Below are positions 1 to 51,365 of a DNA stretch of 51,365 nt, piece after piece. The position numbers and the translations under genes are program-made. Position 1 is the stretch's first letter; each line of letters starts with the position of its first letter. The notes under the pieces are model-generated. The model had not been told where the DNA came from. It searched no databases and worked only from the letters and a program-made list of their open reading frames with translations. Source of the DNA: an uncultured Desulfobacterium sp. (GTDB lineage Bacteria; Desulfobacterota; DSM-4660; Desulfatiglandales; Desulfatiglandaceae); NCBI GenBank assembly GCA_900258555.1, contig LT984854.1, positions 1,442,224 to 1,493,588 of the forward strand, in the 5' to 3' direction.

Positions 1-236
1 TCAACAACATTAAAATGTTGAAAGTATTCTTCAACGCTGTCAATTGGAAGAACCTCTTCGGTGAAAGACTTATTCCCGACCTTTTTGGTACGTCTGGTTA
101 TGCGATATTTGTAACGAACAGCAGAATAGATCTGACCGATCCAACCTGCATATCTGTCGCTTGCAGTACCTATAAATAGATTGGGAAACAGATCGCGGAA
201 CAGAAAGCCGTCAATTCTTGAAGTTGTATCTGACAT
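1..236 (-). CDS. DUF72 (YecE-like) protein, N-terminal part only
   Basis: Reading the minus strand from the ATG at 236 gives a continuous frame that leaves the window at position 1, so only about 78 N-terminal residues are visible. The segment FIGTASDRYAGWIGQIYS and the following basic stretch ending in EEVLPIDSVEEYF are typical of the start of DUF72/YecE proteins, a TIM-barrel family of unknown function. The gene follows the broken molybdopterin oxidoreductase gene at 289-2761 on the same strand, with about 50 bp between them. That gap contains a 7-bp inverted repeat (245-251 with 273-279), too weak to call a terminator. Family assignment is from memory of the conserved N-terminus; function is unknown. 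Confidence 0.7.
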   Translation of the reverse strand, partial: MSDTTSRIDGFLFRDLFPNLFIGTASDRYAGWIGQIYSAVRYKYRITRRTKKVGNKSFTEEVLPIDSVEEYFQHFNVV

Positions 237-2367
237 TTTTAAAACTCATGAGACAGAATCCAGTATCCAGAATCATGAGCGCGATAAACTATGACTTTTT
301 TACCTGGCACAAAAGCGCCTTGAACACCGGGAACCCGGACAAGGGGTCGCGGTTTTTGTCATCGGTCAGGATGTTTACATTACTGTCTCTCCAGCCCTCG
401 GCCTGGATAGGCGTTCCTCCCCCCTGATTGACCTCAACTACACCAGCCAGGATATCCTCTGTGACATGCGCAGTAAATATGGCCTCTCCTCGTTCTGTAA
501 CTACAATGACCCTATCTCCGGTGACGATGCCTCGCGGCCCTGCATCTTCCTTGTGGATCAGGACTTCCGCATTGGGTTGCAGCTTCAATAGCCCAGGGAT
601 ATTAAGGTGCTGGCTCCTGAATGATGACTGTAGACGAGCGCCCGTGGTAAGGGTCAAGGGATAGTCTTTGAACATTTCCGTGTTATCCGGACCTTCGGTC
701 ATGTTTTTATACACAGGAAAGGGGCTGTAGCCCGCCTTTTCTATCAAAGATGATCTGATTTCCCATTTGCCCGAAGGGGTGGAAAACCCGGGTTTACCGT
801 CCCTGCGGAGTTTTCCTGTAAGCCATTTTTTTTCTTCATAGGGCTTAGCGGCATCCTGATAAAGAGGGATCGGCCCGTGTTCCGAACGTGTTTTAAATTC
901 CTCAAAATCAATGGGCAGATCCTGTATCAGATACTCAACCATGCCGTCCTCGCTCTGTGGATAATAATGTCCGTATCCGAGCCTTTCAGCGAGCGAGGCA
1001 TATATCAGGTAACTGCTTTTCGCCTCGCCGATGGGTTCAATGACCTTTTTCCTGTATTGGGTTGCGAACTGGTACGGACCAGCATTCTGGTAACAGCACA
1101 GGGATGACATCTCATAATATGTGGTTGCAGGCAGCACAATATCCGCAAAGCAGGCGTCCGCATTCAGGAAGATATCTACACAGACCTGATAATCAAGGAC
1201 TGAAAGGGCCTTTTTAAAAATGGGCGTAAGGGGAAAGCTTGTGAGGATTGAGGCCCCTCCTATCAACAAAAATCTGATCTTATATGGGTCTCCATCCAGC
1301 ACTGATCCGGGAAACTCCATAAACTGTGCGCTGTTGGTCAGTTGAAAATAAAAGGGGTATTTGTCTGCTCCAATTGGCGCAACAGCGGCCGGGAATTGCA
1401 CATCAGGTTTTTTAAAAGGAACGGCAAGGGGCATTTGAATACGCTGCCCGCCCGCAACGTCAAGATGACCTGTCAACGCCCACAGGGTCAGAAGCATACG
1501 GATGGTCTGAACCCCGATATTGGAATATTCAAGGCCCGTATAACTTAAAAACGAAATGTTTCCAGTGGATGACATAATACCGGCCAGTTCCTCAATCATG
1601 GATTTGGGAACACGAGTTATGCCTTCGACCACCTCAGGGGTAAAGCGCGTTACATACTCTTTAAGTTCATCAAAGCCCTGGCAAAAGTCACGGCCAAAAT
1701 CATGATCTACAGCCCCCTTATTGAAACATTGTAGGAGTATGCCGTAGATAAGCGCCATATCAGTCCCCGGCCGGATGGGCGCCCACAGGTCCGCATCCCG
1801 GGCGACTGTAGTTTTTAGGGGATCAATGACAACTATCTTTGCCCCCCTTTTTTTCGCCTCCATTAGCCTGATCATGTCTGTTAGCGGGGAGTCAGTAGCA
1901 GGATTCGTGCCCCAGACAAATATTACATCCGCATGTTCCATATCCGAAACCAATGCGCCCATTGGGGCGCCGAAGGTGGAAATGGGGGCCAGGACCCCAT
2001 AAGAGATATAGCAAAGGCTCCCCACTGAAAAGGCGTTGGGAGAACCCAGGGGCATAAAAAGGGAGTTTCCAACTGAAAACCCCTTTGTCTTGGGTGTAAA
2101 CATCCGCCGGATGGATTCCTCGAAATTTCCCCTGCCGATAAAGGAGGCGATGCACTCAGGCCCGTATTGATCCTTTAGGTCCAATACCTTGCCGGCGATC
2201 TCATCCAGGGCCTGATCCCATGATATCGCCTCAAAATCAAGACTACCCTTTGGTCCCTTCCTCTTAAGAGGTCTGGTCAACCGGTCCGGCGAATAGACGA
2301 TCTCCGGGCCATGAAGCCCGCGTACGCAAGGGACGCCCTGGATGTGTCCCTTCCAGGGGTGAATCCC

Positions 2368-2683
2368 TTTAATGTCCCTTTCAGGGATGGTTGAAATCCC
2401 TCGCCTTTAGGCGAAGAAAAGTTAATACATGTCGCTATGCGACGTTATCAACTGGGTGCCCATACCAAAACAGACCTCAAAGTCCACCAAATCTGGCTTC
2501 ACAAATATCTGAAGCGCGGAATGGCTGGTGCGGTGGCGATACGGACTCGTGATGTTTTGCACGGACGAAATGATCCAGCAATATTTTCAAAAGCAAGAAG
2601 GGGAGCCGATTCCTGATGATAGTCGATTTGAAATCGACCCCTCATAAAACCCCTCGACTTATAGTCGAGGGTGGTTTAGTTTT
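2368..2683 (+). mobile_element. 316-bp non-autonomous IS200/IS605-type element, copy 1
   Basis: This 316-bp stretch recurs, apparently without any base change, in opposite orientation at 23738-24053. It has subterminal hairpins like IS200/IS605 ends: 2401-2414 (5-bp stem, loop TTTA) on the left, and 2651-2671 (9-bp stem) plus 2622-2638 (8-bp stem) on the right. Inside is the start and end of a Y1 transposase gene joined across an internal deletion. It lies within the molybdopterin oxidoreductase gene. Excising 313 bp restores that reading frame, with a TTT shared by both junctions, so the outer limits are uncertain by up to 3 bp. No larger target duplication is seen, which fits the family's mechanism. 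It would need a TnpA supplied in trans. Confidence 0.9.
2437..2647 (+). pseudogene. tnpA: TnpA (IS200 Y1 transposase) remnant with internal deletion
   Basis: The ATG at 2437 starts MRRYQLGAHTKTDLKVH, a typical IS200-family TnpA N-terminus, and stays recognisable for about 40 residues. Then it shifts frame. In the next frame the family's C-terminus appears (CTDEMIQQYFQKQEGEP, ending at TAA 2645-2647). The C-terminal piece keeps the Y-x3-Q spacing of the catalytic tyrosine helix. The missing middle would hold the metal-binding HUH histidines, so no active enzyme can be made. An intact family member is about 130-150 residues; here only about 70 codons remain. Confidence 0.85.
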
Positions 2684-2764
2684 ATCGTCTTCCAGGCTGA
2701 TCTCAACCCCGCAGCCAGCAGGGCAGATCCCGCAAATACCTTTTTCTGTGCGTTTTGCCATTAT

Positions 2765-3205
2765 CTATTGCTCCAGTATATCTTTCCACAAGTTCCGGGT
2801 CATATTAACAATCATCCTCCGCTGCGATTCGTTAAGCTGGCAGAATGGCGAGTTGTCAAATGTCGTGTCGCGGTTTTCAACTATCAGCACCATTGCATCC
2901 TTAGTCAAGGTGTGGTTATGCCAGACAGCCTTTTTGACATTATAGATTTTTAACGGCTGCATAACCTCAGCAAAGAATCCTGTCACATTTTGATCCCCAT
3001 CGCCAATAAACAATATGCAACTGCCGCGCAGCAGAACAAAGATCTCATCGGTTTCGTTATGGCGCTGCAAGGCTGTAAGATTTTGGGGCAACAGGTCGTC
3101 GCTGTAGTTTAATACAGCCACTCGCCAGGCCCCATAGTCAACCACAGGGCTATAACCTTCTTTTCCATATTCACGTATTTCAAGCAATTTTTCAGAAATA
3201 GCCAT
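2765..3205 (-). CDS. cupin-domain protein
   Basis: This is a small single-domain protein of 146 residues. A cupin-like signature is visible in the middle: QRHNETDEIFVLLRGS supplies the first half (His and acidic metal ligands), and PLKIYNVKKAVWHNHT supplies the second with a His. A Shine-Dalgarno GGAGG lies just upstream of the ATG. It ends 3 bp before the start of the disrupted molybdopterin oxidoreductase gene, so the two were probably co-transcribed. Cupins of this type bind a metal and often a small ligand or sugar acid; the actual ligand or reaction cannot be read from the sequence. Confidence 0.75.
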   Translation of the reverse strand: MAISEKLLEIREYGKEGYSPVVDYGAWRVAVLNYSDDLLPQNLTALQRHNETDEIFVLLRGSCILFIGDGDQNVTGFFAEVMQPLKIYNVKKAVWHNHTLTKDAMVLIVENRDTTFDNSPFCQLNESQRRMIVNMTRNLWKDILEQ

Positions 3206-3315
3206 GAATCATTCCTCCATCCAATAAAGCAAAAAGAGTCTGTCCCCTATTCTCTATTCTTAACTACGTATAAATACCAGATAGCTGCTGTTTCGAGTAA
3301 GAGAAGGTTTGAAAT

Positions 3316-3377
3316 GGTAACCTTGCCGCTTCAGCGCCTCCGAGCTTTTCGGCCTAGGCTTAATGCGGTTGTTAGCT
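3316..3377 (-). other. attC-like imperfect palindrome directly after the toxin gene
   Basis: Read on the minus strand, the toxin stop codon TAA lies inside GCTAACAACCGCATTAAGCC. About 20 bases later comes GCGCTGAAGCGGCAAGG, which is partly complementary to the first arm, and the stretch ends with GGTTACC. The layout (stop codon within the left core, two mismatched arms, about 60 bp in total) resembles a recombination site of an integron gene cassette. The cores only partly match RYYYAAC and GTTRRRY, and no second such site or integrase gene is visible, so this may be a decayed site or a chance hairpin or terminator. Confidence 0.3.
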
Positions 3378-3800
3378 ATTATTTTTTAATGATTCTAAAA
3401 CGTTAATAAATTCCTTGGGCTCAAAAACTGGCAATTTCGAGTTTTTGAAATCGTCTATATTTCTTGTCACTATATATTTTGCCCCTGCATGGCAAGCTGC
3501 CTCATACAAAACTGCGTCTTCAAAATCTGGGAATTTTGATGCTGCTGCATTTTCAAGTATCACACGATTTACAGGGGCAATAACGAAAAGCGAAAGTAGG
3601 GATTGGATATGTTTTGAAGCGGCCTGAGGACCGAGAGCTTTTGTAGTGAGATAATGAATAGTGGTAACTGTTGTGGCACAAATAAACCCTATAATTTCAG
3701 ACCGTTCTACCTTGGACAATAATATTGCCGCGTCGCTTGAAAATGGCTCCCTGTCCAAGAAAACGTCTAAAATGACATTGGTGTCAAATAGGGTTTTCAT
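3372..3800 (-). CDS. PIN-domain toxin (VapC-like ribonuclease)
   Basis: This 142-residue protein has the PIN-domain layout. DTNVILD at residues 6-12 carries the first acidic metal ligand, an acidic residue follows near residue 42 in the helix, and FPDFEDAVLYEAA near residue 90 and TRNIDDF near residue 114 supply the remaining Asp/Glu residues of the active site. Members cut RNA, often tRNA, in a Mg-dependent way and are held inactive by the paired antitoxin. The start overlaps the antitoxin stop by ATGA (3797-3800), the usual arrangement for translational coupling. It belongs to the PIN group paired with DUF6364-type antitoxins. The target RNA is unknown. Confidence 0.85.
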   Translation of the reverse strand: MKTLFDTNVILDVFLDREPFSSDAAILLSKVERSEIIGFICATTVTTIHYLTTKALGPQAASKHIQSLLSLFVIAPVNRVILENAAASKFPDFEDAVLYEAACHAGAKYIVTRNIDDFKNSKLPVFEPKEFINVLESLKNNS

Positions 3801-4039
3801 AAGTATTTTTCTTCCAAATATTTTTTATAATCTTTTTCGTCTATTTGTTTCCCTTTAAGTATACCCTTTAATGATCTCACCGTTGGAGTGAGGGGGTCTT
3901 CTCTGTTTATCTTTTCATTTTTAATAATTTCAAATAGATCGGCAACAATGCGTGAAACTGATTTTCCGGTTTTAACGGAATATTCTTTTGCCGATTCAAT
4001 TAAATTCTCGTCCATCCTTAAGGTCAATTTCGTGATCAT
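3797..4039 (-). CDS. antitoxin of the DUF6364 / ribbon-helix-helix type
   Basis: This is an 80-residue protein. Its N-terminus (KLTLRMDENLIESAKEYS, then GKSVSRIVADLFEII) has the strand-helix-helix pattern of a ribbon-helix-helix DNA-binding domain. The C-terminal half is charged and would bind the toxin. The ATG at 4039 has a strong AGGAGG site upstream. The toxin start overlaps the last codons. As in other type II systems it should neutralise the PIN toxin and repress its own promoter, and the inverted repeat at 4055-4085 is the likely operator. Confidence 0.85.
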   Translation of the reverse strand: MITKLTLRMDENLIESAKEYSVKTGKSVSRIVADLFEIIKNEKINREDPLTPTVRSLKGILKGKQIDEKDYKKYLEEKYL

Positions 4040-4054
4040 GGCAACCCTCCTGTT

Positions 4055-4103
4055 TGACGTATCTGATAATAATATTTATACGTCACGAATACGAAAGAGT
4101 CAA
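4055..4103 (-). promoter_or_regulatory. promoter and operator of the toxin-antitoxin pair
   Basis: On the minus strand, TTGACT (4098-4103) and TATAAA (4075-4080) are separated by exactly 17 bp, a near-consensus sigma-70 promoter reading into the antitoxin. An 8-bp perfect inverted repeat, TGACGTAT/ATACGTCA (4055-4062 and 4078-4085), overlaps the -10 box and the start region, where repressor binding would block transcription. Autorepression is inferred from the family. Confidence 0.75.
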
Positions 4104-4153
4104 TCGTTGTTTCTACTGCTTGGCGTATCCCAATGTCATTTTTTTTGTTGCCA

Positions 4154-4212
4154 TCAGAGATAAACCTCCTTTGGCCATGATGCTTTCCTGCAAGACCCCC
4201 AAAGCCTATTAA
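4154..4212 (-). pseudogene. 3' end of a radical-SAM gene, left of the IS insertion
   Basis: Read on the minus strand across the IS junction, the frame from 6291 onwards (ending NEYSLNYIN) continues here as RLWGSCRKASWPKEVYL and a TGA stop at 4154-4156. The join is in frame once one copy of the ATTAA duplication is removed. This C-terminal pattern (aromatic-rich, YI, then W and PxE) resembles the end of HemN- or B12-binding-type radical-SAM proteins. The IS therefore cut off the last 20 or so codons. Confidence 0.6.
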
Positions 4213-4227
4213 CACCGATTTTCGCAG
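4213..4227 (+). repeat. left terminal inverted repeat of the IS
   Basis: The 15 bases CACCGATTTTCGCAG are repeated in inverse at 6276-6290 without mismatch. They lie directly inside the ATTAA target duplication and are the presumed transposase binding and cleavage site. Confidence 0.9.
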
Positions 4228-4477
4228 TGAGCAATTGATATAAGAAAAACCGAATGGCCGAAAGGGCAAGTGCCCAAAAAAACAGGCCTTTTGCCGTGGC
4301 GTTCAGTCTCCTATATTATATGCTATGACTGTTAAGATTGTTGTCATGGCAATATAAAACATAAGCGAGCGATTCATTATCTTCTGCAAATGACATCAAA
4401 TATCCATATAGTAAAGCATCCTAGGATTATTGAGAGAAAAAAAGTATTTTTTCAAATTATGTTTTATGCTTTTATTG

Positions 4478-4506
4478 TTGACATTTTAAACGCCACTAAA
4501 TATAAT
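4478..4506 (+). promoter_or_regulatory. perfect-consensus sigma-70 promoter of the transposase
   Basis: TTGACA (4478-4483), a 17-bp spacer and TATAAT (4501-4506) match both consensus hexamers exactly. Transcription would begin near 4513, which is the first base of the most plausible start codon, so the mRNA may be leaderless. Confidence 0.8.
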
Positions 4507-4512
4507 GGCCGC

Positions 4513-6231
4513 ATGTCTGATGATAAGTTCTTCACACATCCCGTGCATGATTGGCAACGCCGATATGAGGCGCTGCGGGCCTCTTTCGTTGACCGGTTGC
4601 CTGCCGGTATTGTTGGCGACCGCTTTGGGTACTCGAAAAATTATGTCCTCCTGCTGCGTCATTTATTCATGCAAGGAAAAATCGATTTTTCCGAGCCTGT
4701 GCCTGAAGGTAAATTAGCCCGTCGAGCAGTTTCCACTGAAGTAAGACAGAAAATCAGAAATTGGCGGGAGAATAATCTTTCTGCAGGACAAATCGCTGAA
4801 TGCTTATCCGAAGATGGCATCGAGATATCCGTCCGTACCGTTGAACGTGTTCTGCGAGAAGAAGGCTTCCCAAAACTGCCTAGACGCTCACGTCTAAAGA
4901 TGGCAATGACTGTCAAAGGGGCGCATATCCCCGATAAGTCCAAGGTGATTACCGCAGGGGATATGGACGGCCAAAGGATACAGTCTCCATCTGCCGGCCT
5001 CTTTGTTTTTGCTCCCTTTCTCGCCCAGTTGGATATTGATGGCATCGTTGGCTCCGCGGGCTTGCCAGGCAGTAAGGTTATTCCAGCCAAGAATTATTTA
5101 TCGTCCTTTTTGGCTCTCAAACTCTTAGGGACGGAACGATATGCACATGTTGGGGATCACTCATTTGATCCCGGCTTAGGCCTTTTTGCCGGGCTCAACG
5201 TGCTTCCCAAATGTACGGCCATGTCCACGTATTCTTACTCGTTGGATGAAGTTCACATCCTGCGCCTGCAGGAAGCCTTTGTAAGACAAGGCAAGCGGCT
5301 GGGTCTCTATGACGGCAATATGATCAATCTGGATTTTCATACAGTCCCTCATTATGGTGATGAATCAGAACTGGAGAAACATTGGGCCGGGGCTCGGGGC
5401 AAAGTGATGAAAGGCGCTCTCACCCTGTTTGCCCAGGACGCAGAAACCAAATTGATGCTCTATACGGCCGCTGATATTAAACGCTCTGAGGCCGATGATC
5501 AGGTGCTTTCATTTCTGTCTTTTTGGCGGAAGATACATCGGGGTATAAAACCTACACTTGTGTTTGACTCGAAGTTTACCGGCTATGATCAACTCTCTGA
5601 GCTTAACATTCAAAATATAAAGTTCTTAACCCTTCGCAGACGAGGAAAAGCCCTCATAAAAAGTCTGGATAGCATAGGTCCCTGGAAACGCATTCATATC
5701 CCCCATCCAAAGCGCAAATTTCCCGATCCTCTTGTCCATGAATCCAGCATCACCCTGCGCAATTACAAAGGGAGCTTGCGTCAGGTCGTGGTAAAAGGCA
5801 ATGGGCATGAAAAGCCTGCTTTTCTGATTTCCAATGACTTTGATATGCCTTTGGAGCTGATGGTCGGCAACTATGCACGCAGATGGCGTGTAGAGAATGG
5901 CATTTCCGAGGATGTTAAATTCTTCCATCTCAATGCCTTATCTTCACCTATTCTGATCAAGGTCCACTTCGATGTGGTAATGACCATGATAGCCGACACC
6001 CTTTACAGCATGCTGGCCCGCAAGTTGCGAGGTTTTGAAGACTGTGAGGCCCATAAAATCTACCGTCACTTTATAAAGGGTAAAGGAACCATCATGGTGG
6101 AAAACGGGGTCGTCAATGTAATTTATCCTCGCAGAGCCCATAACCCCATTCTCCGGGCGGTCCCTTGGGATAATCTGCCGTGTCTCATTCCCGCTCTTGG
6201 AAATGCTAAATTGAGGCTCAGTTTCCTGTGA
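4513..6231 (+). CDS. IS4-superfamily DDE transposase
   Basis: Starting at the ATG at 4513 the product is 572 residues. The open frame extends back to 4390, but that region contains the promoter. The N-terminal third has helix-turn-helix features (IVGDRFGYSKNYVLLLRHLF, then SAGQIAECLSEDGIEISVRTVERVL) for binding the ends. The catalytic RNase-H fold follows: first Asp in NLDFHTVPHYGD, second Asp in LVFDSKFTGYDQ, and the Glu within YARRWRVENGISEDVK, an exact Y-2-R-3-E-6-K signature of IS4 relatives. The frame is intact and the ends are intact, so the element may still be mobile. No ribosome binding site precedes the ATG. Confidence 0.88.
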   Translation: MSDDKFFTHPVHDWQRRYEALRASFVDRLPAGIVGDRFGYSKNYVLLLRHLFMQGKIDFSEPVPEGKLARRAVSTEVRQKIRNWRENNLSAGQIAECLSEDGIEISVRTVERVLREEGFPKLPRRSRLKMAMTVKGAHIPDKSKVITAGDMDGQRIQSPSAGLFVFAPFLAQLDIDGIVGSAGLPGSKVIPAKNYLSSFLALKLLGTERYAHVGDHSFDPGLGLFAGLNVLPKCTAMSTYSYSLDEVHILRLQEAFVRQGKRLGLYDGNMINLDFHTVPHYGDESELEKHWAGARGKVMKGALTLFAQDAETKLMLYTAADIKRSEADDQVLSFLSFWRKIHRGIKPTLVFDSKFTGYDQLSELNIQNIKFLTLRRRGKALIKSLDSIGPWKRIHIPHPKRKFPDPLVHESSITLRNYKGSLRQVVVKGNGHEKPAFLISNDFDMPLELMVGNYARRWRVENGISEDVKFFHLNALSSPILIKVHFDVVMTMIADTLYSMLARKLRGFEDCEAHKIYRHFIKGKGTIMVENGVVNVIYPRRAHNPILRAVPWDNLPCLIPALGNAKLRLSFL

Positions 6232-6275
6232 AAGATGCACCATTTAACTCTTATATTTCTGTGACGGTTATAGCT

Positions 6276-6290
6276 CTGCGAAAATCGGTG
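6276..6290 (-). repeat. right terminal inverted repeat of the IS
   Basis: This is the exact inverse of 4213-4227, followed directly by the second ATTAA of the target duplication. Confidence 0.9.
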
Positions 6291-6512
6291 ATTAATATAA
6301 TTAAGGCTATATTCATTTTGCAGGCGATGTATCCAATAGGCCCCTGAGTTAGTCACCTGATAGCCGCCATTCCATTTTTCAATCATGCCGGCCAGATGAA
6401 ATGGTCTAATTATATTGTGAAAGCGTGATTCTAAGGAATATTCCTTGCCAGCATGGTCGCTGTCGGGTCTCAGGCGGATATGACGTCCACTCCCTGAGAT
6501 CTCAGGGCCGCC
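6291..6512 (-). pseudogene. radical-SAM gene fragment, right of the IS insertion
   Basis: On the minus strand, the frame reads through RHIRLRPDSDHAGKEYS, then FHLAGMIEKWNGGYQVTNSG and YWIHRLQNEYSLNYIN up to the IS edge, and joins the segment at 4154-4212. The pattern resembles the C-terminal end of HemN-like or B12-binding radical-SAM enzymes, but the CxxxCxxC cluster region is absent. Further upstream this frame stops and a different gene remnant begins, so the N-terminal part had been lost by a separate rearrangement. The right limit is approximate. Assignment rests on the C-terminal pattern alone. Confidence 0.5.
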
Positions 6513-6731
6513 TCATGTTTCATCGCCTCGTCCAATTTTATCCCTTTTATCTCGTGGATGTCGTCAAAGGTCAGTCCCGCCTTTATCAGTGTCTCCCTTA
6601 AGATCATCCTGGCGCTGATATCACCGCTGGTGGCGATGCGTTTTCCTTTGAGGTCTGAGATGTTTTTGATATCGCTTTTCTGGTCCGCATGCAGCCCGCA
6701 CCTTGTGCCCGTATGTGCTCTTCGTTATGTC
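6470..6731 (-). pseudogene. fragment of a periplasmic substrate-binding protein gene
   Basis: A short minus-strand frame ending at TGA 6470-6472 reads GLHADQKSDIKNISDLKGK, then RIATSGDISARMILRETLIKAG. The DLKGKRIA pattern is the hallmark of NMT1/TAXI/phosphonate-type solute-binding proteins. There is no start codon, signal peptide or second lobe. Just upstream (about 6735-6790) another open stretch has a ribosome binding site and begins MGMNYKDDRNSILGDP, in a different frame, and I cannot identify it. The stretch 6300-6809 therefore holds pieces of at least two and perhaps three unrelated genes and no intact one. Confidence 0.5.
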
Positions 6732-6809
6732 TTAAGGGATCACCAAGTATGCTGTTGCGATCATCTTTGTAATTCATGCCCATTTCATCTCCAAATATGT
6801 AAAAGCAAT

Positions 6810-7247
6810 CTAAGTTGGGTCATTTTCAACACCTTGTGCGGCAAGGGCCTTAATGGCTGCTTCATAGGGAAGGAGAACACATGAATGCCTGCTTTTGTGA
6901 GCCCTGACCGGTGCAAACATGGTGTAGTCTGGGGGGAAGGGATGGTCATCATCAGATGACTTAAGCGCCTCTTTCAGTGCGTCATATATTTCTTTAAGCC
7001 CATGTGCGTCAAGCCCGGCGGCCAGCGATGCCAGATGTGCGGCAGACGCCTTGCACAGCAGACAGCCGCGAACTTGATGGGCAATTTTAACAATGCTGTT
7101 TCCTTTACACTTGATTTCTATGGTAACCATGTCTCCGCACAAAGGATTACTCAATCTGACACTGATGTCAGCGTTTGAGAGTGGTCTTTCATGTGTCTTG
7201 TCTTTCGCCCAGGTTATAATGGGATCGGCGTACAGGTCGTCTTTCAT
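6810..7247 (-). CDS. sufU: SufU/IscU-type Fe-S cluster scaffold
   Basis: A 145-residue NifU N-terminal-type scaffold on which [2Fe-2S]/[4Fe-4S] clusters are built, or a zinc-bound sulfur acceptor for SufS. The three ligand cysteines are present: NPLCGD (Cys37), GCLLCKAS (Cys62, with Cys65) and RHSCVLLP (Cys123). The insertion of about 20 residues between the second and third Cys is the SufU pattern. I chose the ATG at 7247 because AAGGAGA lies 9 bp upstream; a TTG at 7268 would add seven residues containing that site. It follows sufS by about 20 bp. With the very high Fe-S demand of the neighbouring HdrA genes, a local assembly pair makes sense, although a housekeeping system probably exists elsewhere. 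Confidence 0.88.
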   Translation of the reverse strand: MKDDLYADPIITWAKDKTHERPLSNADISVRLSNPLCGDMVTIEIKCKGNSIVKIAHQVRGCLLCKASAAHLASLAAGLDAHGLKEIYDALKEALKSSDDDHPFPPDYTMFAPVRAHKSRHSCVLLPYEAAIKALAAQGVENDPT

Positions 7248-7268
7248 CCAGAACAATCTCCTTTGCAA

Positions 7269-8510
7269 TCAGCCCAGCATCTTAATTGTTCCTTCGAGTC
7301 CTTTCAGAAAAACATCCACATCTTCCTGAAGGTTAAAGCCCGCCAGACTGACACGGGTGCTGGCGTCCAATCCATAATGGTTATGCAACGGCTGCGCGCA
7401 ATGGTGGCCGCCTCTTAGAGCCACACCATAACGGTCGCTCATGATCTGGCAGATATCATGGGGGTGCATGCCTTTGACAGCGAACGATACAAGTGGAAGC
7501 CGGTTGCAACCGCTCGGCGGCCCGAGAATTCGAATACTGGTACTTCCACTGGTCATCTCCTCCAGCCCTCTCATTATCCGTCCTGTAAGCCTGTTTAAGT
7601 GTTCATGCATTCCTTGTAGATCTTGATCCATGAGCCAGTTGAGCGCGGCCCCCAAACCCACTGCCTGCGTAATGGGCGGGGTTCCAGCCTCAAAGCGATG
7701 TGGTGGTGGTGCATATGTGTTGTTATCCAGCCCCACGTCGTTTACCATCTCTCCGCCGCCGAACGCGGGCGGCAGGGACTCCAACAGAGACATTCGACCC
7801 CACAACACACCTACGCCGGTTGGCCCGTAGACCTTGTGACCGGAAAGCACATAAAAATCCGCATCAAGGGCCTTGAGATCCAATGGACCGTGGGGAGCTG
7901 TTTGCGCCCCGTCCAACAGGACTTTTGCGCCTTTTTCATGCGCAATATCTACAATGTGGGAGACATCGGTAATTGCTCCTGTTACGTTTGATCCGTGTGT
8001 AACCGCTACAAGTCTGGTTTTTGTGGTTACATAATTATCAAGTTGATAAAGGTCAAGTTCTCCCTTTTCAGTTACAGGCAGATATCGAAGGCGGATACCA
8101 TGCCGCTCTTTAAGCATCTGCCAAGGAATCATATTGCTGTGATGTTCAAGCATGGATATGAGAATTTCGTCACCAGGCTGTAAAATTTGTCCGTAACTTT
8201 GTGCTATATAATTGATACCTGCCGTTGCGCCGCTTGTAAATATCACTTCATCGGATAAGCCACCGCCCAGAAACCGGGCTACACCCTCCCGTGCGCCCTC
8301 ATACGCCTCGTTCGCCTCCTCCGCCAGGCGATGGACTCCACGCTTGACATTCGCCCTGCATCTGGTTTCATGTGTTACCATAGCCTCAATGACGGCGTCC
8401 GGGACCTGGGTGGTTGCTGCATTATCCAGGTAATGGAGGGGGTTATTGCTGTTTTTCCTGTCCCTCATTATTTTAAATTCCCTTCCGAACCTTTCCGGAC
8501 TAAATGCCAT
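7269..8510 (-). CDS. sufS: SufS-type cysteine desulfurase
   Basis: A PLP-dependent fold-type I enzyme (413 residues) that removes sulfur from cysteine and carries it as a persulfide. The PLP lysine lies in LSGHKVYGPTG (Lys226), the ring-stacking His in LEHHSN (about 123), the phosphate-binding region in SGATAGIN, and the catalytic Cys in LRGGHHCAQPL (Cys371), which is the group II (SufS) motif. GAGG lies 8 bp before the ATG. It sits between xdhC and sufU on one transcript, so it could feed sulfur to SufU, to a molybdenum cofactor, or to selenium metabolism. The sequence alone does not decide between these. Confidence 0.92.
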   Translation of the reverse strand: MAFSPERFGREFKIMRDRKNSNNPLHYLDNAATTQVPDAVIEAMVTHETRCRANVKRGVHRLAEEANEAYEGAREGVARFLGGGLSDEVIFTSGATAGINYIAQSYGQILQPGDEILISMLEHHSNMIPWQMLKERHGIRLRYLPVTEKGELDLYQLDNYVTTKTRLVAVTHGSNVTGAITDVSHIVDIAHEKGAKVLLDGAQTAPHGPLDLKALDADFYVLSGHKVYGPTGVGVLWGRMSLLESLPPAFGGGEMVNDVGLDNNTYAPPPHRFEAGTPPITQAVGLGAALNWLMDQDLQGMHEHLNRLTGRIMRGLEEMTSGSTSIRILGPPSGCNRLPLVSFAVKGMHPHDICQIMSDRYGVALRGGHHCAQPLHNHYGLDASTRVSLAGFNLQEDVDVFLKGLEGTIKMLG

Positions 8511-8519
8511 CGGTTAACC

Positions 8520-9695
8520 TCATTTTCTGCGCGGGGGGGCTATCGTATTACAGACAGGACCATCGTCCTTCATGCAGCAAGGGATTTCCGCGGTCATTGG
8601 CTTATCCTTTGTCTTACGGTGCAGTTCTTGAGTGATCTCGGCCAGGATGGAAACGGCGATCTCGGCCGGGCTGCGCGCGCCGATGGAAAGCCCTATCGGT
8701 CCGTGAATACCGCTAAGGATCTCCTCTGAAAATCCCGCCTTTTTCAAACGCTCCAGGCGACCGGCATGAGTTCTTTTACTCCCCAGGGCGCCGATATAAA
8801 ACACGCCGGATTCCAATGCGCTCATTAACGCGGGATCATCAATTTTGGGGTCATGGGTAAGAACAGCAACAGCGGTCCGGCTGTGAAGCGCCATCTTTCC
8901 CATAACATCATCCGGCCAGTCCCTCTCCAGTCTTACGGACGGGAAACGAGCCGTATCCGCAAATCCCTCACGGGGATCAATGATCACCACATCATATCCG
9001 ATCATTTGAGCCATTTTCGCCAGATGCTGTGATATGTGTACCGCGCCTATGATGATTAATCTTAAAGCAGGATTGAAAGAATGACAAAAAAACTTCCGGC
9101 CGTCAATGTCTACTGTTGCGCTTATATTTCTTTGGAGGGCATCCATTGCAGCCTGTCTTAATGAGGTGGGATACACTCCACGCCTTTCGGGGGCATCCAT
9201 TAAAACTTCAGCCTTTCTACCAGTTGCAAGGTCTGTTACAAGGCATACAGGCCGCTCTTCACGGCGGAAGGCCATAACATTTTCAAGGATCGTTCCGGCC
9301 TTGTTCGCATCCTCGATATAGATGCTGATCCTGCCGCCGCAGGAAAGGCCTGTTTCCCATCTCTGCTCATCGCCCATTCCAAAACAGACCTCGCGGGGAG
9401 CGCCTCCTTCCAAAACCTCCAGGGCCTCGGTGATTACCGCTCCCTCAATGCAGCCCCCTGAAACAGAACCTTCAAACGCGCCCTGTGAATCAACCGCCAG
9501 TTGACTCCCAACCGGAAGAGGTGAAGAGCCAAATGTCTCAACGATTGTTGCAAGGGCGACCCTGCGGCCTTGCCTGATCCATTCAAGGGCCTTTTCCAAT
9601 ATGTCTCCGTCCATGAATTTAACCCCCATGTTTAAAAATACTGAGGATTGTGGTTTTCCCTCTGACCCAACGACGTCGCTGCAATCTTTACTCAT
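8520..9695 (-). CDS. xdhC: XdhC/CoxF-family molybdenum-cofactor maturation protein
   Basis: The N-terminal domain has the XdhC_CoxI signature (TIVETFGSSPLPVGSQ, then GSVSGGCIEG and FGMGDEQRWETGLSCGG), and the C-terminal half has a Rossmann-type domain (RLIIIGAVHISQHLAKMA, VIIDPREGFAD, ALGSKRTH, HGPIGLSIGARSPAEIAVSI). Relatives bind Mo-pterin and help sulfurate it before insertion into xanthine-dehydrogenase-type enzymes, working with a cysteine desulfurase. The neighbouring sufS fits that. A selenium-hydroxylase maturation role is also possible given selB next door. The start at 9695 overlaps the selB end by 8 bp. An alternative ATG at 9614 would match the usual family N-terminus better. Confidence 0.88.
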   Translation of the reverse strand: MSKDCSDVVGSEGKPQSSVFLNMGVKFMDGDILEKALEWIRQGRRVALATIVETFGSSPLPVGSQLAVDSQGAFEGSVSGGCIEGAVITEALEVLEGGAPREVCFGMGDEQRWETGLSCGGRISIYIEDANKAGTILENVMAFRREERPVCLVTDLATGRKAEVLMDAPERRGVYPTSLRQAAMDALQRNISATVDIDGRKFFCHSFNPALRLIIIGAVHISQHLAKMAQMIGYDVVIIDPREGFADTARFPSVRLERDWPDDVMGKMALHSRTAVAVLTHDPKIDDPALMSALESGVFYIGALGSKRTHAGRLERLKKAGFSEEILSGIHGPIGLSIGARSPAEIAVSILAEITQELHRKTKDKPMTAEIPCCMKDDGPVCNTIAPPRRK

Positions 9696-11625
9696 TTTTG
9701 TTCCCCTTGATATTCGTATTCAGTATCCTTCCGTTTTCTTTTCTGCGCGTAAAGCCAATGGTATCCAGATAATCAAGAACCGGCAGACCCTCGCTCCTCG
9801 TGTACCCGAAGATCCTTTTCATGTCCGGAATGGTAAAAATCCCTCTCTGTAAAATAACCTTAGCCACTTTTACCTTTATTTCTTCGAAGGCCTGAACGGA
9901 TAAATAATTTCCATCAAATATATGAACCAGTTTTTCCTGAAAATGCAAGTAACGAAGCAATTTTTCTATCTTGTTCTTATCGAGTTTCTTTTTCTGGAGA
10001 TTTTGGATAGTATCAGCACTGAAGGTTATAATGCCTGACTTTTTGGCGTAATCAAGGACAAGGGTCTCCAATTGTGACAGTTCGGGGGGAAGATCAAGCG
10101 ATACATTTTGAGTTCTGTAGCCTCCGTCGAGTCTAGTTAACTTTTCCTCATCGCAAAGTTCTTTTAGCATTCCCTGAAAAATCAATTCGTCAATTCCCGG
10201 AGCCAATTGTTTTTTGATCTCCATTGCCTTTACGCCGCTAATTAAAGGATCTTCATGAAGGGACTTTTCGACAAATTTTTGGATGTCTGCTTTAATTCTC
10301 TCATAGAGCCTTTTGTCGAACACGCCGGATGTTTTGAATGAAAGAAGTTCTCCGATTTTAACCTTGCCCTGGATCACAGCCTCAATCTCATGTGCTTGGA
10401 AACCCGTACTTCGGGCCAGTACGCTCGTCTCGATAAATCGGGAGGGATTCGACTTAAGCGCATATTCAATAAATTGCTTCAGATTATTTTCCTTAAGCGC
10501 ATTCAGGCGAGGGATGACTGTGCCGGCCTTTGCTGGGCGATACTTTTCTTCTGATATTTCCAGGACCATGCCGCCCCCGATGACTGTTTGAGTGTTGAGC
10601 AGGCAGATGACAAAAGGCGCCCTTGGAAGGCCTGCCACAGGCTTCAGTAAGCGGAATTGGGCCAATCCCTTTTCACCCGGTTTAAGTTTTTCCTTATCAA
10701 TTAAAATTACTAATGTGTTTGTCACAGATGTTCCCAGGTAGAGCATTACTCTTTGTCTGTTTTTGACAGGGTCTTTGTTGCCTTGTAGTACTTGCAGCTC
10801 TACATTAATAAGATAAGTCGTATTGATTGTGCCCGGTTCCGCCAGCAGCATTCCACGTGTTACATCTTTCAAGGGAACGTTTTGGAGGTTAACTCCGGCT
10901 CTCTGACCAGCAACTGCTTGTGCAACCTGGCGGTGATGAACTTCAAGGAATCTCGCCTTGGTCGTGATACCGGCTGGCAGGAGAATAAGTGAATCATTGT
11001 GTTTGATAACCCCTGAAAAGATTGTGCCGTTCACAACGGTGCCATAACCGGCGAAGCTTTTGACCTGATCTATCCAAAGCCGAAAAGGGCTTTGAATGTT
11101 TTTTACGGTTATTCTTTTTGTTTCCTGCTCAATATGGAAAAGGGTTTCCTGCATGCCCCTCCGGTCAATAGCTGAAAACGGGATTACGCGAGTTCCCTCA
11201 AGAAACGTACCTTCCAATATCTCCCTGGTCTCCAATTCAGCCAGCTCCAGTGTCTCATTATCCACAAGGTCTGCCTTGCTTAATACGACAAAACCGCCCT
11301 TGACCCCGAAGAAATCAAGGATGCGGAGATGTTCCACTGTTTGTGGCATAACCCCGTCATCGGCAGCTACTAGTAGAACAGCCATATCCACCGAGCTTAG
11401 GCCCCGAATGGTATTTTTGAGGAAATCCGTATGACCAGGAACGTCCACCATGGCGACCTGCGACCCGGAAGGCAGTTTAAGCGGAGCAATTCCCGATTCT
11501 ATGGAAAGACCGCGTCTCTTCTCTTCCTGCAACCGCGATGTATCAATACCGGTCAGACATTTAACAAAGGCTGTTTTACCATGATCCACATGACCGGCCA
11601 CCCCTATTGTGATATGTTTTTCCAT
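9688..11625 (-). CDS. selB: selenocysteine-specific elongation factor SelB
   Basis: A GTPase that carries Sec-tRNA to UGA codons marked by a SECIS hairpin. From the ATG at 11625 the product is 645 residues. It starts with the G1 motif GHVDHGKT, followed by DVPGHTDFLKN (G3) and SKADL (G4), then EF-Tu-like beta-barrel domains. The C-terminal third has winged-helix repeats (for example DYAKKSGIITFSADTIQ and QRGIFTIPDMKRIFGYTR) that bind the SECIS. The open frame continues upstream through the tRNA-Sec gene, so the longer reading must be wrong. The tRNA lies 40 bp upstream on the same strand. No in-frame UGA selenoprotein was recognised among the intact genes of this window. Confidence 0.95.
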   Translation of the reverse strand: MEKHITIGVAGHVDHGKTAFVKCLTGIDTSRLQEEKRRGLSIESGIAPLKLPSGSQVAMVDVPGHTDFLKNTIRGLSSVDMAVLLVAADDGVMPQTVEHLRILDFFGVKGGFVVLSKADLVDNETLELAELETREILEGTFLEGTRVIPFSAIDRRGMQETLFHIEQETKRITVKNIQSPFRLWIDQVKSFAGYGTVVNGTIFSGVIKHNDSLILLPAGITTKARFLEVHHRQVAQAVAGQRAGVNLQNVPLKDVTRGMLLAEPGTINTTYLINVELQVLQGNKDPVKNRQRVMLYLGTSVTNTLVILIDKEKLKPGEKGLAQFRLLKPVAGLPRAPFVICLLNTQTVIGGGMVLEISEEKYRPAKAGTVIPRLNALKENNLKQFIEYALKSNPSRFIETSVLARSTGFQAHEIEAVIQGKVKIGELLSFKTSGVFDKRLYERIKADIQKFVEKSLHEDPLISGVKAMEIKKQLAPGIDELIFQGMLKELCDEEKLTRLDGGYRTQNVSLDLPPELSQLETLVLDYAKKSGIITFSADTIQNLQKKKLDKNKIEKLLRYLHFQEKLVHIFDGNYLSVQAFEEIKVKVAKVILQRGIFTIPDMKRIFGYTRSEGLPVLDYLDTIGFTRRKENGRILNTNIKGNKNE

Positions 11626-11665
11626 GTTCGAAATCCCTTCACCATCTTTCATGGTCCTTAACGCT

Positions 11666-11757
11666 TGGAGGGGGCAAGGGGAATCGAACCTCCACCCGGT
11701 TTTGCACACCGGGCCGACGGATTTGAAGTCCGTGGGGCGCCCAGCGCCATTGCCCCC
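11666..11757 (-). tRNA. selC: tRNA-Sec (anticodon UCA)
   Basis: On the minus strand the acceptor strands GGGGGCAA and TTGCCCCC pair over 8 bp, the long acceptor typical of tRNA-Sec. The anticodon arm ACGGA-CTTCAAA-TCCGT carries TCA at 11724-11726. A long variable arm (GCCCGGT...ACCGGGT) and the T-loop GGTTCGATTCC follow, and CCA is encoded after the discriminator base (T). The total is 92 nt. It sits directly upstream of selB, a common selC-selB pairing. Confidence 0.95.
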
Positions 11758-11848
11758 AAAAGGCTTAAACACTTCAGCCGCAAGCGTCTACAAACAGGAT
11801 ACAGTGAAGAAGTGTATAAGAAAAAAATCTGGCGATAGAAATATCTTC

Positions 11849-12844
11849 TTACGATAGGCCATACTTTTTTATCTTTATTCCCAGAGTCTTGGGATTGATG
11901 CCTAGGATTTCAGCGGCCTTCGCCTTTTTCCCCCTCGTTCTGCGAAGGATAAAGCTGATATATTTTTTTTCCATCTCCTCAAGACTCAAAAGTTCGTCAG
12001 AATCCATGGGAAACTCACCGTGTTTTTGTGAAATGAAGGACGACAGATCCCTTGCACAGATGACATCATTGTCTTTTAGGATGATGGCCCTCTCTATTGT
12101 GTGCTCAAGCTCTCTGACATTTCCAGGCCATGCATATTGCTGCATGATCTCCAAGACCTCTGTTCTCGTTTCAGGGATTGGCCTTTTCATCTTTTTGCAG
12201 AATTTTTCCAGAAAATACTGAATAAAAATCGGGATATCCTCCTTTCTCTCCCTTAGAGGCGGGATGTGGATAGGCACGACGCTCAACCGATAGTAAAGAT
12301 CCTGTCTGAACTCTCCCGCCATAACCAATTCTTCAAGACTTTTGTTTGAGGCGGAAATAATCCTGATATCCAGCTTTGTTTTCCGGTGATCTCCAACTCT
12401 CACAACTTCCCGGTTTTGAATAACTCTTAAAAGTTTGGACTGGGTATGCAGGCTGAGGTTTCCCACCTCATCAAGAAAGAATGTGCCGTTATTGGCCAGT
12501 TCAAAGAAACCGTACTTTGTCTGTAAAGCACCTGTGAATGATCCCTTCTCATGTCCAAAGAGCTCACTTTCAAGCAAAGTCTCGACCAGGGATGAACAGT
12601 CAACCGCCAGAAATTTGTTATCCCTCCTGTTGCTGTTGGCGTGGATGGCGCGGGCAACCAGTTCCTTGCCTGTGCCGCTCTCTCCTGTGATCAGCACCGT
12701 GCTGTCTGTAGGGGCAACCTTCATGATATTGTCGAATACTGCCTTCATGGAAGGGCTGTTACCAATAATGATATCCTGTAAAGAATCCATCCTCAGCCGT
12801 TTATCGTGAACTACAGAGGTATAAGAATCAGAATGTCGTTCCAT
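11849..12844 (-). CDS. sigma-54-dependent transcriptional activator without receiver domain
   Basis: A 331-residue bacterial enhancer-binding protein. The N-terminus is only about 28 residues, with no response-receiver, PAS or GAF domain. The AAA+ core has Walker A GESGTGKE (about residue 54), the sigma-54 contact loop as GSFTGA rather than the usual GAFTGA, a Walker B FFLDEVGN, and the R-finger region. The C-terminal helix-turn-helix is Fis-like (RRTRGKKAKAAEILGINPKT). It lies between tRNA-Sec and the DUF1573 gene. Lack of a sensory domain suggests control by level, by a partner protein, or constitutive action. I found no convincing TGGC-N8-TTGC promoter in the gaps of the array, so its target is unknown. 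Confidence 0.9.
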   Translation of the reverse strand: MERHSDSYTSVVHDKRLRMDSLQDIIIGNSPSMKAVFDNIMKVAPTDSTVLITGESGTGKELVARAIHANSNRRDNKFLAVDCSSLVETLLESELFGHEKGSFTGALQTKYGFFELANNGTFFLDEVGNLSLHTQSKLLRVIQNREVVRVGDHRKTKLDIRIISASNKSLEELVMAGEFRQDLYYRLSVVPIHIPPLRERKEDIPIFIQYFLEKFCKKMKRPIPETRTEVLEIMQQYAWPGNVRELEHTIERAIILKDNDVICARDLSSFISQKHGEFPMDSDELLSLEEMEKKYISFILRRTRGKKAKAAEILGINPKTLGIKIKKYGLS

Positions 12845-12887
12845 CCTTGCCGCTTTTTTAACAAAATACTAAAATGGCCCTGTTATA

Positions 12888-13601
12888 TTAAGGTCGTCCA
12901 TCTCCACCGGTTTTTTGATACTGTGATATCATAGCCGTTATATAAATGGTGATTACAGGCTTTAATGTGCTGTCGGTTTTGAGGTAAACCGCCCCCTGAT
13001 ATCGCCCTTCTGTTTGCATGAGATTTTTTACAGTGAGTAGATATTTATCTTCCTGCCGCGTCAGCGTAAACGATAACTTTTTATCAAGGTTTCTTGTATA
13101 TGATTCAATGATATTAAAAGGATATTTTTTGAGCGGCGTAATGGTTACATGGGATTTGATTTCCTCCCCAACCTTGCCGCTCAGATATATCCTGTTTGGC
13201 TCAACCAAAACGAATGGCTCTACTTTCCCGCGAATATAGAACTCCATCTGTGGGTGGTTAGGATCATTGGTATATGCCGCGATAGTCTTATAAAAATCTC
13301 TGCCTGCATAGCCCATTGTGTTGCCTCTTATGGAAATCACTCCATTGGCGCCTGGCGCAATTTCTTTGGTATAATCGGCGGTCGTACATCCACAGCCTGT
13401 TTTTACCCTTTCAATTTTCAAAGGGGCATTACCAGTGTTTTCAATGTGAAAATCATGGGTAATGACAGTCCCTTCTACAACCGGTTCAAATTGAAACTGG
13501 CTGATTTTCGCAACAGCGACCGGCGCGTCATCGCCCAAGGCCTGGCGAATTATCCCAAGGCATAAGAAAAGACATGCGCAGATAAACATTTTGCGTTTCA
13601 T
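12888..13601 (-). CDS. exported DUF1573 protein
   Basis: The N-terminus MKRKMFICACLFLCLGII followed by ALG and an acidic mature start is a signal peptide, so the 237-residue product should be periplasmic. The DUF1573 domain has the typical FHIENTGNAPLKI and CGCTTADYTKEI motifs. It folds as an Ig/ASPM-like beta sandwich of unknown role. The ATG at 13601 is preceded by AGGGGG; a GTG one codon upstream is also possible. It is the last gene of the redox array and is a paralogue of the shorter gene at 21697-22155. A periplasmic protein at the end of a series of cytoplasmic redox genes hints at a link to the envelope, but no function can be assigned. Confidence 0.85.
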   Translation of the reverse strand: MKRKMFICACLFLCLGIIRQALGDDAPVAVAKISQFQFEPVVEGTVITHDFHIENTGNAPLKIERVKTGCGCTTADYTKEIAPGANGVISIRGNTMGYAGRDFYKTIAAYTNDPNHPQMEFYIRGKVEPFVLVEPNRIYLSGKVGEEIKSHVTITPLKKYPFNIIESYTRNLDKKLSFTLTRQEDKYLLTVKNLMQTEGRYQGAVYLKTDSTLKPVITIYITAMISQYQKTGGDGRP

Positions 13602-13662
13602 CACACACCCCCTAAAAGTAATCCTTCTTTATATTAGAACAGTTAAATATCCATTGAATCCT

Positions 13663-14100
13663 CTAAAGGGCCGCCCTAATCTGTCGTTTCATCCCAACGG
13701 GACTGGGTCCCAGTTTTTTGACCCTTTCGGTCATTTCAGCGGCTATCTCCGCAAATCTGGGCCCCATGGCCGATGAGAGATTGAACATTTCCACCCGTTC
13801 CGGCTCAAGGCCTATCTTTGAGATGATATCCTTTACATAATTGACCCTCTTTTTCGCCCTCAGGTTGCCGGTCAGGAAATGACATTCTCCCTCAAGGCAC
13901 CCGGCCACATATACGCCGTCGGCCCCGTCTTCCAGTGCCTTCATCAGATGGATGGCGTCCACTCGGCCTGTGCAGGGAATCTGAATAACCTTGATGTTTC
14001 CCGGATAAGAAAGCCTCATGGAGCCTGCCAGATCAGCGGCCGCATAAGCGCAAAATTTGCAGCAATAAGCAAGTATCTGGGGTTCAAATGTCTCTGTCAT
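13663..14100 (-). CDS. mvhD: MvhD-type [2Fe-2S] electron-transfer subunit, CCKFCAY type
   Basis: A 145-residue protein of the hydrogenase delta-subunit (MvhD/VhuD/BamF) family, which passes electrons between HdrA and an outside donor or acceptor. Its cysteines are AYCCKFCAYAAADLAG (three Cys), PCTGRVD and VAGCLEGECHF. It differs from the common CNWCSY form seen in four other copies here. It starts 16 bp after the HdrA-GltD gene with an AGGAGG site, so the two are a pair. Its closest relative in the window is the protein at 31623-32048, which also follows an HdrA with the same C-terminal type. All positions occupied by selenocysteine in some relatives are Cys here. Confidence 0.92.
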   Translation of the reverse strand: MTETFEPQILAYCCKFCAYAAADLAGSMRLSYPGNIKVIQIPCTGRVDAIHLMKALEDGADGVYVAGCLEGECHFLTGNLRAKKRVNYVKDIISKIGLEPERVEMFNLSSAMGPRFAEIAAEMTERVKKLGPSPVGMKRQIRAAL

Positions 14101-14116
14101 GGCTGTTCCTCCTTTC

Positions 14117-17100
14117 TTACGCAGCTTTTAGTCTTCGATCAAAAAGGGCATGGGATTTTGCGAGGATCTGTTCGTCCGTAAAGTGTTTGAGCGTTATGAC
14201 CTTGGCCGGGCATTCAGCCGCGCAGACGCCGCAGCCGTGGCATTCGGCAGGTTCAATCACGGCCCTGCCTTCCCGGATGCGCGGGACACAATAGGGACAG
14301 CTCCGGACGCAGGCAAGACATGCGGCGCACCGGCTCGGGTCTATCAGATCCGCTACAACGCCGCCTGCTTTGATACTGTCTTTGGCAAGTATCGTCATGG
14401 CCCTTGATACTGTGGCCATGGCCTGGGCTATTGTCTCGTCCACGGATTTCGGATAGTGGGCAAGACCTGCCAAAAACAGGCCTTCTGAAGCAAATTCGAC
14501 CGGTCTTAGTTTTGCGTGGGCCTCCACCAGAAAGCCGTCGCTGTTGACCGGGACCTTGAAGAGCTCGAAAAGGTCCCTGTTTTCATTGGGTAGCACTGCG
14601 GCTGCAAGCACCAGCAAATCAGGATTCATTTGAACAGGTCTTTGCAGAATATGATCCCACGCGGTCAGGATGAGTCTGTTCTGATCATCAAGTAACGCCT
14701 CAGGCCTTCTATCCTCATCATAACGGATAAATACCACACCTTTTTTTCTGGCCTCCTTGTAGAGGTCTTCTCTGAAGCCGTAAGAGCGGATGTCCCTGTA
14801 AATAATGACTACTTTTGTGTGGGGATTTTGTTCCTTGAATTTCAAGGCGCTCTTTAGACTATGGGTGCAGCAGAGCCTGCTGCAATAGGGACGATCAGGA
14901 ATTCTTGAGCCGACACACTGGATAAATACAATCGTCTCGGCCTTTGTTACAGTGTCGCTGTTGTTGCGTAAGGCCTCGTCCAGGTCCAAATGGGTCATCA
15001 CCGACGGATGCCGTCCATAGAGGTATTCATCCGGCTTATATTCCATGCCGCCTGTGGCCAGTATCGTGGCCCCATGTTCCACGGTCGTGGAAGTGATCCG
15101 TTCTCTTCCTGTTATGATCGTGGTTAAAAAGTTTCCGATGATGCCCGTGGTCTCGACCGCCTCTGATCTAAGGAAGAGTCTGACACGCTCATGATCATTT
15201 ATACGCCTGATAAGCTCCGTGAGATATGGTTCGATCTTCTCATCTCGCCAGGTGGTGTGAAGCATGTTTGCGACCCCGCCTAAGATATCGCTTCTTTCGA
15301 CCAGAAAGGCCTGAAAGCCCTGATCGGCCATACCAAGGGCCGCTTCCATTCCGGCAATGCCGCCTCCTATCACCAGCACCGCCTGCTTCACCCCAAGGGT
15401 GACTTCGTGTAGAGGTTCAATATGTGCGGCCTTGGCCACGGCCATACGGACCAGGTCTTTGGCCTTTTGTGTGGCGATATCAGGATTGTGCATGTGGACC
15501 CATGTGTTCTGGTCCCTGATGTTGGCCATTTCAAACAGATAGGGGTTAAGGCCCGCTTCCCGGATAGTCTCCTGAAAAAGAGGTTCATGGGTGCGGGGAG
15601 AGCAGGATGCCACAACAACCCTATTTATCCCATGTTCTTTGATGACATTTTTTATTTTATCCTGATTGTCCTGGGAACAGGTAAAGAGATTGTCTTCCAC
15701 GTGGACGACATTGGGAAGCCCTTTGGCGTATTCCCGCACCGCAGGCACATCCGCAATACCTCCGATATTGATGCCGCAGTTACAGACAAAGACCCCGATA
15801 CGGGGCTTTTGGCCTGAGACGTCAATTTCTTCAGGCAGTTTCCGTGTCCGCGTCATGGTATTCCTGACATTGGCGAGCCTTTCTGTGGCCGCAGCCGCCG
15901 CGGCCGACGCCTCCATCACCGATTGGGGGATATCTTTGGGGGCCTGGGATGCGCCGCAGACATAGATTCCCTCTCTGCTGGTTTTAACCGGGGCGAGATC
16001 CTTTGTGTTTATAAATCCGTGGTGGTTGAGTTCAATCCCCAGCCTATTTGCAAGTTCTACAACGCCTTCAACCGGGGAAAGCCCGATGGAAAGCACGATA
16101 AGATCAAAAAGTTCATCTACAATCTCCCCGGATTCGGTCACATACCGTATTTTCAGGTCGTCGCCCATGACAGGATCAATGGTATGGACCCTGGCCCGGA
16201 TAAAGCGGACATGATTCTCATCTTCGGCCCTGTTGCGGTACCGGTCAAAGTCCTTACCGAAGGTACGCATATCCATGTAAAATATGGCGGCGTCCACGTC
16301 CTTTCCGGAATGCTCCTTGGCGATAACCGATTGCTTGACCGCATACATGCAGCAGACCGAGGAGCAATAGCCGTGGTCCGCCCGGTTGATGTCCCTTGAG
16401 CCCACACACTGGAGCCAGGCGATTTTTTCCGGTTCCTTGTGATCGGACGGCCTGACCAGGCGACCCTGGAAGGGGCCGGATGCGGAGAGCATCCGCTCAA
16501 ACTCGATGCTCGTCACCACATTTGGGTGATGGCCGTACAGGTAGGTGGAATACGGCGAGGGATCAAAGGGCGTAAAACCCGGGGCAAGAATGACCCCGCC
16601 CACTTGCACGGTCCGTTCCACGGGCCGCATCCTGTGGTCCACGGCCCCCGCCATGCAGGCATCCGCACATTGAAGACATTCGGAACAGTACCCGCAATTA
16701 AGACAACGGGCCGCCTCTTTTGCTCCCGCATCTTTATCATAGCCCAATTCCACTTCATTGAAGTTGCCCTTACGTTCATCCGGACTTAGCTCAGGCATCT
16801 TCGCCCTTTCCTTTTTGGGCTCGCCAACCAAAATAGGCCGATAGATCGGGTTTTCCTTAGTGATTGGCTCCCTGCCCTCCGCCATATCACGGCCATCCAG
16901 ATAACGGATAATGGATTCCGCGGCCTCACGCCCCGCTGCAATGGCGCCTATCGCAACCCAGGGCCCTGTCTGCAAGTCTCCTCCCGCAAAGACACCGTCC
17001 CGTTTTGTTGCGTAAGTGATCGGGTCTACTTCAACAGTGCCCCATCTGGAAAATTTTACTCCAATAACATCCTCTATTGAAGAAAGGTCGGGCCGTTGCC

Positions 17101-18565
17101 CTATGGCGGGGATGAGCTGGTCAATTTCAAGGTCATATTCACTTCCAGGAATGGGAACAGGCCTTCTTCTGCCTGAGGAGTCTGGCTCGCCCAATTCCAT
17201 CCGGATGCACCTTACGCCGGAGACCTTTCCATCTATGGTCAGAATCTCCTGTGGGGCGGATAGATATGTTATCTTTACGCCCTCTGTCTCAGCGGCCTTG
17301 ATCTCCTCCTCCCATGCCGGCATCTCTGAGCGGGTGCGGCGGTAGATGATGTTAACCTCATCCGCATTCATACGCGCTGCCGAGCGGGCGACATCAATTG
17401 CAACATTTCCGCCGCCGATGATCGCGACCTTTTTGCCGGCCTTTGCCTTGCCGGTCAGGTTGAGTTCTCTTAGAAAGTCAACACCCTGACGCACACCTTC
17501 CGCCTTTTCACCGGGGACGCCCAGCTCGATGCCCTTATGAGCGCCGATAGCTAAGTAGACGACCTTGTAGCCATCGTTAAGAAGGTAATCTACAGTCAGA
17601 TCAGGTCCAAGCGGGCTGTTGAGTTTGATCTCCACCCCGAGTTTTGTGATGATCTCTATCTCCCTGTCCAAAACCTTTCTGGGCAGACGATGATCAGGGA
17701 TGCCCACTCGGAGCATTCCTCCGGCCTCGGAGAGGGCCTCAAATATGGTGGGCTTGATACCATTTTTTGCCAGATGATATGCGGCGGAAAGGCCCGCGGG
17801 ACCGGAGCCTATGATTGCAACCTTTTCATCGCGACCCGGAAGGCATTCAATGAGAATTTCCCTTGGGTCAAATTGATCTGCGGCAAGCCTCTTTAAATCC
17901 CGGATTGCAACAGGATTATCAACATCGCACCTCCTGCATGCATCCTCGCATCCATGGGGGCAAATCCTGCCAAGCACACCGGGCAGGGGCAGATCCTCCA
18001 TGATAATCTCCAAGGCCTCTTTGTATTTTCCCTCTTTGACCATCTGCACATATCCCTGGACATTAATCCCCGCGGGGCAGGCCAGACGACATGGCGCCTT
18101 GCCGGTCTTTTCAATGACATAGGCCCCGGGCATGGCCTGGGGATAGAGTTTGTAGGCGGCCTTTCGATCGGAAAGCCCTTCATCAAATTGGTTCGGGAGG
18201 TCAACAGGACACGCCTTAGCGCATTCGCCGCAGGCCGTGCATTTCTCCATGTCAATAAAACGGGGCTGTTGTAGCAGGCGGACTGTAAAGTTTCCCGCCT
18301 CGCCCGTGACCTCCTCAATCTCGGTCAGTGTCATCAGTTCAATGTTGAGGTGCCGCCCCGCCTCGACCAGTTTGGGTGAGATGATGCACATGGAACAGTC
18401 GTTGGTGGGAAATGTCTTGTCCAATTGGGCCATGACTCCGCCAATGGCGGATCTGCGCTCAACCAGATACACATAATAACCGGAATCCGCCAAATCCAAT
18501 GAGGCCTGTATCCCCGCGACGCCTCCGCCTACAACCATCACCGAGCCTTTTAGTTCATCTGACAT
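14117..18565 (-). CDS. hdrA: giant HdrA with inserted GltD-type NAD(P)H module, copy 1
   Basis: The product is 1482 residues from the ATG at 18565 (GGAGG upstream). Domains in order: HdrA flavin domain (VMVVGGGVAGIQASLDLA, then FPTNDCSMC); a [4Fe-4S] motif CTACGECAKACP (about 109-120); a GltD/NfnB-like insertion (about 153-620) with CRLACPAGINVQGYV, FAD motif IIGSGPAGLSAA and pyridine-nucleotide motif IIGGGNVAIDVARSA; a Cys-rich return CLNCGYCSECLQCADAC; the rest of the first HdrA half; then a full second HdrA (IGVFVCNCGINIGG, a second flavin motif VIGGGIAGMEAA) with two C-terminal clusters (CAACLACVRSCP, CHGCGVCAAECP). Typical HdrA has about 650 residues and one flavin. This protein should hold three flavin-type sites and could oxidise NAD(P)H itself. 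It precedes mvhD (13663) and follows the DUF166 gene. The bifurcation function is inferred. Confidence 0.92.
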   Translation of the reverse strand: MSDELKGSVMVVGGGVAGIQASLDLADSGYYVYLVERRSAIGGVMAQLDKTFPTNDCSMCIISPKLVEAGRHLNIELMTLTEIEEVTGEAGNFTVRLLQQPRFIDMEKCTACGECAKACPVDLPNQFDEGLSDRKAAYKLYPQAMPGAYVIEKTGKAPCRLACPAGINVQGYVQMVKEGKYKEALEIIMEDLPLPGVLGRICPHGCEDACRRCDVDNPVAIRDLKRLAADQFDPREILIECLPGRDEKVAIIGSGPAGLSAAYHLAKNGIKPTIFEALSEAGGMLRVGIPDHRLPRKVLDREIEIITKLGVEIKLNSPLGPDLTVDYLLNDGYKVVYLAIGAHKGIELGVPGEKAEGVRQGVDFLRELNLTGKAKAGKKVAIIGGGNVAIDVARSAARMNADEVNIIYRRTRSEMPAWEEEIKAAETEGVKITYLSAPQEILTIDGKVSGVRCIRMELGEPDSSGRRRPVPIPGSEYDLEIDQLIPAIGQRPDLSSIEDVIGVKFSRWGTVEVDPITYATKRDGVFAGGDLQTGPWVAIGAIAAGREAAESIIRYLDGRDMAEGREPITKENPIYRPILVGEPKKERAKMPELSPDERKGNFNEVELGYDKDAGAKEAARCLNCGYCSECLQCADACMAGAVDHRMRPVERTVQVGGVILAPGFTPFDPSPYSTYLYGHHPNVVTSIEFERMLSASGPFQGRLVRPSDHKEPEKIAWLQCVGSRDINRADHGYCSSVCCMYAVKQSVIAKEHSGKDVDAAIFYMDMRTFGKDFDRYRNRAEDENHVRFIRARVHTIDPVMGDDLKIRYVTESGEIVDELFDLIVLSIGLSPVEGVVELANRLGIELNHHGFINTKDLAPVKTSREGIYVCGASQAPKDIPQSVMEASAAAAAATERLANVRNTMTRTRKLPEEIDVSGQKPRIGVFVCNCGINIGGIADVPAVREYAKGLPNVVHVEDNLFTCSQDNQDKIKNVIKEHGINRVVVASCSPRTHEPLFQETIREAGLNPYLFEMANIRDQNTWVHMHNPDIATQKAKDLVRMAVAKAAHIEPLHEVTLGVKQAVLVIGGGIAGMEAALGMADQGFQAFLVERSDILGGVANMLHTTWRDEKIEPYLTELIRRINDHERVRLFLRSEAVETTGIIGNFLTTIITGRERITSTTVEHGATILATGGMEYKPDEYLYGRHPSVMTHLDLDEALRNNSDTVTKAETIVFIQCVGSRIPDRPYCSRLCCTHSLKSALKFKEQNPHTKVVIIYRDIRSYGFREDLYKEARKKGVVFIRYDEDRRPEALLDDQNRLILTAWDHILQRPVQMNPDLLVLAAAVLPNENRDLFELFKVPVNSDGFLVEAHAKLRPVEFASEGLFLAGLAHYPKSVDETIAQAMATVSRAMTILAKDSIKAGGVVADLIDPSRCAACLACVRSCPYCVPRIREGRAVIEPAECHGCGVCAAECPAKVITLKHFTDEQILAKSHALFDRRLKAA

Positions 18566-18609
18566 AGGTCCCTCCATTTTTGTTTGTTCAAATGTTCAGA
18601 AACCGCCCA

Positions 18610-19245
18610 TCATTGCCTCTTTTCCAAGGCCTTGCCAAGGGCCTTACAGTGGACTTGTCCTGCGAAATGGACCGGACTCTTTCCGGAGATCGGGTCCCAG
18701 CCCGCAGGGTTTGCACTACAGAAAAACTGTGTTTCAAGGCCTATTCGTAATGCTGCATCACTGATTGAAACGCCTTTTAAGCGTTTTACAGCCTCCCATG
18801 TCGCCCCGCAGGGAGCGCCCCGAAGGACTTTGACATCCGCGATTTTTCCTTCTGATATTGTGACATCAAATTCCGGCGCGCCAAATCTCTCTCCATAGAC
18901 TCCAAGTCCTGCATGTCTTGAAAGACCGCAGCATGTTGTGGGAGTGAAGGCCCATTTGTTACGCAGTTTTTTCCCTGATGCGACAATGGTGATGTTTTTC
19001 TCGGCGCAGATCTGCGCCAGTGCACAGGAAAGATCCGGGTGTCTCAGATAGTCTAGGACAAGGTCGACGTTGAAATCCAGGGGGAGATAGCTCTGCGGTT
19101 CGTCAATGATCTGGGACAGGGGAGTATCTATTGAAATTATTTCAAGGGAAAAATGATCTTTCCCGTATTTTCTTACTCCCCTTATCTTGCTTTCCCCGCT
19201 GTCGTTTTGCTGAAAAACAAGGATTTTCTGTTTATGATCAATCAT
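18610..19245 (-). CDS. DUF166-family protein
   Basis: This 211-residue protein resembles the DUF166 family, best known from methanogens and some anaerobic bacteria and of unknown function. Characteristic segments are the short beta-rich N-terminus, a central FTPTTCCGLSRHAGLG with paired cysteines, RGAPCGATWEAVKRLKG, and a late CSANPAGWDP. The conserved cysteines might bind a cluster or metal. It begins 4 bp after the HdrA-MvhD fusion ends and stops about 45 bp before the giant HdrA gene starts, so it is embedded between two redox genes of one transcript. That position suggests a role as an accessory or maturation protein of the complex. Function is unassigned. Confidence 0.65.
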   Translation of the reverse strand: MIDHKQKILVFQQNDSGESKIRGVRKYGKDHFSLEIISIDTPLSQIIDEPQSYLPLDFNVDLVLDYLRHPDLSCALAQICAEKNITIVASGKKLRNKWAFTPTTCCGLSRHAGLGVYGERFGAPEFDVTISEGKIADVKVLRGAPCGATWEAVKRLKGVSISDAALRIGLETQFFCSANPAGWDPISGKSPVHFAGQVHCKALGKALEKRQ

Positions 19246-19249
19246 GATG

Positions 19250-21682
19250 CTATTGTAGGATCTCCCTTGTTACTGTAATCTCATCGGTTGTGACGGACTT
19301 ACGGATATGTTCCATTCTTTCCATTGTATTTTTAAAGCGGATCCCTTCGGTGGCGCTGATCCATTCCAGTTGGAGGCGTTCTTTGCGGATGCCGAGATTT
19401 TCCATCTTTCGCCACATCCTTTTCATCCTCCGCTCGGTGGCGTGATTTGCGTTTATATAATGGCAGTCGCCGATATGGCATCCGGATACCAGGACTACAG
19501 GCGATCCCTTTTTAAACGCCCGCCAGATAAATCCCTCACTGACCCTTCCGGAGCACATGGTTCGTATCAGGCGCGTATTGGCCGGATATTGAAGTCGTGA
19601 TACACCTGCAAAATCCGCCCCCGCATAAGAGCACCAGTTGCAGGCGAAGATCAAAATGATTTCACCGGGATCTTGTTCAAGAATAGCGTCTATTTGGGCC
19701 TCGATCTGCTTATCCGTAAAGTGGTGCATCTCTATTGCGCCTTCGGGGCATTCCGCTGCGCACGCGCCGCAACCGGAGCAGGCGGCTGTTGTAACTACGG
19801 CAGGGATTTTTCGTCTTTTATCCACGCTGATGGCGTTATAGGGACATATCTTTTGGCACAATCCGCATGATGAGCATTTTTCCGGATCAACCTCGGCGGT
19901 GATTGCCTCTACTTTTAGGCTCCCCGGATTCATCAACCGAATGGCGCGGCCCGCCGCGGCCGATGCCTGTGTCACGCTGTCCTTGATATCTTTCGGGCCT
20001 TCGGCGCAGCCAGCAAAAAAGACGCCCCGTATGGCCGAATCTACGGGCATCAGCTTGGGGTGTGCGTCCAGATAAAAACCGTCCGCGTTTTTTTGAAGGG
20101 CGAGCATCTCTTGGACCTTGTTCATATCTTCCGGCGGTCTAACTCCTGTGGCCAGTACGACCATCTCCGCCCGATGGGTCTCCACCATGTGGGTTGAGGC
20201 GTTTTCTACGGAGAGGAGAAGATCACCTGTCTCATGATCTTCAGTGATTGCGCCCGGCAGCCCCCGTATGTAGCGTACGCCCATCCGCCTGGTGCGGAGG
20301 TAAAGCTCTTCGAAACCGTTTCCGAATGCGCGGATGTCAACGTAGAAGACCTTGACCTCGATATCCCCATAATGCTCCTTGAGCATAAAGGAGCATTTGA
20401 TGGTATTCATGCAGCATACGTTTGAGCAGTATGACTCTCCGCGCCTTAGAGACCTGGACCCTACGCACTGGATAAATGCAACGGATGCAGGCCTTTTTCT
20501 GTCGGTCATACGGATGAGATCTCCCTTTGTAGGCCCGCCCGCGTTGATCAGGCGCTCAAATTCCATGCTGGTCAAAACGTTTTGAAACCTTGTGTATCCG
20601 TATTCGTCAAGCGGAGCAGGGTCATACATATCCATGCCGGTGGCTACTATTATCGTACTGACGTCGAAGTCCAGCTCCTCGTCGCTCATGTGAAAATCAA
20701 TGCATTTTTTCTCGCATTTTTCAACGCACTTACCGCAGACAACCGGGTTGTAGCCGAGGCATTTTTCTATATCAATAAGATAGGAGGATGGCACCGCCTG
20801 TGGAAAAGGGGAGTAAATCGCATGCCTTAAGCTCAAGCCCACATCAAATTCATCAGGGACCACCACCGGGCATACACCTGCGCAGTCGCCGCAGGCCGTA
20901 CACATTTTTTCCATCACATATCTCGCCCGTTTGAGGACCCGTATATGGAAGTTCCCGACAAAACCTGTGATCTCCCTGACCTCGGAAAAGGTCAGAAGTG
21001 TGATATTGGGATGACGGCCCACGTCGGTCATCTTGGGACCAAGGATACAGATGGAACAGTCCATGGTCGGAAACGTCTTATCAAGGGCCGCCATGACGCC
21101 TCCTATACTGGGCCTTTTTTCCACCAATATGACTTTGTAGCCTGCATCGGCAAGATCGAGAGAGGCCTGAATGCCTGCAACACCTCCTCCGATAACCAGG
21201 GTCGTACGGCCTACAGGGACTTCGGCCTCATGCCGCTCCTCCAAAAGCCTTGCCCTCGCCACTGCAGCCCTAACCAGATCGCAGGCCTTTTTTGTAGCGC
21301 CTTCCTTGTCATGCCCGTGGACCCATGAGCAGTGTTCACGGATGTTGGCCATTTCCAGTAGATAAGGGTTTAGTCCTGCCTCCGTGACGCACTTTTTGAA
21401 TGTGGGCTCATGGAGCCTTGGCGAACATGAGGCCACTACAACACGGTTGAGACTGTGCTCTACAATATCTTTTTTGAGCTGGTTCTGTCCTGGTTCGGAA
21501 CAGGTGTAGCTGTTATGGCGTGAAAGAACGACACCGGAAAGCCCTGAAGCATAGACAGCAACCCTTTCACAGTCCACCACTGCGCCGATATTGAGTCCGC
21601 AGTGACAGATGTAAACGCCGATTCTGAGGTCGTCTTTTTCCTTGGTTTTTTGTGAGAGGTCTGTTGTATTAGGGTGTTCCAT
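19250..21682 (-). CDS. hdrA: HdrA-MvhD fusion protein
   Basis: An 810-residue protein with a classical single HdrA. The N-terminal domain has IGVYICHCGLNIG and VVASCSPRLHEPTF. The FAD domain has VIGGGVAGIQASLDLA, with FPTMDCSIC and the CTACGDCAGVCP and CGKCVEKCEKKC motifs. Then come two ferredoxin motifs, CSSCGLCQKICP and CSGCGACAAECP. A C-terminal MvhD domain follows from about residue 660 (FACNWCSYAGADFAG, MCSGRVS, SGCHIGDCHY). Such fusions, also seen in QmoB of sulfate reducers and in methanogen relatives, fix the electron bridge to the bifurcating flavin subunit. Unlike the other HdrA proteins here it has no extra N-terminal half. It lies between the second DUF1573 gene and DUF166. Confidence 0.93.
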   Translation of the reverse strand: MEHPNTTDLSQKTKEKDDLRIGVYICHCGLNIGAVVDCERVAVYASGLSGVVLSRHNSYTCSEPGQNQLKKDIVEHSLNRVVVASCSPRLHEPTFKKCVTEAGLNPYLLEMANIREHCSWVHGHDKEGATKKACDLVRAAVARARLLEERHEAEVPVGRTTLVIGGGVAGIQASLDLADAGYKVILVEKRPSIGGVMAALDKTFPTMDCSICILGPKMTDVGRHPNITLLTFSEVREITGFVGNFHIRVLKRARYVMEKMCTACGDCAGVCPVVVPDEFDVGLSLRHAIYSPFPQAVPSSYLIDIEKCLGYNPVVCGKCVEKCEKKCIDFHMSDEELDFDVSTIIVATGMDMYDPAPLDEYGYTRFQNVLTSMEFERLINAGGPTKGDLIRMTDRKRPASVAFIQCVGSRSLRRGESYCSNVCCMNTIKCSFMLKEHYGDIEVKVFYVDIRAFGNGFEELYLRTRRMGVRYIRGLPGAITEDHETGDLLLSVENASTHMVETHRAEMVVLATGVRPPEDMNKVQEMLALQKNADGFYLDAHPKLMPVDSAIRGVFFAGCAEGPKDIKDSVTQASAAAGRAIRLMNPGSLKVEAITAEVDPEKCSSCGLCQKICPYNAISVDKRRKIPAVVTTAACSGCGACAAECPEGAIEMHHFTDKQIEAQIDAILEQDPGEIILIFACNWCSYAGADFAGVSRLQYPANTRLIRTMCSGRVSEGFIWRAFKKGSPVVLVSGCHIGDCHYINANHATERRMKRMWRKMENLGIRKERLQLEWISATEGIRFKNTMERMEHIRKSVTTDEITVTREILQ

Positions 21683-21696
21683 TTTATCACATGCTA

Positions 21697-22155
21697 TTAA
21701 TCAGTTAATGCCAAAGGCGTTACTTCCCCCTCAATGACAAGGGTTATCTCCCGTTGTTTGGCGTCATTGGTATATACGATGATTGTCTTTGAAAATATCT
21801 TGCCGGCATAGCCAGCGGAGTTGCAACTTAAGGTGATTGAGCCGGTTGCGCCAGGTGGAATTTCCTTGGTATAATCGGCTGTGGTGCATCCACAGATCGT
21901 ATTTACCTTGATAATCTTCAAGAGTGCGTTGCCTGTATTTTCAATAATAAAATCATGTATAACGATTGTCCCTTCCAATATAGATTTAAAGTTAAAGTTA
22001 CTTTCTTTTACTACTGCGAAGGGACCTGAAAATGCTGGGCTTCCGGACTCTGCTGACTTTTCCCGGACCACCTCCGGAAAATCATCGGCGTGTGCGCAGA
22101 TGAAAATCCCCAGATAAAAAATCAGTCCTGTCCATATAATCATTTTATGTCTCAT
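21697..22155 (-). CDS. short exported DUF1573 protein
   Basis: A 152-residue paralogue of the protein at 12888-13601. It shares IIENTGNALLKI, CGCTTADYTKEI and GYAGKIFSKTI with it but lacks that protein's C-terminal 85 residues. A signal peptide (MIIWTGLIFYLGIFICAHAD) indicates export. The ATG at 22155 has GGAGG six bases upstream; the GTG just before it is less likely. It ends about 15 bp before the HdrA-MvhD gene. The two DUF1573 genes each sit beside an HdrA/MvhD unit, which suggests that a DUF1573 gene and a redox unit were duplicated together. Confidence 0.8.
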   Translation of the reverse strand: MRHKMIIWTGLIFYLGIFICAHADDFPEVVREKSAESGSPAFSGPFAVVKESNFNFKSILEGTIVIHDFIIENTGNALLKIIKVNTICGCTTADYTKEIPPGATGSITLSCNSAGYAGKIFSKTIIVYTNDAKQREITLVIEGEVTPLALTD

Positions 22156-22362
22156 CACTTACCTCCAGAAAGAAATGATTCGTTAGGCGAAAAAAAATTG
22201 GCTATTTTGTGATGAGGAACAAGTTCCTCGGTTTTACCCACGCAAACACCAGACCCTGGTTGTTTTAATTGCAATTTACTCAGGTAAAACCGAAAAACCG
22301 ATTCATGGAAGGATCCCTTGAAAAATCGAAGATGAAGTCATGAAGAGTGACAATCGTCCCTC
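22156..22362. other. intergenic region with nested inverted repeats
   Basis: There is no gene in this 207-bp gap. A 10-bp perfect inverted repeat, CGGTTTTACC (22229-22238) and GGTAAAACCG (22283-22292), encloses two more palindromes: ACCAG-ACC-CTGGT (22248-22260) and AATTGCAATT (22267-22276). A separate 7-bp hairpin, GAGGAAC-AA-GTTCCTC (22214-22229), abuts the left arm. The folded form would be a stem with two internal hairpins. It might be a regulatory or processing structure in the transcript, or a small mobile-element remnant. No known RNA family was recognised. Confidence 0.5.
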
Positions 22363-22677
22363 TCAACAGCACGAACCACCGGTGGACCCGCAGGACGAAC
22401 ACCCGCTGTTAAACTTGAGATTGGAAGAGACAATAAAACCATTTGTTTCATAATCCACACTGATGGGCTGGACCTGTATCAGAAGTCTTTTATCAATCAG
22501 ATACTGAACCCCGTCAACTTTGAAAACTGAATCGTTTTCCTTTTTATCGTCAAGCCCCAAAGCCATCTGCGGCCCGCAACATCCGCCCTGGTTTAAAAAG
22601 ACCCTGATGGGTTTTAACTCTTTATCCTTAAAAAATTCCTTAATCTGTTTTTGAGCTGTTTCTGTGATTGTAAACAT
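22363..22677 (-). CDS. HesB/IscA-like protein, cysteine form of a selenoprotein family
   Basis: A 104-residue protein from the ATG at 22677, which has GGAGG five bases upstream; an upstream in-frame ATG would contain that site. The fold is A-type carrier-like: FTITETAQKQIKEFF, VFLNQGGCCGPQMALGL, and a Cys-rich tail GCSSCGSTGGSCC. In several anaerobes this family is a selenoprotein with Sec in the GG-U-GP position; here both residues are Cys (GGCCGP). The tail differs from the standard IscA CGCG. A role in Fe-S cluster carriage for neighbouring HdrA/MvhD proteins is plausible but inferred. Confidence 0.75.
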   Translation of the reverse strand: MFTITETAQKQIKEFFKDKELKPIRVFLNQGGCCGPQMALGLDDKKENDSVFKVDGVQYLIDKRLLIQVQPISVDYETNGFIVSSNLKFNSGCSSCGSTGGSCC

Positions 22678-22724
22678 GTTTCCTCCATTGCACATTAATT
22701 GTCTAAATATAATTCATCTTTTGT

Positions 22725-23120
22725 TTAGACTACCGTGATGTAATTGACCGGACAGGCCTCTTCGCAGGAACGGCAACCGGTGCATAATTCCACGTTGACG
22801 CTGCGAGCCTTCTTTTTTATCTTCACCTTAAAGTTGCCGGCCCTGCCTGTGACTGACTGAACCTCCGAATAAGTGATCAGCTCGATATTCTGATGCCTGC
22901 CGGTCTCGACCATATAGGGAGAAAGGATGCACATGGCGCAGTCGTTTGTAGGAAACGTCTTATCCAACTGAGACATGGCCCCGCCTATGGCCGGCGAGTC
23001 TTCAACCATATATACATAGTATCCTGAATCAGCCAGATCCTTTGCCGCCTTTATGCCGGCAACTCCGCCGCCCACTATCATTACCGATCCTATAACCTTA
23101 TCATCAGTCATATCAGACAT
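22725..23120 (-). CDS. stand-alone N-terminal HdrA module (131 aa)
   Basis: From the ATG at 23120 (AGGAGG site) the product is 131 residues and contains only the first part of a long HdrA: VMIVGGGVAGIKAAKDLADSG (nucleotide-binding turn, conserved GGGxAG), FPTNDCAMC, and one Cys cluster CTGCRSCEEACP, then it stops (TAA) after PVNYITVV. Long HdrA proteins nearby continue for at least 850 more residues. The clean end with no frameshift remnants of the rest downstream suggests either a very neat truncation or a genuine small protein. It sits between an MvhD gene (23252) and the HesB-like gene. Whether it still binds FAD is doubtful, since the second half of the Rossmann domain is missing. Confidence 0.7.
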   Translation of the reverse strand: MSDMTDDKVIGSVMIVGGGVAGIKAAKDLADSGYYVYMVEDSPAIGGAMSQLDKTFPTNDCAMCILSPYMVETGRHQNIELITYSEVQSVTGRAGNFKVKIKKKARSVNVELCTGCRSCEEACPVNYITVV

Positions 23121-23164
23121 CCGATTCCTCCTCTTATTAACAGTCTCATGATTGTATAGACTAA

Positions 23165-23216
23165 CAGTCATTCCCGCGAAGGCCGGAATCCAGCGTCTTC
23201 TGGATGCCGGATCAAG
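23165..23216. repeat. dispersed palindromic repeat, copy 1
   Basis: The sequence beginning CAGTCATTCC and containing GGCCGGAATCCAGCG and CTGGATGCCGGATCAAG is shared with 51211-51288. Internal complementarity (GAATCCAG against CTGGATGCC) lets it fold into a hairpin. It resembles the widespread short extragenic repeats that begin GTCATTCCCGC in proteobacterial genomes. It sits between mvhD and the small HdrA module. Confidence 0.65.
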
Positions 23217-23251
23217 TCCTGCATGACGAATGAAAAACTATTATGAGCCAA

Positions 23252-23686
23252 TTAATATCCTATTTGCGCCTTGCCTTTGATCAAAAACTTCGCCGGTCCT
23301 AGGGCCTTTACCGCTTCGGTCACTTCAGTGGCCACCCGCATGAATTTTGTAGCCTCAGCAGATGAGATCCATGAAAAATGTAATCTCCCTGGTTCAAGCC
23401 CTATGTGCTCCAGGAGGTTTTTAAAAAGAACGAATTTACGCCTTGCGTAAAAGTTGCCTTCAATATAATGGCAGTCACCCGGATGACACCCGGACACCCA
23501 TACCCCGTCGGCCCCCTGTCTGAATGCCGCCAGGATGAATTTCGGGCTTACCCTGCCGCTGCAGGGCAACCGAATCACCCTGATATTGTGCGGATACTGA
23601 AGGCGACTGACACCAGCAAGGTCCGCGGCGCCATAAGTACACCAGTTACAGAGAAATGTTACAATCTTTGGTTGCCAGTCTGACAT
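23252..23686 (-). CDS. MvhD-type subunit (FlxD-like), CNWCTY type
   Basis: A 144-residue protein of the MvhD family: FLCNWCTYGAADLAGVSRLQ, PCSGRVSPKF, VSGCHPGDCHY and a conserved C-terminal ISSAEATKF. It follows flxC-flxB-flxA on the same strand, in the place that flxD occupies in flxABCD-hdrABC clusters, but a transposable-element copy now separates it from flxA. It would carry electrons from the NADH-oxidising FlxABC to HdrA. The nearest large HdrA with no dedicated MvhD next to it is the one at 26965-29994, which lies upstream of flxC. Confidence 0.88.
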   Translation of the reverse strand: MSDWQPKIVTFLCNWCTYGAADLAGVSRLQYPHNIRVIRLPCSGRVSPKFILAAFRQGADGVWVSGCHPGDCHYIEGNFYARRKFVLFKNLLEHIGLEPGRLHFSWISSAEATKFMRVATEVTEAVKALGPAKFLIKGKAQIGY

Positions 23687-23737
23687 AGTAAAACCTCCTC
23701 AGATATATACTTTTGCGTAAGCCATACACATCAATTC

Positions 23738-24053
23738 AAAACTAAACCACCCTCGACTATAAGTCGAGGGGTTTTATGAGGGGTCGATTTCAAATCGACT
23801 ATCATCAGGAATCGGCTCCCCTTCTTGCTTTTGAAAATATTGCTGGATCATTTCGTCCGTGCAAAACATCACGAGTCCGTATCGCCACCGCACCAGCCAT
23901 TCCGCGCTTCAGATATTTGTGAAGCCAGATTTGGTGGACTTTGAGGTCTGTTTTGGTATGGGCACCCAGTTGATAACGTCGCATAGCGACATGTATTAAC
24001 TTTTCTTCGCCTAAAGGCGAGGGATTTCAACCATCCCTGAAAGGGACATTAAA
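23738..24053 (-). mobile_element. 316-bp non-autonomous IS200/IS605-type element, copy 2
   Basis: This is the inverse of 2368-2683, of the same length and, as far as I can compare by eye, identical. It lies in the gap between flxA (27 bp away) and the mvhD gene at 23252, and does not break a gene. Its hairpins fall in the middle of a co-directional operon and could act as terminators or processing sites. Identity between the two copies points to recent transposition, so an intact TnpA should exist elsewhere in the genome. Confidence 0.9.
23774..23984 (-). pseudogene. tnpA: TnpA remnant in element copy 2
   Basis: It has the same internally deleted Y1 transposase as in copy 1: the N-terminus MRRYQLGAHTKTDLKVH starts at 23984, the frame breaks after about 40 codons, and the C-terminal tyrosine helix piece ends at 23774. 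The HUH region is missing. Confidence 0.85.
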
Positions 24054-24079
24054 AATTAAGAATTTAAAATATTATGTTA

Positions 24080-24937
24080 TTAGTATTCCCCAGGCATCTG
24101 TTTTAGTTTTGCGAGGGAAAATACCGGTCCATCCTTGCAGACATATTTGTCTCCAATATTGCATCTGCCGCAGATGCCGATGCCGCACTTCATCCTCATC
24201 TCAAGAGAGAGGATGATCCTTTCCGGCGGGAAGCCCAATTTTTCAAGTACCGGCTGAGTGAATTTTATCATGATCGGAGGGCCGCATACGATGGCTATGG
24301 AATTGTCCGCGCTGGTGATCTTCTGCTCAGTAATGGCCGGCACAAAGCCCACATTGTATTTCCAGTCAGGGTCGTCCGTGCCGTCCACTGTTATATGCAT
24401 GTTGATGTCGTCCCTTTTTTCCCATTCGGCAAGCTCGTCTCTGTACAACAACAGTCCCGGGTTCCTTGCGCCATATACCACTGAAATGTCCTTGAATCTT
24501 GACCGGTTTTCAGGCTGTATCATATAGACAATGCTGGATCTAAGCGTTGTGAATGCAAAACCTCCACCCACTATCACAATGTTTTTACCTTCCATCTCCT
24601 CCCAGGGATACCAGTTGCCCAGCGGCCCCCTGATGCCCATTATATCTCCCTCTTTCATGTTGTGCATGTAATTTGTCACAACACCCACCTTATTGACCGT
24701 GAAGGCTACAAAGCCCTTTTCTGTGGGAGAAGACGCAATGCCTATAGGTATCTCGCCCTTGCCGGGAACAGACAGCTCAGCAAACTGGCCCGGGGTATAG
24801 GCGAACTTTTTATCATCCTCGGGATTAAGAAACACGAACCTGAATGTCTTCAGATTCCTGTCTGAAGTTTCTGTTGTAATCTTATCTATACGAACCGGAT
24901 AGGGTAGATATGGATTTTCCAATGGAACACCCCTCAT
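24080..24937 (-). CDS. flxA: FlxA-like FAD/NAD(P)H-binding oxidoreductase subunit
   Basis: A 285-residue protein of the ferredoxin-NADP reductase-like superfamily. The FAD domain contains YTPGQFAELSV and IGIASSPTEKG. The pyridine-nucleotide domain has IVIVGGGFAFTTLRS and VYGARNPGLLLYRDE, then IVCGPPIMIKFT. A C-terminal [2Fe-2S] motif reads EMRMKCGIGICGRCNIGDKYVCKDGP. It resembles gamma subunits of sulfhydrogenases and FlxA of FlxABCD-HdrABC complexes, where it oxidises NADH. It starts 5 bp after flxB. The copy-2 transposable element lies 27 bp downstream of its stop. Confidence 0.88.
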   Translation of the reverse strand: MRGVPLENPYLPYPVRIDKITTETSDRNLKTFRFVFLNPEDDKKFAYTPGQFAELSVPGKGEIPIGIASSPTEKGFVAFTVNKVGVVTNYMHNMKEGDIMGIRGPLGNWYPWEEMEGKNIVIVGGGFAFTTLRSSIVYMIQPENRSRFKDISVVYGARNPGLLLYRDELAEWEKRDDINMHITVDGTDDPDWKYNVGFVPAITEQKITSADNSIAIVCGPPIMIKFTQPVLEKLGFPPERIILSLEMRMKCGIGICGRCNIGDKYVCKDGPVFSLAKLKQMPGEY

Positions 24938-24942
24938 TCTTC

Positions 24943-25980
24943 TTAATAATTATTCATCAATTCGGCAACTTGCCGGATATCTATATTAACCGGACAATAC
25001 CTGACACAACGGCCGCAGCCGGAGCACTGAACGCCGTCCTGATACTTGTCAACGTAGTATTTGAGCTTGTGCATAAAGCGCTGACGCACACGCTGAAATT
25101 TCTGATCCCTTGGGTTGTGCCCTGAACCGTGGAGGGTAAAGAGCGGAAACATGCACGAATCCCAGTTCCTGATTCGGTCTCCCTGTTTTCCCAATACCTC
25201 ATCCTGTATATCAAAGCACCAGCAGGTGGGGCAAAGATAGGTGCAGGTGCCGCAGTTAAGGCATGCAAACCCTACATCCTGCCAGAAGGGCGCAGCAAAC
25301 AGATCATTAATCACCTTATCTCTTAATTTGTCCGTGGGGACATCGGCCTTTGACATTTTTGCGGCCTCGGTTGCAAGTGCCTCTGCCTGCTTGATAGACT
25401 CATCATCAGCGGCCTTGCCGCCCTTGACCTTGGTAAGGAATGTCTCCCCCTTTTCTGTCAGGCCTGTTACCATAAAATTTGCGCCAAGGTCGTAGATCAG
25501 GACATCCAAGACATCCTTATTAAACGGTCCTCCACCCACAGAGGCGCAAAAGCAAGTGGAACACGGCTGATTGCAGCCAAGCCCCACGAGGACTGTGGAT
25601 TCAAAACTCTGCACCCACCATGGGTCGCGGTATTCCTGGTTGTCGAAATTGGGTCTTACAATGCTGAAGCCGTGTGCGTCGCAAGGCCTTATCCCCACAA
25701 TCGCCTTAGGTGAATAGTCCTTTGGCGTTTCCCGCACTATACTGGCGTCAGAGGCTCTCTCATCCACCGAGTACTCAAACATCCTCTCCGATTGGGGATA
25801 TATCAGGGCTTTCGCCGAAAGCCTGGTATTTTGAAAATCAAAATCAGGGGCCTTAGTTGCATTCATCGGCTTGAACGTATGAAAGTCCCCGTCTTTTACC
25901 GGCGCAAACACCTTGTAACTGTCGCTGATCCCTTGAAGGGCCTTTGTCCATTCATCCTCGGTGAATATTATATTCGTCAT
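24943..25980 (-). CDS. flxB: FlxB-like 4Fe-4S dicluster protein
   Basis: A 345-residue protein related to sulfhydrogenase/sulfite reductase beta subunits. The N-terminal region includes GIRPCDAHGFSI and LGCNQPCSTCFC, characteristic of this family. The C-terminal half carries two clusters: CLNCGTCTYLCPTCWC and CSGCGRCVRYCPVNID. It would relay electrons from FlxA to FlxC, MvhD and HdrA in the cytoplasm. It lies 10 bp after flxC and 5 bp before flxA, so the three are clearly co-transcribed. Confidence 0.88.
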   Translation of the reverse strand: MTNIIFTEDEWTKALQGISDSYKVFAPVKDGDFHTFKPMNATKAPDFDFQNTRLSAKALIYPQSERMFEYSVDERASDASIVRETPKDYSPKAIVGIRPCDAHGFSIVRPNFDNQEYRDPWWVQSFESTVLVGLGCNQPCSTCFCASVGGGPFNKDVLDVLIYDLGANFMVTGLTEKGETFLTKVKGGKAADDESIKQAEALATEAAKMSKADVPTDKLRDKVINDLFAAPFWQDVGFACLNCGTCTYLCPTCWCFDIQDEVLGKQGDRIRNWDSCMFPLFTLHGSGHNPRDQKFQRVRQRFMHKLKYYVDKYQDGVQCSGCGRCVRYCPVNIDIRQVAELMNNY

Positions 25981-25990
25981 TCCATCCTTC

Positions 25991-26941
25991 CTACTTTACA
26001 AAACCGTTATAGTCATCCGGCTTGTATACATCTAGAGGAGGTCTGGCGTCCGGATTAAGCCCCGCCTCCCAGGAAAAATATTCAAGCGCATCCTTGTTTA
26101 GCTTCTTTGTAAACTGCCTCATCGGGATACCAACAGGGCACACTCGTTCACAAGCGCCGCAGTCGGTGCAACGGCCTGCGCAATGGTATGCCCTCATGAT
26201 ATGAAAGGTCATTGTATCAATCGGATCAATGCTCTTTCCCACCCATTGAGGCCTGGATTCGTCAACAAAACAGGTGGGGCAATAACAAAGCGGGCATGAA
26301 TTCCTGCACGCATAACACCTAAGACACCTCTCGATCATTTTGGTGAAGAAGCCTGATTTCTTTTCAGAATCCATCGCCTCGATCTTCTTGATATCCTCAA
26401 AGGCTTCAACCCCTTCCTGCTCCTTAATGAAATCGGCGACCATCTCATCATATATCACAGGGTTGCGATGAGCGCAGGCCGCACAGTTGCCTCGCAGGAA
26501 TTTGGTCTTTTCAAATATCTCGCTAAAACCGTTTCCGCTGACAGTGAACTTATCTCCTGCATCCTGGACATCCAGCACCTCTTTATTCCCCACAGCGCGC
26601 AAAACGGCCCTGTGGTCAATAACGCCAGCACATGGAATCCCAACGATGTATAACTGCTCGCGGCTAATCTGGTTTTCCGTGATATGTGTCACAATGTTCC
26701 TGGAATTGCACCCATTGGCTACAATGCCTATCCGCTCCTTTCTCTTGGTCAGATAATTACAAAGGTTTTGCCCGCAAAAGTCATCCCAGTATAGTAAATC
26801 CGTTTTATCAGGATCAGAGATGACAACAGGCTCGTTCATCATCGGAACGGTGCCTTTTTTATAACCGATGAATACATCAATTGTTCCGTCTTTAAGCAGC
26901 CTCTTTGCTGTCTCCCTGATAATCGCCGTATATTTGATCAT
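25991..26941 (-). CDS. flxC: FlxC-like protein (FrhB-like domain plus 4Fe-4S dicluster)
   Basis: A 316-residue protein. The N-terminal part resembles FrhB/FdhB (IGIVANGCNSRNIVTH, VGIPCAGVID, GNCAACAHRNP). The C-terminal part has CLRCYACRNSCPLCYCPTC and CTDCGACERVCPVGIP clusters. It is placed just after a long HdrA gene (23 bp) and just before flxB. A related but shorter protein is at 41732-42523, with the same dicluster layout, so the family was duplicated within the array. The role as the link between FlxAB and HdrA is inferred from the Flx-Hdr clusters of other anaerobes. Confidence 0.85.
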   Translation of the reverse strand: MIKYTAIIRETAKRLLKDGTIDVFIGYKKGTVPMMNEPVVISDPDKTDLLYWDDFCGQNLCNYLTKRKERIGIVANGCNSRNIVTHITENQISREQLYIVGIPCAGVIDHRAVLRAVGNKEVLDVQDAGDKFTVSGNGFSEIFEKTKFLRGNCAACAHRNPVIYDEMVADFIKEQEGVEAFEDIKKIEAMDSEKKSGFFTKMIERCLRCYACRNSCPLCYCPTCFVDESRPQWVGKSIDPIDTMTFHIMRAYHCAGRCTDCGACERVCPVGIPMRQFTKKLNKDALEYFSWEAGLNPDARPPLDVYKPDDYNGFVK

Positions 26942-26964
26942 TAATCTACCTCTATATTAAGCAA

Positions 26965-29900
26965 CTATAGCTCAGTTATCATCGCCATAATCTGGTCTGT
27001 CCCAAAACCCTTCAGATTCAGTGCGCCGGATCTACAAGAGGCGACGCAGAGCCCGCATCCCTTGCAGAGTGCAGGATTAATTTCGGCCCTGCCTGTAAAA
27101 GGTCCGTTCTTGATAAAGGAAGGCGCGGAGTAAGGGCAAATATCCACGCATACGCCGCAACTGGTGCATGACACTGGAGTTGATTGAGCCACAGTGCCGC
27201 TTACTTTTACCTTTTTCCTTGCAAGCAGCGTGACTGCTCTCGACACCGCCGCCTGGGCCTGGGCTATACTCTCTTCTATTGGCTTGGGGTAATGGGCCAT
27301 GCCCGCAAGAAACACCCCGTCAGTGGCAAAGTCTACAGGCCTCAGCTTGGCATGGGCCTCCATAAAAAAGCCGTCCTCATTGACGGACAGCTTGAACATT
27401 TGCGCCAAGGATTCGCTCTCATTGGGGACGACTCCTGAGGCCAATACCAAAAGGTCAGGATCAAGTTCTATATCCTTCTTGAGTATGTGATCATTGATCG
27501 TAACAGTAATATGGCCATCTCTCTGATTGACCACAGGCTTTTTATCAAGGTTGTATCTTATAAAGATTACACCAAGCCTTCTTGCCTTTTTGTAGAGTTC
27601 CTCCCTCTGGCCATACGTGCGGATATCTCTGTAAAGGATGAAGACCTTTCTATCGGGGGCCATCTCCTTGAGCCTTATAGCTGATTTCATGGTGTGCGTA
27701 CAGCAGACCCTTGAGCAATATGGCCTTTCAGGAACCCTTGAGCCCACACACTGAATGAAGACGGCAGTTTTTACACCTTTTAGGTTATCGTCTTCAGCAA
27801 TGAACATCCTGTCAAGTTCCATATGGGTGACGACCTTGAGATTTTTTCCATAGAGATATTCATCAGGTATATATTCTTTACCGCCTGTCGCGATAATAGC
27901 CACGCCGTGTTCCACAACATCACTGGCGCCGTCATGACTCAAGGTTGTCTTAAAGTTACCGACAAAGCCGTCAACATTACTGAGTACGGTATTTTTAAAA
28001 ATTTCAATGCCAGAATCGGTTTCCACCGACTGAATCAATTCTTTTAAATGGCCCTGAACATCTTCACCATTCCAGGTCCTGGAGATCAACAGGGAATTGC
28101 CCCCAAGGGAGCCGGAGCGTTCAACCAGATAGACTTGGTAGCCCTGGGACGAAAGGGTCTTTGCAGCAACCATTCCGGATATGCCTCCACCGACCACAAG
28201 CGCCCTCTGGTCAACTTCGAGGTCCGTCTCTTTTAAAGGCTCCATAAGAGCGACCTTGGCTATTGCCATACGGACCAAGTCCTTGGCCTTTTGGGTTGCA
28301 AGTTCGGGATTGTCCCTGTGGACCCAGGAACATTGGTTCCGTATGTTGGTCATCTCAAATACATATTTGTTTAATCCCGTATCAACCAGTGTCTCCTGGA
28401 ACAAAGGTTCATGGGTCTTTGGCGTACAAGCCGCGACTACTACCCTGTTAAGACCCTTTTCCATAATAATTTTTGCAATGCTCTCCTGGGCGTCCTGCGA
28501 GCATGTATAAAGATTATCCATCACAAATTCCACATAGGGAAGAGTTGCGGCATAATCCCTTACAGCCGGGACATCTACAATGGCGCCGATATTGACGCCG
28601 CACTGACATATAAATACGCCGATGGCAGGCCTTTCACCCGTTACATCACGCTCTTCAGGAATATGCCTTTCTTTGGTAAGGGTATTCCTGGCGCTGTACA
28701 GAAGCGCACCAGCTCCTGCAGCCGCGGAGCTTGCTTCAGTGACGGACTGGGGGATATCCTTGGGTCCTGAAGAGGCCCCTGCTACAAATAATCCCTGTCT
28801 GGATGTCTTGACCGGGGAAAAGACGTTGGTCTGTATAAACCTGTCAGAATCGGTTTCAACTCCCATGGTATTGGAGAGGCTGTGAAGCTGTTGTGTAATC
28901 TCCAGACCGGTTGAAAGCACCACCATATTAAAGATTTCCCTATTCAGCTCTCCATCATCGGTAAAGTAGGTCAACCTCAGATCGTCCGATTCCTTGACCG
29001 GATCAATGGAATGGAATCTAGCCCGGATAAATCTAACCCCTTGTTCATCCCTTGCACGATTATAAGTCTCTTCAAATCCCTTGCCGTGGGTCCTCATGTC
29101 CATGAAAAATATGGCTGTGTCCAGTTCCCCTTCGGCATGCTCCTTTGCGATGACCGCTTCTTTGATTGCATACATGCAGCAGACGCCCGAGCAGTAACCG
29201 TGGGCGTCCTCGCGGATGTTGCGCGAACCCACGCACTGAAGCCAAGCGATCTTTTCAGGCTGGCTGTGGTCAGAAGGCCTAATCAAGTGCCCTTCAAACG
29301 GGCCAGAGGCGCTAAGTATCCTCTCGAACTCCCTTGCCGTAATCACGTTGGGAAATGATCCATAACCATAAATCCTCAAGGCGCTTGGATTAAAGCTTTC
29401 AAAACCCGGGGCCATGATGACTGCGCCCACTGGGATAGTGTAAATTTGTTCTTTTTGCTCATAATCAACCGCCTCGGAAGGGCAGAACTTTTGACATGCC
29501 CGGCATTTTCCCTTCTGAAAGTAGAGACAGTTGTCCGCATCAATGGAGTATTTGAGGGGCACGGCCTGCGGATAGGGTACATAGACCGCCTTTCTATGGG
29601 AAAGGCCCTGATTGAATTCATCGGCGACCTTTTTTGGGCATTTTTCCGCGCATCTGCCACAGGCGATACATTTGGTTATGTCAATATAACGCGGCCGTTC
29701 CCGCACCGTAACCTGAAAGTCGCCCGCCTCGCCCTCGATTGAAAGCACCTCGGACAGGGTGTGAAGATTGATGTTAGTGTGTCTTCCCACCTCGACAAGC
29801 TTGGGAGACAGAATACACATGGCGCAGTCGTTGGTGGGAAAGGTCTTGTCCAATGCGCTCATCACACCGCCGATGGCGGGGGTTTTTTCCACCATATGGA

Positions 29901-29994
29901 CGAGAAACCCCGAGTCGGCCAGATCCAGGGCCGATTGTATACCTGCGATTCCACCGCCGATGACCATGACTGAACCGATTGATTTTTTTGCCAT
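26965..29994 (-). CDS. hdrA: long HdrA with two flavin-type halves, copy 1
   Basis: A 1009-residue protein, about 350 longer than classical HdrA. The first half (about 1-450) is a partial HdrA: VMVIGGGIAGIQSALDLA, FPTNDCAMC, then two clusters CIACGRCAEKCP and CRACQKFCP, and RPYC-like YCSGVCCMYA. The second half starts with IGVFICQCGVNIG, a CSQDAQESI segment, VVAACTPKTHEPLF, a second flavin motif VVGGGISGMVAAKTL, and ends with CTSCGVCVDICP and CKGCGLCVASCR. The layout matches BamE-type HdrA proteins of aromatic degraders. It lies between metF (upstream) and flxC (downstream). It could pass FlxABC electrons to ferredoxin and to methylene-THF reduction; bifurcation is inferred, not shown. Confidence 0.93.
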   Translation of the reverse strand: MAKKSIGSVMVIGGGIAGIQSALDLADSGFLVHMVEKTPAIGGVMSALDKTFPTNDCAMCILSPKLVEVGRHTNINLHTLSEVLSIEGEAGDFQVTVRERPRYIDITKCIACGRCAEKCPKKVADEFNQGLSHRKAVYVPYPQAVPLKYSIDADNCLYFQKGKCRACQKFCPSEAVDYEQKEQIYTIPVGAVIMAPGFESFNPSALRIYGYGSFPNVITAREFERILSASGPFEGHLIRPSDHSQPEKIAWLQCVGSRNIREDAHGYCSGVCCMYAIKEAVIAKEHAEGELDTAIFFMDMRTHGKGFEETYNRARDEQGVRFIRARFHSIDPVKESDDLRLTYFTDDGELNREIFNMVVLSTGLEITQQLHSLSNTMGVETDSDRFIQTNVFSPVKTSRQGLFVAGASSGPKDIPQSVTEASSAAAGAGALLYSARNTLTKERHIPEERDVTGERPAIGVFICQCGVNIGAIVDVPAVRDYAATLPYVEFVMDNLYTCSQDAQESIAKIIMEKGLNRVVVAACTPKTHEPLFQETLVDTGLNKYVFEMTNIRNQCSWVHRDNPELATQKAKDLVRMAIAKVALMEPLKETDLEVDQRALVVGGGISGMVAAKTLSSQGYQVYLVERSGSLGGNSLLISRTWNGEDVQGHLKELIQSVETDSGIEIFKNTVLSNVDGFVGNFKTTLSHDGASDVVEHGVAIIATGGKEYIPDEYLYGKNLKVVTHMELDRMFIAEDDNLKGVKTAVFIQCVGSRVPERPYCSRVCCTHTMKSAIRLKEMAPDRKVFILYRDIRTYGQREELYKKARRLGVIFIRYNLDKKPVVNQRDGHITVTINDHILKKDIELDPDLLVLASGVVPNESESLAQMFKLSVNEDGFFMEAHAKLRPVDFATDGVFLAGMAHYPKPIEESIAQAQAAVSRAVTLLARKKVKVSGTVAQSTPVSCTSCGVCVDICPYSAPSFIKNGPFTGRAEINPALCKGCGLCVASCRSGALNLKGFGTDQIMAMITEL

Positions 29995-30012
29995 GACTGG
30001 TTTTTCCTTATC

Positions 30013-30945
30013 TTATACTTTCGGTCTCGGAAGCATCCCGGCCCTCTCAGCGATCTCGGGCACCTTGTGCTCCCACTCAATCGCCATCAGATGCACGCCC
30101 GCGACGCCTTTCATCTCCCTGAATTCAGCGATCTGCTCCAGGGCGAACTTGACGCCTTCTTCCGCCACCTTGCCTTTAGCGGCCCCCTTAAGCCTGTTGA
30201 TCAACTGATCCGGTACATCCATGCCGGGAACTGAATCGGCCATGTAACGGGCCATACCTACACTCTTCATAGGGGTTACGCCCGCGAGGATATAACACCT
30301 TTCAGTAAGACCCATATCCACGGCCCTTTTCATGAATTCTCTGAATTTGTCCATGTTGTAGATACACTGGGTCTGTATAAAATCAGCTCCTGCATTGATT
30401 TTTTTTGCAAGACGATGCACCCGGAATTCAAAAGGCTCGGCAAAGGGGTTGCTCGCAGCGCCTATAAATAGTCTGGGCGGGACGTCAATATCCTCTCCAT
30501 TCATGAATTTACCTTCGTCACGCATCTTTTTGACCAAGGCAATCAACTGCATAGAGTCTATGTCGTAAACATTTTTTGCTTCAGGGTGGTTGCCGAAACG
30601 CTGATGGTCCCCTGAAAGACAGAGCATGTTGCGGATGCCCAGGCTGTATGCGCCCAGGATGTCGGACATGATGGCCAGACGGTTTCTGTCACGGCAGACC
30701 ATCTGAAAATTGGGTTCCACCCCCTCTTTGATCAGTATGGCCGAGGCGGCGCAACTGGACATTCGCACCACCGCGGTCTGATTGTCCGTGATGTTTACGG
30801 CATCCACATTTCCTTTTAAAAAGGAGATTTTTTCCTTCAGATGTTCAACATTGGCCCCCTTGGGAGGTCCGCACTCTCCAGTAAACGCGAAATGGCCGGC
30901 CTTTAAGACTTTTTCAAGATTGCTTTCTGATTTAAAATCGCTCAT
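30013..30945 (-). CDS. metF: methylene-tetrahydrofolate reductase MetF
   Basis: A 310-residue TIM-barrel flavoprotein that reduces methylene-THF to methyl-THF. Family features: the early FTGECGPPKGAN (catalytic Glu in the FEGP-like position), VNITDNQTAVVRMSS, MLCLSGDHQ, GADFIQTQCIYNM (barrel motif) and ILAGVTPMKSVGMARYM. It overlaps the metV stop by 4 bp (ATGA), as in acetogens. It is placed directly upstream of a long HdrA and flxCBA, which resembles acetogenic and syntrophic metVF-hdrABC-mvhD units where the reaction is linked to electron bifurcation or confurcation. No HdrBC pair is adjacent here. Confidence 0.95.
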   Translation of the reverse strand: MSDFKSESNLEKVLKAGHFAFTGECGPPKGANVEHLKEKISFLKGNVDAVNITDNQTAVVRMSSCAASAILIKEGVEPNFQMVCRDRNRLAIMSDILGAYSLGIRNMLCLSGDHQRFGNHPEAKNVYDIDSMQLIALVKKMRDEGKFMNGEDIDVPPRLFIGAASNPFAEPFEFRVHRLAKKINAGADFIQTQCIYNMDKFREFMKRAVDMGLTERCYILAGVTPMKSVGMARYMADSVPGMDVPDQLINRLKGAAKGKVAEEGVKFALEQIAEFREMKGVAGVHLMAIEWEHKVPEIAERAGMLPRPKV

Positions 30946-31610
30946 TGTATCAGCTCTTCCCTCCTGCTCGTACGCGGTCCTCCGTCCCTGGCCGTACGCC
31001 AGTCTTTGGCGGGCATAAAATTCAGGAGGTCATTAAGACGGTCCTGTTCGATTTTCTTCTTTACGATCATATCCCAGATGCAATTGACATCCTTTGATAT
31101 CTCGCATTTTCCCTTGTTCGATCCTCCGCAAGGGCCGTTTAATAGGCTTTTGGAGCACCGGGCCACGGGGCACATGCCGTCAAAATAGTGGATTACACAT
31201 GTACCGCACCCCGCGCAACGCTCCTCCCAGATCCCGTGGCTGACCGCTCCCCCGAAAAACGTGGTATTGACCGCGGGGAAAAACTTCTGGTCCGGGTAGG
31301 CCTCGGACAGAAACTGTGGCCCGACTCCGCAGGCCATGGAAATGACCGCATCATAATCATGGATTGTAGATTTGACCTGTTCGATGTATTCGGGGTCGCA
31401 TTGCCTTTCAAGGACCTTTTCATCCACCTTCAGGCTATAGCCTTCCTTTTTAGCGGCTATCCTTAAGGAGGAGGCCAGTATCCGGACCTCCTTGAGTCCT
31501 CCCACATTGCAGACCGTAACGCAGCCCTTGCACCCTATAATAAGTATATTATCCCTCCCCTTGATCATATCCTGTATCTCGGAAAGGGGTTTTCTATCAG
31601 CAACTATCAT
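30942..31610 (-). CDS. metV: MetV, Fe-S partner of methylene-THF reductase
   Basis: A 222-residue protein of the MTHFR C-terminal (MetV) family. The N-terminal half carries IIGCKGCVTVCNVGG and ERQCDPEY, which resemble zinc or Fe-S ligands. The C-terminal half has a run of Cys motifs (CAGCGTCVIHYFDGMCPVARC, split by several residues, and GPCGGSNKGKCEIS) typical of MetV. It channels electrons to the MetF flavin. It overlaps metF by ATGA and follows an mvhD gene by about 12 bp, so an MvhD-MetVF link is suggested. Confidence 0.92.
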   Translation of the reverse strand: MIVADRKPLSEIQDMIKGRDNILIIGCKGCVTVCNVGGLKEVRILASSLRIAAKKEGYSLKVDEKVLERQCDPEYIEQVKSTIHDYDAVISMACGVGPQFLSEAYPDQKFFPAVNTTFFGGAVSHGIWEERCAGCGTCVIHYFDGMCPVARCSKSLLNGPCGGSNKGKCEISKDVNCIWDMIVKKKIEQDRLNDLLNFMPAKDWRTARDGGPRTSRREELIQ

Positions 31611-31622
31611 CTTTCACCTCTT

Positions 31623-32048
31623 CTATGCCGCTTGCTTGATTCTCAAGGGACTTGGGCCCAGGTCCTTGATGCGTTTGCCAAACTCATTTGCGATCTCCGC
31701 AAAACGAGGGCCCATTGCCGATGAGAGATTGTACATCTCCACGCGCTCAGGTTCTATACCCAGTTCTGAAAGGGTCTTTTTTACATATTCGACCTTTCTG
31801 CGGGTCTTTAGATTGCCGCAGACAAAGTGGCAGTCTCCTTCAAGGCATCCTGCTACATATACGCCGTCAGCGCCGTCTTCTATGGCCCTGAGCAGATGGA
31901 TAATATCCACGCGGCCCGTGCAGGGGACCTGAAGGATCTTTATATTGGTAGGGTAATTAAGCCGCATGGACCCTGCCAGATCCGCCGCCGCGTAGGCGCA
32001 ATATTTACAGCAAAACGCAATGATCTGAGGTTCAAAAGCCTCTTCCAT
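31623..32048 (-). CDS. mvhD: MvhD-type subunit, CCKYCAY type
   Basis: A 141-residue MvhD-family protein with FCCKYCAYAAADLAGSMRL, VPCTGRVDI, VAGCLEGDCHF and the ending LSSAMGPRFAEIA. Apart from a few substitutions it matches the protein at 13663-14100, and both differ from the CNWCSY group. It starts 20 bp after the HdrA gene at 32069 and stands 12 bp before metV. It would connect that HdrA with MetVF. Confidence 0.92.
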   Translation of the reverse strand: MEEAFEPQIIAFCCKYCAYAAADLAGSMRLNYPTNIKILQVPCTGRVDIIHLLRAIEDGADGVYVAGCLEGDCHFVCGNLKTRRKVEYVKKTLSELGIEPERVEMYNLSSAMGPRFAEIANEFGKRIKDLGPSPLRIKQAA

Positions 32049-32068
32049 ATTATTCTCCTATGATTTTA

Positions 32069-35000
32069 CTAATGCGCCCCTAAAAAAAGGGCATCAGTCT
32101 TGGCGTTGATCTGATCGTCCGTAAAGTGCTTAAGCGTTATGGCCTTTCCCGGGCATTCTGATACGCAACATCCACATCCGTGGCAGTCACTTGCCTCAAT
32201 GATTGCATAACCTTCCTCCCCGACCCTGGGTACATTGTAGGGGCAGGTCCTGACACAAGTAAGACACGCAGCGCAAAGGTCCGGATTGACCGAAGCCACC
32301 ACACTTTCAACGGCGATTGTATTTTTCGATACGATCTTCATGGCCCTTGATACTGCGGCCTTGGCCTGGGCGATGCTCTCATCCATGCTCTTGGGATAAT
32401 GGGCTATACCTGCCAGAAAAAGCCCTTCTGATGCAAAATCCACGGGCCTTAGTTTGGCATGGGCCTCCACCAAAAAGCCGTCGCTGTTTGTCGGCACCTT
32501 AAAGTGTTCAAAAAGCGTTTTGTTCTCATTGGGTAAAATCGCCGCGGCCAGGACGACCAGATCAGGACTAATCTGAATGGGTCTTCCCAGGATATGATCT
32601 GTTACGGTCAACCTGAGATCCCGGCCGTTTTCGGATGTGAGAACCGCGGGATTACTCAGATCGTAACGGATAAAGCGGATGCCTTTTTCCCGGGCCTCCT
32701 TGTAGATATCCTCCCTAAAGCCGTATGTGCGGATGTCCCTGTAAATGACAAATATCCGCATGTCAGGGTTCATTTTTTTGAGTACAAGGGCGCTTTCCAG
32801 ACTGTGAGTGCAGCACACCCTGCTGCAGTAAGGCCTTTGCTCATTGCGCGAGCCGACGCATTGGATAAAAACGGCAGTCTGTACATTATTTACAATATCG
32901 CTTTTTTCCCGAATAGCCGCATCCAGATCCAGATGGGTCATTACCCGCGGATCTTTCCCGTAGAGATATTCATCGGGCTGGTATTCCTTTCCGCCCGTGG
33001 CCAGGATGCCGGCTCCATGGCGGATTGTTGTGGTTTCCGCCGAATCATTGAGGGATTTTAGCGTAGTTGTAAAATTACCGATGGTCCCGGTTACATGACT
33101 CACCTCTGTCTCAAGAAAGAGTTTTATCCTCTCATTTTTTTTAACATCTTCAATTAACCTGTCGAGATACGGCTTGACCGCCTCTCCCTGCCACGTGATG
33201 TTTAGGCCATGGGCCACGCCCCCCAATTGGTTGCTTCTTTCCACGAGAAATGCGTCAAAACCCTGGCGTGCAACACCCAGGGCCGCCTCCATTCCGGCGA
33301 TGCCTCCGCCTACCACAAGGACAGCCTGGGTTACATCCAGCACCACCTGGGCTAAGGGTTCGATCAGGGCCGCCTTGGCTACAGCCATGCGAACCAGGTC
33401 TTTGGCCTTTTCAGTCGCCTTTTTGGGGCTCTTCATGTGGACCCAGGTGTTTTGATCCCTGATATTGGCCATCTCAAAAAGATAGGGGTTGAGACCTGTT
33501 TCCCGGATAGTCTGCTGAAAAAGTGGTTCATGTGTTCGGGGGGAGCATGAGGCCACAACCACACGATTGATGCCCTTTTCTATGATGACCTTTTTGATAT
33601 TTTCCTGGGTATCCTGTGAGCAGGTAAAAAGGTTATCTTCCGTATGGACGACATTTGGAAGACTCCTTGCATATTCCCTGACGGCCGGCACGTCTGCAAC
33701 GCCTCCGATGTTGATCCCGCAATTGCAGACAAATACTCCTATGCGGGGTGGGTCTTCTGAAAAGTCCTTTTCAGGAGGAAGTCCCTTTGTCTTTGTCATG
33801 CTCCAGCGGCTGCCTGACAGCTCCTGCGTGGCGCTTGCGGCGGCGGCGGAGGCCTCCATAACGGACTGGGGTATATCTTTGGGGCTTTGAAATGTGCCGC
33901 ATACATAGATGCCTTCCCTGCTTGTGCTTACCGGGGTCAGGTCACGGGTCATGGCATAGCCGTGTGTATTTAGTTCAATGCCGACCCTTTGGGCAAGCTC
34001 CTTTGCATCCCGCGAAGGAGAAAAACCCGCTGCCAAAACCACCATATCAAAGACCTCGTCAATGATCTCGCCTGATTCCATTACATAGGAAAGCTTAAGT
34101 CCTCCGTCATCCATGGGCCTTACGGTGTGGACCCTGGATCGGATAAATCTGACGCCGTTTTCCTTTTCAGCCCTGTCGCGATACCGGTCAAATTCCTTTC
34201 CATGGGTGCGCATGTCCATGTAGAAGATGGCCGCATCAAGGGGCGTTTCCGCATGCTCCTTTGCGATCATGCTCTGTTTGATGCTGTACATACAGCAGAC
34301 CGAAGAGCAGTAGCTGTGATCCACCCTGTTGATGTCGCGACTCCCTATGCACTGAAGCCAAGCGATCTTTTTAGGCACTTCCCGGTCATAGGGACGCATC
34401 AGATGACCTTTGTATGGGCCTGACGCGCTTAATATCCGCTCAAATTCCAGGCTTGTGACCACATTGGGGTGATTCGCGTAGGCGTATGTATCGAACATGG
34501 AGGGGTCAAAGACCTCATTTCCCATGGCAAGGACCACTGCGCCCACCTCTATCTCGCTTATCCGCGGCTGATCTGCGTAAGATATGGCGCCAGCAAGACA
34601 GGCCTTTTCGCACATGCCGCACCCGATGCAGATGTCGCGGTCTATTGTATATGAAAGCGGAACCGCCTGCGGGAACTTGATAAAGGTCGCCTTGCGAAGG
34701 TCCAGCCCGCAGTCGAATTCATTGACCGCCGTCACAGGGCATACCTGCCGGCACTGGCCGCAGGCCGTGCATTTTTCCGAATCAATGTAACGGGGATTAT
34801 TCCTGACCTTTGCACGGAAGGCGCCCGCCTCACCCTCAAGGGATTGCAGCTCGCTGTTGGGTATGATGTTGATATTCAAATGCCTTCCCACTTCCACCAG
34901 AAAGGGCGATATTACGCACATGGCGCAGTCATTGGTGGGAAACGTCTTGTCCAGCCGGGCCATGAGCCCCCCCACGCTGGGCGAGCTGTCCAGCAGGTGG

Positions 35001-35107
35001 ACATAATAGCCCGCATTGGCCATATCCAAAGAGGCCTGAATGCCCGCAACACCGGCCCCTACGACCATAACGCTGCCGGTTTTGTTTATCGTATTTATGG
35101 TTGACAT
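32069..35107 (-). CDS. hdrA: long HdrA with two flavin-type halves, copy 2
   Basis: A 1012-residue long HdrA. The first half has VMVVGAGVAGIQASLDMA, FPTNDCAMC, CTACGQCRQVCP and CIGCGMCEKACL. The second half begins IGVFVCNCGINIGG and contains VVGGGIAGMEAALG, RPYCSRVCCTHS and the C-terminal clusters CAACLTCVRTCP and CHGCGCCVSECP followed by KAITLKHFTDDQ. That C-terminal type is shared only with the giant HdrA at 14117-18565, and both are followed by the CCKxCAY type of MvhD. It lies between the MvhD-winged-helix gene and mvhD-metVF. No GltD module is present, so electrons must come from a partner. Confidence 0.93.
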   Translation of the reverse strand: MSTINTINKTGSVMVVGAGVAGIQASLDMANAGYYVHLLDSSPSVGGLMARLDKTFPTNDCAMCVISPFLVEVGRHLNINIIPNSELQSLEGEAGAFRAKVRNNPRYIDSEKCTACGQCRQVCPVTAVNEFDCGLDLRKATFIKFPQAVPLSYTIDRDICIGCGMCEKACLAGAISYADQPRISEIEVGAVVLAMGNEVFDPSMFDTYAYANHPNVVTSLEFERILSASGPYKGHLMRPYDREVPKKIAWLQCIGSRDINRVDHSYCSSVCCMYSIKQSMIAKEHAETPLDAAIFYMDMRTHGKEFDRYRDRAEKENGVRFIRSRVHTVRPMDDGGLKLSYVMESGEIIDEVFDMVVLAAGFSPSRDAKELAQRVGIELNTHGYAMTRDLTPVSTSREGIYVCGTFQSPKDIPQSVMEASAAAASATQELSGSRWSMTKTKGLPPEKDFSEDPPRIGVFVCNCGINIGGVADVPAVREYARSLPNVVHTEDNLFTCSQDTQENIKKVIIEKGINRVVVASCSPRTHEPLFQQTIRETGLNPYLFEMANIRDQNTWVHMKSPKKATEKAKDLVRMAVAKAALIEPLAQVVLDVTQAVLVVGGGIAGMEAALGVARQGFDAFLVERSNQLGGVAHGLNITWQGEAVKPYLDRLIEDVKKNERIKLFLETEVSHVTGTIGNFTTTLKSLNDSAETTTIRHGAGILATGGKEYQPDEYLYGKDPRVMTHLDLDAAIREKSDIVNNVQTAVFIQCVGSRNEQRPYCSRVCCTHSLESALVLKKMNPDMRIFVIYRDIRTYGFREDIYKEAREKGIRFIRYDLSNPAVLTSENGRDLRLTVTDHILGRPIQISPDLVVLAAAILPNENKTLFEHFKVPTNSDGFLVEAHAKLRPVDFASEGLFLAGIAHYPKSMDESIAQAKAAVSRAMKIVSKNTIAVESVVASVNPDLCAACLTCVRTCPYNVPRVGEEGYAIIEASDCHGCGCCVSECPGKAITLKHFTDDQINAKTDALFLGAH

Positions 35108-35125
35108 TATTATTCCTTTCTTTAT

Positions 35126-35884
35126 TTATCCGCCAAGGCTTGCAAATCTGGGAGTGTTCTCTTCACAACTGCTTAAATCCGCCAGTCCGTTCAGCTCCAG
35201 TTCGTTGAGCCTTTTTGAAACGGTGTAGACATCAAGCCCGGCCTGATCCGCTATTTCCCGCACCGTTGCAGGCCCTTTGTCTAATGCCTCCTGAATCAAT
35301 GCCTTGTGGTATTCCATGGTGGCCGCATCAGTAATCACCTGTTTGAAATATTCCGGATCGGTCTTTTCGTGATATACGTTTTCATTTTCCGTCAAATGAC
35401 GGTCAATGCCCGCAAGCCAACGCAGGCGTGTGGTGGAAAGCGCCCGGGTTAACGCCCCGAGCGCCATTTTATGGTCATCGGCGGAAAAAGGTCCCAAGCC
35501 CATGATGATCCCGGTCACCTCGGCCACGTTATCTGCAAAGGGCTGGGCCTCGGCGGCACTGGCCCAGCGCAGATGGACCCGGTCCCGGCCTATGCCCGAA
35601 AGATCCAGCAACTGCGACAGCATCTCCATGCGTTTGACCGTATATTTGTTACCGTCCAGGTAATGACAATCGCCGATGTGACAACCGCTCACCAGGACAC
35701 CGTCAAAGCCGTCTTTAAGGGCGTTGATGATAAACAAAGGATCAACACGGCCGGAACACATCGTCCTGATAACGCGGATATAGGGCGGATATTGTATTCT
35801 TGAGACACCCGCCAGATCGGCGCCCGCGTAAGAGCACCAGTTGCACAAAAAAGCAAGAATGTTGGGTTTGAATGATTCATTCAT
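35126..35884 (-). CDS. MvhD with a C-terminal winged-helix domain
   Basis: I chose the ATG at 35884 (GGAG 9 bp upstream); the frame opens at 35899. Of 252 residues, the first 140 are a CNWCSY-type MvhD (FLCNWCSYAGADLAGVSR, MCSGRVDPLF, VSGCHIGDCHY, WASAAEAQPF). After a linker of about 50 residues containing an amphipathic stretch, the end reads GPATVREIADQAGLDVYTVS, then KRLNELELNGLADLSS, a typical winged-helix DNA-binding or protein-binding fold. It starts 28 bp after the giant HdrA-GltD copy 2. A redox [2Fe-2S] carrier joined to a DNA-binding-like domain could sense the redox state, or the wing may serve as a docking domain. No experiment is known to me. Confidence 0.85.
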   Translation of the reverse strand: MNESFKPNILAFLCNWCSYAGADLAGVSRIQYPPYIRVIRTMCSGRVDPLFIINALKDGFDGVLVSGCHIGDCHYLDGNKYTVKRMEMLSQLLDLSGIGRDRVHLRWASAAEAQPFADNVAEVTGIIMGLGPFSADDHKMALGALTRALSTTRLRWLAGIDRHLTENENVYHEKTDPEYFKQVITDAATMEYHKALIQEALDKGPATVREIADQAGLDVYTVSKRLNELELNGLADLSSCEENTPRFASLGG

Positions 35885-35912
35885 TATTTTTTGCTCCATT
35901 TGTTGATTATCA

Positions 35913-38900
35913 TCAGGCAGCGCCTCCGGCGTGAATGACGGCCATAATCTGGCTGTCGCGGAAATGTTTCATGTCAATGGCCTTCTGCGGGCAGCCCGCG
36001 GCGCATACCCCGCAGCCCTTGCAAAGGGCTGAGTAATTTTCCGCCCGAAAACCCTTGCCCGGGACCTGTTTCAACCGGATGGCTCCAAATGCGCAGGAAA
36101 GCTCACACAGGCCGCAACCGATACACTTTTCTTCATCCACCATGGAGACAATAGGCTCGATTTGGATTGATGCCTTGTTAAGAAGAAGCGCGGCCCTGCC
36201 CGCAGCCGCCTGGGCCTGGGAGATGGATTCCTCGATGGGCTTTGGATAATGGGCGAGTCCTGCAACATAAACTCCGTCCGTAGCAAAATCCACCGGCCTT
36301 AATTTAATATGAGCCTCCATATAAAAGCCTTCGTCATTTAGCGGCACCTTCAGCATCTGGGCCAGTTGCTTCTGTCCCTCGGTGGGGATAATGGCCGTTG
36401 CCAAATTCAGATAGTCCACGGCAATCTGGAGCGGCATCTTAAGGACATGGTCTTTTACCGTAATCAGAAGGCCCTGGTCTTCGTCTTTATCTACAACGGG
36501 TTTTTCATCGGCCTCGTAGCGGATAAATATTACGCCCATTTCCCTGGCCTTTTTGTAAAGCTCCTCGCGTTGGCCGAATGTGCGCATATCCCGATAGAGG
36601 ATGTAGACAATAAGATCCGGCCTTTTTTCCTTTAAGGCGATTGCGCTTTTTACCGATGCAGTGCAACATATTTTTGAACAATATGGTCTGGCCGGCTCGC
36701 GGGAGCCAACGCACTGGATAAATGCAACTGCCCGCGCCTGGTCCAGTTTTTCAGGATGCGCATCGAAAAATTGTTCAAGCTCATGCCATTTCGTCACCCG
36801 GTCGCTTTTTCCGTAAAGGTATTCATCGGGCGAAAGGGGTCTTCCGCCTGTAGTAAGAATCACCGCACCGTGAGAAAGTTCGCGATCCCCTTTGGGTGAG
36901 TTGATGGATGTGGTGAAGTTTCCTACAAACCCGTCAATTGCCCTGATCTCTGCTTCGGTTAGGACCTCGATATTCTCATGAGACATGACACGATCTTTGA
37001 GATCGGATAAAAAGGCCTTGACATCATCTCCCCGCCAGGTATCCCGGGACTGAATAAGGGCTTGACCGCCAAGCTCCGAATGCCTCTCCACCAGGTATGT
37101 CTTAAATCCCTGCTGAGCAAGATTTAAGGCGGCACTCATTCCTGAAATGCCTGCCCCTATCACCAAGGCGTCGCGATTGACAGCAATCTCGATTGGTGTT
37201 ATCGGTTCCAGCAGGGCTGACCTGGCCGCCGCCATCCTGACTAGGTCTTTTGCCTTTTGTGTAGCGCTTTCAGGGTCGGCCTGGTGGACCCAGGCGTTTT
37301 GGTCGCGTATATTGGCGAATTCAAACAGATAAGGATTAAGTCCCGCCTCCTGAATGGTCTCCTGAAAAAGTGGTTCATGTGTCCTCGGTGTGCAGGCAGC
37401 CACAACCACCCGGTTAAGCTTATGCTCGGAAATGGCCTTTCGGATGTTTTCCTGAGAGTCCTGGGAGCATGTGAAAAGCGTATGCGAGGTGAAGACCACA
37501 TTCGGGAGACCTTTGGCATAGTCTATTACATCGTTTACGTTCACGACACCAGCGATATTGGTGCCGCAGTGGCACACGAACACACCGATCCTCGGTTCAA
37601 GCCCTGTAACTTCCTGTTGGGCAGGAAGTGACTTTTCCCTGGTAAGGGTATTTCGGGATGAGGAAAGAAGGGCGGTCGCCACAGATGAAGCAGCGGATGC
37701 CTCCATGACCGATTGTGGGATATCCTTGGGACCTGAAAAGGCGCCTGCGGCAAATATGCCGGCCCGCGAGGTGGCGACCGGCGTAAGACAACTTGTGGAT
37801 GCAAAGCCGTCCGAATCCGCCTCGACCCCCAGCCTTTCTGAAAGGTTTTTAATATATTGTGGAATCTCTAAGGCTGTTGAAAGCACCACCATGCTGAAGA
37901 TTTCGTCTTTTAATTCCCCATCATCGCTAAAGTAGGTCAGTTTCAGATCATCGGTTCCCTTAACAGGTTCAATGGAATGGAATCTCGCCCTGATGAACCG
38001 GACCTCTTGTTCATCTCTGGCCCTGTTGTAAGTCTGCTCAAATCCCTTTCCATGGGTCCTCATGTCCATGAAAAATATGGCTGTGTCCAGTTTTACTTCA
38101 GAGTGCTCTTTGGCGATAACAGCCTCTTTGATTGCATACATACAGCAGACACCCGAGCAGTACCCGTGTTCATCCTCGCGGATGTTGCGTGAGCCAACAC
38201 ACTGAAGCCATGCGATTTTTTCTGGAGGGTTATGATCACTGGGTCGCACAAGATGGCCTTCAAAAGGACCGGATGCGCTGAGTATCCTTTCAAACTCCCT
38301 GGCCGTCACTACGTTGGGAAGTTTTCCGTATCCGTATATGTCCATGGCCCCAGGATCAAAACTCTCAGAGCCCGGCGTCATGATCACAGCGCCGACATCA
38401 ACTGTCAGGGTTTCCGTCTTTTGGGCGTGGGTGTCAAATGTGACGGCCCCTGCCTTACAAGCGGTTACGCATTCATAACATTCACAGCATCCACCGCAAT
38501 TAATACAGCGTTCAGCCTCTGCTTTTGCAGTTTCTTTGTCTGCGGTAAGATTGACCTCTTCAAATCCTTTGAGTCTTTTTTCTACGTTTAGGGTCGGCGC
38601 CTTCAAGCGATGCCTGACAGGTTCATCATCCTGGATTCCAACCCAGTTCGTACCCATGGGTGGTTCATCTTGCCATTGTTGAGGCAACTCTTCACCCTGT
38701 AAATATTTTTCAATATACCGGGCGGCGCGTTTACCGGCTTCCACCGCCTCTATAACGGTTGCAGGTCCGGTAACAACATCTCCGCCGGCAAATACGCCGT
38801 CAATATTGGTCTGTAATGTTTCAGGGTTGACCTCTAAAAGATTCCATTTTGATATTTTCAGCTCTGCTCTGTCTCCCAGAAAACCCAGATCCGGCTCCTG

Positions 38901-40367
38901 GCCGATGGCAGGGATAATATGATCGGCTGCAATGGTAAATTCCGAACCCTCAATGGGAACAGGCTTTCGTCTTCCAGTGGTATCCGGTTGAGTTAGACGG
39001 GTGGCAATACATTTGATACCTGTAACCTTACCGTTTTCATTGTTTATTTCTACAGGGGCCGTGAGAAAGTGGATCTTTACACCTTCCTTTTCAGCCTCTT
39101 CTATCTCCTCCGGCTCTGCCAACATCTCTGTTTTTGAACGGCGATAGATGATATGTGATTCATCCGCACCCAACCTGAGCGCAACCCTCGCCCCATCCAG
39201 GGCCGAATGGCCACCACCGATAATAACCGCTTTTCCTGAAATCTTTTTTAGTTTTCCAAGATGAACATTTCGAAGAAAGGTTGTAACATCCTCTACACCC
39301 TCTGATTCTTCTCCCTGGATATGAAGTTTTAAACCCTTCCATGCTCCTGCAGCCAAAAATACGGCCTTTGCGCCGTGTTGTTGAAGCTCTTCAATGGTGA
39401 GATTTTTTCCAATGGCCGTATTGGTAATAATTTCTATGCCGTATCGCTTGAGGTTGTTGATCTCGGCATCCAGCACGGCGCGGGGAAGGCGGTGCTCGGG
39501 GATTCCGTAGCGCATCATGCCGCCTGCCTCGGGCATTGCCTCATAGACGCTTACCTGATAGCCGTCCTGCGCAAGAAAGTAGGCTGCCGTAAGCCCCGCA
39601 GGACCGGAACCGATGATCGCAACCTTTTCATCCCGTTTTTTAATCTCAGGAACCGGGATTTCATTTAAGTCAGTATTATCCGCGGCAACTCTTTTGAGTT
39701 CCCTTATGGAAATGGCCTCGTCAATTTCAAGACGCCGGCAGCTTTTTTCGCAGGCATGGGGACAGACCCGGCCAAGGGTCCCCGGAAACGGCAGATCCCG
39801 CATGATAATTTGAACGGCCTCCCGGAATTTTCCCTGCTTGACCATTTGGACATAGCCCTGCACATTGATATGGGCGGGGCAGGCGGCCCTACATGGCGCC
39901 TTGTCCAATTTTTCGATCGCATAGCCGCTCGGGATTGCCTGGGCATAGGGTTTATACGCGGCCTTTCGCATAGACAAACCCATATCAAAGGTACTGGGTC
40001 TTGTCACCGGACACACGCCGGCGCAGTCTCCGCATGCCGTGCAGGCATCAAGGTTAATAAAACGCGGGGCCTTACTGAGCGTTATATGAAAGTTGCCGGG
40101 CTCTCCGTCAACGGACTCCACATCCGCGCATGTGTACAGGCGGATGTTCGCGTGTCTTCCTACCTCCACGAGCTTGGGAGAAAGTATACACATGGAGCAG
40201 TCGTTGGTGGGAAAGGTCTTATCTAACGCACTCATCACTCCGCCGATGGCGGGTGATTTTTCCACTATGTGGACCAGAAATCCTGCACCGGCCAGGTCCA
40301 GGGCGGACTGTATGCCTGCGATTCCGCCGCCTATGACCATGACGGAACCGATTGAATGTTTCGACAT
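35913..40367 (-). CDS. hdrA: giant HdrA with inserted GltD-type NAD(P)H module, copy 2
   Basis: A 1484-residue protein with the same plan as the one at 14117-18565. Residues 1-152 are HdrA (VMVIGGGIAGIQSALDLA, FPTNDCSMC, CTACGDCAGVCP at 109-120). About 153-650 is the GltD module: CRAACPAHINVQGYV, FAD motif IIGSGPAGLTAA near 251, pyridine-nucleotide motif IIGGGHSALDGAR near 382, AGGDVVTGP near 528, then CINCGGCCECYECVTAC at 621. The interrupted HdrA half then resumes (VDVGAVIMTPGSESFD). A second HdrA half starts near 935 (IGVFVCHCGTNIAG, VIGAGISGMSAALN) and ends with CIGCGLCELSCA and CKGCGVCAAGCP. Compared with the 1009-1014-residue paralogues the module sits exactly between two Cys motifs. 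In the nucleotide loop His-Ser replaces Asn-Val of copy 1 (GGGHSA against GGGNVA). Confidence 0.92.
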   Translation of the reverse strand: MSKHSIGSVMVIGGGIAGIQSALDLAGAGFLVHIVEKSPAIGGVMSALDKTFPTNDCSMCILSPKLVEVGRHANIRLYTCADVESVDGEPGNFHITLSKAPRFINLDACTACGDCAGVCPVTRPSTFDMGLSMRKAAYKPYAQAIPSGYAIEKLDKAPCRAACPAHINVQGYVQMVKQGKFREAVQIIMRDLPFPGTLGRVCPHACEKSCRRLEIDEAISIRELKRVAADNTDLNEIPVPEIKKRDEKVAIIGSGPAGLTAAYFLAQDGYQVSVYEAMPEAGGMMRYGIPEHRLPRAVLDAEINNLKRYGIEIITNTAIGKNLTIEELQQHGAKAVFLAAGAWKGLKLHIQGEESEGVEDVTTFLRNVHLGKLKKISGKAVIIGGGHSALDGARVALRLGADESHIIYRRSKTEMLAEPEEIEEAEKEGVKIHFLTAPVEINNENGKVTGIKCIATRLTQPDTTGRRKPVPIEGSEFTIAADHIIPAIGQEPDLGFLGDRAELKISKWNLLEVNPETLQTNIDGVFAGGDVVTGPATVIEAVEAGKRAARYIEKYLQGEELPQQWQDEPPMGTNWVGIQDDEPVRHRLKAPTLNVEKRLKGFEEVNLTADKETAKAEAERCINCGGCCECYECVTACKAGAVTFDTHAQKTETLTVDVGAVIMTPGSESFDPGAMDIYGYGKLPNVVTAREFERILSASGPFEGHLVRPSDHNPPEKIAWLQCVGSRNIREDEHGYCSGVCCMYAIKEAVIAKEHSEVKLDTAIFFMDMRTHGKGFEQTYNRARDEQEVRFIRARFHSIEPVKGTDDLKLTYFSDDGELKDEIFSMVVLSTALEIPQYIKNLSERLGVEADSDGFASTSCLTPVATSRAGIFAAGAFSGPKDIPQSVMEASAASSVATALLSSSRNTLTREKSLPAQQEVTGLEPRIGVFVCHCGTNIAGVVNVNDVIDYAKGLPNVVFTSHTLFTCSQDSQENIRKAISEHKLNRVVVAACTPRTHEPLFQETIQEAGLNPYLFEFANIRDQNAWVHQADPESATQKAKDLVRMAAARSALLEPITPIEIAVNRDALVIGAGISGMSAALNLAQQGFKTYLVERHSELGGQALIQSRDTWRGDDVKAFLSDLKDRVMSHENIEVLTEAEIRAIDGFVGNFTTSINSPKGDRELSHGAVILTTGGRPLSPDEYLYGKSDRVTKWHELEQFFDAHPEKLDQARAVAFIQCVGSREPARPYCSKICCTASVKSAIALKEKRPDLIVYILYRDMRTFGQREELYKKAREMGVIFIRYEADEKPVVDKDEDQGLLITVKDHVLKMPLQIAVDYLNLATAIIPTEGQKQLAQMLKVPLNDEGFYMEAHIKLRPVDFATDGVYVAGLAHYPKPIEESISQAQAAAGRAALLLNKASIQIEPIVSMVDEEKCIGCGLCELSCAFGAIRLKQVPGKGFRAENYSALCKGCGVCAAGCPQKAIDMKHFRDSQIMAVIHAGGAA

Positions 40368-40384
40368 TACAGATATCTCCTTTT

Positions 40385-41692
40385 TTAATTCTCCGGTAGA
40401 TTGACCTCCTGTAGATCCGGTCCCAGATATGCACGCTCATTTTCCGCCAGTATGCCGAGGGACAGGGCAATCAATGTCCACAGGTGAATGACATGATATC
40501 CGCCATCATAATGTTCGCTAAGTTCCTGGATCTGTGCATGACAATTATGGCATGGCGTCACCACATACTTTGCACCGGTCTCCATGATCTGATCGAATTT
40601 GATTTTTCCATACTTAAATCTGGCGTCAGTATAACCGGACTGGAGATATCCGCCGCCACCCCCGCAGCAGTAATTGTTGGACTTGTTAGGGTACATATCT
40701 GAAAAATTCTCTTCGCCGGCACAGGCCTTGATTACAAAGCGAAGGTCATCAGCCAATTCATCTCCAAAACTCTTACGTACCTGATTACACGGGTCTTGGG
40801 CTGTAAATTTTATTTTGAGGTCTTTGTTCCAGTCGGGGCTGACCTTAAGTTTTCCCTCGCGGATCCATTTGGCGTAGTACTTGACCATGGGCACGATCTC
40901 AAGATCAGTTTTGATTCCATGCCTCTTTACACCGCCCCAGACGGAATAGGTGGAGTGCCCGCATTCCGTGTTAAGATAAACCTTGCATCCCAAGGATTCA
41001 GCGGATCGAATGGTCTGCTCAGTCACCTTTTTCCAGCTTACATCATCGGCCAGGAACATGCAGTAGTTTTCCCCTCCCCAGCCAGTGGTGCTGTATGTCC
41101 AGTCCACGCCTGCAAGGTGCAGGATCTTCCATAGTGGCACCATTTCATCTGGTTCGGTTACAGGTTCGCGGGAATTCTGGGAAAGAAAAAAATGGGCTCC
41201 TTCTTTATCTACAGGGGCCTGAAGATCTTCCCATCCAGGCTGAGTGTTTCTCACCTCTTCCAGAACATCCTCCACAACAAACTGAAAATCTTCAGGTGAT
41301 GCGCCCATGGCGCTGCCGCTTGCGTTTCTCAGGGCCATGTCACAGGAACCAAGGATACCCTTTGGTCTTGTTTCACGGGGCCAGAGATTCCTGGCCTCAT
41401 ATACCAGCCCTGCAATATTGATCTGCATAGGGCATGCATAGGTGCACCTATAACACATGCTGCACATCCACACCCAGGGATGTCCTTTAATCTCCTCATC
41501 AAGGCCCAATGCCGCCATACGCAAAAATTTCCGAGGATCCATGCCTTCAAGACCTGTTGCAGGACAACCAGAGGCGCAGGCCCCGCAGGTAAGGCAAAGG
41601 TTGAGATTTCCTCCCTCGGGAAGCATTTCCATCACCTTTTCCATAAAGGTGCTCTTTTGTTCTTTCCCGATCTTTATTGGTGCTTCAGCCAT
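40385..41692 (-). CDS. HdrC-HdrB (HdrD-like) fusion protein
   Basis: A 435-residue protein from the ATG at 41692 (AAAGGAG upstream). The N-terminal part is HdrC-like with two [4Fe-4S] motifs, CLTCGACASGCP (from residue 33) and CSMCYRCTYACP (from residue 77). The C-terminal part is HdrB-like. The second CCG motif is present (NNYCCGGGGGYLQSG, with TPCHNC after it), but in the first HdrB half the CCG is replaced (only LNTECGHST), so probably just one special cluster forms. Similar proteins include HmcF/TmcB and BamD. It lies between the FdhB-like gene and the giant HdrA and is the only HdrB-type protein in the window. Heterodisulfide itself is not expected as substrate; a thiol/disulfide or an electron relay is more likely. 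Confidence 0.87.
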   Translation of the reverse strand: MAEAPIKIGKEQKSTFMEKVMEMLPEGGNLNLCLTCGACASGCPATGLEGMDPRKFLRMAALGLDEEIKGHPWVWMCSMCYRCTYACPMQINIAGLVYEARNLWPRETRPKGILGSCDMALRNASGSAMGASPEDFQFVVEDVLEEVRNTQPGWEDLQAPVDKEGAHFFLSQNSREPVTEPDEMVPLWKILHLAGVDWTYSTTGWGGENYCMFLADDVSWKKVTEQTIRSAESLGCKVYLNTECGHSTYSVWGGVKRHGIKTDLEIVPMVKYYAKWIREGKLKVSPDWNKDLKIKFTAQDPCNQVRKSFGDELADDLRFVIKACAGEENFSDMYPNKSNNYCCGGGGGYLQSGYTDARFKYGKIKFDQIMETGAKYVVTPCHNCHAQIQELSEHYDGGYHVIHLWTLIALSLGILAENERAYLGPDLQEVNLPEN

Positions 41693-41731
41693 AATGTCTC
41701 CTTTCAAAAATAAAGGGTTATTACTTAAGTT

Positions 41732-42523
41732 CTATCTTGGTCCCGCCGGCAGCGCCATCTCCTCGCCCAAAAAAGAGAAGGGCGATGGGATGTCCTTTGC
41801 TCCGGGCGTGTAGTTGAATATCTCTTCAACCAGTGCGTTTACCTTTTTGTAGAGCGAACGTAAGGGAATGCGGGCCGGACAGACCATTTCGCACATGCCG
41901 CAATCCACGCAACGGCCCGCCATGTGGACCGCCCGGACCAAGTGAAATGTTGTATCCGGTGGAAGCTTTTCCGCCTGCACGAGGGTTTGGTTTTCAAGAC
42001 TGCACTCCGTGCAAAAGCATACAGGGCATACATCGCGGCATCCGTAACACTTAAGACAGCGATTCAGATGACCAAGCCACCATGAAAGTCGTGTGTCCAG
42101 CGCCATCTGTTCCAGGGCTTTAACCTTGTTACTTTCTTTGACCGGCATTACTGATTCACCGTAGTCGAGAGAATCAGGGTAGGGCTTTTTGCACTCACAT
42201 TCTTCTGAAAGCTCTTTGGTGCATGCCTGACCCAGTGTTACCACCTTTTCACGCCGGAGCTGGTTCCACTTGAAAAGTTCCTCAAGGCCTCGTTCTTCAC
42301 ATCCCCTTAAAAGAATCCCAAAGGTCTTGTCCGGCTCCTGCCGAGCCTGGGCCAGCAACATCTTTAAGATTGGATATCGCGCATGACTTGGCTTCCAAGG
42401 CTCCAGCTCATTCATGTTTTCCTTTGTAAATATCGCAGGAAAGGGAAAGCCGTTTACCGTCTTGTAGGCAAAAAAACCATCAACCCGTTTTTCTTCCAAA
42501 AGCTTCTTTATCTTTGTATTCAT
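41732..42523 (-). CDS. FdhB/FlxC-like 4Fe-4S dicluster protein
   Basis: A 263-residue relative of the protein at 25991-26941. The N-terminal part has a FrhB/FdhB-like ILLRGCEERGLEEL and a short Cys cluster (ACTKELSEECECKKP). The C-terminal part has CLKCYGCRDVCPVCFCTEC and CVDCGMCEMVCPARIP, then a helical tail. Here it stands between an mvhD gene and the HdrC-HdrB fusion rather than next to flxAB. With the NuoG/FdhA-like gene at 48482 upstream in the same array it could be a formate-dehydrogenase-type beta subunit, but its direct partner is not clear. Confidence 0.82.
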   Translation of the reverse strand: MNTKIKKLLEEKRVDGFFAYKTVNGFPFPAIFTKENMNELEPWKPSHARYPILKMLLAQARQEPDKTFGILLRGCEERGLEELFKWNQLRREKVVTLGQACTKELSEECECKKPYPDSLDYGESVMPVKESNKVKALEQMALDTRLSWWLGHLNRCLKCYGCRDVCPVCFCTECSLENQTLVQAEKLPPDTTFHLVRAVHMAGRCVDCGMCEMVCPARIPLRSLYKKVNALVEEIFNYTPGAKDIPSPFSFLGEEMALPAGPR

Positions 42524-42558
42524 TTTTCACATCCTCTGAGATTCGACTGCACAGCCTT

Positions 42559-43002
42559 TCACAAATTCGCCACTGATTGGGGAACAGCTTCGAGTCCCGG
42601 CGCCGGGCCCAGGTTTCTGATCTTTTCCGTGAATTCATTGACAACCTCCGCAAACTTGATCCCCTCAGCGGCGGAGATCCATTCAAGCCGCAGTCTTTCA
42701 GGGTTGTAACCGGCCATGCTGAAGAGGCCCTCTACGAATTTTATCCTCTTAAGCGTCATGTAATTGCCCCTGATATAATGGCAGTCGCCTATATGGCACC
42801 CTGCCACCAGCACGCCATCAGCACCGTTTTGAAAGGCATGAAAAATGTGATGGGGTGAGATTGTACCCGAACACATCACGCGGATAATGCGGATGTTCGG
42901 GGGGTATTGCAAACGGCTTACACCAGCCAGGTCTGCCCCGGCGTAACTGCACCAGTTGCAGAGAAAGGCCAGTATCCTAGGTTCAAATTGTATATCTTTC
43001 AT
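42559..43002 (-). CDS. mvhD: MvhD-type subunit, CNWCSY type
   Basis: A 147-residue MvhD protein: FLCNWCSYAGADLAGVSRLQ, MCSGTISPHH, VAGCHIGDCHY, WISAAEGIKF. It begins 18 bp after the HdrA gene at 43021 with a GAGGTG site. It is most like the C-terminal domain of the HdrA-MvhD fusion and the MvhD-winged-helix protein. It should transfer electrons between this HdrA and the downstream FdhB-like/HdrCB proteins. Confidence 0.92.
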   Translation of the reverse strand: MKDIQFEPRILAFLCNWCSYAGADLAGVSRLQYPPNIRIIRVMCSGTISPHHIFHAFQNGADGVLVAGCHIGDCHYIRGNYMTLKRIKFVEGLFSMAGYNPERLRLEWISAAEGIKFAEVVNEFTEKIRNLGPAPGLEAVPQSVANL

Positions 43003-43020
43003 TTCTTCACCTCGTCTGTT

Positions 43021-46000
43021 TCAATACTTTGTCGCCAGAGCCTGTTCAATCTGCGTGTAGAGCTGCGTATGACTGAAGCCCATTAATGAGATGGCCTCGG
43101 ACGTGCAAGCAGCAGCACAGGTGCCGCAGCCTTTGCAAAGGGCCTGATTGACTTCGGAGCGGGATTCGGCCTCAATATATGAGATCGCGCCGAAGGGGCA
43201 ACACTCAACACAGATATGACAACCGCAACACCTTTCTCTGTCAATGACAGCAGCCACCCCCCCGGCCATGATAGAGTCTTTGGCCAGGACCGTAGCAGCC
43301 CTTGCGGCCGCAGCCTTAGCCTGGGCGATACATTCCTCAATAGGCTTGGGATAATGGGAAAGTCCCGCAACAAAGACTCCGTCTGTCGCAAAATCCACAG
43401 GGCGAAGCTTCATGTGCGCCTCCAGAAAAAATCCTTCCTGATTCCGCGGCACCTTGAAGTGCTTTGCCAGGGATTCGGTATTAACGGGCACAATGGCGCT
43501 TGCCAAGGTAAGGATGTCAGCCTCCAAAAGGATAGTCCGTTTAAGAACATGATCAAAAACTTCAATCTCAAGTCCGTCGCCATCAACGGCAACCTTGGGC
43601 TTTTGATCAACATCAAAACGGAAAAACAGCACACCCTTTTTTCTGGCCTCCTGATAGAGTCTTTCCCGCAAACCATAGGTCCGGATGTCCCTGTAGAGGA
43701 TTGAGACCCTCATGGACGGGTTCAATTCCTTAAGGGCCAGGGCGCTTTCAATGGAATGGGTACAGCATACACGGCTACAGTATGGCCTTTCCGCCTCTCT
43801 TGATCCCACACACTGGATAAAAACGGCGGATTGGGCGTTTAAAACCGCCTCGTCTTTTTTCTTTATGGCGCGGTCAAGATCAAGGCTGAGATAAATCCTG
43901 TCGCTGTCGCCATATTGATACTCATTGGGTTGATATGCATTTCCGCCTGTAGCTATAATTGCAGCACCGTGAGAGATCTGCTTATGCTCGCCATTAACGT
44001 CCACAATCGTTGAAAAGTTGCCCACAAAGCCTTTTACCTCTTCAACGACCGCGTTTACATGCACGCTTATTAGTGGATTTTCGCTAACATCCCTTATGAC
44101 ACCCTTGAGATAATCAGTTACAGATGCGCCGCTCCAACTGCTGTTGAGAAACTTAGCATTGCCGCCAAGCGTGGGACCTGCCTCCACCAGGGTCACAGGA
44201 TAGCCCTGACCTGCCAAAGACCGGGCCGCTTCCATACCCGCCACACCCCCTCCAATAACAAGGCCTGATTTTGTTACACCCAGGGCCTGCTCTTTTAGAG
44301 GCTCCTGAAGCGCTACCTTGGCAACGGCCATTCGGACTAAGTCCTTTGCCTTTTCCGTTGCCGCTTCAGGCGTCTTTTGATGGACCCAGGAATTTTGATC
44401 ACGGATATTTGCCAGTTCAAAAAGATACTTGTTTAGGCCTGTTTCCTGAATGGTCTGTTGAAAAAGCGGTTCATGCGTCCTTGGAGAACAAGAGGCCACC
44501 ACAATGCGATTCAGCTTATGTTCCCGAATGGTCTCCTTCATCTGATCCTGTGTATCCTGTGAGCAGGTGAAAAGATTTTCCTGTGCGTAAACCACATGGG
44601 GTAGTCCTTCCGCATAGGTCTTCACCGCGGGCACATCCACCACTGAGCCGATATTAATGCCGCAGTGGCACACGAACACCCCTATACGCGGATCTTCAGA
44701 GGATATGTCTCTTTCTTCGAGTATCTCTTTTTCTCTGGTCTGGGTATTTCTGGAACTGCTTAAAAGGGCGCTTGCCTCGGCGGCGGCGGAGCTTGCCTCC
44801 ATGACGGACTGTGGTATATCCTTTGGTCCGGCAAAGGCGCCGCATACATAAATACCTTCCTTTGATGTTGAAACGGGACGGAAGGCGCCTGTTTTGCAAA
44901 ACCTGCCATCCGTAAGATTTATACCCAATTTATCGGCAAGTTTTATTGAATCAGGGGATATTTCCAGACCGACGGACAATACGAGCATTCCAAAGGTTTC
45001 TTCGATGATCTCACCCTGCTCATTGACGTATTTCACACGCAGATCGCCAGTACCCGCAACAGATTCAACTGTATGCACCCTGGCTCGGATAAAGCGGACA
45101 CCATGTTTTTCCCTGGCGGTGTCATAATATTTTTCAAATTCCTTTCCATGTGTCCGCATGTCCATGTAGAAAATGGAGCAGTCCAGATCGCTTCCCGCGT
45201 GTTCCTTTGAGATCACCGCCTCTTTGATCGCGTAGGTGCAGCAAACCGCGGAACAATAACCGTTATCGCAACGGTTCATGTCCCTGGAGCCTATGCACTG
45301 AAGCCAGGCGATGCGTCGCGGATCTTTTTTGTCCGAAGGCCGCACCAGATGGCCCTGATTCGGTCCGGACGGGGCAAGGATGCGCTCAAATTCCATGGCC
45401 GTTACGACGTTAGGAAATCGTGAATAACCATAGGTGTCATATAAGGTCGGATCGAAGGGCTGAAATCCTGGGGATAGAATAATGCCGCCCACGTTGAGGG
45501 TGAAATCCCTGTCTGTATCTTCAAAATTTATCGCACCGGCGGGACACAGTTTTTCACAGGCCCGGCATTTTCCTTTTTCAAAGTAGATGCAGTTATCTTT
45601 ATCAATGGCGTACTTTAGAGGCACGGCCTGAGGGAATTTCACATAAGCGGCCTTACGTTGATTCAGACCCTGATTGAATTCGTCATTGACCTTTCGCGGG
45701 CATTTTTCCGCGCATGCCCCGCAGGCAATGCATTTTTCCATATCAATGTATCGCGCCTTCTGATGCAGACTTACCTGAAAATTTCCGGCCCGGCCCTCTA
45801 TCCCCTCAACATCGGTCAGGGTGATGATTTCGATATTGGGGTGTCTGCCGCATTCCACCAGCTTGGGAGAAAGAATACACATGGAACAGTCATTGGTGGG
45901 AAAGGTCTTATCCAGGGCGCTCATGGTCCCGCCTATGGCCGCCGTGTTTTCGATCAGATATACAAAGTAACCAGTGTCGGCCAGATCAAGGGCGGCCTGG

Positions 46001-46065
46001 ACGCCCGCAATGCCGCCTCCAACCACCATAACCGATCCGATTATGTTCTGAGATGTATTGGTCAT
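43021..46065 (-). CDS. hdrA: long HdrA with two flavin-type halves, copy 3
   Basis: A 1014-residue long HdrA. First half: VMVVGGGIAGVQAALDLA, FPTNDCSMC, CIACGACAEKCP, CRACEKLCP. Second half: IGVFVCHCGINIGS, VVASCSPRTHEPLF, VIGGGVAGMEAARSL, RPYCSRVCCTHS, and C-terminal clusters CCGCHICVECCP and CKGCGTCAAACT. The first C-terminal motif has an extra Cys and His (RCCGCHICVECCPF), unlike the others. It stands directly downstream of nfnB (18 bp) and upstream of mvhD (18 bp), so NfnAB is the natural NAD(P)H side of this unit. Confidence 0.93.
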   Translation of the reverse strand: MTNTSQNIIGSVMVVGGGIAGVQAALDLADTGYFVYLIENTAAIGGTMSALDKTFPTNDCSMCILSPKLVECGRHPNIEIITLTDVEGIEGRAGNFQVSLHQKARYIDMEKCIACGACAEKCPRKVNDEFNQGLNQRKAAYVKFPQAVPLKYAIDKDNCIYFEKGKCRACEKLCPAGAINFEDTDRDFTLNVGGIILSPGFQPFDPTLYDTYGYSRFPNVVTAMEFERILAPSGPNQGHLVRPSDKKDPRRIAWLQCIGSRDMNRCDNGYCSAVCCTYAIKEAVISKEHAGSDLDCSIFYMDMRTHGKEFEKYYDTAREKHGVRFIRARVHTVESVAGTGDLRVKYVNEQGEIIEETFGMLVLSVGLEISPDSIKLADKLGINLTDGRFCKTGAFRPVSTSKEGIYVCGAFAGPKDIPQSVMEASSAAAEASALLSSSRNTQTREKEILEERDISSEDPRIGVFVCHCGINIGSVVDVPAVKTYAEGLPHVVYAQENLFTCSQDTQDQMKETIREHKLNRIVVASCSPRTHEPLFQQTIQETGLNKYLFELANIRDQNSWVHQKTPEAATEKAKDLVRMAVAKVALQEPLKEQALGVTKSGLVIGGGVAGMEAARSLAGQGYPVTLVEAGPTLGGNAKFLNSSWSGASVTDYLKGVIRDVSENPLISVHVNAVVEEVKGFVGNFSTIVDVNGEHKQISHGAAIIATGGNAYQPNEYQYGDSDRIYLSLDLDRAIKKKDEAVLNAQSAVFIQCVGSREAERPYCSRVCCTHSIESALALKELNPSMRVSILYRDIRTYGLRERLYQEARKKGVLFFRFDVDQKPKVAVDGDGLEIEVFDHVLKRTILLEADILTLASAIVPVNTESLAKHFKVPRNQEGFFLEAHMKLRPVDFATDGVFVAGLSHYPKPIEECIAQAKAAAARAATVLAKDSIMAGGVAAVIDRERCCGCHICVECCPFGAISYIEAESRSEVNQALCKGCGTCAAACTSEAISLMGFSHTQLYTQIEQALATKY

Positions 46066-46082
46066 ATGTTTTCCTCTTTGAT

Positions 46083-47534
46083 CTATGCATTCATCAAATA
46101 TTCGTGCATGGCGGCCGCGGCTCGCCGTCCTTCGCCCATGGCGCTGATAACCGTCGCCCCGCCGGAGACGATATCTCCGCCTGCCCAGACCCTGGCCTTG
46201 GATGTTTTGCCACGCTCGTCAACAATTACGGTTCCATGCCTGGATGTATCAAGGTCGGGCGTATTGGAGGCTATTAACGGGTTGGGAGATGTTCCCAGAG
46301 AAACCGCAACAGTATCCACCTCCATTGTGTATTCGCTTCCGGCAATGGGGACTGGCCTCCTTCTGCCGCTGGCGTCCGGTTCGCCCAGTTTCATGCGCAT
46401 AAGCTCCATGGCGGCCACATTATTCCTGCCGTCACTAATAAAGGCCGTGGGCGTACACAGGAAGTGAAAATGGATTCCTTCTTCCTCAGCATTTTCCACT
46501 TCTTCAAGGCGCGCGGGCATCTCCTGCCTGGTGCGGCGGTAGATGACGTAGACATCCTGGGCCCCCAGCCGAACGGCACAACGGGCCGAATCCATTGCCA
46601 CGTTTCCGCCTCCGATAACCACCACGCGCTTTCCCATCTTGATCGGGGTTGCGAATTCCGGGTGTAGATAGGCCTTCATCAGATTGGTGCGCGTCAAGAA
46701 CTCGTTTGCAGAGTAAATCATGTTCAGGTTTTCCCCTGGGACTCCTAAAAACATGGGAAGTCCCGCGCCCGTGGCCAGATAAACGGCGTCGAACTTGTTA
46801 TTGAGGAGTTCATCCAGACTGTAGTTGATCCCGATCACCGTATCGAGAAAGAGTTCAACGCCTAAAGATTCCACATATCGGACCTCGCGCTGTACGATCT
46901 CCTTGGGAAGCCTGAACTGAGGGATACCGTACATCAAAACACCGCCCGCCACATGAAGGGCCTCGAACATAGTTACCTGATGGCCGAGCAAGGCCATGTC
47001 GGATGCCACGGTAAGCCCTGAGGGGCCGGTGCCCACAACCGCTACACGCTTTTTTGTTGCGGGGGCGATCTCCGGCAGCGCTGATACCCCCTGTTCGCGC
47101 TCCCAGTCCGCAAGGTAACGCTCCAGACGTCCGATGGCAATGGGCGCCCCTTTTTTGTTGAGCATACAGGAGTTTTCGCACTGGAGTTCCTGAGGGCAGA
47201 CCCTGCCGCATATTCCGGGAAGAGACGTCTTTTTTTTCAGGACCCGTAAGGCCCCGTTTATGTCTTCCTTCTGGAGACATGCGATAAAGTCGGGGATGTC
47301 AATATTGACAGGACAGCCCTGTTGACAGAAACGCTTCTTGCACTGAAGACATCTGCCTGCCTCCTTCATGGCCATTTCGTGTGTATAGCCGGTAGCCACT
47401 TCATCGAAATTGCGTCTTCGGACCTCCGGGGTCTGCTTCGGCATATCCATCCGGTTGAGGTTGATCTTGGGTTTTTTGTCCTGGGATGTCGTCTGATTCG
47501 TCATGGATTCTTTTGTCTCACTCATATCATTCAT
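46083..47534 (-). CDS. nfnB: NfnB/GltA-type NADPH-binding Fe-S flavoprotein
   Basis: From the ATG at 47534 (AAAGGAG 8 bp upstream) the product is 483 residues; the frame opens at 47585. It is a GltD-like protein: N-terminal clusters CLQCKKRFCQQGCPVNID and CGRVCPQELQCENSC, FAD motif VVGTGPSGLTVASDM, NADPH motif VIGGGNVAMDSARCA and WAGGDIVSGGATVI at the end. In Nfn this large subunit holds the bifurcating FAD. It lies 26 bp after nfnA. Its sequence is related to the GltD modules inside the two giant HdrA proteins, so the array has the same module both free and fused. Confidence 0.92.
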   Translation of the reverse strand: MNDMSETKESMTNQTTSQDKKPKINLNRMDMPKQTPEVRRRNFDEVATGYTHEMAMKEAGRCLQCKKRFCQQGCPVNIDIPDFIACLQKEDINGALRVLKKKTSLPGICGRVCPQELQCENSCMLNKKGAPIAIGRLERYLADWEREQGVSALPEIAPATKKRVAVVGTGPSGLTVASDMALLGHQVTMFEALHVAGGVLMYGIPQFRLPKEIVQREVRYVESLGVELFLDTVIGINYSLDELLNNKFDAVYLATGAGLPMFLGVPGENLNMIYSANEFLTRTNLMKAYLHPEFATPIKMGKRVVVIGGGNVAMDSARCAVRLGAQDVYVIYRRTRQEMPARLEEVENAEEEGIHFHFLCTPTAFISDGRNNVAAMELMRMKLGEPDASGRRRPVPIAGSEYTMEVDTVAVSLGTSPNPLIASNTPDLDTSRHGTVIVDERGKTSKARVWAGGDIVSGGATVISAMGEGRRAAAAMHEYLMNA

Positions 47535-47560
47535 ATGTCTGGCTCCTTTGTCCCCATCTC

Positions 47561-48406
47561 TTACCATTGCGAACATCCCCTGCACTGAAACCCCTGCTGA
47601 AAGATGCTCTCATCCGCATAGGTGCAGCGCCGTGCCATCAGGACCTCCCAGCCGCTGATTTCATGTCCGTCGAATTCAGGGCCATGCACACACGCAAAGC
47701 GGTTATTTCCCTTCACGCTTACCCTGCATGCCCCGCACATCCCGGTGCCGTCTACCATGAGCGGAGTAAGATGCACCATGGTCTTGACTTTGTAAGGCCG
47801 CGTGATTTCGCTAACCACTTTCATCAGACAGAGGGAACCCATCAAAATTACCCTGTCCACGGGGTTTCTATGCCGTTCGGCCAGGAGTTTTCTTATAGGC
47901 TTTGTGGCGCTAGTTGACATGTCTTCCCCGTCTTCGCCGATGGCAAGGATCAACTTATCACTTGTAGATGACAGCTCGGCTTCACCGAAGATCCTCTCGC
48001 GGTCAGGGGCCTGAAGTATGGTAGTGACACGGTTTCCCTTTTCTTTGAGCGCATTAAGAATTGGCACGATGGCCGAAACACCGTATCCGCTTGCAACGGC
48101 CACCACATGTCCGAAACGCTCCACCTCCGTGGGAACTCCCAGGGGCCCGACAAAATGGGCCAGGGCGTCTCCTGACTTTAATCCCGCCAATTGGGATGTG
48201 GTCCTTCCCACGGCTACATATACAAAGTCCACTGTGCCGGCCTTTGCATCCCATGCGCTGATTGTGAAAGGAACCCTCTCACCTTTTTCATCTACAATCA
48301 GAATGACAAATTGACCGGGCCTGGTCTTTTCCGCGACCGCGGGTGCGGTTACACGCATGCGATAGACGTTTTTTGATAGTTGTTGGTGCGAAACAATTGG
48401 AAACAT
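47561..48406 (-). CDS. nfnA: NfnA-type FAD/NAD(H) and [2Fe-2S] subunit
   Basis: A 281-residue ferredoxin-NADP reductase-like protein, the usual partner of NfnB. FAD region: TRPGQFVILIVDEKG, VPFTISAWD. NAD region: VAVASGYGVSAIVPIL and MGSLCLMKVVSE. [2Fe-2S] ligands: GTGMCGACRVSV and RFACVHGPEFDGH. It exchanges electrons with NADH, and together with NfnB may bifurcate between NADPH, NAD and ferredoxin. It is followed by nfnB and preceded, after a 75-bp gap with no visible signal, by the NuoG/FdhA-like gene. Confidence 0.92.
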   Translation of the reverse strand: MFPIVSHQQLSKNVYRMRVTAPAVAEKTRPGQFVILIVDEKGERVPFTISAWDAKAGTVDFVYVAVGRTTSQLAGLKSGDALAHFVGPLGVPTEVERFGHVVAVASGYGVSAIVPILNALKEKGNRVTTILQAPDRERIFGEAELSSTSDKLILAIGEDGEDMSTSATKPIRKLLAERHRNPVDRVILMGSLCLMKVVSEITRPYKVKTMVHLTPLMVDGTGMCGACRVSVKGNNRFACVHGPEFDGHEISGWEVLMARRCTYADESIFQQGFQCRGCSQW

Positions 48407-48481
48407 GGTTATTCCTTCCTGATTTTATCTTTTATGTAACAACTCAGAAATAAGAAGAGAAAATTTAGAATGATAGTTCTT

Positions 48482-51145
48482 CTATTCTTTGACTTCACAC
48501 TTCATGCTTCTCTCTTCCAACTTCTGTTTCTCCACCCTGGCGGCAACCACTCTGCCGTTTAAGACCGGGGCTCCAGCCTGTTGTCCCAGATTTTCCTGAG
48601 ATACGGCTACAAGCCCGGAGGGTAACAATGCATTCATAACCAACGCGCCCTCCCAGTTGCCGGATCGGCCTTCCACATGGATTGAATCCCCGGGCGCAAG
48701 CCCCATACCGAATGCGTCTGCCGGGTTCATCTCTATTTGAGCCTCGGGATTCAACAAAGAAAGGACTTCTCCTGCAAGAAGGGGACCCGCAAAAAAGGGC
48801 CTCAGATGATCTTTTTCAATCACGGCGAAGGGATAATCCGTATCAGGTATGTCTTCCGCCGTTTCCGGTATTTCCGGCAGCCAGGGGATATATTGGGGCG
48901 TTTGACCGGAAAACAATACCGGTGTTCCGGGATGCTGTTCATCCGGACAGGGCCACTGAACCGGCAAACGCTCCGCAGTAATCCCGGCATAGACAGGGAT
49001 ATTTTTTCTGATTTCCGCAAATACGGCGTCGCTGTCTTCATATGAAAAACCAGGGGCCTTCATCCGGCGGGCAAGTTCCGTCAAAACCCATTGAACGGAT
49101 TTGGCTTCCCCTGGAGGATTCAAGACCGGCGTCACCTTGCGGACCATGCGCTGAGAGCTGGTGATCGTTCCCCCTTTTTCCAGCACAGCGGCCATGGGCA
49201 GCACCACATCCGCCTTTACCGGGGGCATGACTACATCCTGGATCACAACGAAATCCAGCTTCTCCAGATAGGGCTTAAATGCATTCAGGCGGCTTCCTTC
49301 AAGACTTTCCAGGGCAAGATACAATGCCTTGATCTTTCCTGATTTCAGGGATTCCAACACATCCCCGGCATTTTGGTTTTCAACCTGGCCGGGGAGGAGG
49401 TGAGATACCATTCCCATATCCCAGGCCCCCTGGAGGTTGCTGTCGCCATAAAGGGGCAGGATGCCGCCGCCCGGGATTCCAAGGCTATTCTTTATATAGG
49501 AAAGAGTTATCAATGCATGGACCGCCTTGCCTGCCTGATGGGATTCAAGCAAACCAAGGCCGTAGAGGATGCGTATGACGGGCGCGCCGGCCAGAATGGA
49601 TGCGGCTTCCGTGAGCGTTTCCTGAGGCGTTCCTGTAATTCTCGCAACCGTTTCTGGATCATAGGGCAAAAGGTCTTGCATCAGCCCATTTGTTTCCACA
49701 CCGCACTGTTCAAAAAATCTCTTGCCATCTTTATGTTTCGCCAGGATCAGACGGAGAAGACCTGCAATCAGCGCCGTTTCCGTGCCAGGATAATAGCTAA
49801 GGTGCACGTCAGCATAACGCGCAATGGATACGCCATAGGGATTTGCAACAATGAGCTTTGTTCCGCTTAAGGCAGCCATTCTGATCAATGCGCCTGAGAT
49901 GGGATGACTGGCAGGCGGATTAAACCCGACTGCAAAGATGCACCCGGCCAGATCCATGTCATTAAGGCTGTTGGTCCCAGCCGCCAGGCCCAGATTTACC
50001 CGGAGGACTTCCGCCGCGGACATGTGGCCCTTGGGCGTAATGCAACCTATTGCATCGGTTTTAAGCGCATCGCGGCCGAACTTTTGCATGAGGAAAAGCT
50101 CTTCATTAGTGGCCCGGCCATCGCTGATAACGGCAACCTCTCCCGGTCTGTAGCTTTGAAGCCTTTGCGCTATTATTTTTATTGCTGCATCCCAACTGGT
50201 CTCCTGAAACGCGCTGCTTTCAAATACAAGCGGCAGCGTAAGCCTTTCGGGGTTTTGTAGATAACCCTTGAGGAGAAAACGTCCCTGCACGCATGCCTGC
50301 CCCATATTGACCGGCCCTGCCGGGTCTGGTTTTATCCCTCTGATATGATTTGAGTCGCTCAACTCAAAAATCATGCCGCACCCTGCATCGCAAAGTGTAC
50401 ACAAGGAAGATTCGGACCGTATCGGCATTTCACGGCCATAAAGGCCCATTACGATATCGGCAAGCGGTGTGCATACATGCTCGATTTTCAGGCGGCCCGC
50501 TTCTTCAGCGGGCTCAGGCCGTTCGCGCAGCGCCCCCACAGGACAGACATCCAGGCAGGCCCCGCAGAACTGGCACCCGGCCTCTTCCAGGGGACGATCA
50601 AAATGGGTGCTTACCTCGGATATGCCGTTGATTTCGCGCAACACTATAGCTTTTGAGCCCCTCACTTCATGGCAGATGCGCACGCATCTGCCGCAGTGGA
50701 CGCACAGATTGTAATCCCGTTCAAAATATGACCCTGCGGGTTTTATTGAGGCCTCGTCACGCACATATGATTGATAAGGAAAATCAATGCCCACCTGAGC
50801 GATCAGATTCTGCAATTCACAGACGCCGTTTTTAGGACATCCCAGACATTGACGGGGATGCCTTTCCAGTATGAGACGCAGCATTTCCCGGCGAAATTCC
50901 AGGACCTTGGGCGTATGGGTCTGCAACTTCATCCCGTTTTCCACCGGTGTGGCGCACGCAGCCGGAAGCCCTCGATAGCCTTGGATTTCCACCGCACAAA
51001 GACGGCATGATCCGACAGGCTCCAAAAAGGGATGATAACAAAGACGAGGGATTTCAATCCCAGCGTTATCCGCCGCATCCATAACGGTCTGACCCTGTTC
51101 AGCGGTTATTTCGTGACCATTGATCCAAAGCTTTATTTCATTCAT
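48482..51145 (-). CDS. NuoG/FdhA-like Fe-S and molybdopterin-fold protein with altered active site
   Basis: An 887-residue protein. The N-terminal 220 residues are like NuoG/HydA: [2Fe-2S] (CYHPFLEPVGSCRLC and later Cys64), the His-Cys3 cluster (HPRQCLGCPKNGVCELQ), then two [4Fe-4S] sets (CVHCGRCVRIC, CQFCGACLDVCP). A MopB domain follows with CTLCDAGCG and the fourth Cys (ACVQG, near 285). In formate dehydrogenases a Sec or Cys followed by His comes after HCAR. The matching region here (residues 363-376) reads TDAIGCITPKGHMS, without a Cys/Sec-His pair. So either the enzyme is not a formate dehydrogenase or the fold is used only for electron transfer, as in NuoG. It is the first gene of the array. 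Confidence 0.85.
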   Translation of the reverse strand: MNEIKLWINGHEITAEQGQTVMDAADNAGIEIPRLCYHPFLEPVGSCRLCAVEIQGYRGLPAACATPVENGMKLQTHTPKVLEFRREMLRLILERHPRQCLGCPKNGVCELQNLIAQVGIDFPYQSYVRDEASIKPAGSYFERDYNLCVHCGRCVRICHEVRGSKAIVLREINGISEVSTHFDRPLEEAGCQFCGACLDVCPVGALRERPEPAEEAGRLKIEHVCTPLADIVMGLYGREMPIRSESSLCTLCDAGCGMIFELSDSNHIRGIKPDPAGPVNMGQACVQGRFLLKGYLQNPERLTLPLVFESSAFQETSWDAAIKIIAQRLQSYRPGEVAVISDGRATNEELFLMQKFGRDALKTDAIGCITPKGHMSAAEVLRVNLGLAAGTNSLNDMDLAGCIFAVGFNPPASHPISGALIRMAALSGTKLIVANPYGVSIARYADVHLSYYPGTETALIAGLLRLILAKHKDGKRFFEQCGVETNGLMQDLLPYDPETVARITGTPQETLTEAASILAGAPVIRILYGLGLLESHQAGKAVHALITLSYIKNSLGIPGGGILPLYGDSNLQGAWDMGMVSHLLPGQVENQNAGDVLESLKSGKIKALYLALESLEGSRLNAFKPYLEKLDFVVIQDVVMPPVKADVVLPMAAVLEKGGTITSSQRMVRKVTPVLNPPGEAKSVQWVLTELARRMKAPGFSYEDSDAVFAEIRKNIPVYAGITAERLPVQWPCPDEQHPGTPVLFSGQTPQYIPWLPEIPETAEDIPDTDYPFAVIEKDHLRPFFAGPLLAGEVLSLLNPEAQIEMNPADAFGMGLAPGDSIHVEGRSGNWEGALVMNALLPSGLVAVSQENLGQQAGAPVLNGRVVAARVEKQKLEERSMKCEVKE

Positions 51146-51365
51146 CCTTACTCCTGATATTATTTAGTACATTCAGCACATATTAACGGCCTTATAATTG
51201 AAAAGACTCGCAGTCATTCCGGCGCAGGCCGGAATCCAGCGCCTTCGTAACGCAATGGTAATCTAGGTAATCTGGATGCCGGATCAAGAGACTGTGTCGT
51301 AATAAAGTTTTTAGAATGCAAATTTCAAATGTTCTTTTAAAAAAATATTAGAAATTAGCTGAAAC
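51146..51365. other. non-coding upstream region of the redox array
   Basis: No gene is visible in these 220 bases. They contain repeat copy 2 (51211-51288), and the leader before the first gene (AGGAG and TAAGG near the ATG). The part beyond 51290 is AT-rich. I could not name a convincing -35/-10 or -24/-12 promoter, although the array must start here or further right. Confidence 0.5.
51211..51288. repeat. dispersed palindromic repeat, copy 2
   Basis: It begins CAGTCATTCC and contains GGCCGGAATCCAGCG and TCTGGATGCCGGATCAAG as in copy 1 at 23165-23216. Between the two arms lie about 26 extra bases. The GGCGCAGGCCGGAATCC and ATCTGGATGCCGG arms can pair. Location is the leader region of the redox array. 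Confidence 0.6.

Follow-up and report, generated by a model that had tools for sequence, protein, structure and literature searches.

The analysed window, a stretch of 51,365 nucleotides from an uncultured Desulfobacterium sp., carries a gene for an FdhA-like protein, here called FdhL, followed on the same strand by five genes for redox proteins (Table 1). The FdhL ORF starts with ATG and runs without an in-frame stop. Pfam models were matched in the order Fer2_4, NADH-G_4Fe-4S_3, Fer4_Nqo3, Molybdop_Fe4S4, Molybdopterin and Molydop_binding, the last of them weakly (24.2 bits versus a Pfam cut-off of 26.8, compared with 84.5 bits for the catalytic relative L018). The Molybdopterin match spanned residues 301-693, and the MopB domain is of full length. 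The nearest solved structures were the alpha subunits of NAD-linked formate dehydrogenases. The top NCBIfam match was Fdh-alpha (TIGR01591), with 339 bits against a cut-off of 666, and the second was NuoG, with 266 bits against 470, so that neither equivalog was reached. The preliminary description of this DNA had expected automatic annotation to call the protein a formate dehydrogenase; this would hold for a best-hit pipeline but not for a model-based one, which would assign neither Fdh-alpha nor NuoG because the scores are below the cut-offs. A Sec codon was also sought, and an in-frame TGA, present in other FdhA-type genes of the same genome, was absent from the FdhL gene.

Table 1. Features of the FdhL locus, in window coordinates
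Feature	Position	Strand	Remarks
FdhL (FdhA-like, five Fe-S cluster ligand sets and full-length MopB domain)	48482..51145	-	887 aa
[2Fe-2S] ligands C36, C47, C50, C64	50954..51040	-	invariant in 17 orthologues
His-Cys3 [4Fe-4S] ligands H96, C100, C103, C109	50819..50860	-	invariant in 17 orthologues
Two [4Fe-4S] ligand sets of the ferredoxin-like domain, C148/151/154/201 and C158/191/194/197	50543..50704	-	invariant in 17 orthologues
MopB [4Fe-4S] ligands C249, C252, C256, C285	50291..50401	-	invariant in 17 orthologues
Gln287, replacing FdhF K44 (CVKG to CVQG)	50285..50287	-	Q in 17/17 orthologues; K in 10/10 catalytic relatives
Gly373-His374, aligned with catalytic U140-H141 of E. coli FdhF	50024..50029	-	from alignments
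Tyr566, replacing FdhF R333	49448..49450	-	R in 0/17 orthologues; R in 10/10 catalytic relatives
SudB/NfnA-like subunit	47561..48406	-	281 aa; [2Fe-2S] motif D-x4-C-x2-C (DGTGMCGAC, 219-227)
SudA/NfnB-like subunit	46083..47585	-	listed ORF 500 aa; R225 (= T. maritima NfnB R187) and CGRVCPQE present
HdrA, tandem HdrA arrangement	43021..46065	-	1014 aa
MvhD/FlpD-like [2Fe-2S] subunit	42559..43002	-	147 aa
FdhB-type ferredoxin protein	41732..42523	-	263 aa; residues 123-256 resemble the C-terminal ferredoxin part of archaeal FdhB

The conserved six-gene unit

The partner proteins were assigned from motifs and profile matches. SudA matched T. maritima NfnB with 548 bits, and a second NfnB-like gene (57% identity) was found elsewhere in the genome of the window; judged from the orthologue matches, most of which start around residue 20, the true start of SudA probably lies approximately 50 nt downstream of the listed one. 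In the first half of HdrA, K281 aligned with the Lys located near the bifurcating FAD (K409 in 5ODC), and the second half carries Glu773. The FdhB relatives of the 263-aa protein belong to archaeal Fdh-Hdr complexes; only ferredoxin-type domains were found in this protein, with no FAD/F420 domain detected.

The extent of the unit was traced by searching every orthologous locus with the proteins of the window (tblastn). The genes for FdhL, SudB, SudA, HdrA, MvhD and the 263-aa FeS protein occurred in identical order and on the same strand in every sufficiently long orthologous locus, and the FdhL gene, which had been described as heading the redox array, stood first in all of them. Three loci that end early (L014, L016 and L047) agreed with this order as far as they extend, except for L014, in which the match to the 263-aa protein lies on the opposite strand at the contig end and the order cannot be read across. 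HdrA carries an NfnB-like insertion in L052, L099 and, up to the end of the contig, apparently L016. The HdrD-like gene that comes next after the unit in the window was not constant among the loci, and no HdrB/HdrC-type acceptor subunit was conserved within the unit. Such conservation of an operon suggests that the six products may form a physical complex. No description of the six-gene unit was found in the open literature searched.

Several further genes of the window encode related proteins. A MetF-like (310 aa) and a MetV-like (222 aa) protein, both assigned by eye, are encoded at 30013-31610, between two HdrA genes (26965-29994 and 32069-35107) and near an MvhD-like gene (35126-35899), which suggests that the FdhL unit is followed downstream by a MetFV-Hdr-MvhD cluster. 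The product of the MvhD-like gene has 257 aa, and its C-terminal stretch weakly matched helix-turn-helix regulator models; a fusion of a redox subunit and a regulator is possible. Two HdrL-type giants of 1486 and 1484 aa, consisting of HdrA with a GltD/NfnB-like insertion, are encoded at 14117-18577 and 35913-40367. Another MopB-family oxidoreductase (663 aa as listed) lies at 289-2280, and its N-terminus may be longer than listed, because the MopB match begins at the first residue.

Active-site positions, cluster ligands and fold

The motif GCITPKGHMS was found exactly where it had been reported, at residues 367-376 of FdhL (50018-50047, minus strand). HMMER and MAFFT alignments were concordant in placing its TPK-G373-H374 opposite ARV-U140-H141 of FdhF; the HMMER alignment of FdhL to 9WXB was ungapped around the catalytic site, and the MAFFT alignments comprised FdhL, the Sec-containing paralogues of the same genome and E. 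coli FdhF. The position of the Mo ligand is occupied by Gly in FdhL, with a His in register next to it, and the earlier claim that the protein lacks the Cys/Sec-His pair is consequently right for the first residue of the pair but not for the second. Among 17 orthologues, the U140 position was occupied by G in 14 cases and by S, N and E in the remaining ones (Sec/Cys in 0 of 17), the H141 position by H (seven), Q (three), L (three), R, C, D and a gap, and the R333 position by Y, F, W, D or L. Q335, R204 and R581 of FdhF were lost in all 17. In contrast, each of the 10 catalytic relatives carried C/U, H, K, R, Q, R and R at the positions of U140, H141, K44, R333, Q335, R204 and R581. Four of these residues, K44, R204, Q335 and R581, are presumed by us to contact the pterin cofactor in FdhF. 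In R. capsulatus FDH, the counterparts of R333 and H141 are Arg587 and His387, for which roles in positioning formate and in raising the pKa of the Cys ligand have been proposed (PMC7171172). Other positions conserved in formate dehydrogenases were still present in the orthologues, namely N337 (17/17), N176 (16/17) and the neighbouring glycines.

The preliminary description had named another Cys/Sec-His pair in the active site as an observation that would refute it. No such pair was conserved in the MopB domain of the 17 orthologues, where the only invariant Cys residues were the four cluster ligands. In L060 (G450:C509:11842-14379), the most decayed orthologue, the active-site loop contains a gap and the sequence near the position of FdhF R333 is shortened, but the ACVQGR cluster motif is still present. 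The loss of catalytic residues, seen in 17 of 17 orthologues versus intact sites in 10 of 10 catalytic relatives and confined to one branch of the tree (SH-aLRT 100), is beyond chance. Judged from the sequence, FdhL is not a formate dehydrogenase by any catalytic criterion tested.

The Fe-S ligands behaved in the opposite manner. The preliminary description had listed all N-terminal and MopB ligands as present in FdhL, and this extends to the clade, with 20 of 20 ligands invariant in 17 of 17 orthologues. Within the clade, the three N-terminal Fe-S regions had mean pairwise identities of 68, 79 and 81%; the value was 57% for the MopB cluster region, 35% for the active-site loop and 38-48% for the other parts of the MopB domain (301-860), whereas in full-length catalytic formate dehydrogenases the matching regions gave 42, 41 and 51% (N-terminal), 53% (cluster), 80% (loop) and 50-60% (other MopB parts). 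In 51 of the 184 columns conserved in catalytic formate dehydrogenases, the conserved residue was missing from every one of the 13 aligned orthologues, and the active-site loop ranked as the sixth lowest among 171 runs of such columns (random-sample p of 0.004). The decay is spread over the whole MopB domain, with the loop among the worst-kept runs. This inverted conservation fits selection for cluster wiring and fold, and not for metal-pterin chemistry.

The MopB half, including its cluster, could instead be purely structural and serve assembly, with electrons passing through the N-terminal NuoG-like clusters only or bypassing FdhL. We regard this as unlikely, though deserving of consideration: it agrees with the fast divergence of residues 301-860 and with StnC, in which the two clusters of the FdhF branch lie outside the electron path and have a role in assembly (PMC10482914), but the MopB cluster region is better conserved than the other MopB parts, its four Cys are invariant in 17 of 17 orthologues, and the gene of an FdhB-like partner is located nearby, FdhB being the protein that works with FdhA in Fdh-Hdr complexes.

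The fold of FdhL was modelled with AlphaFold (seven sequences in the alignment; mean pLDDT of 69). The MopB domain mostly reached 75-95, whereas residues 116-240 stayed below 50 and the N-terminal Fe-S domain was poorly predicted; a helix starts at residue 374, just past the active-site loop. Formate dehydrogenases ranked first for the model in both Foldseek and VIA-align. The whole-chain rmsd in these comparisons was 14-18 Å, owing to the poorly predicted N-terminal domain, and only the match of the MopB domain was used. Compared alone with E. coli FdhF (1AA6), this domain gave a Z of 31.8 over 598 residues with an rmsd of 4.2 Å. The model thus supports a retained MopB fold, a match that is uninformative on cofactor occupancy.

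The preliminary description had also considered a Mo/W enzyme for another substrate. In this case, FdhL would bind Mo/W-bisMGD without a protein metal ligand, as arsenite oxidase does, and catalyse a different reaction, which appears to us very improbable. The full-length fold with its match to FdhF, the His374 of the window protein and the kept N176, N337 and nearby glycines are in its favour. They are outweighed, in our judgement, by the variability of the active-site loop among orthologues (35% identity) and its gap in L060, by the loss in 17 of 17 orthologues of K44, R204, Q335 and R581, all conserved in every catalytic relative, by a MopB domain that has gained no new invariant Cys, and by a Molydop_binding score under the cut-off.

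Phylogeny and distribution of the FdhL clade

Orthologues were gathered from genome contigs and whole genomes; a TAG in the orthologue L057, considered as an internal stop, proved to be the normal terminal stop. In the tree, which included 16 inactive sequences, these formed one branch with a long stem (SH-aLRT 100), and no firm point of attachment among the active formate dehydrogenases was recovered. Active FdhA relatives with Cys/Sec are widespread in the phylum: relatives of the Cys-His FdhA of L018 were present at an E value of 1e-150 or better in 198 of 297 genomes. The inactive clade is more restricted and was found in 15 of 39 genomes of one order, belonging to two families, and in the genome of the window. 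The 60 other genomes closest to that of the window yielded no member, the single additional match among them (L029) being a Cys-His formate dehydrogenase. Because its presence is patchy, this distribution suggests horizontal transfer of the gene into the lineage of the window. Among the hosts of the clade is apparently the model syntroph Syntrophobacter fumaroxidans, which is in cultivation. The MAG that contains L018 bears the label Dehalococcoides; in L018 the gene for a Cys-His FdhA is directly followed by SudB and SudA, without HdrA, and this arrangement is a plausible picture of the active ancestral type.

Among the six subunits, FdhL was the least conserved at nearly all loci (44-55% identity versus 59-84% for the others), as would be expected if it were a functionless, decaying pseudo-enzyme that hitch-hikes in the operon. 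We give this explanation hardly any credence, since the frames are open in all examined orthologues, the Fe-S ligands are complete, the Fe-S domain is conserved at 68-81%, and the first position in the unit has been kept in two family-level groups as well as in the family of the window.

Proposed role of FdhL and comparison with known systems

The reading that we consider likely is that FdhL is an FDH alpha subunit that has lost catalysis, is most probably devoid of Mo/W-bisMGD and has been kept as an Fe-S conduit and assembly scaffold in a predicted six-subunit complex. It would probably act as a wire or scaffold between two flavoprotein modules and not as an enzyme. The earlier proposal of an electron-transfer subunit like NuoG is supported by the clade-wide retention of the clusters and loss of catalytic and several presumed cofactor-contacting residues. 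Residual cofactor binding may nevertheless persist, as the MopB domain is of full length and several FDH-conserved positions (N337, N176) are kept.

In the proposed soluble complex of FdhL, SudB, SudA, HdrA, MvhD and the FdhB-like ferredoxin, FdhL would be the first subunit and would join the NfnAB module to the HdrA-MvhD module. The NfnAB-type flavins in SudB and SudA would be the site at which NAD(P)(H) reacts. These FAD/NAD(P) subunits are the likely hydride entry points, and the earlier view that the role of FdhL determines the substrate of the whole system is probably mistaken. We infer that electrons would travel by way of the FdhL clusters and the FdhB-like ferredoxin to MvhD and on to the bifurcating HdrA flavin (FAD), or along the reverse route, and that the NADPH/NADH and ferredoxin pools would be coupled in this way to some HdrA acceptor. 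Both SudA and HdrA retain residues adjoining the bifurcating flavins. More tentatively, and as a conjecture that may well turn out otherwise, two bifurcation sites (NfnB FAD and HdrA FAD) could be joined here by a dead formate dehydrogenase, giving a bacterial NAD(P)H-linked counterpart of Elp-Hdr that evolved independently from an active FdhA-NfnAB. If so, a single machine would allow sulphate reducers and syntrophs to link NADPH, NADH and ferredoxin with an HdrA acceptor. To our knowledge, the donors of HdrA in sulphate reducers are largely unknown, and the complex, if real, would provide an additional NAD(P)H-linked feed to HdrA modules. Formate is a central interspecies carrier among sulphate reducers and syntrophs; genome surveys of these organisms tend to count such genes as formate dehydrogenases, and FdhL should not be counted. 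The apparent presence of the clade in the cultivated S. fumaroxidans makes the idea testable.

FdhL would be a third dead FdhA kept as a redox connector, beside StnC and ElpA. The principle is already known, and it is the six-gene combination that was not found in the open literature searched. The FdhF-like domain of StnC is catalytically inactive, and its removal or changes to its cluster ligands block tetramer assembly (PMC10482914). Like the FdhL unit, StnC of the Sporomusa-type Nfn StnABC (8OH5/8OH9; PMC10482914) combines a NuoG-like Fe-S domain, an inactive FdhF-like domain and an NfnB/GltD-like NADPH module. Unlike the FdhL unit, StnC is one fused chain that works with StnAB of the NuoE/NuoF type, without NfnA and HdrA, and bifurcation has been lost from its GltD part; in the FdhL unit the genes are separate, NfnA and HdrA-MvhD are present, NuoE/NuoF-like genes are absent from the conserved unit, and SudA keeps the Arg that adjoins the FAD in NfnB.

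The electron-donating arm of Hdr in Methanothermobacter consists of ElpA, which is homologous to FdhA but has no molybdopterin, together with ElpB (FdhB-like) and ElpC (MvhD-like), ElpA serving in ElpABC-HdrABC (PMC12350162). The archaeal Elp-Hdr system resembles the FdhL unit in having an FdhA homologue without molybdopterin function, FdhB and MvhD homologues alongside and HdrA as a partner (PMC12350162). ElpA, however, is truncated, lacks a MopB domain and is partnered by an F420H2-oxidising FdhB-type subunit, whereas FdhL has a full-length decayed MopB domain and a NuoG-type N-terminus, is accompanied by NfnAB genes and has an FdhB-like partner without a detectable F420/FAD domain. The FdhL system combines features of StnC and ElpA, and matches the defining features of neither.

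FdsA and the alpha subunit of MeFDH1 (6TG9, 7VW6, 9WXB) were closest to FdhL by profile (685 bits to 9WXB) and share its domain order and five cluster sites; FdhL differs from them in lacking Sec/Cys, the cluster-adjacent Lys, the substrate-pocket Arg and NuoE/NuoF partner genes. Complex I NuoG shares with FdhL the N-terminal cluster ligands ([2Fe-2S], His-Cys3 [4Fe-4S] and further [4Fe-4S]) and a MopB domain without catalysis, but FdhL stays below the NuoG model cut-off, lies outside any nuo operon and has no NuoE/NuoF-type neighbours. SudA and SudB are close homologues of NfnAB (T. maritima 4YLF; P. furiosus 5JCA) with the key motifs present, although NfnAB is a stand-alone heterodimer and the SudA and SudB genes are tied to FdhL and HdrA-MvhD.

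Two additional FdhA-type genes were noted. The genome of the window contains a second FdhA-like gene (G000:C2:344276; L042 6271-8925), encoding 884 aa with YLSGRS at the Sec-His site and accompanied by NuoE-like and NuoF/GltD-like genes and a MetV-MetF-like pair; its product is another inactive FdhA connector, apparently in a methylene-THF reductase cluster. In a Chloroflexi MAG (L019 10001-13930), a GltD/NfnB-like domain is fused to a Sec-containing FdhA, in a StnC-like layout with an intact active site.
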